64,000 nucleotides of DNA from Viola odorata (taxonomy: Eukaryota; Streptophyta; Magnoliopsida; Malpighiales; Violaceae), in the NCBI GenBank assembly GCA_963691705.1, contig OY829537.1, positions 37,575,514 to 37,639,513 on the forward strand. The letters are read 5' to 3'. Below, in pieces: positions 1 to 64,000 of this stretch (its first letter is position 1; every line of letters starts with the position of its first letter). The notes beneath the pieces are model-generated. The model worked only from the letters and a program-made list of their open reading frames with translations, did not search any database and was not told the origin of the DNA. Made by a program: the position numbers and the translations under genes.

Positions 1-664
1 AAATTCCCGAATACGGAAAGATGTATCTATCTCTAGTAAGGCATTAGCATGAGCTAACTCATCCCTAGACAACACTACTGGATTTACCCAGACAGCACTA
101 GTAATCTCTCGATTAAAGGCCCCACGCCACAAATAGGAAGGCAGTTCAAGAACGAAGAAACCTCTCTTCCAATCAGCCACGGTCTCTTCAAAGCCCTAAA
201 ACTTCTGCCAAAACGACTGCACAAACGTGTCATTCCACCTTGGGGCGATATCAACTAAACAGTTGCGGCAATTTAGACTGAAGAATTTGCAGCATAAATT
301 GACAGAGGGAGTAAAGATATCCTTAGTCTCGCAAGCACGAAGAAAGGCATAAATCTCACACCAAGAAGAGGGAGTTATCTAACCAGGATTAAGATCATAT
401 CGGCGCAACAATCTTTCTACAGATGCATGAACTGGGAAACGAAAGCCATAAAGGAATATTTTAAAGTAAACCAGTCTATATTCTCCCCACAGTGGATAGT
501 GAAGCTGAAAATTGTCCTCAGGAATGAGAGGGAAATAGCCAGGGGGAAAAGAGATACCATGACCCTCTAATTCGGCCTTCAGAACCGTCGAGCAAGAAAA
601 ATACTGTGTGTTCTTTCGATTTCTGGATCTAAAAGTCTTTGAAAACCCCTGGTAGCTCTAGTAT
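1..664 (-). pseudogene. Antisense gene A homologue, exon 1 (partial, decayed)
   Basis: Read on the minus strand this matches exon 1 of antisense gene A of E2 (47299-48004) over almost its whole length, including the motifs KAELE.HGI.FPP, YFK.FLYGFRFPVH, LNP..ITPSSWC and ITPRW/IAPRW. The family resembles the 'putative gypsy type transposon' domain (Pfam PF04195, named from memory). At least two in-frame stops break it; one, near 380, is explained by CAG to TAG. The rest of the gene is off the left edge. It matters because it shows the antisense gene is conserved between two clearly diverged Tat elements. Confidence 0.75.
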
Positions 665-1167
665 GGCACATAGCGAACCAGTAAAACAAAAATCAGAACG
701 AAAGAGGAGCAGAATACCTTGAAGAAGAAAGTGATGAATAGACTGCCGGCACCAGCGAATGGTTGAAGAAATTTCCCTTGAGCAAAAGAAGAAGCGGAGA
801 AAGAGAATAGTAGAGAAAAAATTGAAGAGGAGGTAAAAGTGTGAGAAGAGGAGGGTTATTTCCTTTTAAAGGTCAAACCCAATGATTGAGTAACCTGTTA
901 AAACAAGACACACATGAAGCAGAAAAGGACACGTGGAAAGACATTAGAAGAATATTTATAGCTAAGCATTTATATCTTCGGAGGAAGGTGGGTGACGATT
1001 GGAAGTTAAAAAAGCGGTTGCAGCGAACGGTAACCAACCGCTCAGCATTAACTGTCCAATGCTTGTGGACTTAACGCGAGAACATAACAACAAGAGAAGA
1101 AAAGTGAAGGGCGTTATTTTATTCATAAAGAGCTATACAACATCTACAATATGCATGACATACAAAG
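665..1167 (-). other. Spacer between antisense gene A and ORF3 of Tat-A
   Basis: No coding sequence is supported here. On the minus strand there is an AT-rich tract reading TTTAAAAGG at 863-872, upstream of gene A, in the place where E2 has a comparable tract. A possible donor splice site (AAG|GTATTC on the minus strand, about 714-722) resembles AAG|GTAC sites ahead of both antisense genes in E2. The promoter and leader roles are inferred. Confidence 0.35.
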
Positions 1168-1590
1168 TCAGTCTTCATCAGGCCAATAAGAGGGCCAATA
1201 GGAATTATCTCCATCCGCAGACGGCAACACCTCGTCAATAAAAGGGAATGATTCCTCAACCCTTTTCTCTTGACCCAACTTTGATGAACTTGACTCTCCC
1301 TTAGCAGCAAAAGCCATTATCTCAGCACCAATATCACTGGCAGAATCTCTTTCCATGAAACAGTCAATATGAGGAAACAGTTCATCACCCCTTCGCATAG
1401 TAGGGACATAGAAGTTAGAAGATAGGTCGGCTGCCCTCGAGTTTCTCCTCTTCGATCTCTTACGACCCTTACGGCGAGGCAACCACCTCTTCAGGCATGA
1501 TGGTGAAGGAGGATCATCGGAATTAGGAGAAGTGGGAGGAGACGGCAGAGAATCATGTTCAGCAACGTCCAGGGAATAAGAATCAGCCAT
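1168..1590 (-). CDS. Antisense ORF3 of Tat-A, 140 aa, unknown function
   Basis: An open frame of 140 codons, paralogous to ORF3 of E2 (48487-48939). Both have a proline-directed Ser/Thr block near the N-terminus (LP.PPTSPNSDDP), then a strongly basic stretch (RRKGRKRSKRR here), a variable middle, and a short acidic, aromatic C-terminus (YWPDED here, DWADED in E2). The basic run could be a nuclear localisation signal; that is inference. An AT-rich TATTTAA tract lies about 70 bp upstream (1661-1667), as in E2 (49007-49013). No known domain is recognised. The frame is intact although the neighbouring antisense genes are broken. Confidence 0.6.
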   Translation of the reverse strand: MADSYSLDVAEHDSLPSPPTSPNSDDPPSPSCLKRWLPRRKGRKRSKRRNSRAADLSSNFYVPTMRRGDELFPHIDCFMERDSASDIGAEIMAFAAKGESSSSKLGQEKRVEESFPFIDEVLPSADGDNSYWPSYWPDED

Positions 1591-2098
1591 GAGATCCTAG
1601 ACAATCTCAACAGAGAAATGAAAAGAAGAAGATGAACAGGAAACGGAAAGGGAAATCTCATTAAATAGGTGAGGCGAAGAAGCCTCCCCGCCTTCCCACA
1701 CGACCTTTGAGAATAATTAATGCGCTTCGAGAAGGATGATCATAATCGCAGAATCTGGTCACGTTTGTTAGAATTCGTACTAATCAAGAAATATCAGAAA
1801 AACTGCCCAATAAGTTTGCACTGAAGAGACGGCGCGAAATCAATGCGGAACGATTAGTGAGAGCATTTTGCCACCTGGCGAACAAGGAAAAACAAGTGCT
1901 ATAAAAGTCTCACCAACGGCGGACTCGTTTTCAGTTGGGCTAATGTGGCACTCAACTGAAACGCTGATTAGCACGTCGTAGAAGGAAAAGAAGTCACAAG
2001 TCAGATAGCGAAAGGACATTTTATTGATTTATGGCCTAACAACCTGAGCATACATCCATACAAAGAAAAGAAAAAGACAGGATGCCGACGACTGACGG
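1591..2098. other. Spacer between ORF3 and ORF4 of Tat-A
   Basis: Non-coding. It holds the AT-rich tract 1661-1667 upstream of ORF3 and, at 1920-1941, a copy of the 22-bp motif described at 2666-2687 with two mismatches. E2 has the same arrangement at 48940-49427. Confidence 0.45.
1920..1941 (-). promoter_or_regulatory. Conserved 22-bp Tat motif, copy 1 of Tat-A
   Basis: Matches the 22-bp motif of E2 (49245-49266 and 49987-50008) at 20 of 22 positions. It lies upstream, in the antisense direction, of ORF3. Function is not known: a promoter element for the antisense gene or an internal plus-strand priming site are the two readings I consider. Confidence 0.45.
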
Positions 2099-2481
2099 TC
2101 AAGCCTGGGACCCAGCATCGTCATCCTCCGGCATAGTGGGGATCTCCCTCAAGGCATCCGCCACGGAGGTCAGCTCGGAGGAGGAAATCCTCATGCCCTC
2201 CAAACAGCAGCTCAACAGATCCTTCCTCTACTGCAGCATGGTGATCACCACCTCGATGCGGGAGATAGCAGCAGTCAATTTTGACACATTCTCCAGAGGA
2301 CTAAAATCCTCCAGAGAAGCCGCACCAAGCCTGGACCGAAAAGGGTCATCATCCCTTTAAGCTCCAGGATGTCCTCAGAGGTCTTGATCAACACATTTTC
2401 TAGAAAGCCAATGTCACCATCATTGAGGTTTTTCAGATTGTGGGATTTGGAAATCAAGAAGTTCTTAGTGAGACTGTCCAT
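2099..2481 (-). pseudogene. Antisense ORF4 of Tat-A (frameshifted)
   Basis: The ATG at 2481 is chosen by homology with ORF4 of E2 (ATG at 49811). The N-terminal block (LT.NFLISK, LKNL..GDIGFLE, KTSED.LELKG) and, after a one-base frameshift near 2345, the C-terminal block (RKDLL.CCL.GMR, ELTSVADALRE, DDAGS.A) are both recognisable. One in-frame TAG near 2232, explained by CAG to TAG, adds to the damage. A TATAAATT box on the minus strand (2540-2547) lies 59 bp upstream of the ATG, and E2 has the same box at the same distance. Family unknown. Confidence 0.65.
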
Positions 2482-2539
2482 GATGAAAATGCCAAGAAGA
2501 AGTGCTAAAAAGATGAGAAATTTGCGCAGTGGAAGTTCA

Positions 2540-2547
2540 AATTTATA
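2540..2547 (-). promoter_or_regulatory. TATA box of antisense ORF4 (Tat-A)
   Basis: Reads TATAAATT on the minus strand, 59 bp upstream of the ORF4 ATG. The same octamer is at 49872-49879 in E2, 61 bp upstream of its ORF4. Conservation of both sequence and spacing across diverged elements supports a promoter role. Confidence 0.5.
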
Positions 2548-2665
2548 GGCCTGAAGGAAAGGCAGTTGAAAAGACGTGCCCCTCGACAACCGAGCCACCA
2601 GTTATCTCGAGGACTAGCAAGCACGATATAGAGGTAAGCTGAAGCGGTAGCCCTTGGTAAACACT

Positions 2666-2687
2666 CGGGCTCATTTTCAGTTGGGCT
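2666..2687 (-). promoter_or_regulatory. Conserved 22-bp Tat motif, LTR-proximal copy of Tat-A
   Basis: The core reads CATTTTCAGTTGGGCT on the plus strand and is identical to both E2 copies. It ends two bases before the 3' LTR, where a polypurine tract is expected, yet no clean purine run is present. It is also upstream of antisense ORF4. Confidence 0.5.
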
Positions 2688-2689
2688 TG

Positions 2690-3190
2690 TGATAACAATA
2701 GAAGCAATTCCAGGGAAATTCCAGGGGTATTTCCATCCTTACCCCAGCGTCAAGGCCGGAACACTATAGCCCATATCGGGCGTCTGCTGCCAAGGTTGCC
2801 GCCCCTTACCCAGCGAGGAACCCTGGGATGGTCGACATCAGCGCGGGGGGGGGGGGGTGTCTCACGCGTCATCAGCCCACACGCACGATGTTATCCCATC
2901 CCAGGTCAGCCATGATGTCACTCGAGGCGTTATCTTTCCTAGATAACACCTACCCCTAGAGGTAATGCCCTCCTCGGCGCTTATAAATACCCCACCATTC
3001 GAGATGAAAGGTAAGCCTATGATTGCTAGTCGAACCCCTGCCATTTGGAACTGCTATACTGACTTAAACATCGGAGTTTCTACGCCTAAGCCCCCCTCCA
3101 GTGCTTTGCAGGTATATCAAACGGTGACCACGGAAATTCCGAGCTGCCATAGTCCACACCCCCGATTCCCTAGAAGTGAGAATCTTATCA
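2690..3190 (+). repeat. 3' LTR of Tat-A
   Basis: Starts TGATAA and ends TTATCA, a perfect 6-bp terminal inverted repeat shared with the E2 LTRs. A TATAAATA box is at 2982-2989. The start (TGATAACAAT) and the post-TATA part are alignable to the E2 LTR, but the middle is diverged. It contains a run of 13 G at 2845-2857. Confidence 0.85.
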
Positions 3191-5251
3191 GATGTCATTG
3201 AAAAATAGATGCGCAATGTGTGAAGCATCGTGTGTGGTGTGGCATGGTATGGTATGAAATGAGCCATCTTAGAGAAACGGTCCACTACTACAAATAGCGA
3301 GTCTTTGCCACGTTTGGTTCTTGGGAGGCCAACAATAAAGTCCATGGAAAGGTCGCACCAAGGGTGCGATGCAATGGGTAAAGGCATATATTGATCATGT
3401 CATAGAGATGTAGATTTAGCACGTTTACAAGCAATGCATGTGGAGACAAAATGTGTAACATCACGTTTCATTTTAGGCCAAAAGAAGTGCTCAACGAGTG
3501 TGCTAAGAGGCTTGTCAATGCCAAAATGGCCCATCAATCCGCCACCATGGACTTCCTTAACATGTAATTCTCTAGTATCGCATTTAGGCACACACAATTT
3601 ACCCTTGCGAAATAAAAATCCATCATGCATCATGTATTTAGGGATCGAACCACGATGACAAGTATCATACAAGTGTTTGAAGTCAATATCATATGCATAC
3701 AATGATGGCAAATGTAAGAACCCAAGTAAACGAGTGCGAAGGGAGTTTAGTAGGGCGTACCTTCGGGAGAGGGCATCAGCGATGATGTTATCCTTCCCTT
3801 TCATGTACTTGATGTGGTAAGTGAAACGCTCGAGAAACTCGATCCAAGTCACATGGCGCTTGTTCAATTTTCCTTGTCCCTTCAAGTATTTCAAATTTAG
3901 GTGGTCTGTGTGGACAATGAACTCACGGGGTAAGAGGTAGTGCTCCCACACGTCCAAGGCCCTTACCAAAGCATAAAAGTCAAGGTCATAGGTGCAATAG
4001 TTAAGCTATGCGCCACTCAATTTCTCACTGAAATAAGCCACCGAGCGCTTGTCTTGTTACAACACCGCACTAATACCGATTCCGCTAACGTCACATTGGA
4101 CTTCAAAAGTCCTTTCAAAGTTAGGGAGCGCGAGAACGGGGCTAGATGAGAGTTTGCTCTTCAAGGTATTGAAAGCTAAATCATGGGCTTGATCCCAAAC
4201 AAAGGGAACATTGCTCTTTGTGAGAGCATGGAGGGGCACCGCAATTGTAGAGAAATCTTGCACAAAACGGCGATAGAAACCCACAAGGTCGAGGAAAGAG
4301 CGGACCTCGGGTACATTGGAGAGTGTTGGCCACTCGGTGATAGGCTTTGATTTTGGCCGGGTCAACCTTGAGGCCAAAAGCACCTACAATGAAACCAAGG
4401 AAATACACTTCTTCTAAACAAAAGTCACACTTAGACATTTTGGCATAGAGTTGATGAGCACGCAAGGTTAGGAAAACGTGATGCAAATGTTCCATGTGAG
4501 CATTTCTAGACAAACTATAATCCAATATATCTTCAAAGTAGACAACCATACATTTTCCTATGAGGTGTCTAAGCACATGATTCATAAGGCGCATGAATAT
4601 ACTATGGGCATTAGAAAGACCAAACGGCATGACCAACCACTCATACAAGCCAAATTTAGTTTTAAAAGCCATTTTCTATTGATCACCGTCATGAACCCTA
4701 ATTTGGTGATAGCCACTTACTAGATCAATTTTTGAAAAAAATATGGCACCACTAAGCTCATCAAGCATGTCATCAAGGCGAGGGATGGGGTGAGAATATT
4801 TTATCATGATTTGATTAACCGAACGGCAATCCATGCACATCCTCCAAGTTCCATCCTTCTTGGGCACTAAAATGACGGGGATGGCGCAAGGGGAGAGGCT
4901 TTCACGAATGAAACCCTTCTCAAGGAGGTCATCCAGTTGCGCTTGAAGCTCATGTGTGTCCTTCGGATTGCATCTATACGCCGGTCGGTTAGGGATTGTG
5001 GAACCCGGAAGGAATTCAATGCGATGCTCAATCCCTCGGATAGGAGGCAAACCGTGAGGAATATCTTCGGGGAAAGCATTAACAAATTTCGGCACAAGGG
5101 AGGCAACATCACTAGACAAAGGGGTTTTAGAGTTAGAAGAAGATAGACAAAGATCCGTGAACCTAATGAGGATACATGGTTTTCGAATCATTAAAGCCAA
5201 GCGAATATCTCTTCCTTTTGCCATACGACTCACCATTGTCTTACTTTTCAC
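3191..5251 (-). pseudogene. pol: G1 pol: RT, RNase H, integrase (broken)
   Basis: Order on the minus strand is RT (5251 to about 4100), RNase H (about 4150-3750), integrase zinc finger with CIACK (about 3640-3430) and the first part of the integrase core (MDFIVGLP, first catalytic Asp), then the insertion point. Breaks include TAG at 4673-4675 in place of a conserved Trp, a frameshift near 4380, TAA and TAG within RNase H (about 4055 and 4005) and TGA at 3397. The RT active-site text reads YFED instead of YFDD, so a catalytic Asp has become Glu. The element is dead. Confidence 0.8.
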
Positions 5252-7676
5252 TCTAGCATCATTTTTTGCCTCACTAACTTGCTTGTTGATGTCAAGTTTT
5301 GTTTTTCCCCTCTTGGCAAGCTCACTTTTTTCTTGCCTGTTGTTTTCCTCTTGTTCCTTGCTCTCATTTTTCTGTCCACTCGGGGTATGCTCACTTTTTT
5401 CATACCCAGATTTTTATGCACTCACACTAACATTTTTCACTCTACACCACTCATTTTTCTTTTCCAATTTTGAAGTAATGTCCAAAGTAGCACAAGCCTT
5501 TTCTAGCTTCAATTGGTCTTCATACACTTGATGCGGTGGCAAATGAGGTATTAGAAACTTGCGGCTACCGTGAGTCAACTTGTAGGTGTTTCGGAAACCA
5601 TCATGGAAGGCATGCCTATCAAATTGCCAAGGCCTACCAAGTAGGAGGTGGCTAGATTGCATTGGCACAACATCACAATGTCTTTCATCCACATATGTGC
5701 CAATTGCAAAAGGAACAAGGACTTGGCGAGTGATTTTGACGGAGCTGCCATCATTAAACTAATTTAGGGTGTAAGGGCGGGGTGTCTAGTGGTGGAAAGG
5801 GCTAGAGAATGCACTAGGAGAGTGCTTGCAACATCGGCGCAGCTGCCGTTGTCACAATGATGGAGATAGTCATGCCAGGGGAAATCCTGCGAGTGTGGAA
5901 GAGGTTCTCGCGTTGCTCCCGGACCAAATTATCCTCTTTAGGTGTCATGCTCAAGTTTCAACGGACCACTAGGCAATTAGGTACCACAACGTGATCATAC
6001 TCATCTGTGTCCTCCTTTTCACTATGCGTCATGTCCGTAGGGTGGTGTGGAATTTCCTCCGCCTCTTCATCATCACTACTAACTTCACCACCCTCTCGGA
6101 TCAAAATGAGTCTCCTATTAGGGCACTTGGCTTTCATGTGTCCCTTGCCGCCACACTTGAAACATTCAATGGAGCGAGAGGGTGTGCGTTGCTTGGGGGT
6201 TGAATTTGTAGGTGGTCTTGTAGTATTTGGGGCTTGAGGAGGTCTCGGTGGGTGGGTGTTTGGTTTATGTGGAAATGGGGGTTTGGGTGTGTTTAGGGGG
6301 GGGCGTGTTTGAGTTAGGCAAGAGAGTCCAAGGGGGTTTTGTGGTGGTAGAAGAGGAGGTGAAGGGGAATTTGGGTTTAGAGTTCACTTGCCTTTCAATT
6401 TTCAACACCAAGTTAAGCATATCTTCTAAATTGTTATACGCTTTGAAGTCAAGAGTGTATGCAATTTCCATGTGAAGCCCGCCTAGAAACTGAGCCATTG
6501 TGGCTTCCTCGGTCTCATTGATATTCTCTCACATCACACATGTAAGCATGTCCTAGTAGAAGTCACTCACACTACGGTAGCCTTGAGATAGGCGTTCGAG
6601 TCGTTGGTGGAGGTCACGGTGGTAATAGGAGGGGACAAAACGTCGGCGCATCTCAACCTTCAAGTCCTCCCAAGTGTCAATAGGTGGTCACCGCTCAAGT
6701 CTCCTAGTAGTAACTAGTCTATCCCACCAATGAATGGCCATGTCCGTGAAGCCTACAACAGCAAGCCTAATTTTCTTCACATCCGTGTAGTTGTAGCATT
6801 TAAACACTCTTTCCACTTGACTTTCCCAAATAAAATAGGCGTCGGGGTCATCCTTGCCTTCAAAAGCAGGGATGGTGAGTTTAATGGTAGAGAAGTTGTT
6901 ATCCACTCTCTCTTCTTGGTAGCGACGACCTCTAGGCTCAAAGTGGTCATCATAGTCAAATCTACGTGCACCATTGGCGTGCTCATATAAGGGGGGCTGA
7001 AGTGTGGGAGGTGTAGGGTTGTTTAGGTTGTGTCGTGGCCTATCATGAAGGGGCAAGGCTACAGGTTGTCATGGGGGGCACATAGTCATTGGCGTGGTGT
7101 AGGGGCACGTTGGGGTGTCGATGGGGTAGTGTGGGAGGGGGCAGACGGGTGTGTCTCGGCTCATTGTTGGTAACGAGCCTTGAGTTGGTAGGGTAATTTT
7201 GGTGAGAGGCGTATGGGTCTCTAACAATAGTGTGGTGTCGAGATGGGGGTTCAATTGATCCTTCGTCATCACTATGGTAGCTTCCGGCCGTCACACCTTC
7301 ATCATTGCCAACTTGGCGGGGCAAGCCATAGTAAGCGATATGTGAGGGGGGGGGGGGGAATCTTTGGGTTGTGTTGTTTGGTGGTAATGGGCAGTAGGGT
7401 CAGGTGGCTGTGGTGGGGTAGGGTGGGGCGGTGAGGGAGGCGGGGGGGTAGAGGTGGGGGTTGGTCCGGCCGAGGTGTAAGGGCTGCAAGAGCATGCAAA
7501 ATAGCTTTGTTGGTTTGCTCTTATGCCGCCCAATGGCTTTGCAATTCAGCCATTTGGGTGGAGAGGGTAGCTAAACTTGGGCTAGGCTCGGCGAGGCCAT
7601 CGGGACTCTCTTCCCGTAACCTACCAACACTGGAAGATCCATCAGAGCCAAACACTTGGAGATTTTCGTTGGACAT
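5252..7676 (-). pseudogene. gag: G1 gag and protease (broken)
   Basis: The gag ATG is taken at 7676 (MSNENLQVF), where related elements start with MSND/MSDQ. A low-complexity, Pro-rich N-terminal part (about 7040-7530) is followed by the conserved gag core (IPAFEGKDDPDAY, IHWWDRL; 7056-6688) and a CCHC zinc knuckle (CFKCGGKGHMKAKC) near 6122-6166. The protease-linked text CDVVPM.SSHLLLGRPWQFDR lies at 5692-5560. Several frameshifts and stops divide it. The 5400-5150 stretch encodes a Ser/Lys/Glu-rich linker before RT. Confidence 0.75.
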
Positions 7677-8909
7677 AATGGATTGTACCTACAAAATGAA
7701 CAAACGCAAGTCTTGATAAAATGTTAGTCGCTCCCTCACGTGTTTGGGCGCTCGTGTGTCACACAACACTCGAATGCACTCACTACCTCACCCACTCGAA
7801 TCTCCAATGTAATCCAAATACTCCAGCCTAGCACAAGACTCTAAGACTTATAGTAGTGCAAGGAACACAAGGAAAACAAGCTAAGAAGGAAAGGTAGGGA
7901 AAATCAAAAGATATGCACGGATTGGATTTAAATGCACACCGAATTGATTTAGAGTAGAAAGAGGTATGGAAAACAAGGCACGAAAACTCAAGACACAACG
8001 AAATAGCTAGCTTAAAAGACAACTCAAGAGGGAAATGAGGTAGAGCGACAAAGGCAAGAGGCGCCAGTTGAGTAGGGTAAAAGCCGAAATGGTTTGCTTC
8101 GTTAAAACAACCGTGGTGTTGACTATGGAAGTCACTTTAAAATGAATGCACACAAGTAATGTCTTGCTTTTGACTCAATTCGATTCTCACCTTTTTTTTT
8201 TTGAGCTAGGAACTTGATCACTTTTTGATTCGATCCTTGTTTTAGTTCCTTTTTCTTTTCTTTTGTGTTCACTTTTTTTTTTTGATTGAGTACAAGAGAA
8301 TCTACTTGTATGACTTGTAGTTTTGTTATTGAAAGAAAAAGTGAAAAACAAGTAGTATGGCAAAAATAAAATTTCACTAGATGCCAAAATACATGAGGTG
8401 GCAAGTCAAGATGAGGTGTCACACTTTGTATGGATGACAAGGCTAATGATGTGTCACGGTGTATGCTAAAATGTGCAAGTGAGGTGGCTGTTTGGAGTAA
8501 GGAGCAAGTTTAAAATACTAGGCTCACAATGAGAGATGTGGTCGGTTATGCAACAAGTGTGGTGGGTGACAACTATGCTAGCAAACAAAAGTTGGACCAC
8601 AAGGCCATATGACACACAAGACACTTGGCTCTTTCACCTTGCATGAGTATGAACATTTCAACTTAGAAAATGAACAACCAACACGTTCAAAGAGGGAAGA
8701 AGGAGAAATGAACGCGTTAGTTTCTTGCAAACACCAAAATATGCAGATTTAATGTTTGGATAAGATCAAAATGCTAAAAGACAAGAATTTTTTTGAGCAA
8801 ACTCAAATTTGTCAAAAAGTACCAAAATGAAACCGAGACTTGTGGAGGGGTTTCTAACCGTGAAAGTTGAGAAGACACTTGAAAATAGTCGGTTTAGTGA
8901 GCAGTTGGA
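7677..8909 (-). other. G1 untranslated leader
   Basis: About 1.2 kb between the gag start and the primer-binding site. AT-rich, with poly-T/poly-A runs near 8190-8285 and no supported gene. Other CRM-like elements here have leaders of similar kind (G4: 61995-62885; E1: 51855-52486). Confidence 0.6.
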
Positions 8910-8921
8910 GCTCCGCTACCA
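8910..8921 (-). promoter_or_regulatory. Primer-binding site of G1
   Basis: TGGTAGCGGAGC on the minus strand, two bases after the 5' LTR. The same 12-mer at the same spacing serves E1, G3 and G4. It starts with TGG as expected for pairing with a tRNA CCA end. I cannot name the tRNA with confidence. Confidence 0.75.
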
Positions 8922-8923
8922 CT

Positions 8924-9808
8924 TGATAGGAGCCTCTTTAGGGATCCTTGATGGTAGGCTTTGAAATTGACCGAAATGTGGATCTAGCTCACTTTAGGAG
9001 ATCGGCGCGGGTTTTGGATGGATGATTCAAGATATGAGGGAGTAATGGGATGTGGAAGCCATGAAAGAAGAACAAAAGAGGAAGAAGGAGATATATTGAT
9101 GGAAAGGGAAAATACAAATATTGAACTTGAAAGTCATGGCTAACCCTTCTAGGGATGTTTCCTAGACAACCTAGCCACAAGACGAACAAGGATCTCAACT
9201 TCAAGAGCGACCCTTCTAAGGGAAATTCCTAGGCAACCCGCTTGGTTTGAAGAAGAAGAGTTGGAGGTTTGAAGAACCCTAATTAGCTAAGCTAAAATGT
9301 TGGTCTAAGATTGGAGATTATCGCAAAGGTAAAGACAAACCTAAAATTAGTCTATCTGCTTCTTTAAATACCTAAGACTATTTACAAGGGGAAAGTACAC
9401 TCATACCCTTAGACAAAGGGGCTGCACCGTGTCTTGGGAATGGGCTCAAGGACGGGCTAGGGCAAGCATGCGGATGGGCCTAGCACATGGGCGAGCTGGT
9501 GCATAGGCGAGGGCGTGGATGGGATGACACGGATGTCCTCATGGGATGCTAGGGATTGTGCGGGTGTGTGCCATGGGTTGCTAGGCTTTACGGGGGCGCT
9601 CCTCATGCCTTGGCCGACCAACCCGTGAGGTTCCTCGCTAAGACCCTCCTCGCGATCCGTGGCCTTTGAAGGAGTTGCGGTGTGAGCGATGACATGTAGA
9701 CACGTCACCCAACCTTCATGGGTCTTCAAGTCAGCTTCCTCCTTCAAGAGTTGGATCACCATGCCCTTGCTCCTAGTGAAGTAGCAAGGTGCTATCGTGC
9801 TCGTATCA
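8924..9808 (-). repeat. 5' LTR of G1 (885 bp)
   Basis: Bounded by TGATAG (plus start) and GTATCA (plus end), next to the primer-binding site. The minus strand encodes, inside the LTR, a pol tail with the TRSKG motif that G4 also has (TRSKA), so this family lets pol run into its LTR. Joined to the G2 gag start, that tail creates the apparent 241-codon frame at 9457-10182, which is a junction artefact. Confidence 0.8.
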
Positions 9809-10158
9809 CCATGGCCAAGGCTTTGATTGGAAGCGGAACCTAGGCCATAGCTTGAGACATGACGCCTTTGAGGCTCTTCGTAGTCATCATACTCACTACA
9901 ACTTTGGTCATCTTGGTCTTGATATCCGTCCACACTATCATTATTATGTTCATAGCCATTCTCACCACAAGGATTATAGGCTTCCTCACCATGAAAATGG
10001 TAACTATCATTGGTATGAGGATGGTAGCCATCATTACCATATGGTTCGTAGCAAGTTTCACCATAGGAATTATAACTATCACCACCACTACATTGGTAGC
10101 TATCCTCATCGTTATATGTCCCTTGGTCACAAGATTCACAATCACTATCTTGTGACAT
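9809..10158 (-). pseudogene. gag: G2 gag N-terminus, truncated by G1
   Basis: The ATG at 10158 gives MSQDSD and then a tract very rich in Tyr, Asn, Gly, His, Asp and Glu, made of imperfect repeats of the kind SY..YGE..YEPYG. It is cut after about 116 codons by the G1 LTR. Gag identity is inferred from position after the leader, because the conserved gag core is not reached. The repeat-rich composition is unlike the other gag N-termini here. Confidence 0.55.
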
Positions 10159-11628
10159 TGTACCTACAAAAAAAATGAACAAACTATATACATGTCTATA
10201 CGTTAGTTAAAAACAAATCGCTCCCTCACGTGTTTACACTCGTCTTTAAGCACTCAAATTTTTTTACTCATAGGGATTCAATCCATGAATTTATACAAGG
10301 AAGAACACAAGAAACACCAAAAGCTGTTTGCTGGAAAAATTGGATAGTTTTGCACAACTTTCGAATACGACACACGAAAAATAGGAAGCTATGGAATTAA
10401 TTCACAAAATTAAATATGAACACTCCAAAAAAAAAGATCTACAAGTTACAGCCAAGAAATAAGAAAAATTTCAGCTGAAGACACCAAGAAAAGGGACAAG
10501 ACTCAAGGACACACTTGCTGAAAAATGGTGACTTGCCTTTAGACTAGGAAGAGAGAAACGAAAATGCGTTCAGGACTCAAGGACTTGGAGACTCAATCAT
10601 AAAATACTTAAGAAGGTTTTTAGGACAGGAGCAAAGTATTTTTTTGATGTTTTAAAGCTTCCTCACGTCCTCACTCAAAAGCTAGCTCAATAGGATCTGG
10701 TTTAGGACTTGTGGTGGAAACCTTTTTTTTAGGACTTTTGTATAGCCTGCACTCTCCATTTTTCTTAGATATTTTGTAGCTTAAAGAGGGATAAATCAAG
10801 GTATTTTACTCAGCAAGGACGATAGCACAGCTAGGCTACTCAAAATGGACAAACTGCTCGAATTTTAGGGGAGTAGCTGGCTAGGTGTGACTAGGTTAGT
10901 TGGCGTTGTTTTTGAGGTTTTTGTTAGGTCTTTTGCTGCAGTCCTTAGCTGACCAAATATCAAGATAAAAGAGGTTTAAAAGGAGAGGCTATATGCTATT
11001 TTTTTATATTTTTATCAAGTGCACAACATAGGCCACAATTAGGCTAGGGAGAGAGGTGTATAGGTGTTATGTGAGGGAAATCCGGGAATGTGTAAGAGAT
11101 GTAAGGTGAGCGGCTTGTCAAGCTTTGATGAGGGGAAATAAGACATCTAAAATAAATATTAAACAAAGGGTAAAACACATTTCATTCAAGTGAACCCAAC
11201 ACAAACAGATCAAAAGGAAAAAAAATTCAAGAACAAGTGAAGAACACATGAGAACACCTAGAACACCAAGAACACAAACCTCTAAACTTTCACCTTTTGA
11301 ATGGGAAAACAATTGAAATAAATTTACCAACTTATACCACAAGAAACTAGAGACAATGTAATATATTTTAGACTCAAGAAACAAGGAGAAATATGACATA
11401 AAGCTCAAGATACACTGTTCCAAACATGAACACCAAAAATAGAAAAGTTGACAAGTTTAAGCACTTTTTGTGTAAAATAATTTTGACAAGGATTTCCTTT
11501 GAATTAAATCCTCAAAAATGGCTCAAACGATGAACAAGACAAAGGAGAACAATATTAAACTAAGGAGAAAGAAAAAATATGGCTGAAATACATAAAGAAA
11601 ATGTACCAACCTAGAGGACGACCATGAA
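10159..11628 (-). other. G2 untranslated leader
   Basis: About 1.5 kb of AT-rich sequence with no supported gene, between the gag start and the primer-binding site. Confidence 0.5.
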
Positions 11629-11640
11629 GCTCTACTACCA
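11629..11640 (-). promoter_or_regulatory. Primer-binding site of G2
   Basis: TGGTAGTAGAGC on the minus strand, two bases from the LTR. It differs at two positions from the 12-mer shared by G1, G3, G4 and E1. Confidence 0.6.
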
Positions 11641-11642
11641 CA

Positions 11643-12253
11643 TGATATGATCTTGGTTCCATTTGGACGAATGGAACCTAAAGCTTGGAGTAGAGGCGGA
11701 TCTAGCCCTCTTTGGGAGGTTTATATGACCAATTGAACAAGTGGTTGGATGAAACAAGATAAGGAACTTACAATTACAACAAACCTTCCAAACAACTTGG
11801 TTAGGCAACCTTGTTACAATAATCGTAAGGACCTCTACTACAATCCGACCCCCTCAATAACTAGATTGAGTAACCCGAATTCGGAGAAGATGAATGGTTT
11901 TAAGAACCCTATTACTAGATAGTGGTCTTCAAAGAGGAGATAACTCAACAAATTCAAAGACCCTTAACAAATGGTCTATGTGTAACTCTTTATAATTATT
12001 ACAAAACATAACTGAATTTTACTTAAAATTACCAAAATAAGCCATATAGACGGAGCTAGCGGTATACCTCCAAGATCCTGGCGGTATACCGTTAGCTTCA
12101 CTCCCAAAACACCAATAAATAATAGTCTCTAGTTGTATACCTCTAGGGCAGTTTCTTGACCTTCTCCTCGCGCGTGTGCGGGGAAAGCTAGGCCAAGCGG
12201 GAGGCCTTTCTTGTGCCATGCGTGCAGGCGCGGGTGGGTCCATGCTCGTATCA
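11643..12253 (-). repeat. 5' LTR of G2 (611 bp)
   Basis: Runs from TGATAT to GTATCA on the plus strand. The right boundary is set by the resumption of Athila RT text (minus strand FLGHAGFYR) just after 12254. Confidence 0.7.
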
Positions 12254-12965
12254 GAAAATGCCTATAGAAACCTGCATGGCCTAGGAAAGAGTGAACACCG
12301 CGCACACATGTTGGGTAAGATAGAGAATCAATAATATCAATTTTCGCCTTGTCTACCTCTATGCCCTTTTAAAAAATAATGTGTCCTAAAAGTAATCCTT
12401 GATCTACCATAAAATTGCATTTCTCATAGTTTAGCACTAAGTTAGTTTCAATGCACCTTTGTAAGGTGGCGGGTGCATTACACAATCCGAAGCGCATCCT
12501 TTTGTATGCATACATGCCAAAGGGGCATGTAAAGGTCGTCTTTTCTTGATCCTCTAGAGCTACAAGAATTTGGTGAAATCTAGAAAATCCATCAAGGCAA
12601 CAATAGTGAGATTTACCTGCAAGTCTCTCCAGCATTTGATCGATGAATGGTAGGGGAAAGTGATCTTTCCGAGTGGCGTTGTTAAGTCTTCTATAATTAA
12701 TGCACACCCTCCATCCATTATGCACTCTTATCGGGACCAACTCTCCATCATTGTTCTCTACCACCATGATCCCTATCTTCTTGGGAACAACTTGCACAGG
12801 ACTCACCCATGAACTGTCAAAGATGGGATAAATAAGACTTGTGGCTAACAACTTAAGGATCTCTTGCTTTATGACTTCCATCATGGGAGGGTTGAGCCTC
12901 CTCTAGGTTGCTGCATGGTCTTGCTGCCTTCTTCTAGGTGTATCTTGTGGGTGCAGATGGCGGGG
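12254..12965 (-). pseudogene. pol: A1 reverse transcriptase fragment lacking the active site
   Basis: Athila-type RT: WVSPVQVVPKK, NGWRVCINYRRLN, DHFPLPFIDQMLERLAG, FGLCNAPAT. After that motif the frame jumps to TLQRCIETNLVLNYEKC, so compared with A2 (16585-16400) about 40 residues holding the FMDD active site have been deleted in frame. G2 interrupts it at 12253 after FLGHAGFYR. Confidence 0.8.
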
Positions 12966-13890
12966 GAGATCCCCTAGATATCGGCTATGGTCCAACCGAT
13001 TGCTTTTTTATATTCATTCAGCACTCTCACAAGTCTGTCCTCCTCCAACTCAGTTAGCTTGCTAGAAATTATCACTGGAAGACTCTTCCCTAGGCCTAGG
13101 AAAGAGTACTTTAGGTGTTCTAGTAATGTCTTTAGCTCCAAGTCAGGTGCCTGCAAGATAGAAGGTTGGAGTTTAGTAATTTGATCTAGTAACCCTAGGG
13201 TTTGTGATATAATTAAGCTAAAAATACCATCAACTGGTGGGTCAATAACATTAATAAAGTTGACATTGGGTACTTTGTTTGGATCTTTGATTGAATCATA
13301 CATATTAAATTTAATCGTGTCACTTCCAAATTCAAGTGTCAAACATCCATCATACACATCTATCTTAGCACGGGCAGTTCTTAAGAAGTCTACTGAGGAT
13401 CACATCAGTGGTTTTAGTGGTGTCTTCATTCTGCATGTCCACGATGTAGAAATCTACAGAAAATAAGAATTTATTTACCTGTACCAGCACGTCCTCTACC
13501 ACTCTTTCCGGATATATGATTGATTTATCCCGAGTTTTATAATAACTCTTATTTCCTTAAGAAATCCAATAGTTAGTGTTTTAAAAATAGAGAGTGGCAT
13601 GACGTGTATACCTGCCCCTAAATCACACAACGCCTTCTCCACCTCCTTATTCCCGATCTTACATGGGATCACGAAGGTCCCTTAGTCTTTACACTTTGCT
13701 GGGAGTTTCTTTTGAAGCACTGTAGAGACGTTCTTGTTCAAGTTCACTCTCTCTATGCCCTTAAGCTTCTTCTTATTGGTATAGAGGTCCTTGAAGAATT
13801 TTTCATACTTAGGAACCTAAGAAATCATATCAGGCAAGGGCACATTAATAGCAACTTTATGGAAGATCTCAAGATTTTCCCTCTCTTCCC
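12966..13890 (-). pseudogene. A1 protease and protease-RT linker
   Basis: The frame at 13357-12974 matches the Athila linker (LKTLLEHLKY.FLG, LPVIISSKL, YKKAIGWTIADI). Upstream, 13890-13360 carries broken protease text matching A2 17554-17940 and A3 53585-54478. Several stops. Confidence 0.65.
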
Positions 13891-13891
13891 T

Positions 13892-15205
13892 CTACTTCTT
13901 GGTCTTTAAAGACCTTTCAGGAAAGGGAGGAGGGATTACCTGTAGTTCCCGCACGATCTGGGTTACTGGATGTTGCTGGGCTGGAATAGGCTCGTCTGCT
14001 GACACCTCAATTTCTAGTTTTGGCTCTAGTTCTAGAACACTCTTCCCTAGACCTAGGGAAGAGTCAAGGCGGTTTGCCAGATTTTTGCCACTCGTCAAAG
14101 TTATGGCATTGACGCCATGTTTTGGGTTGTCTACTATGTTGGATGGAAATTTTCCTAAGGTGTTTTGCTGGTTCATAGTTAGTTGTCCAACTTGTTTCTC
14201 CAGATTAGCTATGCTAGCCTGAGTGGACTGAATGAACAATTTGAGTGTCTCCTCAAGAGGTACCCTAGTAATCTACAGTGGTTGTGTGGGTACCGGTAGT
14301 TGAGGAACTAGAGGTTGAGATGGTGGTGGATTCTATGGTGGCTATCTAGGTTTGAAATTCCTCCAGTCGAAGGGAGGATGTTGCTACTGTGGACCCCATC
14401 CATAATGAGGGTAGTTCTTCTAGCCCAAATTATTGGGGAAGGAGTTTACTAGCATGGCAGCATTGACTTCTTCTGGTCTTAGTCCTTTTGTGATCAGTGG
14501 GCACTCATGTGTCATATGCCCTAGTTGGCAAAATCTTCATGAAGGTAGAGACTTCCTCTATGTTCTTTTCAATTACAACCACATTCACACCGTTAGTTGT
14601 GATTTTGTCATATGTCCCGTTTTATTGGCAGTTGTCTGCCAAGGTCAGGATGAGAGCCTTACTTGTCTTGGTGTCAAGTCTAGGAGAGCTCCTCTTGTGG
14701 CTGAGTCCAATTTCTCCTTGTCATTGATGCACATCCCATCATAAAAGTATTGGATTAGTGACTGCTCTGGCACTCCATAGGTGGGACAGATTTCCTAGAA
14801 GTCTTTGAATCTCTGGTGGTACTCGCCAATAGATTCAGCGTTGCGCTACTGAATTGCTACCTGATTAGTCCTTGCCGCCCGACTTTCATCGCCGACTAGT
14901 ACTTGAGGAAGGTGGCGACAGTGTTTGCCAAGCTATTAATGGAATTATGAGGGAGGCTGAAGAACCAATTCTTGGCAGAGTCTTCTAGAGACCATGGGAA
15001 AGCTCTTAGTTCAGCTCTCTCCATCTCTACTTCTGATGGTTTCAGGGCATCACATTCAAATTGAAATCTCTGGAGATATTTGTAAGGGTTCTCGGTGGGA
15101 TGGCCACGGAACTTGCTCAGGCGGTTCATAACAATGGACTTGATAGCCCAATCATGTCTTACTAGGTTGAAGTTGATGCACAGGAAGGTCTGTTGTTCTG
15201 CCCCT
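13892..15205 (-). pseudogene. gag: A1 gag (broken)
   Basis: The N-terminal Athila gag text ([44 protein letters not shown]) is at 15170-14896. The C-terminal part (LEKQVGQLT, GVNAITLTSG) is at 14239-13892. The stretch between encodes the central and nucleocapsid region in several frames. Confidence 0.7.
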
Positions 15206-15223
15206 TAGTTGAGTTCCCTCAAG

Positions 15224-17260
15224 ATCTACGGCAAGAAGAATATAGATGTTGCCGAATGAATTTAGAAAGGGTCCTATGAAGTCAATGCCCCAGATATCAA
15301 AAATTTCACATGAGATGATACTGGTCAGGGGCATCTGGTTCCTTGCTCCAATATTGCCCGTGACTTGGAATCGAAGTCACGATGCACAAAAGAGATAGCT
15401 ATCCTTAAAGATAGACGGCCAATAGAAACCTACCTCCAAAACTTTCAGGGCGGTCTTCTTAGAAGCAAAATGACCTCTTTCTGTTGACGAATGACAAAAT
15501 TTCAGGATCGAGGGCACTTCATCCATAGTCACATAGCCACGGATGACTTGGTCTGAATAGTGTTTCCATAAATATGGGTTATCTCAAATTCAGTACTTGG
15601 ACTGTCTCCTGATTCGGTTACGTTCGGAGGGAGAGGCATCGGCAAGGTAGGCTCCAGTAGAACAAAAATTGGCAATGTCAGAAAACCATGGGAAGTGGAT
15701 GGCGTGGGCAAGACATAGGCGCTCATCTGGGAAGGTATCACTGATGGGGAAAAATGAATCATCTTCTTGAGTCTGGAGTCTGCTCAAGTGATCAGCTACT
15801 AAATTTTCTGAGTCATTTTTATCTTTGATCACGATGTCAAATTCTTGGAGCAATAAAATCCAACAGATGAGTCGGGGCTTTGCATCAGCTTTCTTGAGTA
15901 AACATTTGAGGGCAGAGTGGTTTGAATAAATGATGACTTTCGTGCCCAAGAGATACTGTCTGAACTTGTCCAACGAATAGACAACCGCTAGAAGTTCTTT
16001 CTCTGTGGTAGTATAGTTCTGTTGTGCGGGGTCCAGCAACTTGGAAGCATAATAGATGACATAAGTCTCTTTTTCCTTTTTCTGGCCTAGGACAGCTCCT
16101 AATGCTTGGTTGCTTGTGCCACACATGATCTCAAAAGGGAGTGACCAATCAGGAGCACGAATTATAGGCGCAGAGATAAGCTTGTTCTTGAGAGAATTAA
16201 AAGCAGCTTGACAATTTTCATCAAAGTGGAAATCAACATCTTTTTGCAATAAACGACACATAGGTTGGGCGATTTTTGAGAAGTCTTTGATAAATCTACG
16301 ATAGAATCCCGCGTGCCCAAGAAAAGAACGCACGATCTCGATTACTTCAATCTTCGTCCTATCCACCTCTATTCCTTTGCTGGAGACGATGTGACCGAGG
16401 ATGACCGCTCGATCGACCATGAAATGGCATTTCTCGAAGTTCAATACTAGGTTGGTTTCGATGCAGCTTTCTATGCATTTTTTAAAATTAGCCATACATT
16501 CCGAAAAGGAGTTTCCATAGACTATGAAGTCGTCCATAAAGACTTTGATACCATCTTTAACAAGTTCTGATAAGATGCTCACCATGCAGCATTGAAACGT
16601 GTCGGGGCATTATAGAGGCCGAAGGGCATGCGCCAATAGGAAAAAGTTCCAAAGGGGCATGTGAAGGTAGTCTTTTCATGGTCTTCGGGGGCAGCAAGAA
16701 TCTGATGGAACCCAAAGTATCCATCCAGGCAACAATAATGAGTCTTGCCCGCGAGACGCTCCAACATCTGGTCTATAAACGGGAGAGCAAAATGGTATTT
16801 GCTTGTAGCTGCATTCAGACGGCAATAATCAATACAAACTCGCCAACCATTCCAGATTCTCGTAGGGATAGATTCATCGTCTTGCCCAAAAGTGATGGTG
16901 ATACCGATTTTCTTGGTCACAACTTGAACTGGGCTTACCTAGGGGTTATCTGAAATGGGATAGATGACTCCTGCATCTAACAACTTCAATATCTCCTTCT
17001 TGACCACCTCTATCATAGGCGGATTTAGTTTGCGTTGTGACTGTCAGACTGTTTTACTGGCATCCTCTAAATGGATGCGATGAGTGCACAAGGATGGTGA
17101 CAAGCCCTTGATATCGACGATAGTCCATCCGATGGCTTGTTTGAATTCTTTCAATAAGGAGGTCAGCTTAATCTCTTCAAAATCGTTAAGCTTGTTGGAG
17201 ATGATAACGCCGCCTAAGTAAACATACTTGAGATGAGAGGGCAAAGGTTTCAAGTCGAGG
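15224..17260 (-). pseudogene. pol: A2 pol: linker, RT, RNase H, partial integrase
   Basis: Linker with LPSHLKYVYLGG and AIGWTIVDIKG (17253-17044), RT with NGWRVCIDYCRLN, LPFIDQMLERLAG and FMDDFIVYGNS (16920-16400), RNase H with IIYSNHSALKCL and NLVADHLSRL (16124-15750), integrase start with WGIDFIGPF (about 15270). A frameshift at about 16585 splits the RT, and stops occur between 15590 and 15340. After ILLAVD (15224) the sequence jumps to A1 gag. Confidence 0.8.
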
Positions 17261-17966
17261 GCAGGAGCCTGATCGATTGAAGGTCACAACTTAATATGGT
17301 CTGGACATACGGGGGATATAACTGGGATGTCATATGGAACAACGTCGCATTCCTCTAGGGCTGCCACAACTAAATGCAATTCTAGGGGAGTGACAAGTGT
17401 CGAGGTCACGACTTCCAATTCAGGTGGTGTGATACTTCTATTCATGGCATATTGCAAAGGGTCAGTAGAGTTTAATTTAGAAATTTCATCAACAAAAGGG
17501 TCAATTAAATCAACATAATTGACACTAGAAAATTCAGAAGGATAGCGCATGGATTATATCATGCTAAATTTGATGATCTCACTATCAAATTCAAGGGAAA
17601 TGGTAGCATCATGGACATCAATCTTGGCTCTAGCAGTAGCGAGGAATGGTCGCCCTAGAAGTACATCTGATGACTTTGTCGAATCTTCATTTTCCATGGC
17701 AATGACGTAGAAGTCTGCTAGAAATAGAAATTCACCCACTTGGACTAGAATGTCTTTGATAACACCCTCGGGGTAGACAATTGAGCGGTCAACAAGTTGG
17801 ATTGCTATGTTGGTAGGTTTCAGAGGTTCGAGGCCAAGATAGTTATAGATTGTCAAGGGCATGACATTGATCCCTGCTCCTAAGTCGCACATAGCCTTTC
17901 CAATGTCGACCATGCCAATCTTGCAGGGGATAATAAACATCCCCTGATCTTTGCACTTGGGAGGAA
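17261..17966 (-). pseudogene. A2 protease
   Basis: The frame 17940-17554 contains FIIPCKIG, IGKAMCDLGAGINVMP (the catalytic Asp within D-L-G), DRSIVYPEGVIKDILVQV and DVLLGRPFL. It continues at 17550-17284 after a stop. It is nearly collinear with the A3 protease (54478-53593). Confidence 0.75.
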
Positions 17967-17967
17967 T

Positions 17968-18662
17968 CTACCGCTGGATATGGGTTGAAACATTAATCCC
18001 CACACTTATCTTGTTGACCCCTGCCAATTTGAATTTGTTTGTGCACAATTGCTTAAGGAATTGAGCATATCTAGGTACGTTCTTGACTGTCTGTAGGAGT
18101 GGAATGTTGACGATCACCTTGTTGAACATGTCGAAGATCTCGCGATCATCCATTTCCTTCTTCGATTTAACAAACCGTTGAGGGAACAGGGGCTCAAGAA
18201 TCTTATGGATGTACTCTTGCATAAACTCAGGTGGGTTTGGATCATTCCATGGAGATCCTCTTGGAGAGCGGATTCGCTCTTCCATAACCTATTCAAGTCT
18301 TGGCTTTTTTGGGATCTTCGTCCTGGGGTTAAGTTCTGATTCTGGAGAATTTTCAATGTCGAGGGCAGGATGTATTGGAGGAGTCAAGTTCGTGCCACTT
18401 CAAAGAGTGACAGCACGAAGGTTGTGTTTGGGATTGTTTTTTGTTTGACCTGGAAACCTTCCTTGATTTTTCAACTCCTTCATTTCTGCCATCATTTGAC
18501 TCATATTCTTCACAAGTTCGTTGATCATCTTTTGCTGATCGGGGGCAAGATTTGGTGGTGCTATGAAAGTCTGATCTTGAGGGGGTTGACGTTGATATAG
18601 ATTGTAGGTTGGTCTAGGCTTGAAATGTTGCATGATGAGAGGTGGAGGGTGGTTACCATAAG
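17968..18662 (-). pseudogene. gag: A2 gag C-terminal part, left of G3
   Basis: Frames 18633-18400 (Q-rich, NMSQMMAEMKELKNQGRFP) and 18285-17968 (FPQRFVKSKKE) form the gag C-terminus and gag-protease boundary. The frame joins across G3 to 23327-23449. One TSD copy (ataag, 18658-18662) is at its right edge. Confidence 0.7.
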
Positions 18663-19677
18663 TGATACAATCCTTGCTACCCTTGATACGATCTTGGATA
18701 ACTAGGACGCGCTGAATTGATGATCGTTGTTAGAAGGTTTGAAGTTGCACGGAATTTACTCAATCTACTCTTCTCTTCAATATAAGGAACGCTAGGAATC
18801 CACCTAACTCTGCCAATCTCCAAGTCGAGGTTGAACAACACCTACTGAAGTAAGGTATGCTAGGAGTCCACCTAACACTGCCGATCAACAAGTGAGGTTC
18901 GTAGGATAAGGTACGCCAAGAGTCCACTTGACACCGCCACCTAGGGTTTTTATCCGAGTCCACGAACATAAGAACAAGGCTCTCACAAGACAAACGTCTC
19001 ACAATCACAAGGGATCAAATTTGGTTGAAAAATAGCTTATTTGATTAATGAAGCCAATCGGCTATATATAGGCAAAGCCTAGTACAAGTTAAAGTAAAAC
19101 TAGGAATTCTACTAAGACTATAAGTTCTAATTATAATAGGAATAGAAGTTCTAACTAAGAAATAACTCTAATAATTAATTAATAAATATACCCTAACTAT
19201 TCTAGAACTTCTAGGCGCTCTCCCAAGTTAGCTCCCTCAATGGCTCGGTCTCGGCCTAGCCATGGTCTAGTCGCTTGACCCTTGGCTTGGTCAATGCGCA
19301 CCAAAATTCGCCCTCGAGCTATCTTGACTTTTACTCGGGCTTTTGGGCTGAAACTTGGTCCAAACCTTCCTAACATGTTGAAATACATGTCACAAGGTCG
19401 GTCCCTCAAAATAACCTCACCCGAACCCACTTGGCTCCAACAGACGCGCCTATTGCGCTTGTATGCACCCTTGGTGCATGTGACTAAGTCCCTCTTTGCG
19501 ATCTCTCTATCCAATCGTGCGTTTGTCCTCAAAATTGGCCACGACACTCCTAAGACACTTATTTGTCTTGTAAGAAACCCTTCTTCCTTGGTTTGGCTCG
19601 ATAGGACTCTCCTAGGGTTAGCGTGTGTGCGCTAAGGTGCATTGCATGCCCTCCTCGGCCTAAGGTCTGCTCCCTTC
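18663..19677 (-). repeat. 3' LTR of G3, truncated
   Basis: Starts TGATAC on the plus strand and is collinear with 22155-23189. Similarity stops after the string gctcccttc at about 19677. A minus-strand TATATATAG box is at about 19071-19080. Confidence 0.85.
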
Positions 19678-20240
19678 GGTACGTTTCTTCTTCTCTTGTT
19701 CAACGCATGCTCTCTATTTTCATGCGGGCTGTTTTCTCAAGGACTTTTAATTCTTTCAAGCCTATCTCTTCCTTTTCCTTCACAAAATCACCATACGACT
19801 TAGTAAGCCGTACTTGATCCTTGTAAACTTCTGAAGGTGACAAAGGCTCCAAGATATGCTTTCTTCCATCCTTCTCAACCTTGCATCGGTTCCTCTTACC
19901 CTTATGTATTGCCTTCATGTAATATTGCCTCAGCCTACCCAACAAAATATGGCTTGCGCTCATAGGTACCACGTCGCAGTACACATCACAATCAAAGCTC
20001 CCAATGTTGAACAAAATTAAGACTTGATGAGTCACCTCTATTTCTCCTTCGTTCGTCATCCATTGTAGCTTGTAAGGCTTCTCTCTCTTGATCAATGGAA
20101 GGCTAAGCTTACTCACAAGCAAGTCGCTTGAACAATTGGTGAAGCTCCCATTATCAACAATCACGGCACACACTCGCCCATTCACACAACACCTTGTGTG
20201 AAATAAATTTATTCGCTGCTCCAAGCCTAGGTTGTACGCT
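19678..20240 (-). pseudogene. G3 protease
   Basis: The frame 20224-19700 contains NLFHTRCCVNGRVCAVIVDNGS (D-N-G at the catalytic position, as in G4), YCDVVPMSASHILLGR and LSPSEVYKDQVRL. It ends in the deletion junction with the LTR. Confidence 0.75.
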
Positions 20241-21651
20241 TAAGGTTCGTTGCACTACAAACGAAAGCCCACCTTCTTCTTTATGCTCTTCAATCACACA
20301 TTCGTCTGAATCACTCTCTTTCAATTTTATTATTTTTATGTATCTCAGACTCTTGTTCATCTTTGCTCTCCCACTCGCTGTTCTCCTTCGTCATAAGCAC
20401 ACGATTATTAGGGCACGCCGAAGCAATGTGTCCTCAACCCGAACACTTAAAACAAACTATATTTCTAGCCCCTTGAGGATTTCTGGAAGAACTACTATCA
20501 TCGACAGAATTTTTAGGCACATTAGAACTCTCGCCCTTAGCCTCCTTTGCGCTCGGTATTTCACTTTTTCCCTCTTTCTCTCATGTCGACTTCTTCCAAG
20601 CCAACGCTTTACTTCGCTCATTGCTAGGGTAAAACCTCATCTTCCTTTGCCTCTCGATCTTAAGCGCCATATGCAACATATCCTCTAAAGAGTTCTATGT
20701 TGTTAACTCCAAGTGATTAGCTATCTCTCGATTTAACCCATTCAAAAATCTTGCCATAGTCACTTCAATATCCTTCACGACTTGTGCTCTTGTTAGGGCA
20801 ACCTCCATCTCGTTGAAATAATCACTAACACTCTTACTCCCTTGAGTTAGCGTTTGTAAGCGCTGATGTAGATCCCTATGAAAGTATGTGGGTATAAATC
20901 GCTTGCTCATTAGCATCTTCATATCCTCCTAAGTCGCAACTGGTCCGGCTCTAACTCGCTCTCTTGTTGCGTTCAACGAATCCCACCAATGAGCGGCATA
21001 TCCATTGAACTCCACCGATGCTAACTTTACCTTCTTATCCTCTGAGTAGTTGTGACAAAGAAAAATAGATTGCACTTTCCTTTCCCACTCTAGGTATACG
21101 TCTAGATCATCCTTCCCTTCAAAGGTAGGGATTTTCAACTTTATGCTTCCAAGGTTGTCGTTAACTCGACTACCCAACCTTCTCCTCTCGCCATACCTTG
21201 CATTAGCTCTCGGCCTCTCATAGGCGTCTTCTTGCTTAGACTCATCATACCAACGCTCTCGTCCAGGTTGACGTCTTTGTCCATGAGCGCGCATAGGTGG
21301 CTCACGTTCATCATCGTCATACCATGGTGGCTCGCGTTCACGTCTCCGCCTAGGGTTGGCGTTAGGAACTCGCTGCCTATGTCTTTGTCTAGAATCAGCC
21401 TCCTCATGGTCTTCTTCATCATCCGCCTCTCCTCCTTGGGGACTTCTAGGTCTTCTTTCACGATTGTTATTAATACTCACATCATCCCTTGGGTTATGCG
21501 GATTAACAACTCCACCTGCTGGTGCTCGTAGGCGTTCATCTACATCTCGCCTCCATAGGTCTAAGTCTCCAAGCCTTGTGTTAAGAGTCTCCATCAAGGC
21601 AGTCATGGCTCTTCTCTCAGCTTCACTTGCCTCACTCGACATCTCAATCAC
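20241..21651 (-). pseudogene. gag: G3 gag (two stops)
   Basis: The start near 21651 precedes a long Arg/Glu/Asp-rich segment, then the gag core (LKIPTFEGKDDLDVYLEWE, FNGYAAHWWDSL, TQGSKSVSDYFNEME, MARFLNGLNREIANHLEL) and a CCHC knuckle near 20462-20420. A TAG at about 20926 replaces a conserved Trp, and a TGA in the knuckle replaces a residue that is Arg in G4. Confidence 0.75.
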
Positions 21652-22140
21652 CTAATCAAACTCAAACACTAGAAGGTGCAGAAATCGGTTTTGGTGAGCA
21701 CAGTTTAGTATTTCAAGCACAACTTTTGACTCCGATGTCTGAATCACTTGATTCTTTTTGATTCAGACTCCCAACAGACTCAGCTTTATAACGAACTAAA
21801 AATAACAGAAATCGGACTTCAATAGGTATATATTGAAATACAATTTTGACACTAGTTTTTGTGACTCTAATTGACACTTTTTGTGACTGTTTTTGTGACT
21901 CTTTTTATGACACTTTGGGGACTGATTTTCTGTGACACTTTTTGATAAACAAAAGACACAACTAAACTAACTAATAGACTCTTTTTTTTTTTGACTCAAA
22001 CAAATCGAACTAGATTTGTTTTTACAACGACACAAACTTGATTTAGAAAAATTGTTTTCTAAACTGACTCAACTAAAAAACCAAAATAACAAAACAAAAG
22101 TAAAGATAGATTGATATAAATCAAACCTTGCAATGGCTAA
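21652..22140 (-). other. G3 leader
   Basis: Non-coding, T-rich on the plus strand, with repeats of the form gact(c)tttttgtgac between 21840 and 21990. Confidence 0.5.
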
Positions 22141-22152
22141 GCTCCGCTACCA
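22141..22152 (-). promoter_or_regulatory. Primer-binding site of G3
   Basis: TGGTAGCGGAGC on the minus strand, two bases from the LTR; the same site as in G1, E1 and G4. Confidence 0.7.
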
Positions 22153-22154
22153 CA

Positions 22155-23326
22155 TGATACGATCCTTGCTACCCTTGATACTATCTTGGATAGCTAGGAC
22201 ACGTTGAATTGACGATCGTTGTTGGAAGGTTTGAAGTTGCGCGGAATTTACTCAATCTACTCTTCTCTTCGATATAAGGAACGCTAGGAATCCACCTAAC
22301 TCTGCCAATCTCCAAGTCGAGGTTGAACAACACCTACTGAAGTAAGGTATGCTAGGAGTCCACCTAACACTGCCGATCAACAAGTGAGGTTCGTAGGATA
22401 AGGTACGCCAATAGTCCACTTGACACCGCCACCTAGGGTTTTTGTCCGAGTCCACGAACACAAGAGCAAGGCTCTCATAAGACAAAAGTCTCACAATCAC
22501 AAGGGATCAAATTTGGTTGAAAAATAGCTTATTTGATTAATAAAGCCAATCGGCTATATATAGGGAAAGCCTAGTATAAGTTTAAGTAAAACTAGGAATT
22601 CTACTAAGACTATAAGTTCTAATTATAATAGGAATAGAAGTTCTAACTAAGAAATAACTCTAATAATTAATTAATAAATATATCCTAACTATCCTTGAAC
22701 TTCTAGGCGCTCTCCCAAGTCAGCTCCCTCAATGGCTCGGTCTCGGCCTAGCCATGGTCTAGTCACTTGACCCTTGGCTTGGTCAATGCGCACCAAAATT
22801 CTCCCTCGAGCTATCTTGACTTTTACTCAGGCTTTTAGGCTGAAACTTGGTCCAAACCTTTCTAAAATGTTGAAATACATTTCACAAGGTCGGTCCCTCA
22901 AAATAACCTCACCCGAACTCACTTGGCTCCAACGGACGCGCCTGTTGCGCTTGTATGCACCCTTGGTGCATGTGACTAAGTCCCTCCTTGCGATCGCTTT
23001 ATCCAATCGTGCGTTTCTCCTCAAACATGGCCACGACACTCCTAAGACACTCCTTTGTCTTGTATTTATCATGGATAGCTGATCGAAACCCTTCTTCCTT
23101 GGTTTGGCTCGATAGGACTCTCTTAGGGTTAGCGTGCGTGTGCTAAGGTGCATTGCATGTCCTCCTCGGCCTAAGGTCTGCTCCCTTCATGCGATGTCCT
23201 TCCTCTGAACATCTTAAGGTTGTTTTAACCTCACTCGACTCACTACAACCCCTCTTAGCTCGATGCCACGACCCTCTTGGCCCAAGGCGCGCGTCTTGCG
23301 CATACGATGGTGCTAGAATCGTATCT
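22155..23326 (-). repeat. 5' LTR of G3 (1172 bp)
   Basis: Starts TGATAC and ends GTATCT on the plus strand. The last base of the expected TCA has changed, but the adjoining ataag duplication fixes the boundary. A minus-strand TATATATAG box is at about 22552-22563. Confidence 0.85.
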
Positions 23327-24544
23327 ATAAGGATGTTGTTGCGGATGTCCACTAGGGCCGGATTGTTGATAGTTGTTAACCCAACCTGTATTTGGTTGTC
23401 TCCATGGTTGGTTATAATTACGGGGCTTGATTATAATTTCCCATAACATTCACTTGGACTCCCTCCACGTTAATGGCGATTTCATCTGGTATGAAAGGGC
23501 ATGCATCTGTGGGGTGATCTGAGAAATTGCAATCTGGCATGCCTTAACCTGAGTGGGCTAGGATGCCACTATATTCTAGAGCATGCCCGAGATAGCTGTT
23601 AACTGGTTTTGCATTGCAACCACTTGGGCTCCTTGATCATTGGTGTTGCTACTTGCAGGGGTGGCATTCTTTGCCATGAGGTCGATAGTGGCTTTAGCAG
23701 CAGTTGGAATGAGAGCACATAAAGAACCACCACTAGCTGCATTCAATAATGCCTTGTCATGTGCCCGTAAACCTTCACAAAAATACTAGATGGGCGCATG
23801 CTCAGTGAGATTATGGGAAGGGCGTAACGCTTGCATCTTTTTGAAGCGCTCGTAATATTGGTCAAGATTTTCCGTATCCTTTTGAAGAATGGATACCAGT
23901 TGCTTGCGAGTAACCGTAGCCATGGAAGTCAGATAATACTTGTCCGTGAAAGCTTTCAACATTTCTGCCCACGAATGAATGGATCTAGAAGGGAGATCAT
24001 AGAGTCAGTCGAGGGCATCGTCCTTGAGGGACCACATGAATGCACGGAGCTTAGCTTGCTCTATGCTGACGTTGGTAGGCTTCATAGCTTCACATATAGA
24101 ATGCAACTGTTGGAGGTGTCGATGGGACTTTTCCTTGGCAATACCTCGAAAAAGAGAGAGATGATGCATAACTGCAGACTTGAGCGCCCAGTTATGATCC
24201 ACAACTGGCCACTCAATGCAACTGCTCGGTGTTTTGGGGCCAGCATTGAGATCTTCTATAGTCTTATTATTAGAGACGTTGTGCCCTGGAGGTAGAGGGT
24301 CTGCCATAATTGGTATTTTTGGCTGGACGAACTCAGCGTCGTCGAGGCCCTGATGGAGAAAAGCTAGGTCGTGATAGAAGAAATGGTGAGGGAGCTCTAG
24401 ATCGGAAGAAGGTCGGTCGAGGGCAGGATGAGGTATTCCTTTACGATTAATAGGTGATCCTCTAGCTTGCCTTCGAAGTCCTCTTTCTGTTCTGGTTAAT
24501 TCGAGGTCTAGGGGGAGTAAATCTGGTGCAGATCTCCTGGTCAT
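23327..24544 (-). pseudogene. gag: A2 gag N-terminal part, right of G3
   Basis: The ATG at 24544 opens the frame through MADPLPPGHN, CIEWPVVDHNWALKS, LRAFMWSLKDDALD to 24005. The gag continues with breaks to 23327, where WVNNYQQSGPSGHPQQHPY joins the text left of G3. It matches A3 gag (55903-54923). Confidence 0.75.
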
Positions 24545-24579
24545 ACAAGTAAAAGAGAAAAATTAATTCCGTTCAATTC

Positions 24580-24594
24580 CAGGCAACGGCGCCA
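24580..24594 (-). promoter_or_regulatory. Athila-type primer-binding site of A2
   Basis: TGGCGCCGTTGCC on the minus strand, next to the LTR. This is the tRNA-Asp-type site known from Athila elements, and it supports the lineage call independently of the proteins. Confidence 0.85.
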
Positions 24595-24599
24595 AAATT

Positions 24600-26242
24600 T
24601 GATCGTCACTCAAATATACTATTTTCCTGATGCCTACCTGCACAGTTTAAAATACGTAAAGGGCAAGACAGGGTCGAACCACAGAGACTGAAGGATAAAA
24701 GTTTCACTAGAATATGTATGACAATGGATAAATGCACCCTAACAAAACAGTAACTTAAAAAAAGGGGGTTTTGTTGATTGATCTAGAAGATCAATCTCAG
24801 AGATGGTAGCTAACAACACGACCAATTAAAAACACAAATTATGGCACAAAAGTAATGAGAGATCAAGGGCATGAAAGTAAGAACAGTTGAGGGCAAGACA
24901 ATGAAAAACAATTAAGGGCAAGATGACAAGAAAGACTGTAAAAAGGGATAATAATCCAAAGGAGAAGAGATCTTAGCAAAGGTGTTCTTAGGTTGCATTA
25001 CGGTTCAGTTAATCATCGACATAGGGATATTCCAAACTCGTGGCACAGGCATGCTATAGGGACCAAGTTTACACTTAAACCCCCTACTTACCTTCTTAAG
25101 AGAAGCCACCACCCGTTTACACATATGAGGTGGCCTTGACATTTCGCCGTCCCCCCAGGCACGAATGCGGGGAGGCAATACTCAAAATGCCCATGAAGTG
25201 GAGGCAAAACATTTCTAGGGCGTGGCATCTCAGTTTGTCAAGCTCGCGGCACAACCCTAACCGACTGTTTACCCCTAGAAGAAGGACCTCTCGCGATGAC
25301 CCCACTAGGTGTCTACTACCCCTAACAACATCACGATGACATTATCGCTATTAGGATGACAGTACTCACACGAAAATACTAACAGTTGATCAGGTCCTTA
25401 ACATTTCTAAATGAGCATGGCAAGAAAATGATAAACAACCGAATATGACAATAAGAATGTATTAAGCACGTTTAGGCCTCTTAACCAATCCTTGCAACCC
25501 TTGAAACACCCTTTGCTAAGAGGGTAAAAGTTTAGGTACTCATAATTAAATACAAACGGTGAGTAAGGAAAATAAATGACAACAAACTAAAGAAAATAAA
25601 AGGGGGAATATATTAGAATAAATCGGTGAGGAAATCGATGCTTTCTTCCTTTACAAGTTGACGGTGCTGCTGGAAAAAAGAGAAAGGAAATCCCTAAAAT
25701 TCAGGTAAAAGTGGAGAGTGTCTAGGATCAGCCATCCTTACAAAAACCCTAAAACTAAGCTTAAATAGCCTAACAACTCGCTAGAGGACAAAATACAGCT
25801 TGACATCTTCTAAATGAGCATGGCAAGGAAAGAGAGTGTCAGCACATGGAGAGGGTGACAGCGCATAGGAAGGACGCTCCCCTAGGAGGGAATTTTCTCG
25901 AATCTTCTAGAAGCGCCTGACATCTTCTAGAAACGCAAGGAATCCCGTGCGAATCTTCAGATATTCCTCTCTTTGGCTTTCGATCTTGATATGATGTGGA
26001 AGCGTCAAGGGCACGAGACTGCTCACTGATCTGGTTAGCATCGAGGGCACGAAGATGCTCCGATCTTCTAGGCCTTAATGCTCCGAAGTCCAAGAAATCT
26101 TTCCAAAATCACATGCTTTCGCTCTTTTCTTCCTTTAGGCACTGATTTGCAATAAAGATGGGAAAAGGGGCAAATCAGAAGTATCATGCCCTGAAAAAGG
26201 CAAAGATAAAGGGGAAAAACCTACACTAAAAATATGCGATCA
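24600..26242 (-). repeat. 5' LTR of A2 (about 1643 bp)
   Basis: Bounded by TGATCG and CGATCA on the plus strand, a perfect 6-bp inverted repeat. It includes the gtcgaaccacagagac string frequent in Athila LTRs and scattered gagggcaaga repeats. The solo LTR at 28246-29853 is a diverged relative. The right boundary depends on the inverted repeat alone. Confidence 0.7.
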
Positions 26243-27180
26243 GCCTGTCCATTTTGATTTCAGGTTACCTGCAAACAATCTGAGAGAGGAGAGTTGTATA
26301 ATAATTTTTTTTATCCTATCTCAAAGTTTTGTTAGAGATCAACTTATCATGGTGTGCTTTCATCTTGCCCTTGTAGATCAGAGCATTCTCATAAGCATCA
26401 TCACAGAGCTCCTCCAACTCCTGTATCTGTAGGTGCCTATGCCTTCCTGCTTCATCGATGTTCATATTAACCTTGCCGATGGCCCAAAAGGTTTTATGTT
26501 CTACCTCAACCGGAAGGTGACAAGGCTTGCCGAAGACGAGTCGGTATGGTGTCATGCCAATGGGAGTTTTGAAAGTTGTGCGATAGGCCTATAAAGCGTC
26601 GTCTAGCTTCAAGCTACAGTTCTTACGGGATCGGTTAACTATTTTCTCTAGGATGGACTTGATCTCCCGATTGGACACCTCGGCCTGGCCGTTGGTCTGT
26701 TGTGGGCGGTAAGCTGTCGACATACGGTGTGTTACGCCGTACTGACCCAGCAGTTTAGCCACTGCACGATAGCAAAAGTGTGTGCCCCTGTCGCTGATAA
26801 GGGCTCGTGGTGTCCCAAACCTGTTAAAAATATTAGTGCATAGGAAGGCTGCAACAACTTTTGAATTGTTAGCTCTAGTCGCCTTGGCCTCGACCCATTT
26901 AGACACATAATCTACAGCAAGGAGGATATAGATATTACCAAACGAGTTAGGGAAAGGACCCATGAAATCGATGACCTAAATATCAAAGATCTGGCATGCA
27001 ATGATGCCTGTGAGGGGCATCTAATTTCTGGCTCCAATATTACCTATGGCCTGACAGCGAGGGCAAGCAGCACAAAATATGTAATTGTCTTTGAATAGAG
27101 ATGACCAATAGAGACCTGCTTCCAAAACCTTTAGTGCTTTTTTCTTGGCACCAAAGTGTCATCCTTCAGTCGAAGAGTGG
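26243..27180 (-). pseudogene. pol: A3 integrase
   Basis: The integrase core contains the three acidic residues: Asp in VIDFMGPF (about 26970), Asp in LISDRGTHF and Glu in [11 protein letters not shown] (26963-26589). The C-terminal part has [18 protein letters not shown] (26555-26316). Stops include TAG near 26980 and another at 26589. 26243-26315 is the short remnant of its 3' untranslated region. Confidence 0.75.
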
Positions 27181-28245
27181 CAGAATTTTAAAATAGAAGG
27201 CACCTCGTCTGTGGTCACGCATCGTCGAATGATTTCATCCGTCTAGAGATATAGGCTATCCCATAAGAAATATTTGGCCCGTCGCCTGATGCGGTTCTGC
27301 TCAGAGGTAGTGGAGTTTGCAGGGTAGGCACCTGTAGCACAAAAGTTAGTTATGTCAGAAAACTAAGGGAACTGAACAGCTTGGGCAAGATAGAGGTACT
27401 CGTCCGGAAAAGTGTCACGGATTGGCATCGGTGAATCGTCCTCCTAGAATGGTAAACGACTAAGGTGGTCAACTATAGAATTCTCAGTTCCTTTCTTGTC
27501 CTTTATCGCCAAATTAAACTATTGGAGTAAAAGGATCCACCTACTCAGAAGGGGCTTGGCGTCAAGTTTCGGTAAAAGGCATCTTAGGGTTGCATGTTGA
27601 GAATAAACAGTAACTTTAGTGCCCAAAAGATATTGACAAAATTTGTCTAGAGCAAATACATCAGCTAGAAGCTCCTTCTCGGTGGTAGTGTAGTTTCGCT
27701 GAGCTGCGTCCATGAGCTTCGAGGCGTAGTAGATGACATAGACTTCTTTGTCCTTCTTCAGACCCAGTACCGCTCCTAGGGCATTGTTACTAATGTCACA
27801 CATGATTTCGAATGGAAGTGTCCAGTCTGAGGCGCCTATGATCGAAGCAGAGATAAGTTTTGCTTTAAGGGTATCGAACGAGGCCTTGCAGCTCGCGTCA
27901 AACACGAAGTCCACATCTTTCTGTAGTTGGCACATGGGCTGGGTGATCTTGGAAAAATCCTTAATGAACCGCCTATAGAAACCTGCATGCCCATGAAAGG
28001 AACACACTTCACGAACACAAGTTGGATAAGGTAAGGATTCGATTTCCTCAACCTTGGCCTTTTCCACTTCGATGCCCTTACAAGAAACGATGTGGCCTAG
28101 GATGAGTCCCTAGTCTACCATAAAGTGACACTTCTCAAAATTAAGCACAAGGTTAGTCTCAATACATCTTTGTAAAATTAGACAAGGATTTGGGAAAAGA
28201 GTTGCCATAAACGGTGAAATCGTCCATAAATACCTCTATGCCCTT
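27181..28245 (-). pseudogene. pol: A3 RNase H and second half of RT
   Basis: RT text resumes at 28245 with GIEVFMDDFTVYGNSF (intact FMDD), then NLVLNFEKCHFM, HAGFYRRFIKDFSKI and the RNase H segment (EIMCDISNNALGAVLG, YTTTEKELLA) to 27519. The rest is more broken. After the active site the frame runs straight into LQRCIETNLV, the same junction as in A1. Confidence 0.75.
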
Positions 28246-28397
28246 CGATCGTGCCGTCGAGACACTAAAAAATAATTACAACTTATCACATGCAATAAAA
28301 AAGATTGAAGACAATGGCAAGAGATTCAATCCAAAGAGAATGGTGATGACTTACACTGGACAAGGTCATATACAAAGTAAAACACTAAAAGAAATAG

Positions 28398-28431
<34 letters not shown>

Positions 28432-29853
28432 GATGGTTAAACAAGTTAACCAAAAGAGATCGAGACCTAGACAACTAACAAGGACATAAATAGTAAAGTA
28501 AATGGGATAACCATTATAAACAAAAGTAAATTAGAATGTAAACGAGGTAAAGTCAAATGAGAGAAAATCTTAGCAAAGGTATCATCCCGGGTTGCGTCGA
28601 GGGCAAGAAAATCATCAGCATAGAAATATTCTATTCCTAAGCCATAGACGTGCTATAGGGGCCAGGTACATTTAGGCCTCCTACTTTCCTTCGTAAGATA
28701 CTCACGGGCCCATTAAGAGGAGGAAAGACATGTCTAGGGCTTAATACCTCTCAGCTTGTCAGACTCGCGGTACCGCCTTAATTGCTCACTTGCCCTAGAC
28801 AGAATGGACCAAGCTAATGGCAATCCGTCTAGTGTCTACTCTATCCCAAGGCTTCGCATTACTTATAACCAAGGAAACGACAGTAATCATATAGGTCTAC
28901 TTATTAGCTGGCTAGACTTCTAACTTGTTACAAGAAACTAACAAACAAGCAAATACAACAATAAGAATATATAAAGAACGATTTGGCCTATTAACTGTCC
29001 TTTTGCAACCCTCAAATACCTCTGCTAAGAAGGGAGAATCTAGCTACTCATGCCACAAAACAAATAAACAAAATAATAAAAGAAAGATTGCATAAAAGAA
29101 GAAGAATAAGAAGAAGAAAACTATTAAATGTTACCAGCAGGAGCAAAGCTCCGGTTAATAATAATGGTTGCTTGATGAAGAGGTCTCAGCCACCACCCAA
29201 AAAGGGGAGGAGAGAAAAAAAGGCGGCTCCCAAAAGTAGAAAGTAGAAATATTTTACAAGATGTCCCAAAACTCTAAAAACTAAAGGCTTACGTACCCTC
29301 TTGCCCATAAGAGGACAAAATCCAACTAAGAGGGAGTACAAATGAGTGTGTCCTTAAGAGAATATTCTAGAATATGCTAGGAGGAATCTCCATGGAATCC
29401 CATGCGAATCTGCTGATCAAGTCGTCTTGCCGTAGAAGTTTTCTCTTTGGTCATCAAGGCTTAGACGAAAACTTCTAGGGCAAGACGACTTGATCAGCAG
29501 CTAGGGCAAGATGAAGAATTTGGCAGCAAGGGAATATTCTAGAAGCGCATGGAATCTTCTGGAAGCCAACAAGGTGGACACGTGGAAGCACAGCAACGAA
29601 GCTTTGACTAGGAAATATTACCCAGGGCTGGACGGAAATAGCTAGGGCTCGACAGCGAAATGGATGTCTTGGCATCCCTGCTTTAAGATTCTCAGAATTC
29701 CACCCAAAAAGTATATGTTTTCGCATATTCCTCTCTTTTTGCCTAGATCTGCAAAAATGATGAAAACAATGGTAAATCAGCAGTATTATGCTAGAATAAA
29801 TAGTGAAAATGAAGAGAGAAATGTTCACAAAATACTTCTCAACAAATTCAGAG
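28246..29853 (-). repeat. Solo Athila-like LTR in the RT of A3
   Basis: About 1.6 kb with no coding text that splits the RT between SEFVEK (right side) and KGIEVFMDD (left side). It is collinear with the A2 LTR over several blocks (for example 28555-28760 with 24955-25130, and 29700-29850 with 26100-26240). The plus-strand start CGATCG corresponds to TGATCG of A2. No clean target duplication is seen, so the boundaries are good to perhaps 10 bp. Most simply it is left by LTR-LTR recombination. Confidence 0.65.
28400..28429 (+). repeat. Run of 30 G
   Basis: An uninterrupted G homopolymer inside the solo LTR. Such a run is prone to length error in sequencing and could fold as a G-quadruplex. 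Its true length should be regarded as uncertain. Confidence 0.8.
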
Positions 29854-30480
29854 AATATACTTACCATACAACGCTGGAAGATGGCAGGTACATTACAGAG
29901 ACCAAACGACATCCTTCTATAAGCGAAAGTACCATAGGGACAAGTGAAGGTGGTTTTTTCCTAATCATTTAGGGCAACCGGGATTTGGTGGAAACCAGAA
30001 TATCCATCGAGATAGTAGTAGTGCATTTTTCCCACGAGACGATCCAACATCTAGTCGATGAACGGCAAGGGGAAGTGCTCTTTCCTTGTGGTAGTGTTCA
30101 AGTGACGGTAGTCAGTACAAACACGCCATCCGTTTTGTATCCAAGTAGGGATAGACTGACCGTCTTGCCTAGTGTTGATAGTGATGCTTGTTTTCTTCGA
30201 CAACTTGAGTATCTCTTTTTTTAGTACCTCCATCATAGGGGGGTTCAAGCGACATTGTGGTTCACAGACTGACTTGATGGCATCTTCTAGGTGGATGCGG
30301 TTAGTGCATAGGGCTAGAGACAGTCCTTTAATATCAGCAATGGTCCACCCAATGGCCTATCTAAACTCCTTCATTAAGGTGATTAGTTCTTGTTCCTCTC
30401 ATGTGTCAAGCTTGCATCATATAATAACCGGGAGTGAATCATTATTGTCGAGGTATGCATACTTAAGGTGCAAGGGCAAG
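29854..30480 (-). pseudogene. pol: A3 first half of RT and linker
   Basis: Contains NPPMMEVLKKEILKL, NGWRVCTDYRHLN, EHFPLPFID (30248-30051), and upstream linker text with IGWTIADIKGLSL (about 30350-30300). It ends at the left target-duplication copy of E1, gcaag 30476-30480. Confidence 0.75.
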
Positions 30481-31687
30481 TGTTAGAATCCTTCAATGTT
30501 GAATTTTCAAGGAACTAGTCTCGATTGGGGATGGCTCGGATAATGAAGGATTATGGCGTTCTTGTTGAAATTTGGAAACCAGTTACTTTGGAATGGATTT
30601 AGGAGATTGGCGCAGTGGGAAATTGTAATGGAACGATGTAGGAATTTTAAGAAAATACTTTTGGAATTTGATTCAAGATTAATGGTTCTTGAATTGGAAA
30701 TTTTAGAAGTGAAAGATGGAAAATCAAATGAGCAAGTAAATTCAAGAAAACCCTCGCATTAACTAGAATGAGCAACCTTTCTATATTGAATATAGTCAAA
30801 AAATAATCGATCTCAAACTTGCAATGGAAATGCTAGTTTGAAGCCGAAAATTTACAAGAAATTTAGGGAAAGAAAGCAATAAATTACAAGAATTAATTAA
30901 GCTAAAATTAGCTTCAAGATTGAGTGTTTATCAATGATCAAAAAGTGAGTATTAAATGAGAACGAAGGCATCTATTTATAGCTTAGGAAAATCCAAGGTG
31001 AGGAGACTATTCTGCCCTTGGTTGGTTGAGTGAAATTGGTGGCCGGACATGACGCTGGTAGCGTGGGGGAGTGCCAGCTGGGTATGACCAGGTCTTGCGG
31101 AGGTTGGTGCGCAGAGTGGAGGCGCTGCGTGGCCCGAATTACACGGGTGCACACTGGGCGCTGGCGGGAGACGCGGTCATGTGCATTGGGCTGGGCGGTT
31201 GGTGACCAGATCTTGTGGATGGAGGTACTGGTGCGTGGCTGGCATGGGCCGGGTCTTGTGGGCGAGCTGGCGTGGGCGTGGACCAGTTCTTGCGGCCGAG
31301 GGCAAGGCGGCGTGGCGGGTTAGAGGCGGCGTGGCAGATTGGGGAAGATGGCCTTGGACGACGCCGTTTGAGGGAACGCGTGTGACACGCCTCTTAAGCC
31401 TCATGGCGTGTGACACGTCGTTTGGGAGGCTGGTGTGTGACACGTCTCTCAAGCATTGGGCGTGTGACACGTCGTTTGAGAGGCAGGTGTGTGACGCGTC
31501 TCTCATGGTTTGGGCATATGACAGGTCTCTCGAATTGATTTTGGTCAATGTATTTACTTGCATACATAGACTTCAGTAGTCCTTGGGCATTGGGCGAGCC
31601 TCCTCGTGGCGCAATTGTTGGAGCATAAGCGCCACGAGTTTTTGGCGTCGGTTTTAAGTGCGCGATGCGATTAGTGGAATTGTATCA
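30481..31687 (-). repeat. 3' LTR of E1 (1207 bp)
   Basis: Contains a minus-strand TATAAATA box at 30973-30980. Its U3 side has tandem units built on gtgtgacacgtc with about 30-bp spacing (about 31377-31530), more units than in the other LTR. Pol coding text runs into it from the right and stops at 31654. Confidence 0.9.
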
Positions 31688-34600
31688 TCTCCTCCCCCTT
31701 CGAGTGGATTCAACCTCGAATCTAAAGCTTGCACGTCCTCAGGGTCCTCGTCATCTGAATCCTCTACAAAATATGGAGATAAATCAGTAATGTTGAAAGT
31801 AGTAGAGGAAACAACAAAAGATGTAGGAATGTCTAAAACATAAGCATTATCGTTAATCTTATTAACAATAAGGAAAGGACCAGCCCCTTTTTGGCTCAAT
31901 TTAGACTTCTGAAGGTGAGGGAAACGCTCCTTGCATAGATGCACCCAAACCCAATCTCCAACTTCAAAGGATTTGACTCGTTTACCGTATTGCGCTTTTC
32001 CTCGAGTTTGGCGTTCACGTTCTCCATCCTTTGCTTGGCCTTAGCATGTAGCTCCTTGACTGTGGCTGCTCATTCTTCTCCATCTAAGCTGGTTATATGA
32101 GAAACAGGTAAAGGGAGCAAGTCTATGGGGGCGAGTGGATTGAACCCATAGACGAGCTCAAATGGAGAAAATAAGGTGGCAGAATGCATGGCACGATTAT
32201 ATGCAAACTCAATAAAAGGAAGACATTGATCCCAATTCTTAGAGTATTTCGGTACCATGATTCGAAGCAAGTTACCAAGAGTGTGATTGACTACCTCCAT
32301 CTGGCCATCCGTTTGGGGGTGGTAGGATGTGGAAAATAGTAGCTTGGTTCCCAACCTGGCCCAAAGGACACGCAAAAATGACTCAGAAATTTTGAGTCTC
32401 TATCACTTACAATTGTACGTGGCATGCCGTGGAGTTGGACAACCTCTTGGAAAAATAGGCTAGCTACATGAGAAGCATCATCAATGGATTTGCAAGGAAT
32501 AAAATGTGCCATCTTAGAAAATCGATCAACAATAACAAAGATAGCATCTTTTCCATTACTAGTTCTAGGCAATCGAAGTACAAAATCCATGGAAATATCG
32601 CACCAAGGGTGCGAAACAACAGGTAATGGCATGTAACGACCATGATCGTGAGATGTAGACTTAGCACGATGGCATTCAACGCATGCATTAACAATTCGAG
32701 TTATCATGGGGCACATATGCAGCCAATAAAAATGTTCCTTTAAAGTACTCAAAGTTTTGTTAATACCGAAGTGACTGCTAAGTCCACCACCGTGAGCCTC
32801 TTTAATGAGAAGCTCGCGCATGCTACATTTAGGCACAAACAAACGACCTTTACAAAACAGAAATCCATCATGCAAAGAGTAGTTTTCAAAAGGTCCACTC
32901 AAGCATGCATCATACGCCACATGGAAATCATCATCATTTTCATACATTTCAATGATATGCGAAAATCCCAATAATTTAGATTGCAAAGAAGTAATAAGTG
33001 CATACCTTCGGGAAAGGGAGTCAGTGACCATGTTCTCCTTTCCTTTCAGATACTTGATCACATATGGGAATCGCTCAATGAACTCCAGCCAAACAACACG
33101 GCGACGATTCAACTTACCTTGTCCTTTGAGGTACCGAAGGGATAGATGGTTGGTGTGAACAACGAACTCCTTCGGGATGAGGTAGTGCTCCTAAACAGTG
33201 AGGGTTCGAACTAGGGCGTACAGTTCCTGATCATACGTAGAGTAATTGAGTTGGGCGTCCTTCAGCTTCTCACTGAAATAAGCGATCAGTCGACCTCCTT
33301 GTAACAACACCGCTCCAATCCTGACTCCACTTGCATCGCATTGGACCTCGAACGTCTTGTCAAAGTTGGGTAGGGCGAGAACCGGGCTGGACACAAGGCA
33401 CTTCTTAAGGGTCTTGAAGGCTTCATCTTGCTTGGGTCCCCATATGAACGGAACGTCCTTCTGGGTGAGTGCGTTGAGGGGCGCAGCAATCTTAGAGAAA
33501 TCCTTCACGAACCGTCGATAGAAACTGGCCAAACCATGAAATGAGCGCACCTCACTCACGTTTTGTGGAATGGGCCAATCCGTAATTGCCTTGATCTTGG
33601 CTTGATCAACTTTGAGTCCTTCAGCACCTATAAGAAAGCCAAGGAAATGGACTTCGTCCAAATAGAACTCACACTTCGCGAGTTTAGCATAAAGCTTATA
33701 CTCGCGAAGGGTTAGGAATACAAGTCACAAATGCTCAAAATGGGAGTCATGCGAGGAACTATATATCAATATGTCATCGAAATAAACAACAACAAACTTA
33801 CCAATAAAGTCACGCAACACATGATTCATTAAACGCATAAATGTGCTAGGAGCATTTGTTAACCCGAAAGGCATAACTAACCATTCATAAAGACCAAATT
33901 TAGTTTTGAAAGCCGTTTTCCATTGGTCTCCTTCATGCATATAGATTTGATGATATCCACTAGCCAAATCAATTTTAGAAAAGATTGTAGTATTTCTGAG
34001 TTCGTCTAGCATATCATCAAGTCTAGGTATGGGGTGCAAGTATTTAACAGTTACCTTATTGACGGCTCGATAATCCATGCACATGCGACAGATCTGTCTT
34101 TCTTTGGACCGAGGATCACCAGAACGGCACACAGGGAAAGGCTCTCTCGAACATAACCTTTGGTGAGAAGTGCCTCAACTTGAGTTTCCAACTCCTTGGT
34201 TTCCATCGGGTTGCACCGATAAGCGGGGCGGTTAAGCATAGGTGCTCCGTGGATCAAATCGATCTTGTGCTCGATCCCTCGGATGGGTGGTAGTCCTTCG
34301 GGTAACTCATCAGGAAACACGTCTTGAAAATCTGCCATCAAAGATAAAAACGTAGGAGAAGAGGAAACGGGGTTAGTGTTAGATATTTCCGCACTGAAGG
34401 CACGAAAATGGAGAAAAACAATAGGTTTTTGCACAATCAGCGCATACCTCACATCCCGAGATCTTCCCATGAGACTCACTTTTCTCTCTTCTCTCGTTCC
34501 CCTCGGAACCTCGCTAGCTAGCTCATTTTTTTCTAGCCGTGTGTTTCCACTCTTTCCTTCTTTTTTCTCTCCTCTTTTCGCAAGCTCACTTTTTTCTTGC

Positions 34601-34704
34601 GGGCTATTTTGAATGCTCTCACCGCTTACATTTTTCACTCCACTCTTTCCCTCTTTTTTAAGCAAAGAAATTGAAATATCGAAGACCGCACTCACTTTTT
34701 TCAA
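31654..34704 (-). pseudogene. pol: E1 pol: RT, RNase H, integrase (frameshifted)
   Basis: RT with [45 protein letters not shown] and YFDDILIYS (34704-33725); RNase H with QCDASGVRIGAVL and NYSTYDQELYALV (33661-33191); integrase zinc finger (CVECHRAKS), [24 protein letters not shown] and a GPF motif (AGPFLIV), 33112-31654. Frameshifts lie near 34100, 33190 and 32330-32375. The active-site residues themselves are intact. The last residues are encoded inside the LTR. Confidence 0.8.
31688..31700 (-). promoter_or_regulatory. Polypurine tract of E1
   Basis: AAGGGGGAGGAGA on the minus strand, immediately before the 3' LTR. It fixes both the strand and the LTR boundary. Confidence 0.8.
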
Positions 34705-35384
34705 GCTTGATTTGGTCTTCGTATACCTGACTAGGTGCGAGTGGTGGAATCATGAATTTGCAGTCGCTCTGAGTGAGTCGATAGGTGTTGCGAAAACCAT
34801 CATGAATGGCGTGGCGATCAAACTGCCACTGTCGGCTAAGCAGAAGGTGGCTGGCTTGCATAGGAGCGACGTCACATACTTGCTCGTCTATGTACTCTCC
34901 AATCTGAAACTTGACTCTTACTTGCTTGACTACCTAGATCGAACTTCCATCATTGAACCAGTTCAACACATAAGGGTGTGGGTGCCTGGTTGTCGATAAA
35001 CCAAGCGAATGAACTAGCAAGGTGCTAGCCACATCAGCACAACTCTCACTATCAATGATGATCGACATAACCATCCCATCAGCTACACCCCTTGTATGGA
35101 ACAAGGTCTCTCTTTGTTCCAAGACCTCATCATCTGCCCGGGCTTGCATACTCAAGGTCTGTTGGATAACCAGACTTCGGGGAATCTCTAAAGGGGCATA
35201 CTCGTCTTCTTCCTCAAATTCAGCTTCTTCTTCCCTCTCAGATTCCTCGTCTTCACTTACTATCTCCCCTCCTTCTCGAACCAAGATGATGCTACGGTTT
35301 GGACACTCGCCCCTCATGTGTCCTTTACCACCGCATTTGAAGCACTCAATGGATCGGCTTGGAGTCTTTTGGGTTGTGTTTAGG
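34658..35384 (-). pseudogene. gag: E1 protease and gag C-terminus, left of E2
   Basis: A CCHC knuckle (CFKCGGKGHMRGEC) at about 35345-35300, an acidic segment, then the protease (MSIIIDSESCADVAS, where the usual D-S/T/N-G reads D-S-E) to 34934. After a break, ASHLLLSRQWQFDR and SQVYEDQIKLEK follow (34861-34690). E2 is inserted just upstream of the knuckle at 35384. Confidence 0.75.
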
Positions 35385-35943
35385 TGATAACAATCCACCT
35401 AACGACAAGGGTATTTCCGTCTCTTATCCCGCATGGAAAGATCGGAACCACTGTTCCTACCTCCACGGTAGGGTCGAGGCTATCATCTCCCCCGTTAAGA
35501 GGCTAACGCTAGGAGAGCTGACATCACGAAGGGGGGGTCCCCACATCCACCTTCTGGACAACCAGAGGTGCCATCCCACCCCAAGGGAAACGCACCAACC
35601 GTTACCTCACCTGGGTAACAACCATGTCTCCACGCACCGCCCTGACGGTATATCACAACATGGGCAAACCCCTGCCCCTGACGGGACCGGTTGCTCCTTA
35701 GCAAACTTACTCACGCGGAAATGCTTCTTTCATCTATAAATACCTCCCCCACAAAGGAGGAAGGTAAGCACGAATTACTGGCCCAAGCTCTGCCAAATTC
35801 ACTACACATACTGACTTAAGCATCTGAGTGTTTCCGCCGGAGACCCCCTCCGGCGTATTGCAGGTACTGCAGACCGCCGCGGGCACTGATCTGAGAGGAC
35901 CAATTTCTCCATATATCCTTCGGCAGAAGACAAATTCTTATCA
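35385..35943 (+). repeat. 5' LTR of E2 (559 bp)
   Basis: TGATAA to TTATCA. A TATAAATA box is at 35735-35742. It is adjacent to the ttagg duplication on the left and to the primer-binding site on the right. Confidence 0.95.
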
Positions 35944-35946
35944 AAT

Positions 35947-35964
35947 TGGTGCTTTCATTGAGAG
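35947..35964 (+). promoter_or_regulatory. Primer-binding site of E2
   Basis: TGGTGCTTTCATTGAGAG, three bases after the LTR, starting with the expected TGG. It differs from the sites of the CRM-like and Athila elements in the window. The tRNA is not assigned. Confidence 0.7.
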
Positions 35965-36130
35965 TGTTGGTTCTATTAAGTGAGCATCCTTAGTAACCAA
36001 GCTCCTTCCTCCCCGAAGCTAGAAGGGTTGTGGCCTCGGAGTCAGATCTCGCGTTGTCCCAATCCTCCAGCATCCCCTACAACACCCGCCGATGACTTTT
36101 TGCTTTCGCTACCTCTGATATCTCTACCCA

Positions 36131-38605
36131 GTGCAAGATGTCACTGCGGGAGAATCAGATCCTCCTCCTGGGCAAAGTACGGAAGAAATTACATTCCAGA
36201 TTTGTTCCCCCTTTTTCCACATAGCGGGAACCAGTCATTCTACCCCCCAAGCAAGTAGATCCGCGATAGGTGAAGCAAACAACCCTTTCGCAAGCTCAAT
36301 AGTAGCTCTCCAAGCTCAATTGGATCAGTTGACAGAGATGGCTGCTGGATTTACTCCTCATGCCTCGAGACCTGGTATGTCCTCCCGAATAGTTTTCACT
36401 CCGTCCATCGTCAACGAACGACCATTATCGCCCCGACGATCTAGGGGACTCCCGTCCTCCTTACCTTTTTCCTCGGCCCCCATAAATGTCCTGCCGCTCA
36501 CACGAGGACCTGTTGAACATTCTGGACAATACAGGGGGGAAATCCCTATCCCTGAGATAGCCCGCCGACATGATGAGCACAGAGAACACTGGGATGATCG
36601 GCGGGGGGAGATATTCCGAGAGCAATCTCCTAGATACAGTGAGACATCTAGCAACTGAGGTCGATGAGCTCGAACTCCAAGAAGCCGTAGCCGATCTCCC
36701 AGGCGGCTTCAAGAATATGACCCTCAGAATCCCAGATATGATGTTGAAATTCCACACCCGCATCAGCCTCGTGGGGTCCCTGATATTAACGTTGGCCATC
36801 CGTTCAGTTACCGTGTCAGGAACCACAGGGTCCATCGGCATGTGAAACTCCCTACAGAATCATATGATGGCACGAAAGATCCCATTTCTCACCTCAATAA
36901 GGTGAAAGACTTTGTGCAATTCCAAACCCGCAGTGATGCTGCATTATGTCAGATCTTCGTAATGACGCTGTCAGGAGTGGCACGTCTTTGGTTTGAGAGA
37001 CTCCCGGCCGGGTCTATTGATAATTTTTCTCAACTGGAAGAAAAATTCAAAAGTCGGTTTAGCACGGCTATTCCTATCAGGAAATCAGCAGCTGCACTAT
37101 TCGATATTCATCGAAGACCGCAGGAATCATTGAACAACTTTTTAGGTCAATTTGATCTTGAAATGTCCCTAACGCCAGGGGTCACTATTGATTTTGCGGT
37201 TGAGGCCCTGAAACGCAATTGTCGATATGAGAAATTGAGGGACACGTTAACGGTGGACCCGCCGCTAACCCTGGATGCGTTAAGGCTAAAAGCGCATAAT
37301 TATGCGAGGATGGAAGAGGGGGAAAATAGGGAATGGATCCGAAACATACCAACGGACCCGTACTTGGCCCTTAATGCCCCGCATAGTAGCACCTCTGACA
37401 CGCGACCCACTGAGGATCAAGGACAACGAAAAGAGCATACTGCCAAGGCCTCTAACCGGTAGAGAGGCAATTTCTGGAAAGGAAGACCCAGAGGGTCCCC
37501 CACTCGGAAACAAGCAGATCCGCCAAAGGGCCGGATATATGATCCTGACCTTCCATCTCTTATACTCCCAAGGGCTGAAATCCTAGCGATAGTCCAACAG
37601 CGAAATCTGCCCATTAGATATCCAGCTCCTGTGAAGCCAGGAGTGATCATGGGAGGAAGGGAAAACGCGTATTGCAAGTTCCACAAGGGACATTTGACAG
37701 ATGTATGCAGAGAACTGAAATTGGCCATAGAGCGATTGGTCGAAGAGGGCTACCTTAGAGAATTTGCCACCAGGGCAAGAGAAGAGCCCAGGAACAACCC
37801 AATTGGAATGACAACTGATCAGAGGCAAACGCCTTCACACGCCACGGGGCCTAACGCAATTCCCCTTGGACAAAATAGAGAAGCTCTCGTTGTTCATAGC
37901 GATCAGATGCCTATGATTAATATCATCGCCGGGGGAACACCCTACTTCGAGGAGGCCATACCACAAACGCCCAATCCTGGGGAAAAGCACAAGCGAGAGA
38001 ACGCGCAGGTAAAAATTGAGGTGATCAGTGCCTTAGACAGAATGATATTGTCCTTCTCAGAAGAAGACAAAAAAGGCATTATTTTCCCGCATAACGACGC
38101 GTTGGTAGTAACACCCTTCATTGGAAGTCACGGGGTGAGAAGAACCCTTGTTGACAACGGGAGCGCAGTAAATCTATTTTCGTTGGAAGCATACAATTTG
38201 ATGAAACGCCCTGGCGGTGAGCTAGCGCCATGCATGAGGCCAATTGTTGGGATTGATGGGGTACCGATTCCGGTAGCCGGAATAACATTCTTGCCAGTGT
38301 ACTTTCGAGAAGACACCTCCCAGCGATCTGAAGAGCTATTATTCCTGGTTGTGGACTTAACGTTACCATATAACGCCATATTGGGGCGACCGTTCCTCAA
38401 TCGTTTCGGGGCAGCGATATCCCAAACACACCTGCGGATGAAATACCCCTCGTGGAACGGCGTGGTCTCAATCAAAGGAGACCAGAAACTGGCAGCTGAG
38501 TGTTATTCGCTTATGACTCAAAGGAGTTGTGACCGCTACGTTTGCGTGGCAGATGATCCCTTCGATGATAAAATGAAAAGCGTACTCAACCGCTCGATCA
38601 AATGA
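36131..38605 (+). pseudogene. gag: E2 gag-protease, one frame with three stops
   Basis: A single frame from 36131 to 38605, broken by TGA at 36656, TGA at 36665 and TAG at 37460. Each is one C-to-T change from a sense codon. The gag core is at 36842-37320 (ESYDGTKDPISHLN, ARLWFERLPAGSI, NFLGQFDLEM). The protease is near 38130 (TLVDNGSAVNLFS), followed by NAILGRPFLNRFGA. The true start is uncertain: a plus-one frame upstream (35980-36130) also reads protein-like, so an earlier start with a later frameshift is possible. The frame ends in an ATGA overlap with pol. Confidence 0.8.
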
Positions 38606-41600
38606 TGTCAATACCTGTCGGAGAGGACAGTGAAGCGAACCTCTTGATTATGAAGAAATTAAGCCCAAAAGAGAATGTGCAATTAGCTCGACTGTTAAGA
38701 AAATGCAAAGGGGAATTCGCGTGGAAACCGGCAGACATGCCAGGAATCTCACGAGAGGTCGCAGAACACCGGTTAACCATTAGCCTCGACGCTAAGCCCG
38801 TCCAACAAAAACGACGCGCCTTCTCACCAGAAAAGATAGCGCCCATCGAGAAAGAGTTACTAAAGCTCACCGATGCGGGCTTCATCCGAAAAGTCCAATA
38901 CCCAACCTGGCTGGCTAACCCTGTGTTAGTCCCTAAGCCTAACGGCGATTGGCGCATGTGCATCGATTTCACTGACTTGAACAGCGCCTGCCCCAAAGAT
39001 TGCTATCCCCTTCCCCGAATCGACCAATTGGTCGACCAAACTGCTGGGTACGCCTACCTGAGCTCCTTAGATGCTAACTCCGGGTATCACCAAATCCCTA
39101 TGGCCATAGAAGACGAAGAAAAAACTGCCTTCATCACCCCTAGGGCTACATATTGCTACACCGCAATGCCGTTTGGGCTGAAGAACGCCGGGGCAACATT
39201 CCAGCGCATGGCGAATAAGGTTTTCGAAAAGCCAATCAGGAAAAATGTAGAGGCTTACGTGGACGATATCCTGATTAAAAGTCGGAGCTTCAAATACCAC
39301 CTTGCTGACTTGGAAGAAGTTTTCAATGTGATGAAAAAGTACAAAATGAAACTGAATCCATGAAAGTGTATGTTTGCATTCCAAACGGGTAAATTCTTGG
39401 GCTACGTGGTCAGCCGGAAGGGTATCCAACCCAACCCTTCAAAGATAAAGGCCATTCAAGACATGATATCCCCTCGGACCGTCAAAGACATACAGAAACT
39501 CACCGGCCGCATCATCGCGTTAGGACGGTTCATATCTAAGCAAGGCGAGAGATGCTTGCCTTTTTTCAAGGTCATTCGAAACAAGGCCCCATTTGGGTGG
39601 ACAGAGGAATGCAAAAATGCGTTTGCAGGGCTGAAAGTTTACTTGTCATCCGATTTAGTGCTAACGAGGCCTGAGTCCGGCGATGAGCTATATCTATACT
39701 TGGGAATAGCCGACGAGGTAGTCAGCACCGTCCTTGTGCGAAGCGAAGGGCATGTACACCGTCCTGTATTTTTTGTGAGTCACATATTGAAAGATGCTGA
39801 GCTGCGATACGCTCGCATCGAGAAGATAGCGCTTGCCCTAGTACAGGCAACGCGAAAGATGGACCAATACTTCCAAGCCCACCCTGTCACTGTGCTCACT
39901 GATCAGCCGCTGAGAAAAATCTTTAGAAAGCCTGAGTCTTTAGGGAGGATGTTGATTTGGGCAATCGAGCTTGAACAATATGGGCTGCAGTACAGAGCCA
40001 GACCGACGATTAAAGCCCAAGCGTTAGCAGACTTCATAGCGGAATGCACATTCACCAAAGATGCGTCGGCAGTCCCGTCAGAGGAAGAACCAGAAAATTC
40101 ATGCCTACCGTACCCGGAAATGTTAGCGGACTCATGGGTTATTCAAGTGGACGGAGCAAAAAATCAAGAGCTAGCAGGTGCAGGTATATTCCTGGTGGGA
40201 CCAGACGGCATGGAATTGCGATACGCCATCAGAATCCTGCAGCCGTTATCCAACAATGCCGCTGAATACGAAGCGCTGCTGGCAGGGCTCAGAATTGGAA
40301 ACAGCTTCTCCGTCGAAGCCTCTACCGTTGCGGAGGAGGAATGCGGCTTGCGCCTAAAAATACGAGGAGACTCTAAATTGATAATGGATCAAGTCCTAGG
40401 AAACTCCCAAGCCCGAGAACCCATCATGATTCAATACTTGGCCAAAGTAAAGCGTGAGCTGTCGGAGATGCAGAAAAAAGGCACTCGGGTCACCTTTGAA
40501 CATATCCCCAGAGAAAATAATGAAGAGGCTGATAGCCTCGCCAAGATGGCAGCCAACATGGAAGCCTTCATACCCAACAAAGTGCACTACGGGGAGTTAT
40601 CCATACCCTCTTTCATGGAAGAACAAGCATCGCTCTGTGTGGAAGAAATAGAAAGCGACTGGAGAACCCCAGTGATAGAATATCTGAAACATGACAAGCT
40701 GCCAGAGGAGAGCACGGAAAGGAGGAAAATCCTGAAACGAGCGGCGCGATGCACATATTACAACGGAGAGTTAGTACGGAGGTGTTTTTCCCATCCTGCC
40801 GCTAAGTGCATAACAGAGCAAGAAGGCTTGCATATGCTACGAGAAATTCACGAAGGGATATGCGGCATGCACATCGCCAGCGATACACTGGCAGCCCAAG
40901 TGTTTCGGTCGGGATTCTACTGGCCCACCATACGAGGAGATTGCCATAACTTCGTGAAAACCTGTCAGAAATGTCAGGAATATGCTAGGATTCCTCGAAA
41001 ACCGGCCGCGCAAATTTCAAAAATAATCGCTCCATGCCCGTTTGCCAAATGGGGCATTGACATTTTAGGCCCGTTTCCAAAGGCTAGATCTCAGTTGAAA
41101 TTCATGATCGTGGCGGTAGACTACTTCACAAAATGGGCCGAAGCCGAAGCGTTAGCCACCATCACCACTGAAAACATTTGGCATTTTTTCAAACACCAAG
41201 TCATTATGCGATTCGGGGTGCCGCGCATACTGATTAGCGACAATGGAACGCAGTTCACAAGCCAATTCTTCAGGGATCAGTGTGCGGAATTTCAGATCGA
41301 ACAAAGGTTCTCTTCCGTGGCGCACCCTCAAACCAATGGCCAGGCAGAAGTAACCAACTGCAGCATCCTTAGTGGCATCAAAAGAAACCTGGAAGGATCC
41401 AAAAAGAAATGGCCAGACGAACTGCCATACGTACTATGGGCCTATCGCATGACTGTCAAGGCCGGCACTAGAGAGACCCCGTTTGCGTTAGCATTCGGAA
41501 CTGAAGCTGTCACACCGGTTGAGATCGGAATGATGAGCCTTCGGGTGGCTCATTTTAAAGAAGAAAATAATGAGGAAAGGTTACGTGCTAACCTTGATGC

Positions 41601-41895
41601 CCTACCGGAAACACATGAGGAAACTCTCCTGAAAACTATGCACTACAAAAGAAAAATGGCACAATACCACAACCGACAAGTGAGAGAGCGATTGCTCAAA
41701 GCTGGAGATTTAGTGCTTAGAGATAGACGAGCGGCAGGGCAACGCATGGGAAAACTCAGCCCAAACTGGGATGGACCGTATCGCGTCACCTGTGTTGTGG
41801 GAAGAGGAGCTTACCACTTGGAAACGCTCGAGGGAATACCCCTGCAGAACTCTTGGAATATAGCTCGGCTGAAGCTATACCACGCCAGGAACTAG
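38602..41895 (+). pseudogene. pol: E2 pol: RT, RNase H, archaeal-type RNase H, integrase (one stop)
   Basis: 1098 codons with a single TGA at 39361 in the conserved KLNP.KC motif. RT spans codons 70-250 with YVDD at 219-222. A first RNase H lacks the usual D-A-S block (it reads YLGIADEVVSTVL) and looks catalytically dead. The second, archaeal-type RNase H has all four acidic positions (QVDGAK, AAEYEALL, RGDSKL, EADSLAK). Integrase has a CQKC zinc finger, GIDILGPF, ISDNGTQF and NGQAEVTN, then DGPYRV (GPY/F). It starts with ATG 38602 inside the gag-pro stop. Confidence 0.9.
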
Positions 41896-42853
41896 CCCAT
41901 CCTATCTGGTAATATCAATGCTATTCTAACAAGATATATTTTCCTATGCGTTTGCTGTTGATAAAATACAGATAGTGAAGAATGCCAGGAGTGAAAATCC
42001 TATCCTTGTGATGGCTGGTCCTGATCAGACAGCTCACTAAGACGAGGCACGCCCTGGCATGGCTAAGCGTTGGGAGTGAAAATCCTATCCTTGTGGAAAC
42101 CGTGCTCCCATAGACGACCCATTAAGACGAGGCACGTTCCAGAGACGCGAGGTTTCAACGCTTGGGAGTGAAAATCCTATCCTTGTGATGACCGGTCTTG
42201 ATCAGACGGCTCACTAAGACGAGGCACGCCCCGGTATCCTTAGGAGTGAAAATCCTATCCTTGTGGTAACCGTGCTCACACAGACGGCCCATTAAGGCGA
42301 GGCACGACCCCAAGGAGAGACCAACTCCATCCTGGAAGTGAAAATCCTATCCTTGTGGTAACCGTGCTCACATAGACGACCCATTAAGACGAGGCACATT
42401 CCAGAGACGCGAGGTTTCAACGCTTGGGAGTGAAAATCCTATCCTTGTGATGACCGGTCTTGATCAGACGGCTCACTAAGACGAGGCACGCCCCAAGCCG
42501 ATCTTCGACATACGGAAAGGAAGGATACCCCAGCTAGTAACTGAGCGGTTGACACTCGGTGAAGCAAAGTTGGAAAGAGATCCATACCGCAACAACACCG
42601 CCACGACAGGCCTAGTAAGGCTAGAGTTGCTCCTTAATAACAAAGGGTGGCGTAAAGCTGAGCGCAACATGTGCAGAGGTAGCACAGCAAACGTTATGGG
42701 CTGACAATTTCACAAGTAGTAAGGAGAAACAAGCTAAATGAAAAAAGTCCAAAGCCGGGGATTAATCAAGAAAAAGTAACTTTGTCAATATTACAAAACA
42801 AAAGGGGGCGCATCAGCCACAAAAGTCAAAAAAAGACGTATCAAGAATGATGT
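41896..42853 (+). other. E2 region between pol and antisense gene B
   Basis: No coding sequence. Holds the minisatellite (41987-42492). The remainder, 42493-42853, is unremarkable and probably serves as 3' sequence for both pol and antisense gene B. Confidence 0.6.
41987..42492 (+). repeat. Six-unit minisatellite downstream of pol
   Basis: Six units begin with GAGTGAAAATCCTATCCTTG (near 41989, 42071, 42167, 42243, 42337, 42428) and contain CACTAAGACGAGGCACG or CATTAAGACGAGGCACG. Unit length varies from about 75 to 95 bp. Two subtypes, one with a TGATCAGAC core and one with GTGCTC.CA.AGACG, occur in the order a b a b b a. Variable tandem repeats in this position are known for Tat elements. 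Confidence 0.9.
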
Positions 42854-43116
42854 CTAAGGAGCAGGTGATGCACCGCCTCCTTCCTGCTGAGTAGATCTCC
42901 AGCGATGAAATCCCTCATCAGTGATGGTGGCGATCCTCTCTTCAAAATACCGACCAAGAAAATCAGCGTCGAGGTTATCTATCCCGTGCTTAAGCATAAA
43001 ACCGTCAGACATGATGCCCCCGCCTTCTTTCAAATACCAACGGCTCTTCTCAGCAGAAAGAGCGAGATCGGATGACAGCTCAGCGTTCCGCTGTCTCTCT
43101 TGACGAAGCTCATCCT

Positions 43117-43310
43117 CCAGCTCTTGCTTAGCAATTGTTGCCTCCTTAGCAGCAACCGCGGCTTCCCGTTTGGCAGCCTCCATCTCTTGCTTAGCAGTTG
43201 TTGCCTCCTGAGCAGCAACCGCGGCTTCCCGTTTGGCAGCCTCCATCTCTTGCTTAGCAGTTGTTGCCTCCTGAGCAGCGACCGCGGCCTCCTGTTTGGT
43301 AGCCTCCGAC
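43117..43310 (-). repeat. Three 63-bp coding repeats in gene B
   Basis: Three head-to-tail units of 21 codons, consensus EAAVAAQEATTAKQEMEAAK, form a regular coiled coil near the C-terminus. The second and third are almost identical at DNA level, so the array expanded recently. Confidence 0.85.
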
Positions 43311-44050
43311 TCTTGTTTGGCGGCAGCAACGACATTCACGTAACCCTGACGCTCTGATAGTAATCTGTTCAGCTCCCCCTGCCCGTTTGCCTCCACTCTA
43401 GCGTTTTCTTCATCCATATAATGAAGATGGCAGAGCGAGGAAAATAGCTGGGAGCGAAGAAAGTTTATACGCTCCTGCTGGCTCCTAGCCGCAAAGGCCT
43501 CTCTCTCTCTTGGAATAGACATTATCTCAGCTGCCAATAAGGAGGTACATGAGAGGACATAGTCAGGAGGAGCATCCACTGGAAACTGCAAGTAGTTATC
43601 TCGGAAGGAGCGCAGGCTGAACCGGTGAGTAGGCATCACAGGAGGAGCATAAGTTGAGGTATGAACCATCAAGCTGGGAGTAGGGCCACCTCTCGCAGCA
43701 ATCGGAGGAGACACTGGAACAAAAAGCAAGGTGGGAGGAGAAGAGGGTCGACTAATGGTACCGTCAGCGTTAGGGACAGAAAGCCCGTCACCCCCGAGCA
43801 ATTCGCCATGATGAGCCATCAGATTGGAATAAATCGGAGAATCACTCAAAACATGAGGACCACCGCCAAAATTGGCACCCTGCGGCTGCTCAACTGACAC
43901 ACCCCCGAGGACAGCCCCAGAAGGATTGGCAGCAGATGAAGTCGGGCTTTGTTGAAACTCATAACGAGCCTTCTTTTGGCGCTCTCAAAGGACGTCTGTC
44001 ATAGACATGTCGTCTTGAGAGGAAGAATGAGCGGAAACAGTGGCAGTTTC

Positions 44051-44123
44051 CTGGATAGCACAAAGTATAATGAGAAAGTGGCACGAAGAGAAAAGGAAAC
44101 CATAAGAAGACACAAGTACGTAC
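44051..44123 (-). other. Intron 2 of antisense gene B (73 bp)
   Basis: Donor CAA|GTACGT and acceptor CTATCCAG|GAA on the minus strand. 73 is not a multiple of three, and removing it connects exon 2 to exon 3 in frame (phase 0). The sequence is T-rich as plant introns are. Confidence 0.65.
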
Positions 44124-44422
44124 TTGTGCACCAGAAGGAGCTAGAGGAATCCCAGAGAGAATCGGGCTAGCAGTTGCCTCTGAAGAGGCGACAGTATGAG
44201 AGGAAACGGAAGGCGTAGTACGTGTCTGCCTAGCCCTTTTCTTCCTTACGGCGCGAGTACGAAGAGGCGGTTGGGCAACGTCTAGAGCGGTAGCAGTAAC
44301 TTCCCCTTCAGCGGTGGTAGCAGTAGCAGCCGCGGCAGCTCGAGCTTCGGTTTCGGCTTTCTTCCTTTGCTCTCGTTTCCTCTTCCTTCAGAAATATTCT
44401 GGCTCCCAACCGGGTGGAGGAA

Positions 44423-44490
44423 CTGCACAAATACAAAACGTTAGCGTTAGCACTTCTTGGAAGAGCAGAAGGAAAGGTCAAACGCTCACC
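44423..44490 (-). other. Intron 1 of antisense gene B (68 bp)
   Basis: Donor AAGG|GTGAGC, acceptor TTTGTGCAG|TT on the minus strand, phase 1. It is at the same place and in the same phase as the intron of gene A (47233-47298), which argues that it is real and older than the duplication of the two genes. Confidence 0.7.
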
Positions 44491-45212
44491 CTTTTTGCAC
44501 TGCTCTATGTCCAACCCGTTAGCCACTTTACGGGCATCGACGCTGAAGTCTAATTGAAGCAGTGTCTTCAACCAGCCGTCCTCCGGGTCGGAAAGGGGTT
44601 TCCGATCACCCCAGGCCCCATCTCTGATTTCCTCGTTAAAGTCAGCCCTCCACATAGGCTCAGGCAGATCAATAATAAAAAATTCTTCTTTCCAGTGGGG
44701 AACAGAAGACTCGATGCCCATGAGTTTCCAAGTGAAGGGCTTTAAGGAGTCATCTTCATAACGAGGGGATATCGATATAACCCCCTTGCGGGAATATAAC
44801 TGGAAGATATCGCGAAGCAATGCCAAGGTGGGAGAAGCAATCCCTTTAAAATGACACGAAGCGGCAAATGCACTAACAACGCAAATCGCGTTGGGGCTCA
44901 ACTGAGCCGGAGCCCGATCAGAATCGGCCAACAACAATTTCACAAGCGGGTCAAGGGGAAGACAAAACCCATGGTCAAACAACTTGGCATACAGCATTCT
45001 ACTATTAGCGGTAAAACGCTGTTCAGGCGAAGAGATTCAGAGGTAGCACGAACGGGATAATCTCGGGGAAATCGACCCTTAGACCCGGCAAGCTTGCGAT
45101 TAATCAAGGCTAGCGTGTAAAGGGAGGTGGGTGTATTATCAATCTTTTCTTCCCCGGCAGACCTCGGAGGATCCCCTTCCTCGGAAGAGTTTTTAGCACG
45201 GGTCTTAGCCAT

Positions 45213-45898
45213 AATTAACAAAGGAAAAAGAAAGAGGGAAGAAAAAAGGTGTGTACCTTCGCAAAAAGAATACCAGCAGTCTCGAACCAGAAAAGAAGAA
45301 GCGGCGCGGGTGAAATACCTAACAGCGTGCAAAAGAAAAGATTAAAAAAGAAAGAGGAGGTAGGGAAAACATTATATATAACCCTGAAAGGGCACTACCA
45401 ATTAGCAGCTGACACATGGCGAAGCAGCGCGTCAAAAGGGGAAGCGCGCGCGTGAAGGCATAAATTTTAAAACAAAAGCGCGAGAGGAAATAAGTTTAAA
45501 ACAATGATGAAATGCTTCAGTACTCGCGTCTCCCTAGAAGACGCCTGCTTCGAGCGCCTCTCTGAAGGGACACGTGTCCTCCTCCATCATTACTTTTCAA
45601 AACCGCATTAAATGAAGGACTACAACATTTAATGACCTAAAAAGCAGCACTAGCTCCACCAAACGGCACGACGCGGCAATAATAAGAAAGAGAACGAAGA
45701 GGCAACGGTAACATTACAATGAATCAAACGGTGCAATAAGAGTTACATAACATCAGCATTATTACAGAAGAAATAATGTCAGACAATCCCCAGCAAAGAA
45801 TAAAATAAAGCAACGGGAACAGCAACAAAGGAGGAACCAGGAACCCGTCGTGAAACTTAAGGCACCCGTCAAAGGAAAATCACGCGCTACCATTGCTG
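45213..45898 (-). other. Spacer with putative promoter of antisense gene B
   Basis: A minus-strand TATATATA box lies at 45373-45380, about 160 bp before the gene B ATG. A possible leader donor site GAAG|GTACAC (about 45249-45263) resembles AAG|GTACCA ahead of gene A, so a leader intron is conceivable. No coding sequence is supported between 45400 and 45898. Confidence 0.4.
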
Positions 45899-48004
45899 TC
45901 AGCCCCTTTCCCCATCCGGAGTGGAAGAATCGTTCCCACCTTTGCCAACCTCATCCATGACAACAGAAACGTAATCAGCAATCTGGGCCGGATCAGAAGG
46001 ATTACCTTTGAAACGGGTTGCAAATCCAGAAACAAAGGCCTCCAAAACCTTCTTCTTTCGCAGCTCTTCCCTTAATAGTGCCCTGGCAGACTCTTCATCT
46101 CAGGCCAGCATCTCCTCGCGAAGAAGAAGATTCTTTTTTCTCTTTAACGATAACTCGGCCTCCAGAACCTCCATTCTCGCTCTCCCGGCAGACTTTTCTC
46201 TATTTAGCTCCTTTTGAGACTCGTCATAAAGACGCGTTAGCAGTCTCGCATGGTCCGCCGACTTATCAAGTTGCACCTTTTGAACGCGCATTGCGTTAGA
46301 GAAATTTCGTGACTCGCGATCGTGAATATCGAACAGATAGTTCAGATAGCGGAAGTTATCCAGGGAATCATTCACAACATGTCGAAGACGAGCTGCTGGA
46401 GGAAGCTGAAGGAATTTCTCTTTCCCTGACCGAGAGCTCATCATTTCCCCTATTAGGGGCGCGGTAAACTCATCTCTAGAAAAGGGTTGAGGAACCCCGG
46501 CAGCGCGAAGACCGTCGAAACAGAACCCTGCCAAGTTCATGCGATAGGCTGGGGCATCGTTAGGACCACCATAGGAAAGATTGATTGGCGGAACTGAACC
46601 CTCAGTAAGCACATTCGTGATAGGAGTAAAGAATAGCTCGGGAAGGGCTCTAGGCGACAGCCCAGCCGCTGAGTCCGCAGCAGAAGATGTGGTCGTCACG
46701 TCGGGAATGCAATGAGAAATTGGGGAATCAGGAACGACAGCTGTAGGAGGAGGACATGCTGTCGGAGGAATCTCCACCTCGGTAAAACAAGTGGCGGCTG
46801 GCACCCCAATAATTTTCTCTGGCTGGGAAGTCCTTCCCCTAGGAGAAGCGACAGGTGTAGAACCAGTTGCCGCGTCAGCAGAAGACGTCCCGATAGCCTG
46901 TTCGCTCGCATCCACTCGGAGCCTTTTCCGACGCAGGGAAGAAGCAATGGAAGAGGCATGACAAAGGTCAGGCTTAGCATCTGTATCCTGATCGTCACTA
47001 TCGACCAACCTTGTCGCAGTTTGGCTAGATTCCGCCCCCTTGCGACGATCCGGTAGCCAATTCTCCACGAAGCGAGAAGCTCGAGCGGAACCGCCGAACC
47101 TTCGCCCTCCTTGGGCAACCGTTTCGGTTCTCCTCCTGGGAGGCTGAGCGCGTCCCTGATTGGACCCTCCAGCAGGAGGGGAAGTTGGTAAAGTTTGGAG
47201 CGGTACAACATTCAATGGAACGCCGGTATCACCTGGGAACCGAGTGTTAGCATACTAAAAAAAAATAAAATTTTTATTATGAAAAGAGCCAGACTCACCC
47301 ATAACGCACTCCTCTAGAGGCTTGAATAAAGCGAAGTCGTGGATGCGATAGCAGGTGTCCTCGTCTAACAAAGCGTTAGCCTGCTCCAGCTCAGCTCTGG
47401 TTAATATCGCGGGATTCTTCCAAATGGGGCCTATGAGCTCCTGATTGAAATTAATACGCCACAAACGAGACGGTAGCTCAAGAGCGAAGAAACTAGTCTT
47501 CCAGTCAGCCACACCCTTCTCAAAGCCGCGAAACTGCTGCCAGAACGACTGCACGAACGCGTCATCCCATCGAGGAGTGATTTCGATTAAACAATTATGA
47601 CAACTCATACTAAAGAATTTGAGAAATAAATTGAGAGATGGGGTGAGAATGTTCTTCAACTCGCAAGCGCGAAGAAAAGCATAAACCGCACACCAGGAAG
47701 AAGGAGTTATCTGGGCAGGATTAAGATTATACTCCCGCAGTAGCGTTAGTACTGATTCATGAACGGGAAAACGGAAACCATAAAGGAACATCTTAAAATA
47801 AAGTAGCCTACAAGAACCCCATGCCGAATTATGAAGCCGCATGTAGCTTTCAGGAGCAGAGGGTTCGTGCCAGGGAGGAAAGGTGATACCGTGTTCCTCC
47901 AGTTCGGCCTTCAGAACCACATCGCAGGTAAAAACACTTGGCGATTGAGCGACCTCTGGATCCATGGGTTTCCAGAGGACCTGGCGAGGCCTATTTCTAA
48001 CCAT
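45899..48004 (-). pseudogene. Antisense gene A: two exons, PF04195-like N-terminus, coiled-coil C-terminus
   Basis: Exon 1 48004-47299, exon 2 47232-45899; the total of 2040 nt is exactly 680 codons. Splicing joins a phase-1 G to GT and restores a Gly codon, whereas reading through the intron gives a stop after 14 codons. Exon 1 carries KAELEEHGITFPP, YFKMFLYGFRFPVH, LNPAQITPSSWC, ITPRWDDAF. Exon 2 is Ser/Pro/Thr-rich, with a basic RRKRLR run, then a coiled coil. One TGA at 46100 interrupts it 67 codons before the end and fits CGA to TGA. Paralogue of gene B and homologue of 1-664. Function unknown. Confidence 0.75.
47233..47298 (-). other. Intron of antisense gene A (66 bp)
   Basis: Donor ATGG|GTGAGT, acceptor GGTTCCCAG|GT on the minus strand. 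It is AT-rich with a T-run (47260-47270) ahead of the acceptor. An upstream AG after the T-run would put a stop in frame at once, so the CCCAG site is chosen. Confidence 0.75.
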
Positions 48005-48486
48005 AATAAGCCAGCAAAAAGGGAAAATCTGAGAAGGATTAAAGTGGTACCTTAGATGGAAAGATCTACGGGAGAATCAGCAGAGGACGGCGGACGGACG
48101 GAAAGTTATTCGGAGAAGAAAGCGAAGGAAGACGAAGGGAAAAATTCAAAGCGGGGGCAAAAAGTTTTGGAAAGAGAAAATGGTCCTTTTTAAATGATTA
48201 AAATGCCACCGCATTAATTAAGCCGCCAGTCATGCAAGGACGCGTGGAAAAAGAAATTGGCCACATGGAAAGCATTAAAGAACTCGAACAGAGAAGTTAT
48301 TTCCCTAAAAGAACGACAGAGTTGACCCAGTCAAAGTAACCGCGAAACGATTGCCTCGGTAAGGCTAACCGCTTGCGTTAGCTGTCAACAAGACCAGCAG
48401 GCTAATGGGAAATAACGACAAAAGAAAAAGGCAGAAAACATCATCTCATTCATAAAATGCCAACAGGCATATACAACACAAAGTCG
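48005..48486 (-). other. Spacer upstream of antisense gene A
   Basis: Minus-strand AT-rich tract CATTTAAAAAGG near 48188-48200 and possible leader donor AAG|GTACCA near 48047-48056. No coding sequence is seen. Confidence 0.35.
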
Positions 48487-48939
48487 TTAATCCTCATCAG
48501 CCCAGTCCGCGCCATAGCAGTAATCATAGTCCTCCGGGGACGATGGTAATCCACTGTTGTAGGAAAGGGAATATTCGGCAGGTTTAGGCACAAGCTTTGT
48601 CGCGTGGGCTACCATCTTGTCATAACAGGCACGAGAACTCTCCCCGATAGTAGAAGCTACCGTCCTCAAGTCAGTGCCACGAGTAAGGGCCTCTTTCTCG
48701 GAAGGAGGAGGAGGGGCAGACGGTGACGTTTCAACACCTTTCGATAGCATCAGGTAGTGGGGCACAAAGCCTGCAAAGAAGGACTCAAAGGTCTGCTTCT
48801 TCGCTTTCACTAGCTTCTTGCGACCCTGGCGTCTAGCGAGGTATTTGGTAGGTCTCCACGGTGGTGTCAGAAGGGGATCATCCGAATTCGGCGAAGTCGG
48901 AGGAGTTGGCAAGGAATCGCGCTCATAAAAATCTGTCAT
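48487..48939 (-). CDS. Antisense ORF3 of E2, 150 aa, unknown function
   Basis: ATG at 48939 is chosen because the homologue in Tat-A (1168-1590) starts there; 39 upstream in-frame codons are leader. Features: a Thr/Ser-Pro block (LPTPPTSPNSDDP), a strongly basic stretch (RRQGRKKLVKAKK), a Ser/Pro-rich middle and an acidic end (DWADED). The frame is intact while gene B and gene A beside it are broken. A TATTTAA tract at 49007-49013 lies 68 bp upstream. A nuclear role is a guess from the basic run. Confidence 0.65.
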   Translation of the reverse strand: MTDFYERDSLPTPPTSPNSDDPLLTPPWRPTKYLARRQGRKKLVKAKKQTFESFFAGFVPHYLMLSKGVETSPSAPPPPSEKEALTRGTDLRTVASTIGESSRACYDKMVAHATKLVPKPAEYSLSYNSGLPSSPEDYDYCYGADWADED

Positions 48940-49427
48940 TCTGACCTGCAAAAAAGAAAGAGAAGGAAAAGAGGAAGATGAACAGGGAAAGGGGAAAGCA
49001 TTTCCCTTAAATAGCTGAGGAAGCACTCCGATCCTCACGCAGATCCTGAGAAACAATTAAGATGCCTGGGAGAAATAACCGCAATAGCAGAATCCGATCC
49101 GGCACAAGCATAGCTACTCGATAAATGCGCCAATCAAAAGGCACCAAACAACCACCCAGTCACTTGTTCCTGGAAAACGGCCCTGGAAACAGTTGAGACA
49201 GAACATTCATTGAACATAACCACGACAATGGCTATGTCCTGAGGCGGGCTCATTTTCAGTTGGGCTCATAATGAATATCCCAACTAAAGCATCAAGGGAT
49301 CGAGCGGGAAAAAGAAGATTCGATAACAAGTGGAAGCAACCATTTATTTATGGCCTAAGCGGCCGAAGAAGTCTAGGAATATACAAAAAACATAAAAGAA
49401 AATAACAAGATGAGGCAAAGGCAGCGG
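48940..49427. other. Spacer between ORF3 and ORF4 of E2
   Basis: Non-coding. Contains the ORF3 upstream tract 49007-49013 and a copy of the 22-bp motif at 49245-49266. Collinear with 1591-2098 of Tat-A. Confidence 0.45.
49245..49266 (-). promoter_or_regulatory. Conserved 22-bp Tat motif, internal copy of E2
   Basis: Identical to 49987-50008 and 2666-2687 over all 22 positions. It lies about 230 bp upstream of the ORF3 AT-box on the minus strand. Confidence 0.5.
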
Positions 49428-49811
49428 TCAAGCATTAGATCCAGCGTCATCTTCCCCGGGCACAACAGGAACCTCCCTCAAAGCATCAGCAACGGAGGTC
49501 AACTCGGCCGAACAGGCCCTCATGCCCTTCAAGCAGCAGGCCAATAGGTCCTTCCTCTGCTGCAGCATCGAAGCTACCACATCGAGATGAGCAGTAGTGA
49601 TGGCCAGCTTCGCCAAGCTCTCCAGAGGGCTAAAGTCCTCCAAAGATATCCCCAGCTGTTTAGACAAAACAGGAGTCAGAATTCCCTGCAATTCCAGAAC
49701 GTCCTCGGAGGTCTTAAGGATCATCCTCTCCAGGAAACCGATATCGCCCTCAGTAAGGTTCTTCAGGGTCAAAGTCTTAGAGATCAGGAAATTTCTGGTC
49801 AGCTCATCCAT
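49428..49811 (-). CDS. Antisense ORF4 of E2, 127 aa, unknown family
   Basis: ATG at 49811, 61 bp downstream of a minus-strand TATAAATT box, conserved with Tat-A. The protein has two conserved blocks: N-terminal LTRNFLISK..LKNLTEGDIGFLE with KTSEDVLELQG, and C-terminal RKDLLACCLKGMR with ELTSVADALREVP and DDAGS. Predicted mostly helical, no signal peptide or membrane segment. The frame is complete. No family recognised. Confidence 0.7.
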   Translation of the reverse strand: MDELTRNFLISKTLTLKNLTEGDIGFLERMILKTSEDVLELQGILTPVLSKQLGISLEDFSPLESLAKLAITTAHLDVVASMLQQRKDLLACCLKGMRACSAELTSVADALREVPVVPGEDDAGSNA

Positions 49812-49871
49812 AGTGAAAGGTGGAAAGAAAGGACGAAAAGGTGTGGAGAAATTCACACAAAAAGAAGCTTC

Positions 49872-49879
49872 AATTTATA
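49872..49879 (-). promoter_or_regulatory. TATA box of antisense ORF4 (E2)
   Basis: TATAAATT on the minus strand, 61 bp upstream of the ATG; conserved with 2540-2547. Confidence 0.5.
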
Positions 49880-49986
49880 GCTCCTGGACAAGTATAGTCA
49901 GGGTCAGCTTGTTTCCTGACAAAGAGCCGCTCCGGTACGAAGAGAAATAACACATGAAGAAGAGGCGATAGCCCTTGGTAAACACT

Positions 49987-50008
49987 CGGGCTCATTTTCA
50001 GTTGGGCT
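49987..50008 (-). promoter_or_regulatory. Conserved 22-bp Tat motif, LTR-proximal copy of E2
   Basis: Ends two bases before the 3' LTR, exactly as in Tat-A. It occupies the polypurine-tract position without being purine-rich. Confidence 0.5.
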
Positions 50009-50010
50009 TA

Positions 50011-50569
50011 TGATAACAATCCACCTAACGACAAGGGTATTTCCGTCTCTTATCCCGCATGGAAAGATCGGAACCACTGTTCCTACCTTCACGGTAGGGT
50101 CGAGGCTATCATCTCCCCCGTTAAGAGGCTAACGCTAGGAGAGCTGACATCACGAAGGGGGGGTCCCCACATCCACCTTCTGGACAACTAGAGGTGCCAT
50201 CCCACCCCAAGGGAAACACACCAACCGTTACCTCGCCTGGGTAACAACCATGTCTCCACGCACCGCCCTGACGGTATATCACAACATGGGCAAACCCCTG
50301 CCCCTGACGGGACCGGTTGCTCCCTAGCAAACTTACTCGCGCGGAAACGCTTCTTTCATCTATAAATACCTCCCCCACAAAGGAGGAAGGTAAGCACGAA
50401 TTACTGGCCCAAGCTCTGCCAAATTCACTACACATACTAACTTAAGCATCGGAGTGTTTCCGCCGGAGACCCCCTCCGGCGTATTGCAGGTACTGCGGAC
50501 CGCCGCGGGCACTGATCTGAGAGGACCAATTTCTCCATATATCCTTCGGCATAAGACAAATTCTTATCA
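50011..50569 (+). repeat. 3' LTR of E2 (559 bp)
   Basis: Same length as the 5' LTR, with 11 differences by eye, nine of them transitions and about half at CpG sites. Followed by the ttagg duplication. Confidence 0.95.
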
Positions 50570-51854
50570 TTAGGGTTGGTATTTTGGAGGTCTCTTGGGG
50601 AGTGTATGGTTTGGGGTCGAGTGGGTCGGTGTAGTTTGGTCGGGAGTCAGTTGGTTTGGTATAGCTTGGTTTAGAGGTGCTTGTTTGCCAAGGCTTTTTG
50701 GTATTGGTCACATAGTGTGGAGTAGAAGAAGAAGTAGTATTGATAAAGTTTCAGGATTTAGAGCTTACTTGGCGTTCTAGTTTAAGGGCTAGGTGATATA
50801 TCTCCTCGAGTGTATTGTAGGTAAGGAAGTCGAACTGTAGGGAGATTTCCTTGCGAAGACCACCAAGAAATCGGGCCATAGTTGCCTCACTACTCTCTCG
50901 TACATCCAATCGCGTCAACATGGACAACATCTCATGGTAAAACTCCATGACACTTTTACTTCCTTGATACAATCGTTGGAGTTTCTGATGTAAATCTCGG
51001 AGGTAGTAGACCGGCACAAACCGTCGCCGCATCTCCTCCACCAGTTCAGTCCAAGTCATTTTTGGTGGTTCATCGTCCAATCTTCTATTGATTAGGACTC
51101 TCTCCCACCACTGTATGGCCAAACCTGTGAACTCAACAACAGCCAAACGACACTTCCTTTCTTTCGAGTCAGTGTAACATGTAAATATCCTTTCCATCTT
51201 ACTTTCCCATTCATAATAAACATCAGGGTCGTCGTTACCCTCAAAGGATGGAAGAAAAAATTTAATACTGGAGGGATTGTCATACCGTTCCTCATGTCGA
51301 GCTGCCCTTCGAGCCTCTCTTAGAGGTTCATGCCGTGATGCGTCAAAGAAAGGCGTTTGACGTGATGGAATATGTGACCGAGGGAGGATCAGATTGGACA
51401 CGAATGGGTGGTATGGTGGTGGCATATAGGAATTTGCGTGGTGGAGTGAAATGTTAGGCCCTCGGTTAGACGTGTTGTTTCGAGTTCGATTTAGTGGTTG
51501 GGATGTTTGGGGCATTTTAGGGGGTGGGCGGTTATGTGATTGGCGATCCTCCTCGTTGTCGCTACTATCAGTATGGGCATAGACACCTTCAGTGTTGCTA
51601 TTAAAGGGAGGACTATATAGGAGTTGATTCCTTGGATCGGTGGATCGGGTTCTTTGTTGGAAGTGGGGAAATGTAGGGGTTCTTTGTAGTAGTGGTGTTT
51701 GTAGTGGTGGGGGTGTTTGGGCTTGTCGAGTTTCGTTGGCCTCGAGCCTAGCCATCATTTTCTCCAATATGGAGCTAATGTGGCTCATGTTTGGATCGGG
51801 CGGTGGGGGTGGTACTTCCGAATGTTCTTCGGTAATGGTAGGGTCGTTGGACAT
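50570..51854 (-). pseudogene. gag: E1 gag, right of E2
   Basis: ATG at 51854 (MSNDPTITEEH), Pro/Gln-rich N-terminal part, then the gag core (FFLPSFEGNDDPDVYYEWE, FTGLAIQWWERVL, RRRFVPVYYLRDLHQKLQ, MARFLGGLRKEISLQFDF), open to 50751. The final part 50711-50570 continues after a break to the E2 insertion point, beyond which the zinc knuckle lies at 35345-35300. Apart from that break the core is intact. Confidence 0.85.
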
Positions 51855-52486
51855 GATGTGTACCTGAACAAAGAAAATAAACACAAAGGAGAACTAAAAG
51901 GTGTTTGTTAGTACCCTTCCTCACGTGTTTACACTCTTCCCTCTATTGTTCTCACCAAAATCACACAAAAACAAAGTTAATGCCAATTTTAGTTTAAAGA
52001 CTCAAAGAATGATGAGCACTTTAGTGACACACAATGAAAACTCGACACACAAAGAAAGGTATGGAAAATTAAGGTAATAACATGAACAAAGTGAAGTTAT
52101 GCACTTACCTTAATTTGTAGTAGAAAAGATGTGGAATCAATAATGGAAAACTTACAAAGACTCGAATGAAGAATGGCGCAAAAGGGTTGTTGTTTAGGAA
52201 GCCGAAAGAAAAGCTTGACTCGTCCAATTTAAGACCACGTCAAGTGTTGAAAAGCTTACCTAGCGATCTTGCCCCTTGCTTTTGACTTGTGTCGATCTTT
52301 GATTTTATTTTATTTTTTAATTTTTTGTGATCACAAGTGAAGGGTCGCTCAGATCGTAGATAAATAGTAAAGAAAATAAAATTTGCGTTAGTGGCAAAAT
52401 TTATACAATGGATAATGAATTTTGGAAAATTGAAAAGGAATTGATTAGAGCAATTTTGAATGTTTACCAACCTTCGAGACAGTCGA
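51855..52486 (-). other. E1 leader
   Basis: About 0.6 kb between gag start and primer-binding site, AT-rich, no gene. Confidence 0.6.
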
Positions 52487-52498
52487 GCTCCGCTACCA
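52487..52498 (-). promoter_or_regulatory. Primer-binding site of E1
   Basis: TGGTAGCGGAGC on the minus strand, two bases from the LTR. Confidence 0.75.
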
Positions 52499-52500
52499 CG

Positions 52501-53592
52501 TGTTAGGATCCTTCAATGTTGAATTTGCAAGGAACTAGTCTCGATTGGGGATGGCTCGGATAATGAAGGATTATGGCGTTCTTGTTGAAATTTGGCGCAG
52601 CGGGAAATTGTAATGGAACGATGTAGGAATTTTAAGAAAATACTTTTGGAATTTTGATTCAAGATTAATGGTTCTTGAATCGGGAATTTTAGAAGTGAAA
52701 GATGGAAAATCAAATGAGCAAGTAAATTCAAGAAAACCCTCTCGTTAACTAGAACGAGCAACCTTTCTATATTGAATATATTCAAAAAATAATCGATCTC
52801 AAACTTGCAATGGAAATGCTAGTTTGAAGCCGAAAATTTACAAGAAATTTAGGGAAAGAAAGCAAGAAATTACAAGAATTAATTAAGCTAAAATTGGCTT
52901 CTAGATTGAGTGTTTATCAATGATAAAAAACGAGTATTAAATGAGAACGAAGGCATCTATTTATAGCTTAGGAAAATCCAAGGTGAGGAGACTATTCTGC
53001 CCTTGGTTGGTGGAGTGAAATTGGTGGCCGGACACGACGCTGGCAGCGTGGGGGAGTGCCAGCTGGGCCTGACCAGGTCTTGCAGAGGCTTGTGCGCGGA
53101 GTGGAGGCGCTGCATGGCTCGGATTGCGCAGAGGCATGTGTGCATTGGGCTGGGCGGTTGGAGACCGGATCTTGCGGACGGAGGTACAGGTGCGTTGCTA
53201 GCGTGGGCAGGGTCTTGTGGGCTAGCTGGCATGGGCGTGGGCCAGTTCTTGCGGCCGAGGGCGAGGCCGCATGGCAGGTTGGAGGCGGCGTCGCAGATTG
53301 GGAAAGATGGCCTTGGACGACGCCGTTTGAGGGCAGGCGTTTGACACACCTCTTAAGCCTCATGGCGTGTGACACGTCGTTTGGGAGGCTGGTGTGTGAC
53401 ACGTCTGTCAAGCCTTGGGCGTGTGACACGTCTCTCGAATTGATTTTGGTCAATGTATTTGCTTGCATAAATAGACTCCACTGGTCCTTGGGCATTGGGC
53501 GAGCCTCCTCGTGGCGCAATTGTTGAAGCATAAACGCCACGAGTTTTTGGCGTCGATTTCGAGTGCGCGATGCGATCGGTGTGATCATATCA
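52501..53592 (-). repeat. 5' LTR of E1 (1092 bp)
   Basis: TATAAATA box on the minus strand at 52958-52965. Fewer gtgtgacacgtc units (about 53336-53433) than the 3' LTR, and a 31-bp segment near 52590 is absent relative to 30570-30600. The minus strand has a 198-codon open frame (52992-53588) that corresponds to the pol tail extended into the LTR and includes DVSH repeats. Confidence 0.9.
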
Positions 53593-54478
53593 GCAAGGTC
53601 TTTAGATCCAAATTAGGTGCCTGCACAACAGAAGGGGGAAGTTTAGCATGCTCAATAGAAAGAGGCGAAATAACGGGGTTAGAGGGGATAAGAGAATGCT
53701 CTTCCAAAGCAGCAACAACTCCGTGTAACTCGAGTGGAGTCACGAATTTAGAATCCAAGATGTCCAGAACTGCGGATGTAATTCCTCTATCTAGGGCAAG
53801 CTGCAGAGGGTCAACAGAGTATAAGTCAGATATTTCTTCAACGTTAGGGTCAATTATATCAATGAATTTAACGCTGGCAAATTCAGAAGGGTAACGAATA
53901 GCATCAAGCATGCTAAATGTTTTGATTTCCCCATCAAATTCAAGAGTGATAGAGGCATCATGAACGTCTATCTTATCCCTAGAAGTCCGAAGAAGTGGCC
54001 TACCCAAAAGTACATCTGAGGACTTTGTGGACTCCTCATCTTCCATGCTGATCACATAAAATTTGGCCGGGTATAAGAACTCTCCAACCTGCACCAAAAC
54101 ATCTTCGATAACGCCCTCAGGGTATACAACAGAGCGGTCGGCCAACTAGATGACAACTCGGGTTGGATTGAGTGGACCTAGGCCTAGGCAGTTGTATATC
54201 GTCAAGGGCATGACGTTGATACTTGCACCAAGATCACACATGGCTTTGCCAATATTAGTGGTACCAATCTTACAAGGGATGATGAACATCCCTTGATCCT
54301 TACATTTTGGTGGGATCTTCCTTTGGATGACGGCAGAGATGTTAACTCCCACACTAATATTATTCACTCCTGCCAATTTACATTTGTTAGTGCATAAAGA
54401 CTTTAAGAATTTGGCATAATGAGGAATATTTTTAATAGTCTGCAGAAGAGGGTTGTTAACTTGTACTTTACTGAACAT
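53593..54478 (-). pseudogene. A3 protease
   Basis: KIGTTNIGKAMCDLGASINVMP (catalytic Asp in D-L-G) at about 54290-54220, DRSVVYPEGVIEDVLVQV and DVLLGRPLL in the next frame. A TAG at 54146 divides it, one C-to-T change from CAG. The left edge carries the E1 duplication gcaag. Confidence 0.75.
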
Positions 54479-55913
54479 GTCATAAATCTCCCGATCCTCT
54501 TTGTTCTTTTTTTTATTTTGACTAACCCTTGAGGAAACAGGGGCTCAAGCACCTTCATGATGAATTCTTCAATAAATTCTGGGATTTCTTTGACCTTTCT
54601 TGGAGAGCCATGTCGCCTGGCGTAGTGAACACGCTTCTCTTTTTATACGTTTGCTTTGGCTTCTTTTGGATCGGGCACGGGTTCAAGAAGTTCAATGTCT
54701 AGGCCTGGCTGCTCATGGGTTTGTACTTGTGTACCGCTACGAAGTGACATGGCACATGCTCCATGTTTTAGATTGGCTTCTATTTGGGGTGGTAGCCTTC
54801 CTCCGTTCTTCAACTCCTTCACTTCTGCAGTTAAAATACTCATCTGTTTTTGCATCTCAAGCATAATGTTTTTACCTCATCGGGTAGTCGTTATTGAGGT
54901 AGTTTTGACATGGCCTGAAGCTCTATAGATTAAATGGCGGCTGCTGTTGATTCTGGAAGGGGTGTTGCGGCTGCTGCTGACTAGGCCTAGATGCTTGAGG
55001 ATTATTTCCATAGCTGAGGTTTGGGTGCCTCCATCCATTGTTGTAGTTCTGGGTATATGGTTCAAATTTCCTAGGTGCACTGTTGTAATTGCCAACGACA
55101 TTGACTTGTACTTCATCGGGAATATGGAAGCAGGCGTCGGCTGGGTGGTTAGTGGAATTACAGAAGTCACACGCTTTGATCTGGACAGGCTGTCCCAAGG
55201 AAAGGTTTTGGATCATCCCAGTAATGGTGGACAATTGGCTTTCTATGGCAGCAGAGCATACATCCAGGGTCACTGCATTCTTAGCCACAAGTTCTAGGAT
55301 GACTTTTGCCCCAGGTGGTGAGAGAGCAACTAGGGACCCATTGCTCGCTGCGTCTACCAAGGATTTGTCTCGCCCCTGAAGTCCTTCGTAGAAGCATTGG
55401 ATCAAGGTATGGTCAGCAAGTTTGTGAGAAGGGTAGAGGGCTTGCATCTTCTTGAATCTCTCATAGTACTACCCGAGGTTCTCATTATCCTTCTGAACAA
55501 TAAACACTAGTTTCTTACGGGTAACACTAGCCATCGAGCTAGGGTAATACTTGTCTATAATTCATTAAATATATCGGCCTATTTGGTTATCGATAGGGCC
55601 GGTAGATCGTAGAGCCAATTTTTGGCCTCATCCTCGAGTGACCACATGAAGGCTCTCAACTTGGCATGGTTGATGCTCACCTGAGGTGGTTTCATGGCCT
55701 CACAAATAGAATGTAACGATGACAAGTGTCAAATGGAGGGATTTGGGTATCCCATGAAACTTGGGCAGGTGGTGGAGGATGGAGGATTTGATAACCCAGT
55801 CATGTTCTACTATGGGCAATGCTATGCAGGTAGTGGTCATTTCAGTGGTGGAATTTAGGTCCTCTATGGATTGGTTGTTTACAACTCCGGGTTGTTCAGC
55901 CATGTTGGGGTGT
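54479..55913 (-). pseudogene. gag: A3 gag, left of G4
   Basis: MAEQPGVVNNQSIEDLNS at 55903 and HDWVIKSSILHHLPKF (to 55700), then ALYPSHKLADHTLIQCFYEG, ACDFCNSTNHPADACFH (a C..C.....H....C knuckle) and the Gln-rich C-terminus (55447-54923), then 54864-54643 (LEMQKQMSILTAEVKELKNGG). Several frame breaks lie between. Interrupted by G4 ten bases upstream of the MAEQ codon. Confidence 0.75.
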
Positions 55914-56952
55914 TGATATGATCCAGCCTAGTGTAAGTAAGTCGAATGATATATGGAGCTTGAGGAGGATCTAGCCGATGGAGTTAACAACAAGGTTCGA
56001 ATAAAAGAGCGGAAGATTTACACACAAGACACGGATTTGCAGCGGAAAAATAGAGTAGAAAGGAAGAAACAAAGTACCCGGAATGTTGATTGTTGTTAGA
56101 TGGACAAAATGGACGTAAAGAACAAATGCACCACTTGATAAGCTCAAACCAATCCAGCAGACAAAGCTTCAAATATATTTAAGTCACCAAACTTGTTACA
56201 AATTCGATTACAAAGATTTCCCGGAGGAAGATCGGGAGGAGTGTTCTCTACTCAAGCGATCTTTCTCCAAGAAGGATTGAAGAGTTTAGGGACCTAGGTG
56301 ATAGATTAAGGAGTGCTCTCAACTTACAAATATCACTCAAAGTCTAAAACTACTTAAGAAAATGAAACAAAGTGCTATTTATACAAGTAGGCAAAATAGG
56401 CTTGGAAGCCCCAAATTCGGCACCAGAAAAGACTCTGACGTGATTCACGTTAAGGGCTAAACGTGAATCACGTTAGCCAAAAATGCCTAACCGTGATCAC
56501 GGTTAGTCCTTACCGTGATCCACAAAACTCAAATAACATCCGAAGGTAGCGTGATTCACGGTTAAGGACGAACCGTGATCACGTTACCCAAAACTCTCCT
56601 GGCGTGATTCACGGTTAGGAAGAACCGTGAATCACGGTAAGATACCCAAATATCAGCTCCCCACATCAGAAGGTAGCGTGATTCACGGTTAGGACGAACC
56701 GTGATCACGTTACCCAAAACTGTCCTGGCGTGATTCACGGTTAGGACAAACCGTGATCACGGTAAGGACTCTTCTTTGGTTCGATGGAAAATCACATAGG
56801 CCGGCTTTTCCTTGACTTGGGTGGGTCCTTTCTCTCTCATTTTGCCTTCCAACCATAAGGACAAACCTCTTGCCTTGCTTCGTGTGATCGGACATTGAGG
56901 GTACACATCTTGAGTGTCGATAAGGGTGTTGGGAGGGTCCGGGATCATATCA
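55914..56952 (-). repeat. 3' LTR of G4
   Basis: TGATAT to ATATCA, TATAAATA box on the minus strand at 56376-56383. Contains the palindrome array 56438-56762 in its U3, and the last 65 codons of gag-pol. Confidence 0.95.
56438..56762. repeat. Palindrome array in G4 U3 (3' LTR copy)
   Basis: Twelve units of CGTGATTCACG, CGTGAATCACG or CCGTGATCACGG (one degenerate) in 325 bp, arranged as inverted pairs joined by GGTTAGGACGAACC-like spacers. It lies between the TATA box and the LTR start, so in U3. The gag-pol stop codon (56757-56759) is inside the last unit. Confidence 0.9.
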
Positions 56953-59900
56953 ACTCCTTCCCCTTCGAAAGGATTCGTCCTCGAATCCATTTCTTGAGGG
57001 TCTTCTTCATCTTCGGGGTAGAAAGACAGATCATTAACATTGAAGGTATGGCTGATTCCCCCATATTCCCTTGGAAGATCTAGGACATAGGCGTTGGCGT
57101 CAATGCGACGGATAATTTGAAAAGGCCCGTCTCCTCTTGGACTTAGCTTGTTTTGGTGTTCACGTGGAAATCGGTTCTTGCTCCAGTGAAGCCACACCCA
57201 TTGATCCTGTTCAAAGGAAGTAGGGACCTTGCCCTTATTGCGCTTGGCCACTGCTTTTTCGTTCATACTCTCAATATTTTTGCGGACTTGCTCATGGAGT
57301 TTCTTAACAGCTGTAGCCTTGGAACTACCATCTACACACTTAAGAGAACTCAAAGGCAAAGGTGAGAGATCAAGAGGGGTCAGGGGTTTGAACCCGTAAA
57401 CCACCTCAAAAGGAGAAAACCCGATGGATGTATGATAAGCATTATTGTAGGCAAATTCAGCAAATGCAATGCAATCCTCCCATTTCACTCCATGTTTAGC
57501 AATCATTATACGAAGTAATGAGCCTAAAGTTCTATTCACCACCTCCGTTTGGCCATCCGTTTGAGGGTGACACGTGGTGGAGAAGAGAAGTTTAGTCCCC
57601 AACTTCGCCCAAAGAGTCCGCCAAAAATGACTCAAAAACTTGGTGTCCTTATCACTCACAATACTCTTAGGCATTCCATGTATTCTTACCACATGTTGGA
57701 AAAATAAAGAGGCAATATGTGTAGCATCATGAGTTTTCGAACATGGTATAAAATGTGCCATTTTGGAAAATCGATCCACCACAACAAAGATAGAATCATG
57801 GCCATTCGTAGACTTAGGCAAACCCAAAACAAAATCCATAGATAAATCTACCCATGGGTGTTGTGCAACAGGTAGAGGCATATAGATAGCATGATGTTTA
57901 GATTTGGATTTGGCAAGTTTACAAGCAATGCACCGATTCACAATGTTAGCCACATCTACTTTCATTCGCGGCCAATAGAAATGAGATTTTAAAGCATGCA
58001 ACGTTTTGGTGATGCCAAAGTGACCACTTAAAGCTCCTCCATGAGCTTCCAACACAAGTAGTTCTCTAACATTAGAACGGGGCACACACAATTTATCATA
58101 CTTGAACAAATAATTATCATGCCTAAAGAAATGCGTATGTGATCCATGTGCACATGCTGCATATATGTCACAAAAATCCTCATCATTCTCATACAATTCA
58201 ATTAAATGTGAAAACCTAAATAGTTGTGCATCAAGAGAGTTCAAGAGAGCGTACCTTCGCGAGAGTGCGTCGGCCACCACGTTCTCCTTGCCTTGCTTGT
58301 ACTTGATGGTGTAGGGAAATGCCTCAATGAATTCCATCCATTTGGCGTGGCGTTTGTTCAACTTGGCTTGGCCTTGAAGGAACTTCAAACTTAAGTGGTC
58401 GGTGTGGATGACAAACTGATTTGGCAGCAAGTAATGTTCCCACACCATGAGTGTTCTTACTAAGGCATATAGCTCCCTATCATACGTGGAGTAGTTGAGC
58501 TGGGCACCGCTGAGTTTCTCACTAAAGTATGCAATGGGTCGTCCCTCTTGAGTTAGGACAGCTCCTATGCCTATGCCACTTGCATCACACTCTAACTCGA
58601 AAGCCTTGTTAAAGTTGGGTAAGGCTAACACCGGAGATTGCATAAGTCTCTCCTTGAGTTCCTTGAAAGCTGCCTCTTGTCGACTTCCCCACTCAAAAGT
58701 TACATGTTTCTTGGTGAGCTCATTGAGGGGAGCAGCTATGGTTGAGAAGTTTGGTACAAATCGACGATAAAAACTCGCGAGACCATGGAAGGATCTCACT
58801 TCGCTAGCACTCTTAGGATTAGGCCACTCTCTAATGGCCTTCACCTTTTCCTCATCAACCTGTACGCCATCTATACTCACAACAAAGCCAAGAAAATGTA
58901 CTCTATCCAAGCACAATTCACACTTAGAAAGTTTAGCATATAATTGATGTGCACGCAAAGTGTCAAGTATGGTGCGCAGGTGATTCACATGTTGTTCAAG
59001 AGAAGGACTATACACAAGGATATCATCAAAATACACAACAACATATTTTCCTATGAATTCTCGCAGCACATAATTCATCAATCTCATAAAAGTGCTAGGG
59101 GCATTGGATAAACCAAAAGGCATTACCATCCATTCATACAAACCATGTTTGGTTTTGAAGGCTGTTTTCCACTCGTCGCCCTCGTGCATTCGGATTTGGT
59201 GGTAACCACTCATGAGGTCAATCTTGGAATAGACCGTACTCCCACTTAGCTCATCAAGCATGTCATCAAGGCGGGGTATGGGGTGTCGATATCTCACTGT
59301 GATCTTATTGACGGCGCGACAGTCCACACACATCCTCCATGTCCCATCTTTCTTTGGTACAAGTAGTACGGGTACAGCACAAGGGGACATACTCTCCCTA
59401 ATGAAACCTTTACTCAACAACTCCTCGACTTGCTTTTGGAGCTCTTTTGTCTCCTCGGGGTTGCATCGATAGGCTGGTCTATTCGGTATAGCAGCACCGG
59501 GTACAAGATCTATCTTGTGTTCTATACCGCGGATGGGAGGAAGACCACTAGGCATCTCGGATGGAAACACATCATCAAATTCCTGCAAAAGGGAAACAAT
59601 TGGACTTGGTAGAGAAGAAATGGGGTTAGTGGCAGCATTCAAACAATATGGCTTGTACTGAAGCACAAGGCACACTTTGTTAGTGACAAGGGCTTGCCTC
59701 ACATCCTTACCCCTCGCTACCACACTCAACTGTTTTGGCTCACTCTCTCTACCATGCTTACTTTTGTCATGGCGTGTATTCAGCTCTCCTCTTACTTTCT
59801 TCTCTCCTCTCTTCTCTTGGGAGCTACACTCACTTTCCCTCAAGATACCATGCTTACTTTTTTCATGGCTGGTTCTTTCCTCTTTCGCACAACTTACTTT

Positions 59901-61994
59901 CTTCTCTCCTCTCTTGTCTCTCATCTTCCTCATTAACTGAAATTCTGCACTTGCTTTTGCCATGTGCATTTGATCTTCCCGGACTTGTATAGGAGTGAGT
60001 GGAAAAAAGCTGAACTTCTTCCCACGGTAAGTGAGATGAAGCTTGTTAGTCCGACCACCATGGACTACCCACCTATCAAATTGCCATGGCCGACCAAGAA
60101 TGAGGTGACTCGCGTCCATGGGAACCACATCACACAATCGTTCATCCTCATAACCACCCATCTTAAGAGCTACAAGAACTTGCTCTTTTACCTTCACTTC
60201 CCCATCATCATTAAACCAATGCAAAGAGTAAGGATTGGGATGTGGGGTTGTAGGCAAGCCAAGTTTCAAGACTAAGAGATGGCTTGCTACATCCACCACA
60301 CTCCCATTATCAACAATAAGCGAAACAATTTTACCTTTGACTTCACACCGTGAGTGAAAAAGGTTCTCCCGTTGCTCTTCATGGATATCCTCCTCCTTTG
60401 TTTGAGCACTCATGCTCCTCCTCACAACCAAGGTCATAGGGGCTGTCGGAACCACTTCTTCTTCACTACTTCCAGTTTCTTCTTCTTTCATTCCATCCTC
60501 TTCTTCCATCTCATCATCACTTTCAGTTTCATAGTTACCCTCACGGATGATCACTATTCGTCGGTTGGGACACTCGGATGCAATGTGACCTCTTCCTTGG
60601 CATCGATAACATTGGATGTTCGATGAGAATCTCTTAGGCTGATTTGGATTGGTAGTGGGTGTGTTAGGGGTCTGTTTTGGCGGAGGATTAGGGGTGTTAC
60701 TCTTGGAGTAAGGTGTGTATGGTTTTGGGTTGGGGTTCACTATTTTGGAATCTTTTTGGTTGGGTTGGTCTTTAGGGTAGGATTTCCATGGTGTTTTTGG
60801 GGTGGAAGAGTAGGTTTGGGCAGTGTTTCGGCTAGTGTAAGGTTTCTTCTTGGTGGACTCGTATGCTTCCACCTTTAAGGCATAATGGAGCACAGGTTCC
60901 AAGTGATCAAGCTCCTTCAACTCAAGCTTATACCGAATCCGTTCATTGAGGCCATTGAGGAATCGAGACATAGTGACTTCTTCACTTTCGTCGGTTTCGG
61001 TTTTGATAAGAAGTTCCTCTAGCTCATTGAAATACTCACCCACGGACTTGGAACCTTGCTTGAGACCTTGTAACTTGTTTTGCAAGTCACGTTTGTGGTT
61101 GGCGGGCACAAACCTTGCCCTCATTACCCTCTTCATTTCTTCCCAATCCTGAATGGCATCCTCTTCCCCTCTATTTTTGCAAACCTTATCCCACCAACTA
61201 ACCACATAATCATCAAATTCCATAGCAGCTAGCTTGACTCTCTTCTCATCCGAATACCGGTGACAATTAAAAATACGCTGAATTTTTCCTTCCCATTTGA
61301 GGTACTCCGAAGGATCAGTAGTGCCTCTAAAGGCAGGAATTTGCACTTTAATGCCACTCAACTTGTCATCAACCTTCTGTTCTTGTGTAGCCTCAAAATG
61401 CCTTCCAAACTGAAATGTGGGATTTCGTTGTCGCCTACCCCTATTGGACTGTGGAGGCTCTTCAAACTCTTCACCATCACTCTCACAAGGTTCCTCATAG
61501 TATCCATGTGTGTTATGAGGTGTGGTTTTAGCATGATAGTGAGGAATTAGGGGTCGACTATTCGATGCTTGGAGGTCCCTTCGGTTAAGGTTGGCATCGT
61601 CATACTTCCTTCGGATGGACTTCATTTGCTCCTCAGATATGGGTACCTTAAGAGGGGGTGGGACTGGTTTTCGGGTCTCCGTGGTGAGGCAGCTAGGGAA
61701 GCCACGGCTGGCCACCCCTTTGAACTTGGCCTTTAAAGGATCATGCACCTCATCACTGTCAAGGTAACCCTCCTCTTCGGTCTCACAAACAACATGCTCC
61801 TCTTGGGAACCTTTAGGGGGCTTAGGAGGAAGCTCCCTTGGGGTTACCGGGGATTTGATACTCCCCTCTAACAAGGTGAGACGTGCCTCGGTTCGGTCAG
61901 CAGTAGCCTTCAAAGAGGCCAAGGCAGCAAGGACTTGCTCTAGTGCCTCGGCACTTCTACTACTACTAGAATGAGGCCTACTTTGGTCGGACAT
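56757..61994 (-). CDS. gag-pol: G4 gag-pol polyprotein, 1745 aa, intact
   Basis: One frame, no stop. Gag core about 210-375 (IPAFRGTTDPSEYLKWE, SWWDKV); CCHC knuckle 462-475; protease with VDNGS about 560-565 and LILGRPWQFDR about 650; RT about 830-1015 with YFDD 988-991; RNase H about 1100-1245 with Asp in CDASG, Glu in DRELYAL, Asp in HTDH and in VADALSR; integrase zinc finger 1318-1357 (H, H, CIAC), core Asp 1387, Asp 1448, Glu 1484 (36 apart); GPF at 1622-1624. No chromodomain is visible after it; codons from about 1681 lie inside the LTR and end after a TRSKA motif. Gag and pol share one frame, so no frameshift is needed. All catalytic residues I can check are present. Confidence 0.95.
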   Translation of the reverse strand: MSDQSRPHSSSSRSAEALEQVLAALASLKATADRTEARLTLLEGSIKSPVTPRELPPKPPKGSQEEHVVCETEEEGYLDSDEVHDPLKAKFKGVASRGFPSCLTTETRKPVPPPLKVPISEEQMKSIRRKYDDANLNRRDLQASNSRPLIPHYHAKTTPHNTHGYYEEPCESDGEEFEEPPQSNRGRRQRNPTFQFGRHFEATQEQKVDDKLSGIKVQIPAFRGTTDPSEYLKWEGKIQRIFNCHRYSDEKRVKLAAMEFDDYVVSWWDKVCKNRGEEDAIQDWEEMKRVMRARFVPANHKRDLQNKLQGLKQGSKSVGEYFNELEELLIKTETDESEEVTMSRFLNGLNERIRYKLELKELDHLEPVLHYALKVEAYESTKKKPYTSRNTAQTYSSTPKTPWKSYPKDQPNQKDSKIVNPNPKPYTPYSKSNTPNPPPKQTPNTPTTNPNQPKRFSSNIQCYRCQGRGHIASECPNRRIVIIREGNYETESDDEMEEEDGMKEEETGSSEEEVVPTAPMTLVVRRSMSAQTKEEDIHEEQRENLFHSRCEVKGKIVSLIVDNGSVVDVASHLLVLKLGLPTTPHPNPYSLHWFNDDGEVKVKEQVLVALKMGGYEDERLCDVVPMDASHLILGRPWQFDRWVVHGGRTNKLHLTYRGKKFSFFPLTPIQVREDQMHMAKASAEFQLMRKMRDKRGEKKVSCAKEERTSHEKSKHGILRESECSSQEKRGEKKVRGELNTRHDKSKHGRESEPKQLSVVARGKDVRQALVTNKVCLVLQYKPYCLNAATNPISSLPSPIVSLLQEFDDVFPSEMPSGLPPIRGIEHKIDLVPGAAIPNRPAYRCNPEETKELQKQVEELLSKGFIRESMSPCAVPVLLVPKKDGTWRMCVDCRAVNKITVRYRHPIPRLDDMLDELSGSTVYSKIDLMSGYHQIRMHEGDEWKTAFKTKHGLYEWMVMPFGLSNAPSTFMRLMNYVLREFIGKYVVVYFDDILVYSPSLEQHVNHLRTILDTLRAHQLYAKLSKCELCLDRVHFLGFVVSIDGVQVDEEKVKAIREWPNPKSASEVRSFHGLASFYRRFVPNFSTIAAPLNELTKKHVTFEWGSRQEAAFKELKERLMQSPVLALPNFNKAFELECDASGIGIGAVLTQEGRPIAYFSEKLSGAQLNYSTYDRELYALVRTLMVWEHYLLPNQFVIHTDHLSLKFLQGQAKLNKRHAKWMEFIEAFPYTIKYKQGKENVVADALSRRYALLNSLDAQLFRFSHLIELYENDEDFCDIYAACAHGSHTHFFRHDNYLFKYDKLCVPRSNVRELLVLEAHGGALSGHFGITKTLHALKSHFYWPRMKVDVANIVNRCIACKLAKSKSKHHAIYMPLPVAQHPWVDLSMDFVLGLPKSTNGHDSIFVVVDRFSKMAHFIPCSKTHDATHIASLFFQHVVRIHGMPKSIVSDKDTKFLSHFWRTLWAKLGTKLLFSTTCHPQTDGQTEVVNRTLGSLLRIMIAKHGVKWEDCIAFAEFAYNNAYHTSIGFSPFEVVYGFKPLTPLDLSPLPLSSLKCVDGSSKATAVKKLHEQVRKNIESMNEKAVAKRNKGKVPTSFEQDQWVWLHWSKNRFPREHQNKLSPRGDGPFQIIRRIDANAYVLDLPREYGGISHTFNVNDLSFYPEDEEDPQEMDSRTNPFEGEGVDMIPDPPNTLIDTQDVYPQCPITRSKARGLSLWLEGKMREKGPTQVKEKPAYVIFHRTKEESLP
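56953..56965 (-). promoter_or_regulatory. Polypurine tract of G4
   Basis: AAGGGGAAGGAGT on the minus strand, directly before the 3' LTR and inside the pol frame. Confidence 0.85.
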
Positions 61995-62885
61995 TGTAAC
62001 AAGAACAATACCTGCACACTCAACAAACGTTAGTAGAAAAAGCTCTCCCTCACGTGTTTGAACACTCGTGTTTGATCACTCGAAAAAAAAAAAGATGTTC
62101 TCCCAAACGCTCAACAACTCCCTTTCACAATCTTGTTCACCACACAACTTCTTGTAGCAAATAACTTATGATTCTAGTCAAGCATTTGTTCATTTCCATC
62201 CTTGCAATCAACAAGAGAAAACACAAGAAAGAAGGACACACTGTGGAGGGAAAAGAAGTTGGACAGAAAACTCAAAAGAATAAAAGACTCAAAAGGATTT
62301 TAGTTTAGGACTTAAAGAAAAGACTTGATGAAAAAGACTTGTCCTTTTTCTCTTTGTTTTTTTTTTTTTTAAAAGGAGTTTAGGACTCAAGTCTTAAACT
62401 AGGTTTAGGACTTAGACAAACTCAAAAGGACTGCTGGACACAAGGAGAGATGGACGTGGATCAAGGGACAAGGACTCTACCTAAGTGAATATTCTTTCTT
62501 GAGAATTAGAATGTTTGCCACTTGTGAGAATATTTGTTCTTTGGTTGGCCACTATGGTGTAGTAAATTAATATTTTAAAGGGAAACAACTTGACTTCAAT
62601 TAATTGGAAGATTTTTGAATCAAAGTTTTCCTATTTCATTCAAATTTTTGCATGAACACCAAGAACTCAAAGATGAACACCAAGAACTCACTTATCAGAT
62701 TTTGATATTTAAAGCTAGCAAAAGTTGGCATAACATTCACACATATTATCACTTGATTTTGGCAGCAATACTCGACACTTTTGACACAAGACAATCAAGA
62801 AAACGAAATTGGACAACAAGAGCATATATGGTTCAGACAAAGGTGACAACGAAGAAGAACACAAGTAAACTCCAAGGCGCCAAAA
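61995..62885 (-). other. G4 leader
   Basis: 0.9 kb between primer-binding site and gag ATG. AT-rich with repeated gactcaa/ggact strings (62280-62420) and a T-run. No gene supported. Confidence 0.6.
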
Positions 62886-62897
62886 GCTCCGCTACCA
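62886..62897 (-). promoter_or_regulatory. Primer-binding site of G4
   Basis: TGGTAGCGGAGC on the minus strand, two bases from the 5' LTR. Confidence 0.8.
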
Positions 62898-62899
62898 CT

Positions 62900-63938
62900 T
62901 GATATGATCCAGCCTAGTGTAAGTAAGCCGAATGATATATGGAGCTTGAGGAGGATCTAGCCGATGGAGTTAACAACAAGGTTCGAATAAAAGAGCGGAA
63001 GATTTACACACAAGACACGGATTTGCAGCGGAAAAATAGAGTAGAAAGGAAGAAACAAAGTACCCGGAATGTTGATTGTTGTTAGATGGACAAAATGGAC
63101 GTAAAGAACAAATGCACCACTTGATAAGCTCAAACCAATCCAGCAGACAAAGCTTCAAATATATTTAAGTCACCAAACTTGTTACAAATTCGATTACAAA
63201 GATTTCCCGGAGGAAGATCGGGAGGAGTGTTCTCTACTCAAGCGATCTTTCTCCAAGAAGGATTGAAGAGTTTAGGGACCTAGGTGATAGATTAAGGAGT
63301 GCTCTCAACTTACAAATATCACTCAAAGTCTAAAACTACTTAAGAAAATGAAACAAAGTGCTATGTATACAAGTAGGCAAAATAGGCTTGGAAGCCCCAA
63401 ATTCGGCACCAGAAAAGACGCTGACGTGATTCACGTTAAGGGCTAAACGTGAATCACGTTAGCCAAAAATGCCTAACCGTGATCACGGTTAGTCCTTACC
63501 GTGATCCACAAAACTCAAATAACATCCGAAGGTAGCGTGATTCACGGTTAAGGACGAACCGTGATCACGTTACCCAAAACTCTCCTGGCGTGATTCACGG
63601 TTAGGAAGAACCGTGAATCACGGTAAGATACCCAAATATCAGCTCCCCACATCAGAAGGTAGCGTGATTCACGGTTAGGACGAACCGTGATCACGTTACC
63701 CAAAACTGTCCTGGCGTGATTCACGGTTAGGACAAACCGTGATCACGGTAAGGACTCTTCTTTGGTTCGATGGAAAATCACATAGGCCGGCTTTTCCTTG
63801 ACTTGGGTGGGTCCTTTCTCTCTCATTTTGCCTTCCAACCATAAGGACAAACCTCTTGCCTTGCTTCGTGTGATCGGACATTGAGGGTACACATCTTGAG
63901 TGTCGATAAGGGTGTTGGGAGGGTCCGGTATCATATTA
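62900..63938 (-). repeat. 5' LTR of G4
   Basis: Differs from the 3' LTR at about five sites. Two matter: the TATA box reads TATACATA (63362-63369) instead of TATAAATA, and the terminal TGATAT of the minus strand reads TAATAT. The palindrome array is complete at 63424-63748. Confidence 0.95.
63424..63748. repeat. Palindrome array in G4 U3 (5' LTR copy)
   Basis: Same twelve units as 56438-56762, apparently identical by eye. This copy lies ahead of the promoter that would drive the element. Confidence 0.9.
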
Positions 63939-64000
63939 GGTGTACTGGGGGAACAAGGCCTTCAGCGTCTGCGTCTGGATGCTTAGCGCCGTCTAGATTA
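63939..64000 (-). pseudogene. gag: A3 gag, right of G4
   Basis: Begins with the ggtgt duplication of G4 and continues the A3 gag or its leader to the window edge. Too short for more. Confidence 0.55.

Follow-up and report, generated by a model that had tools for sequence, protein, structure and literature searches.

A putative set of four minus-strand accessory genes, including a paralogous pair with predicted introns, in a Tat-type LTR retrotransposon of Viola odorata

The analysed window, a stretch of 64,000 nucleotides from Viola odorata (contig OY829537.1), contains one LTR retrotransposon, E2, at 35385–50569 and part of a second, Tat-A (Table 1). The two LTRs of E2 differ at 11 of 559 positions (nine transitions and two transversions) without gaps, and the element is flanked by the 5-bp target site duplication (TSD) TTAGG; paired LTRs with a TSD mark an LTR retrotransposon insertion. 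Its gag-pol region is no longer intact, with four stops and one change of frame. Pfam matches included Retrotrans_gag (E 1.1e-10) and RVT_1 (E 2e-30), and the domain order in the pol ORF was RT_RNaseH (108–204), RVT_3 (260–394), Integrase_H2C2 (487–538), and rve (555–653). E2 thus encodes, as RT_RNaseH plus RVT_3, the additional RNase H that defines the Tat clade of Ty3/gypsy elements (PMC6317226; this and the other papers are cited here from excerpts), and this domain lies between RNase H and integrase, as in Ogre/Retand elements. In E2 a TRP28 ORF, gene A, runs antisense in the stretch from pol to the 3′ LTR, as it does in 97% of published Retand clusters. Judged from these domains, E2 is a Tat-clade element, most likely of the Retand lineage. 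Its pol gave 317 matches among 8,000 scored candidates in a protein collection that included plant proteins. In a tree of 42 sequences chosen from 120 listed matches, whose references carry no lineage labels, E2 pol clustered with Mercurialis and Manihot (support 0.946), and with Mercurialis alone at 0.589, which is no more than a hint of a Malpighiales host. No Rfam match was obtained anywhere in E2.

Table 1 Features of E2 and Tat-A, in positions of the window.
Feature	Position	Strand	Description	Basis or remark
Tat-A	1..2689	-	3′ part of diverged related element; A exon 1, ORF3 1168–1590, ORF4 about 2099–2481	
5′ LTR of E2	35385..35943	+	559 bp	TG...CA ends
gag-pol of E2	36131..41895	+	gag, RT, RH, additional RH, integrase	Pfam and frame reading
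Tandem repeat array	41990..42497	.	adjoins pol; periods about 78–170 bp	Tandem Repeats Finder
Gene B	42854..45212	-	A paralogue; three predicted exons; coiled-coil C-terminus with 21-aa repeats	homology to A
B intron 2	44051..44123	-	73 nt, GT-AG, phase 0	predicted from sequence
B intron 1	44423..44489	-	67 nt, GT-AG, phase 1	predicted from sequence
Gene A	45899..48004	-	TRP28 (Transposase_28) protein; two predicted exons	PF04195 match
A intron	47233..47298	-	66 nt, GT-AG, phase 1	predicted from sequence
ORF3	48487..48939	-	150 aa	open in both E2 and Tat-A
TATA-like box of ORF3	49007..49014	-	68 nt before ATG	within conserved patch 49005–49020 / Tat-A 1659–1674
22-bp element, internal copy	49245..49266	.	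CGGRCTCRTTTTCAGTTGGGCT	Tat-A counterpart 1920–1941
ORF4	49428..49811	-	127 aa; acidic small protein	open in E2
TATA-like box of ORF4	49873..49880	-	62 nt before ATG	by eye; absent from computed conserved patches
22-bp element, LTR-adjacent copy	49987..50008	.	at expected polypurine tract place	Tat-A counterpart 2666–2687
3′ LTR of E2	50011..50569	+	559 bp	

Between pol and the 3′ LTR (41896–50010; 8,115 bp), all long reading frames are on the minus strand. Nine minus-strand stop-to-stop frames reach 130 codons or more (longest 384), against none on the plus strand (longest 127). In 200 dinucleotide shuffles of the region, the mean number of such minus-strand frames was 0.94 (largest 4), and the longest minus-strand frame averaged 140 codons (largest 271). 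The original prediction had placed four antisense genes downstream of pol in a Tat element at this locus; its coordinates were all correct, and the LTRs, TSD, and frames agree with it. E2 very probably carries four minus-strand accessory genes, namely the paralogues A and B, with predicted introns, and the intronless ORF3 and ORF4.

Gene A matched PF04195 with 41.5 bits (E 1.6e-10), above the Pfam gathering score of 26.2, and belongs to that family. Gene B scored 22.1 bits (E 1.8e-4), below the gathering score, and was classed as a paralogue of A, not as a PF04195 member. Six conserved TRP28 residues are listed in the excerpts of PMC11963269; read by eye, all six are present in B and five in A. 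The B exon-1 piece showed 33% identity to A exon 1 over 175 aa (E 1e-31), hhalign aligned these pieces over 148 columns (E 4.6e-20), and the homology reaches beyond the 69-aa Pfam model. The predicted A intron and B intron 1 are identical in position and phase. Together, the exon-1 homology and the common phase-1 intron position bear out the proposal that A and B are paralogous. Their second exons are barely alike (hhalign E 0.015, a score reached in eight of 200 shuffles). The C-terminal 21-aa repeats of B correspond to a 63-bp DNA repeat. As predicted from sequence, A and B have a TRP28-type N-terminal region, and the coiled-coil C-terminus is clear in B. In E2, A has one premature TGA (46100–46102), and B is disrupted by two in-frame TGAs and by a frameshift at about 44.99 kb.

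A structure prediction for A exon 1 from five alignment rows had a mean pLDDT of 38.2, too low for use, and no solved structure was related by sequence to queries from this module. For A exon 1, the 258 candidates (E up to 0.001) from a protein collection including plant proteins contained no relative, a blank made weak by word and length filters. Scans of viral contigs and of genome contigs outside the plant collections found none either.

ORF3 combines a conserved DSLPxPPTSPNSDDP N-terminus with a basic stretch and an acidic C-terminus. Pfam gave no match for ORF3 or ORF4 of E2 (E up to 0.1) or for ORF3 of Tat-A (E up to 1), and viral contigs, a collection separate from the plant one, yielded no relative when scanned with ORF3, ORF4, and pol. 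For ORF4, no relative was found among 29 candidates (E up to 0.01) from the protein collection including plant proteins, where word and length filters again make the blank weak. From their sequences, ORF3 and ORF4 look like new small families.

Alignment confirmed the earlier claim that the order and orientation of A (as exon 1), ORF3, and ORF4 in E2 are kept in Tat-A. Tat-A is truncated inside A by the window edge, so that B of E2 lacks a counterpart within the window. Amino acid identity between E2 and Tat-A was 62% over 205 residues for A exon 1, 64% over 124 codons for ORF4, and 36% over 134 codons for ORF3 (50% across the first 48). Decay is visible in Tat-A as well: A exon 1 is interrupted by two stops and ORF4 by a frameshift plus a stop. 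ORF3 of this copy remains an open frame of 140 aa.

Pairwise omega between E2 and Tat-A was 0.172 for A exon 1 (bootstrap 0.090–0.252; 2ΔlnL 66.7) and 0.130 for ORF4 (bootstrap 0.068–0.185; 2ΔlnL 60.3), with 40 bootstrap replicates each and a likelihood-ratio p < 1e-13 for both; the two estimates derive from a single pair of copies, whose dS is close to saturation (1.7 and 2.0, respectively). A third-position excess was found in A and ORF4. By these estimates, A exon 1 and ORF4 are under purifying selection on the protein. The fitted omega of ORF3 was 0.094 (bootstrap limits 0.000–0.317) at a saturated dS of 7.7. None of the neutral simulations, run 60 times for each of three divergences (180 in all), reached its observed 2ΔlnL of 30.0, the maximum being 28.6, once, at the highest divergence; its third-position share of 0.42 lay within the simulated neutral range (up to 0.45). 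ORF3 is probably under constraint, as judged from this comparison. Omega near 1, which the original prediction named as its refutation, was thus not found for A exon 1 (0.17) or ORF4 (0.13); the value for ORF3 was below 1 but saturated. The second check put forward there, a search for these genes in further Tat families, returned no hit for A and ORF4 at the limited reach of the collections searched. The pattern of change suggests that the element needs at least some of the four antisense genes.

These values bear on two other explanations. If the genes were passengers, that is, host sequences captured without benefit to the element and now decaying, the broken A, B, and gag-pol of E2 and the decay of Tat-A would be expected; the two copies, although well diverged, show purifying selection, which speaks against this, as does the presence of antisense TRP28 genes in 97% of recently active Retand clusters (excerpts of PMC11963269), and we regard it as highly improbable. 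Alternatively, the minus-strand RNA itself may be functional, pairing with the genomic RNA to limit or tune transposition, with coding secondary. Antisense retrotransposon RNAs are described as triggering silencing or interfering with reverse transcription (excerpts of PMC7264820 and PMC12786077), yet omega is low for both A exon 1 and ORF4, which indicates selection on protein, and nucleotide identity between E2 and Tat-A is just 57% in noncoding stretches versus 66–67% in A exon 1/ORF4 coding stretches, which makes this explanation very unlikely.

Tat-A also has TATA-like boxes before ORF3 (1661–1668, 71 nt before the ATG) and ORF4 (2541–2548, 60 nt before the ATG), and an AATAAA-like patch after ORF4 is common to both elements. 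The 22-bp element occurs twice in E2 and twice in Tat-A; among the matches listed in a literature search with its core sequence, none was by title a plant retrotransposon paper.

In the reading that we favour, the minus-strand cluster of E2 would consist of separate genes, transcribed by Pol II, whose proteins act as regulators in the nucleus; taken whole, we consider it about evenly balanced. Host RNA polymerase II would probably transcribe these genes from integrated copies, using apparently separate promoters because TATA-like boxes precede each gene. The mRNAs would be spliced and then translated, and the proteins would most likely re-enter the nucleus, there to control how the element itself is transcribed or silenced, like the antisense protein HBZ of HTLV. 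HBZ of HTLV-1 is spliced. The antisense orientation suits this reading: plus-strand genomic RNA does not lose minus-strand introns, so that spliced genes can persist in a retroelement only in antisense. That the genes are transcribed and spliced, and that their proteins enter the nucleus and regulate the element, are steps that we infer, and the nuclear regulatory role is proposed tentatively. The published findings on the Grande antisense gene (PMC7264820; see below) favour the reading. Counting against it, the proteins have few strong basic clusters (RRKR and KRKK in A exon 2 and RRQGRKK in ORF3), and the genes are broken in part, A and B in E2 and A and ORF4 in Tat-A.

In a narrower form of this nuclear regulatory reading, one or more of the proteins would block host silencing of the element; VANC proteins block host silencing of VANDAL DNA transposons. 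With separate promoters on proviral DNA, the genes could be expressed even when the LTR is not active. Transposons are silenced in the host by the plant-mobile-domain proteins MAIN and MAIL1, and the same domain is the usual extra one in the sister lineage Ogre (excerpts of PMC6317226, for Ogre), which also favours such a role; no sequence or structural link was found between TRP28 and any silencing factor, and we think the narrower form unlikely. The proteins could instead act late, joining the particle or pre-integration complex and aiding nuclear entry or integration. A retroviral-accessory-like function has been proposed, with mention of nuclear entry of the pre-integration complex (excerpts of PMC7264820), and the long coiled coil in B would suit it. 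However, the genomic RNA that is packaged cannot double as a minus-strand mRNA, so that separate protein synthesis would be needed, and the sequence shows nothing of contact with Gag or integrase; a late role seems unlikely.

The original prediction had considered the whole module undescribed. Antisense TRP28 genes in Retand are in fact published (excerpts of PMC11963269), so that the module is less new than supposed there. In the literature searched, mostly non-subscription, the matches listed included no intron-sharing TRP28 pair, no ORF3/ORF4 families, and no repeated 22-bp element. Retand elements, as described in the excerpts of PMC11963269, resemble E2 in their Tat-type pol, long pol-to-3′ LTR region, antisense TRP28 gene, tandem array adjoining pol, and additional antisense ORFs that gave coiled-coil-like (Smc) matches. 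E2 exceeds the published ranges both in its pol-to-3′ LTR region (8,115 bp versus 2,933–6,566 bp) and in its internal region (14,067 bp versus 7,380–12,869 bp). In that survey, 56 of 63 clusters contained a total of 57 TRP28 ORFs with a length of 600 bp or more, so that by our arithmetic one cluster could have two recognised copies, whereas E2 has a paralogous pair. ORF3 and ORF4 are shorter than its 600-bp limit, and introns, predicted in A and B, are mentioned nowhere in the excerpts.

Maize Grande gene23 and the rice RIRE2 antisense ORFs likewise lie between pol and the 3′ LTR, and the Grande antisense gene is described as transcribed from its own promoter and encoding a nuclear protein (PMC7264820). 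The excerpts of that paper discuss one antisense gene per element, whereas E2 has four, a comparison by description only. HTLV-1 HBZ resembles the proposed E2 proteins as a nuclear regulatory protein from an antisense gene of an LTR element (excerpts of PMC11963269), in functional comparison only. Ogre shares with E2 the Tat clade and extra ORFs, although its extra domain is PF10536 (plant mobile domain) in place of the PF04195 of Retand (excerpts of PMC6317226). PF10536 gave no Pfam match in E2 at E up to 0.1.

The four genes might further be imagined as a regulatory cassette in which A and B would form a TRP28 heteromer through their common N-terminal region, ORF3 and ORF4 would be nuclear partners, and the 22-bp repeat would either be bound by the cassette's proteins or serve as an additional start of the plus strand, the element steering both its silencing and its replication through the opposite strand; taken jointly, these proposals are quite unlikely. 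Retand is among the largest plant retrotransposon groups, and nearly all of its recently active clusters are reported to carry antisense genes. If they are spliced, separately promoted, and under purifying selection, the Retand antisense genes would be true accessory genes. The TATA-like boxes, introns, and repeated 22-bp element would then offer exact sites for testing against existing RNA data, and two small families hidden by length cut-offs would enlarge the plant retroelement protein set.

The minus-strand genes A, B, ORF3 and ORF4, between pol and the 3′ LTR of E2 (a Tat-clade LTR retrotransposon with plus-strand gag-pol), are a real gene module under selection. In this 8,115-bp stretch, nine frames ran for 130 codons or more without a stop on the minus strand and none on the plus strand, and 200 dinucleotide shuffles of it gave a mean of 0.94 such frames and a maximum of four. 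The positions originally predicted for the four genes proved right when checked in E2.

Selection was estimated by maximum likelihood against Tat-A, the 3′ part of a diverged related element holding A exon 1, ORF3 and ORF4. On the thin basis of this single pair of copies, omega (dN/dS) was 0.172 for A exon 1 (bootstrap 0.090–0.252; 203 codons, dN 0.29, dS 1.68), 0.130 for ORF4 (0.068–0.185; 124 codons, dN 0.26, dS 2.02) and 0.094 for ORF3 (0.000–0.317; 134 codons), where dS was saturated at 7.7; the window offers no partner copy of B. Differences at codon positions 1/2/3 numbered 57/41/103 in A exon 1, 34/22/69 in ORF4 and 64/58/89 in ORF3, an unevenness that was strong in A (p = 2e-7) and ORF4 (p = 6e-7) and weak in ORF3 (p = 0.02). 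The ORF3 likelihood ratio of 30.0 was matched by none of 180 neutral simulations (highest 28.6, in one run), and its third-position share lay within what neutral simulations gave. Because both copies are broken, some of their divergence is neutral; live copies are probably under stronger constraint than these values show.

The 559-bp LTRs of E2 differed at 11 sites (nine transitions, two transversions) without gaps, a K2P distance of 0.020, and TTAGG flanks the element on both sides. If substitutions accumulate at 1.3e-8 per site per year, the insertion is about 0.8 million years old. The gag-pol region is interrupted by four stops and one frame change, so this copy is not intact. Its domain order by Pfam was gag, RT, RNase H, second RNase H and integrase; passages of PMC6317226 give a second RNase H as a mark of the Tat clade, and its placement between RH and INT as a mark of Ogre and Retand.

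Positions of E2, its repeated motifs and other features in the window
Feature	Position	Remarks
E2, LTR retrotransposon	35385-50569	Paired LTRs and flanking direct repeat
22-bp element, E2	49245-49266, 49987-50008	
22-bp element, Tat-A	1920-1941, 2666-2687	
Tandem array adjoining pol, E2	41990-42497	Such arrays in about half of Retand clusters, from passages of PMC11963269
AAG/GTA donor-like site, A of E2	48005-48050	~20-60 nt upstream of ATG
AAG/GTA donor-like site, A of Tat-A	about 705-720	~20-60 nt upstream of ATG
AAG/GTA donor-like site, B	about 45240-45260	~20-60 nt upstream of ATG
Older gypsy element, minus strand	30477-35384 + 50570-53592	Seems to enclose E2
Its likely LTR pair	30477-31687 / 52497-53592	84%
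Its gag	50751-51884	
Its integrase	32291-33112	
Young Ty3/gypsy element	55913-63936	1,038-bp repeats, 99.6% identical; open polyprotein, 1,745 aa, minus strand
Direct repeats	18663-19677 / 22155-23188	94% identity over ~1 kb, 3.5 kb apart; candidate LTR element, either short or non-autonomous

In Pfam, A exon 1 matched Transposase_28 (TRP28, PF04195) with an E of 1.6e-10, and the match of B to the same model (E 1.8e-4, 22.1 bits) fell under the cut-off of 26.2. A and B aligned over 175 residues with 33% identity (hhalign E 4.6e-20, 148 columns), a similarity extending well past the 69-residue Pfam model. Directly after the homologous region, both genes have a predicted phase 1 GT-AG intron (66 nt in A, 67 nt in B), with a CTAAC-like motif upstream of the acceptor; B has a second predicted intron (73 nt, phase 0). 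The second exons were barely similar (hhalign E 0.015; BLAST score equalled by 8 of 200 shuffles). The last exon of B encodes a 21-residue coiled-coil repeat, derived from a 63-bp tandem repeat and perhaps similar to the Smc matches given for Retand in parts of PMC11963269. The E2 copy of A carries one premature TGA, and that of B one frameshift and two in-frame TGAs. A structure model of A exon 1 was uninformative (mean pLDDT 38.2).

ORF3 and ORF4 are uninterrupted in E2, and a Pfam search of the E2 proteins returned no match for either. The ORF3 N-terminus has a DSLPxPPTSPNSDDP stretch common to E2 and Tat-A; the protein also contains a run of mostly basic residues, RRQGRKK, and is acidic at its end. 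ORF4 is acidic (pI 4.6), with 64% identity between the elements over 124 codons. TATA-like boxes lie upstream of ORF4 (62 nt in E2, 60 nt in Tat-A) and ORF3 (68 and 71 nt, respectively); by a 14-of-16 rule the ORF3 box falls in a conserved patch and the ORF4 box outside such patches. Candidate TATA-like stretches upstream of A (both elements) and B (E2) were picked out by eye, and a patch with AATAAA-like words lies 3′ of ORF4 in both elements. As sequence signals, these boxes, stretches and the patch suggest separate transcription units.

Across the noncoding columns of the E2/Tat-A alignment, identity was 57%, and 37 windows of 22 columns had at least 20 matches; when the columns were permuted 2,000 times, such windows averaged 0.06 and never numbered more than 11. 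These windows stem mainly from two copies of a 22-bp element, CGGRCTCRTTTTCAGTTGGGCT, of which the window contains four copies, two each in E2 and Tat-A: one adjoins the 3′ LTR and the other lies in the interval from ORF4 to ORF3, ~745 bp upstream. The pattern was derived from these four copies and fits them perfectly by construction; even with three mismatches allowed it had no match in 100 shuffles, and its 14-bp core at up to two mismatches found the same four sites and no others in the window. The LTR-adjacent copy is not purine-rich and occupies the expected position of a polypurine tract. The element may be a plus-strand start that has a second, internal copy, or regulatory proteins may bind it.

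Passages of the Retand survey (PMC11963269) report that, among recently active elements, every cluster has antisense ORFs in the pol-3′LTR region and 97% have TRP28, for which the survey predicts a DNA-binding surface and assigns no function. For Grande, a maize Tat element with an antisense gene, its own promoter and a nuclear protein are described in passages of PMC7264820. An antisense gene set of the E2 type is therefore known in kind, and the E2 module is a variant of that of Retand. Compared with those survey passages, E2 has a longer pol-3′LTR region and internal region, the paralogue pair A/B, two genes below the survey's 600-bp limit, and predicted introns, of which the passages make no mention. 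No description of ORF3-like or ORF4-like families, or of the 22-bp element, appeared among the literature matches listed.

We infer that A, B, ORF3 and ORF4 are transcribed and functional, and that A and B are spliced. Most likely they are transcribed off the opposite strand of integrated copies, an orientation simply explained by minus-strand introns outlasting reverse transcription of plus-strand RNA. Their orientation, introns, separate promoter-like sites and selection on protein, together with the nuclear protein reported for Grande, suggest that their products would act on the element, in the nucleus.
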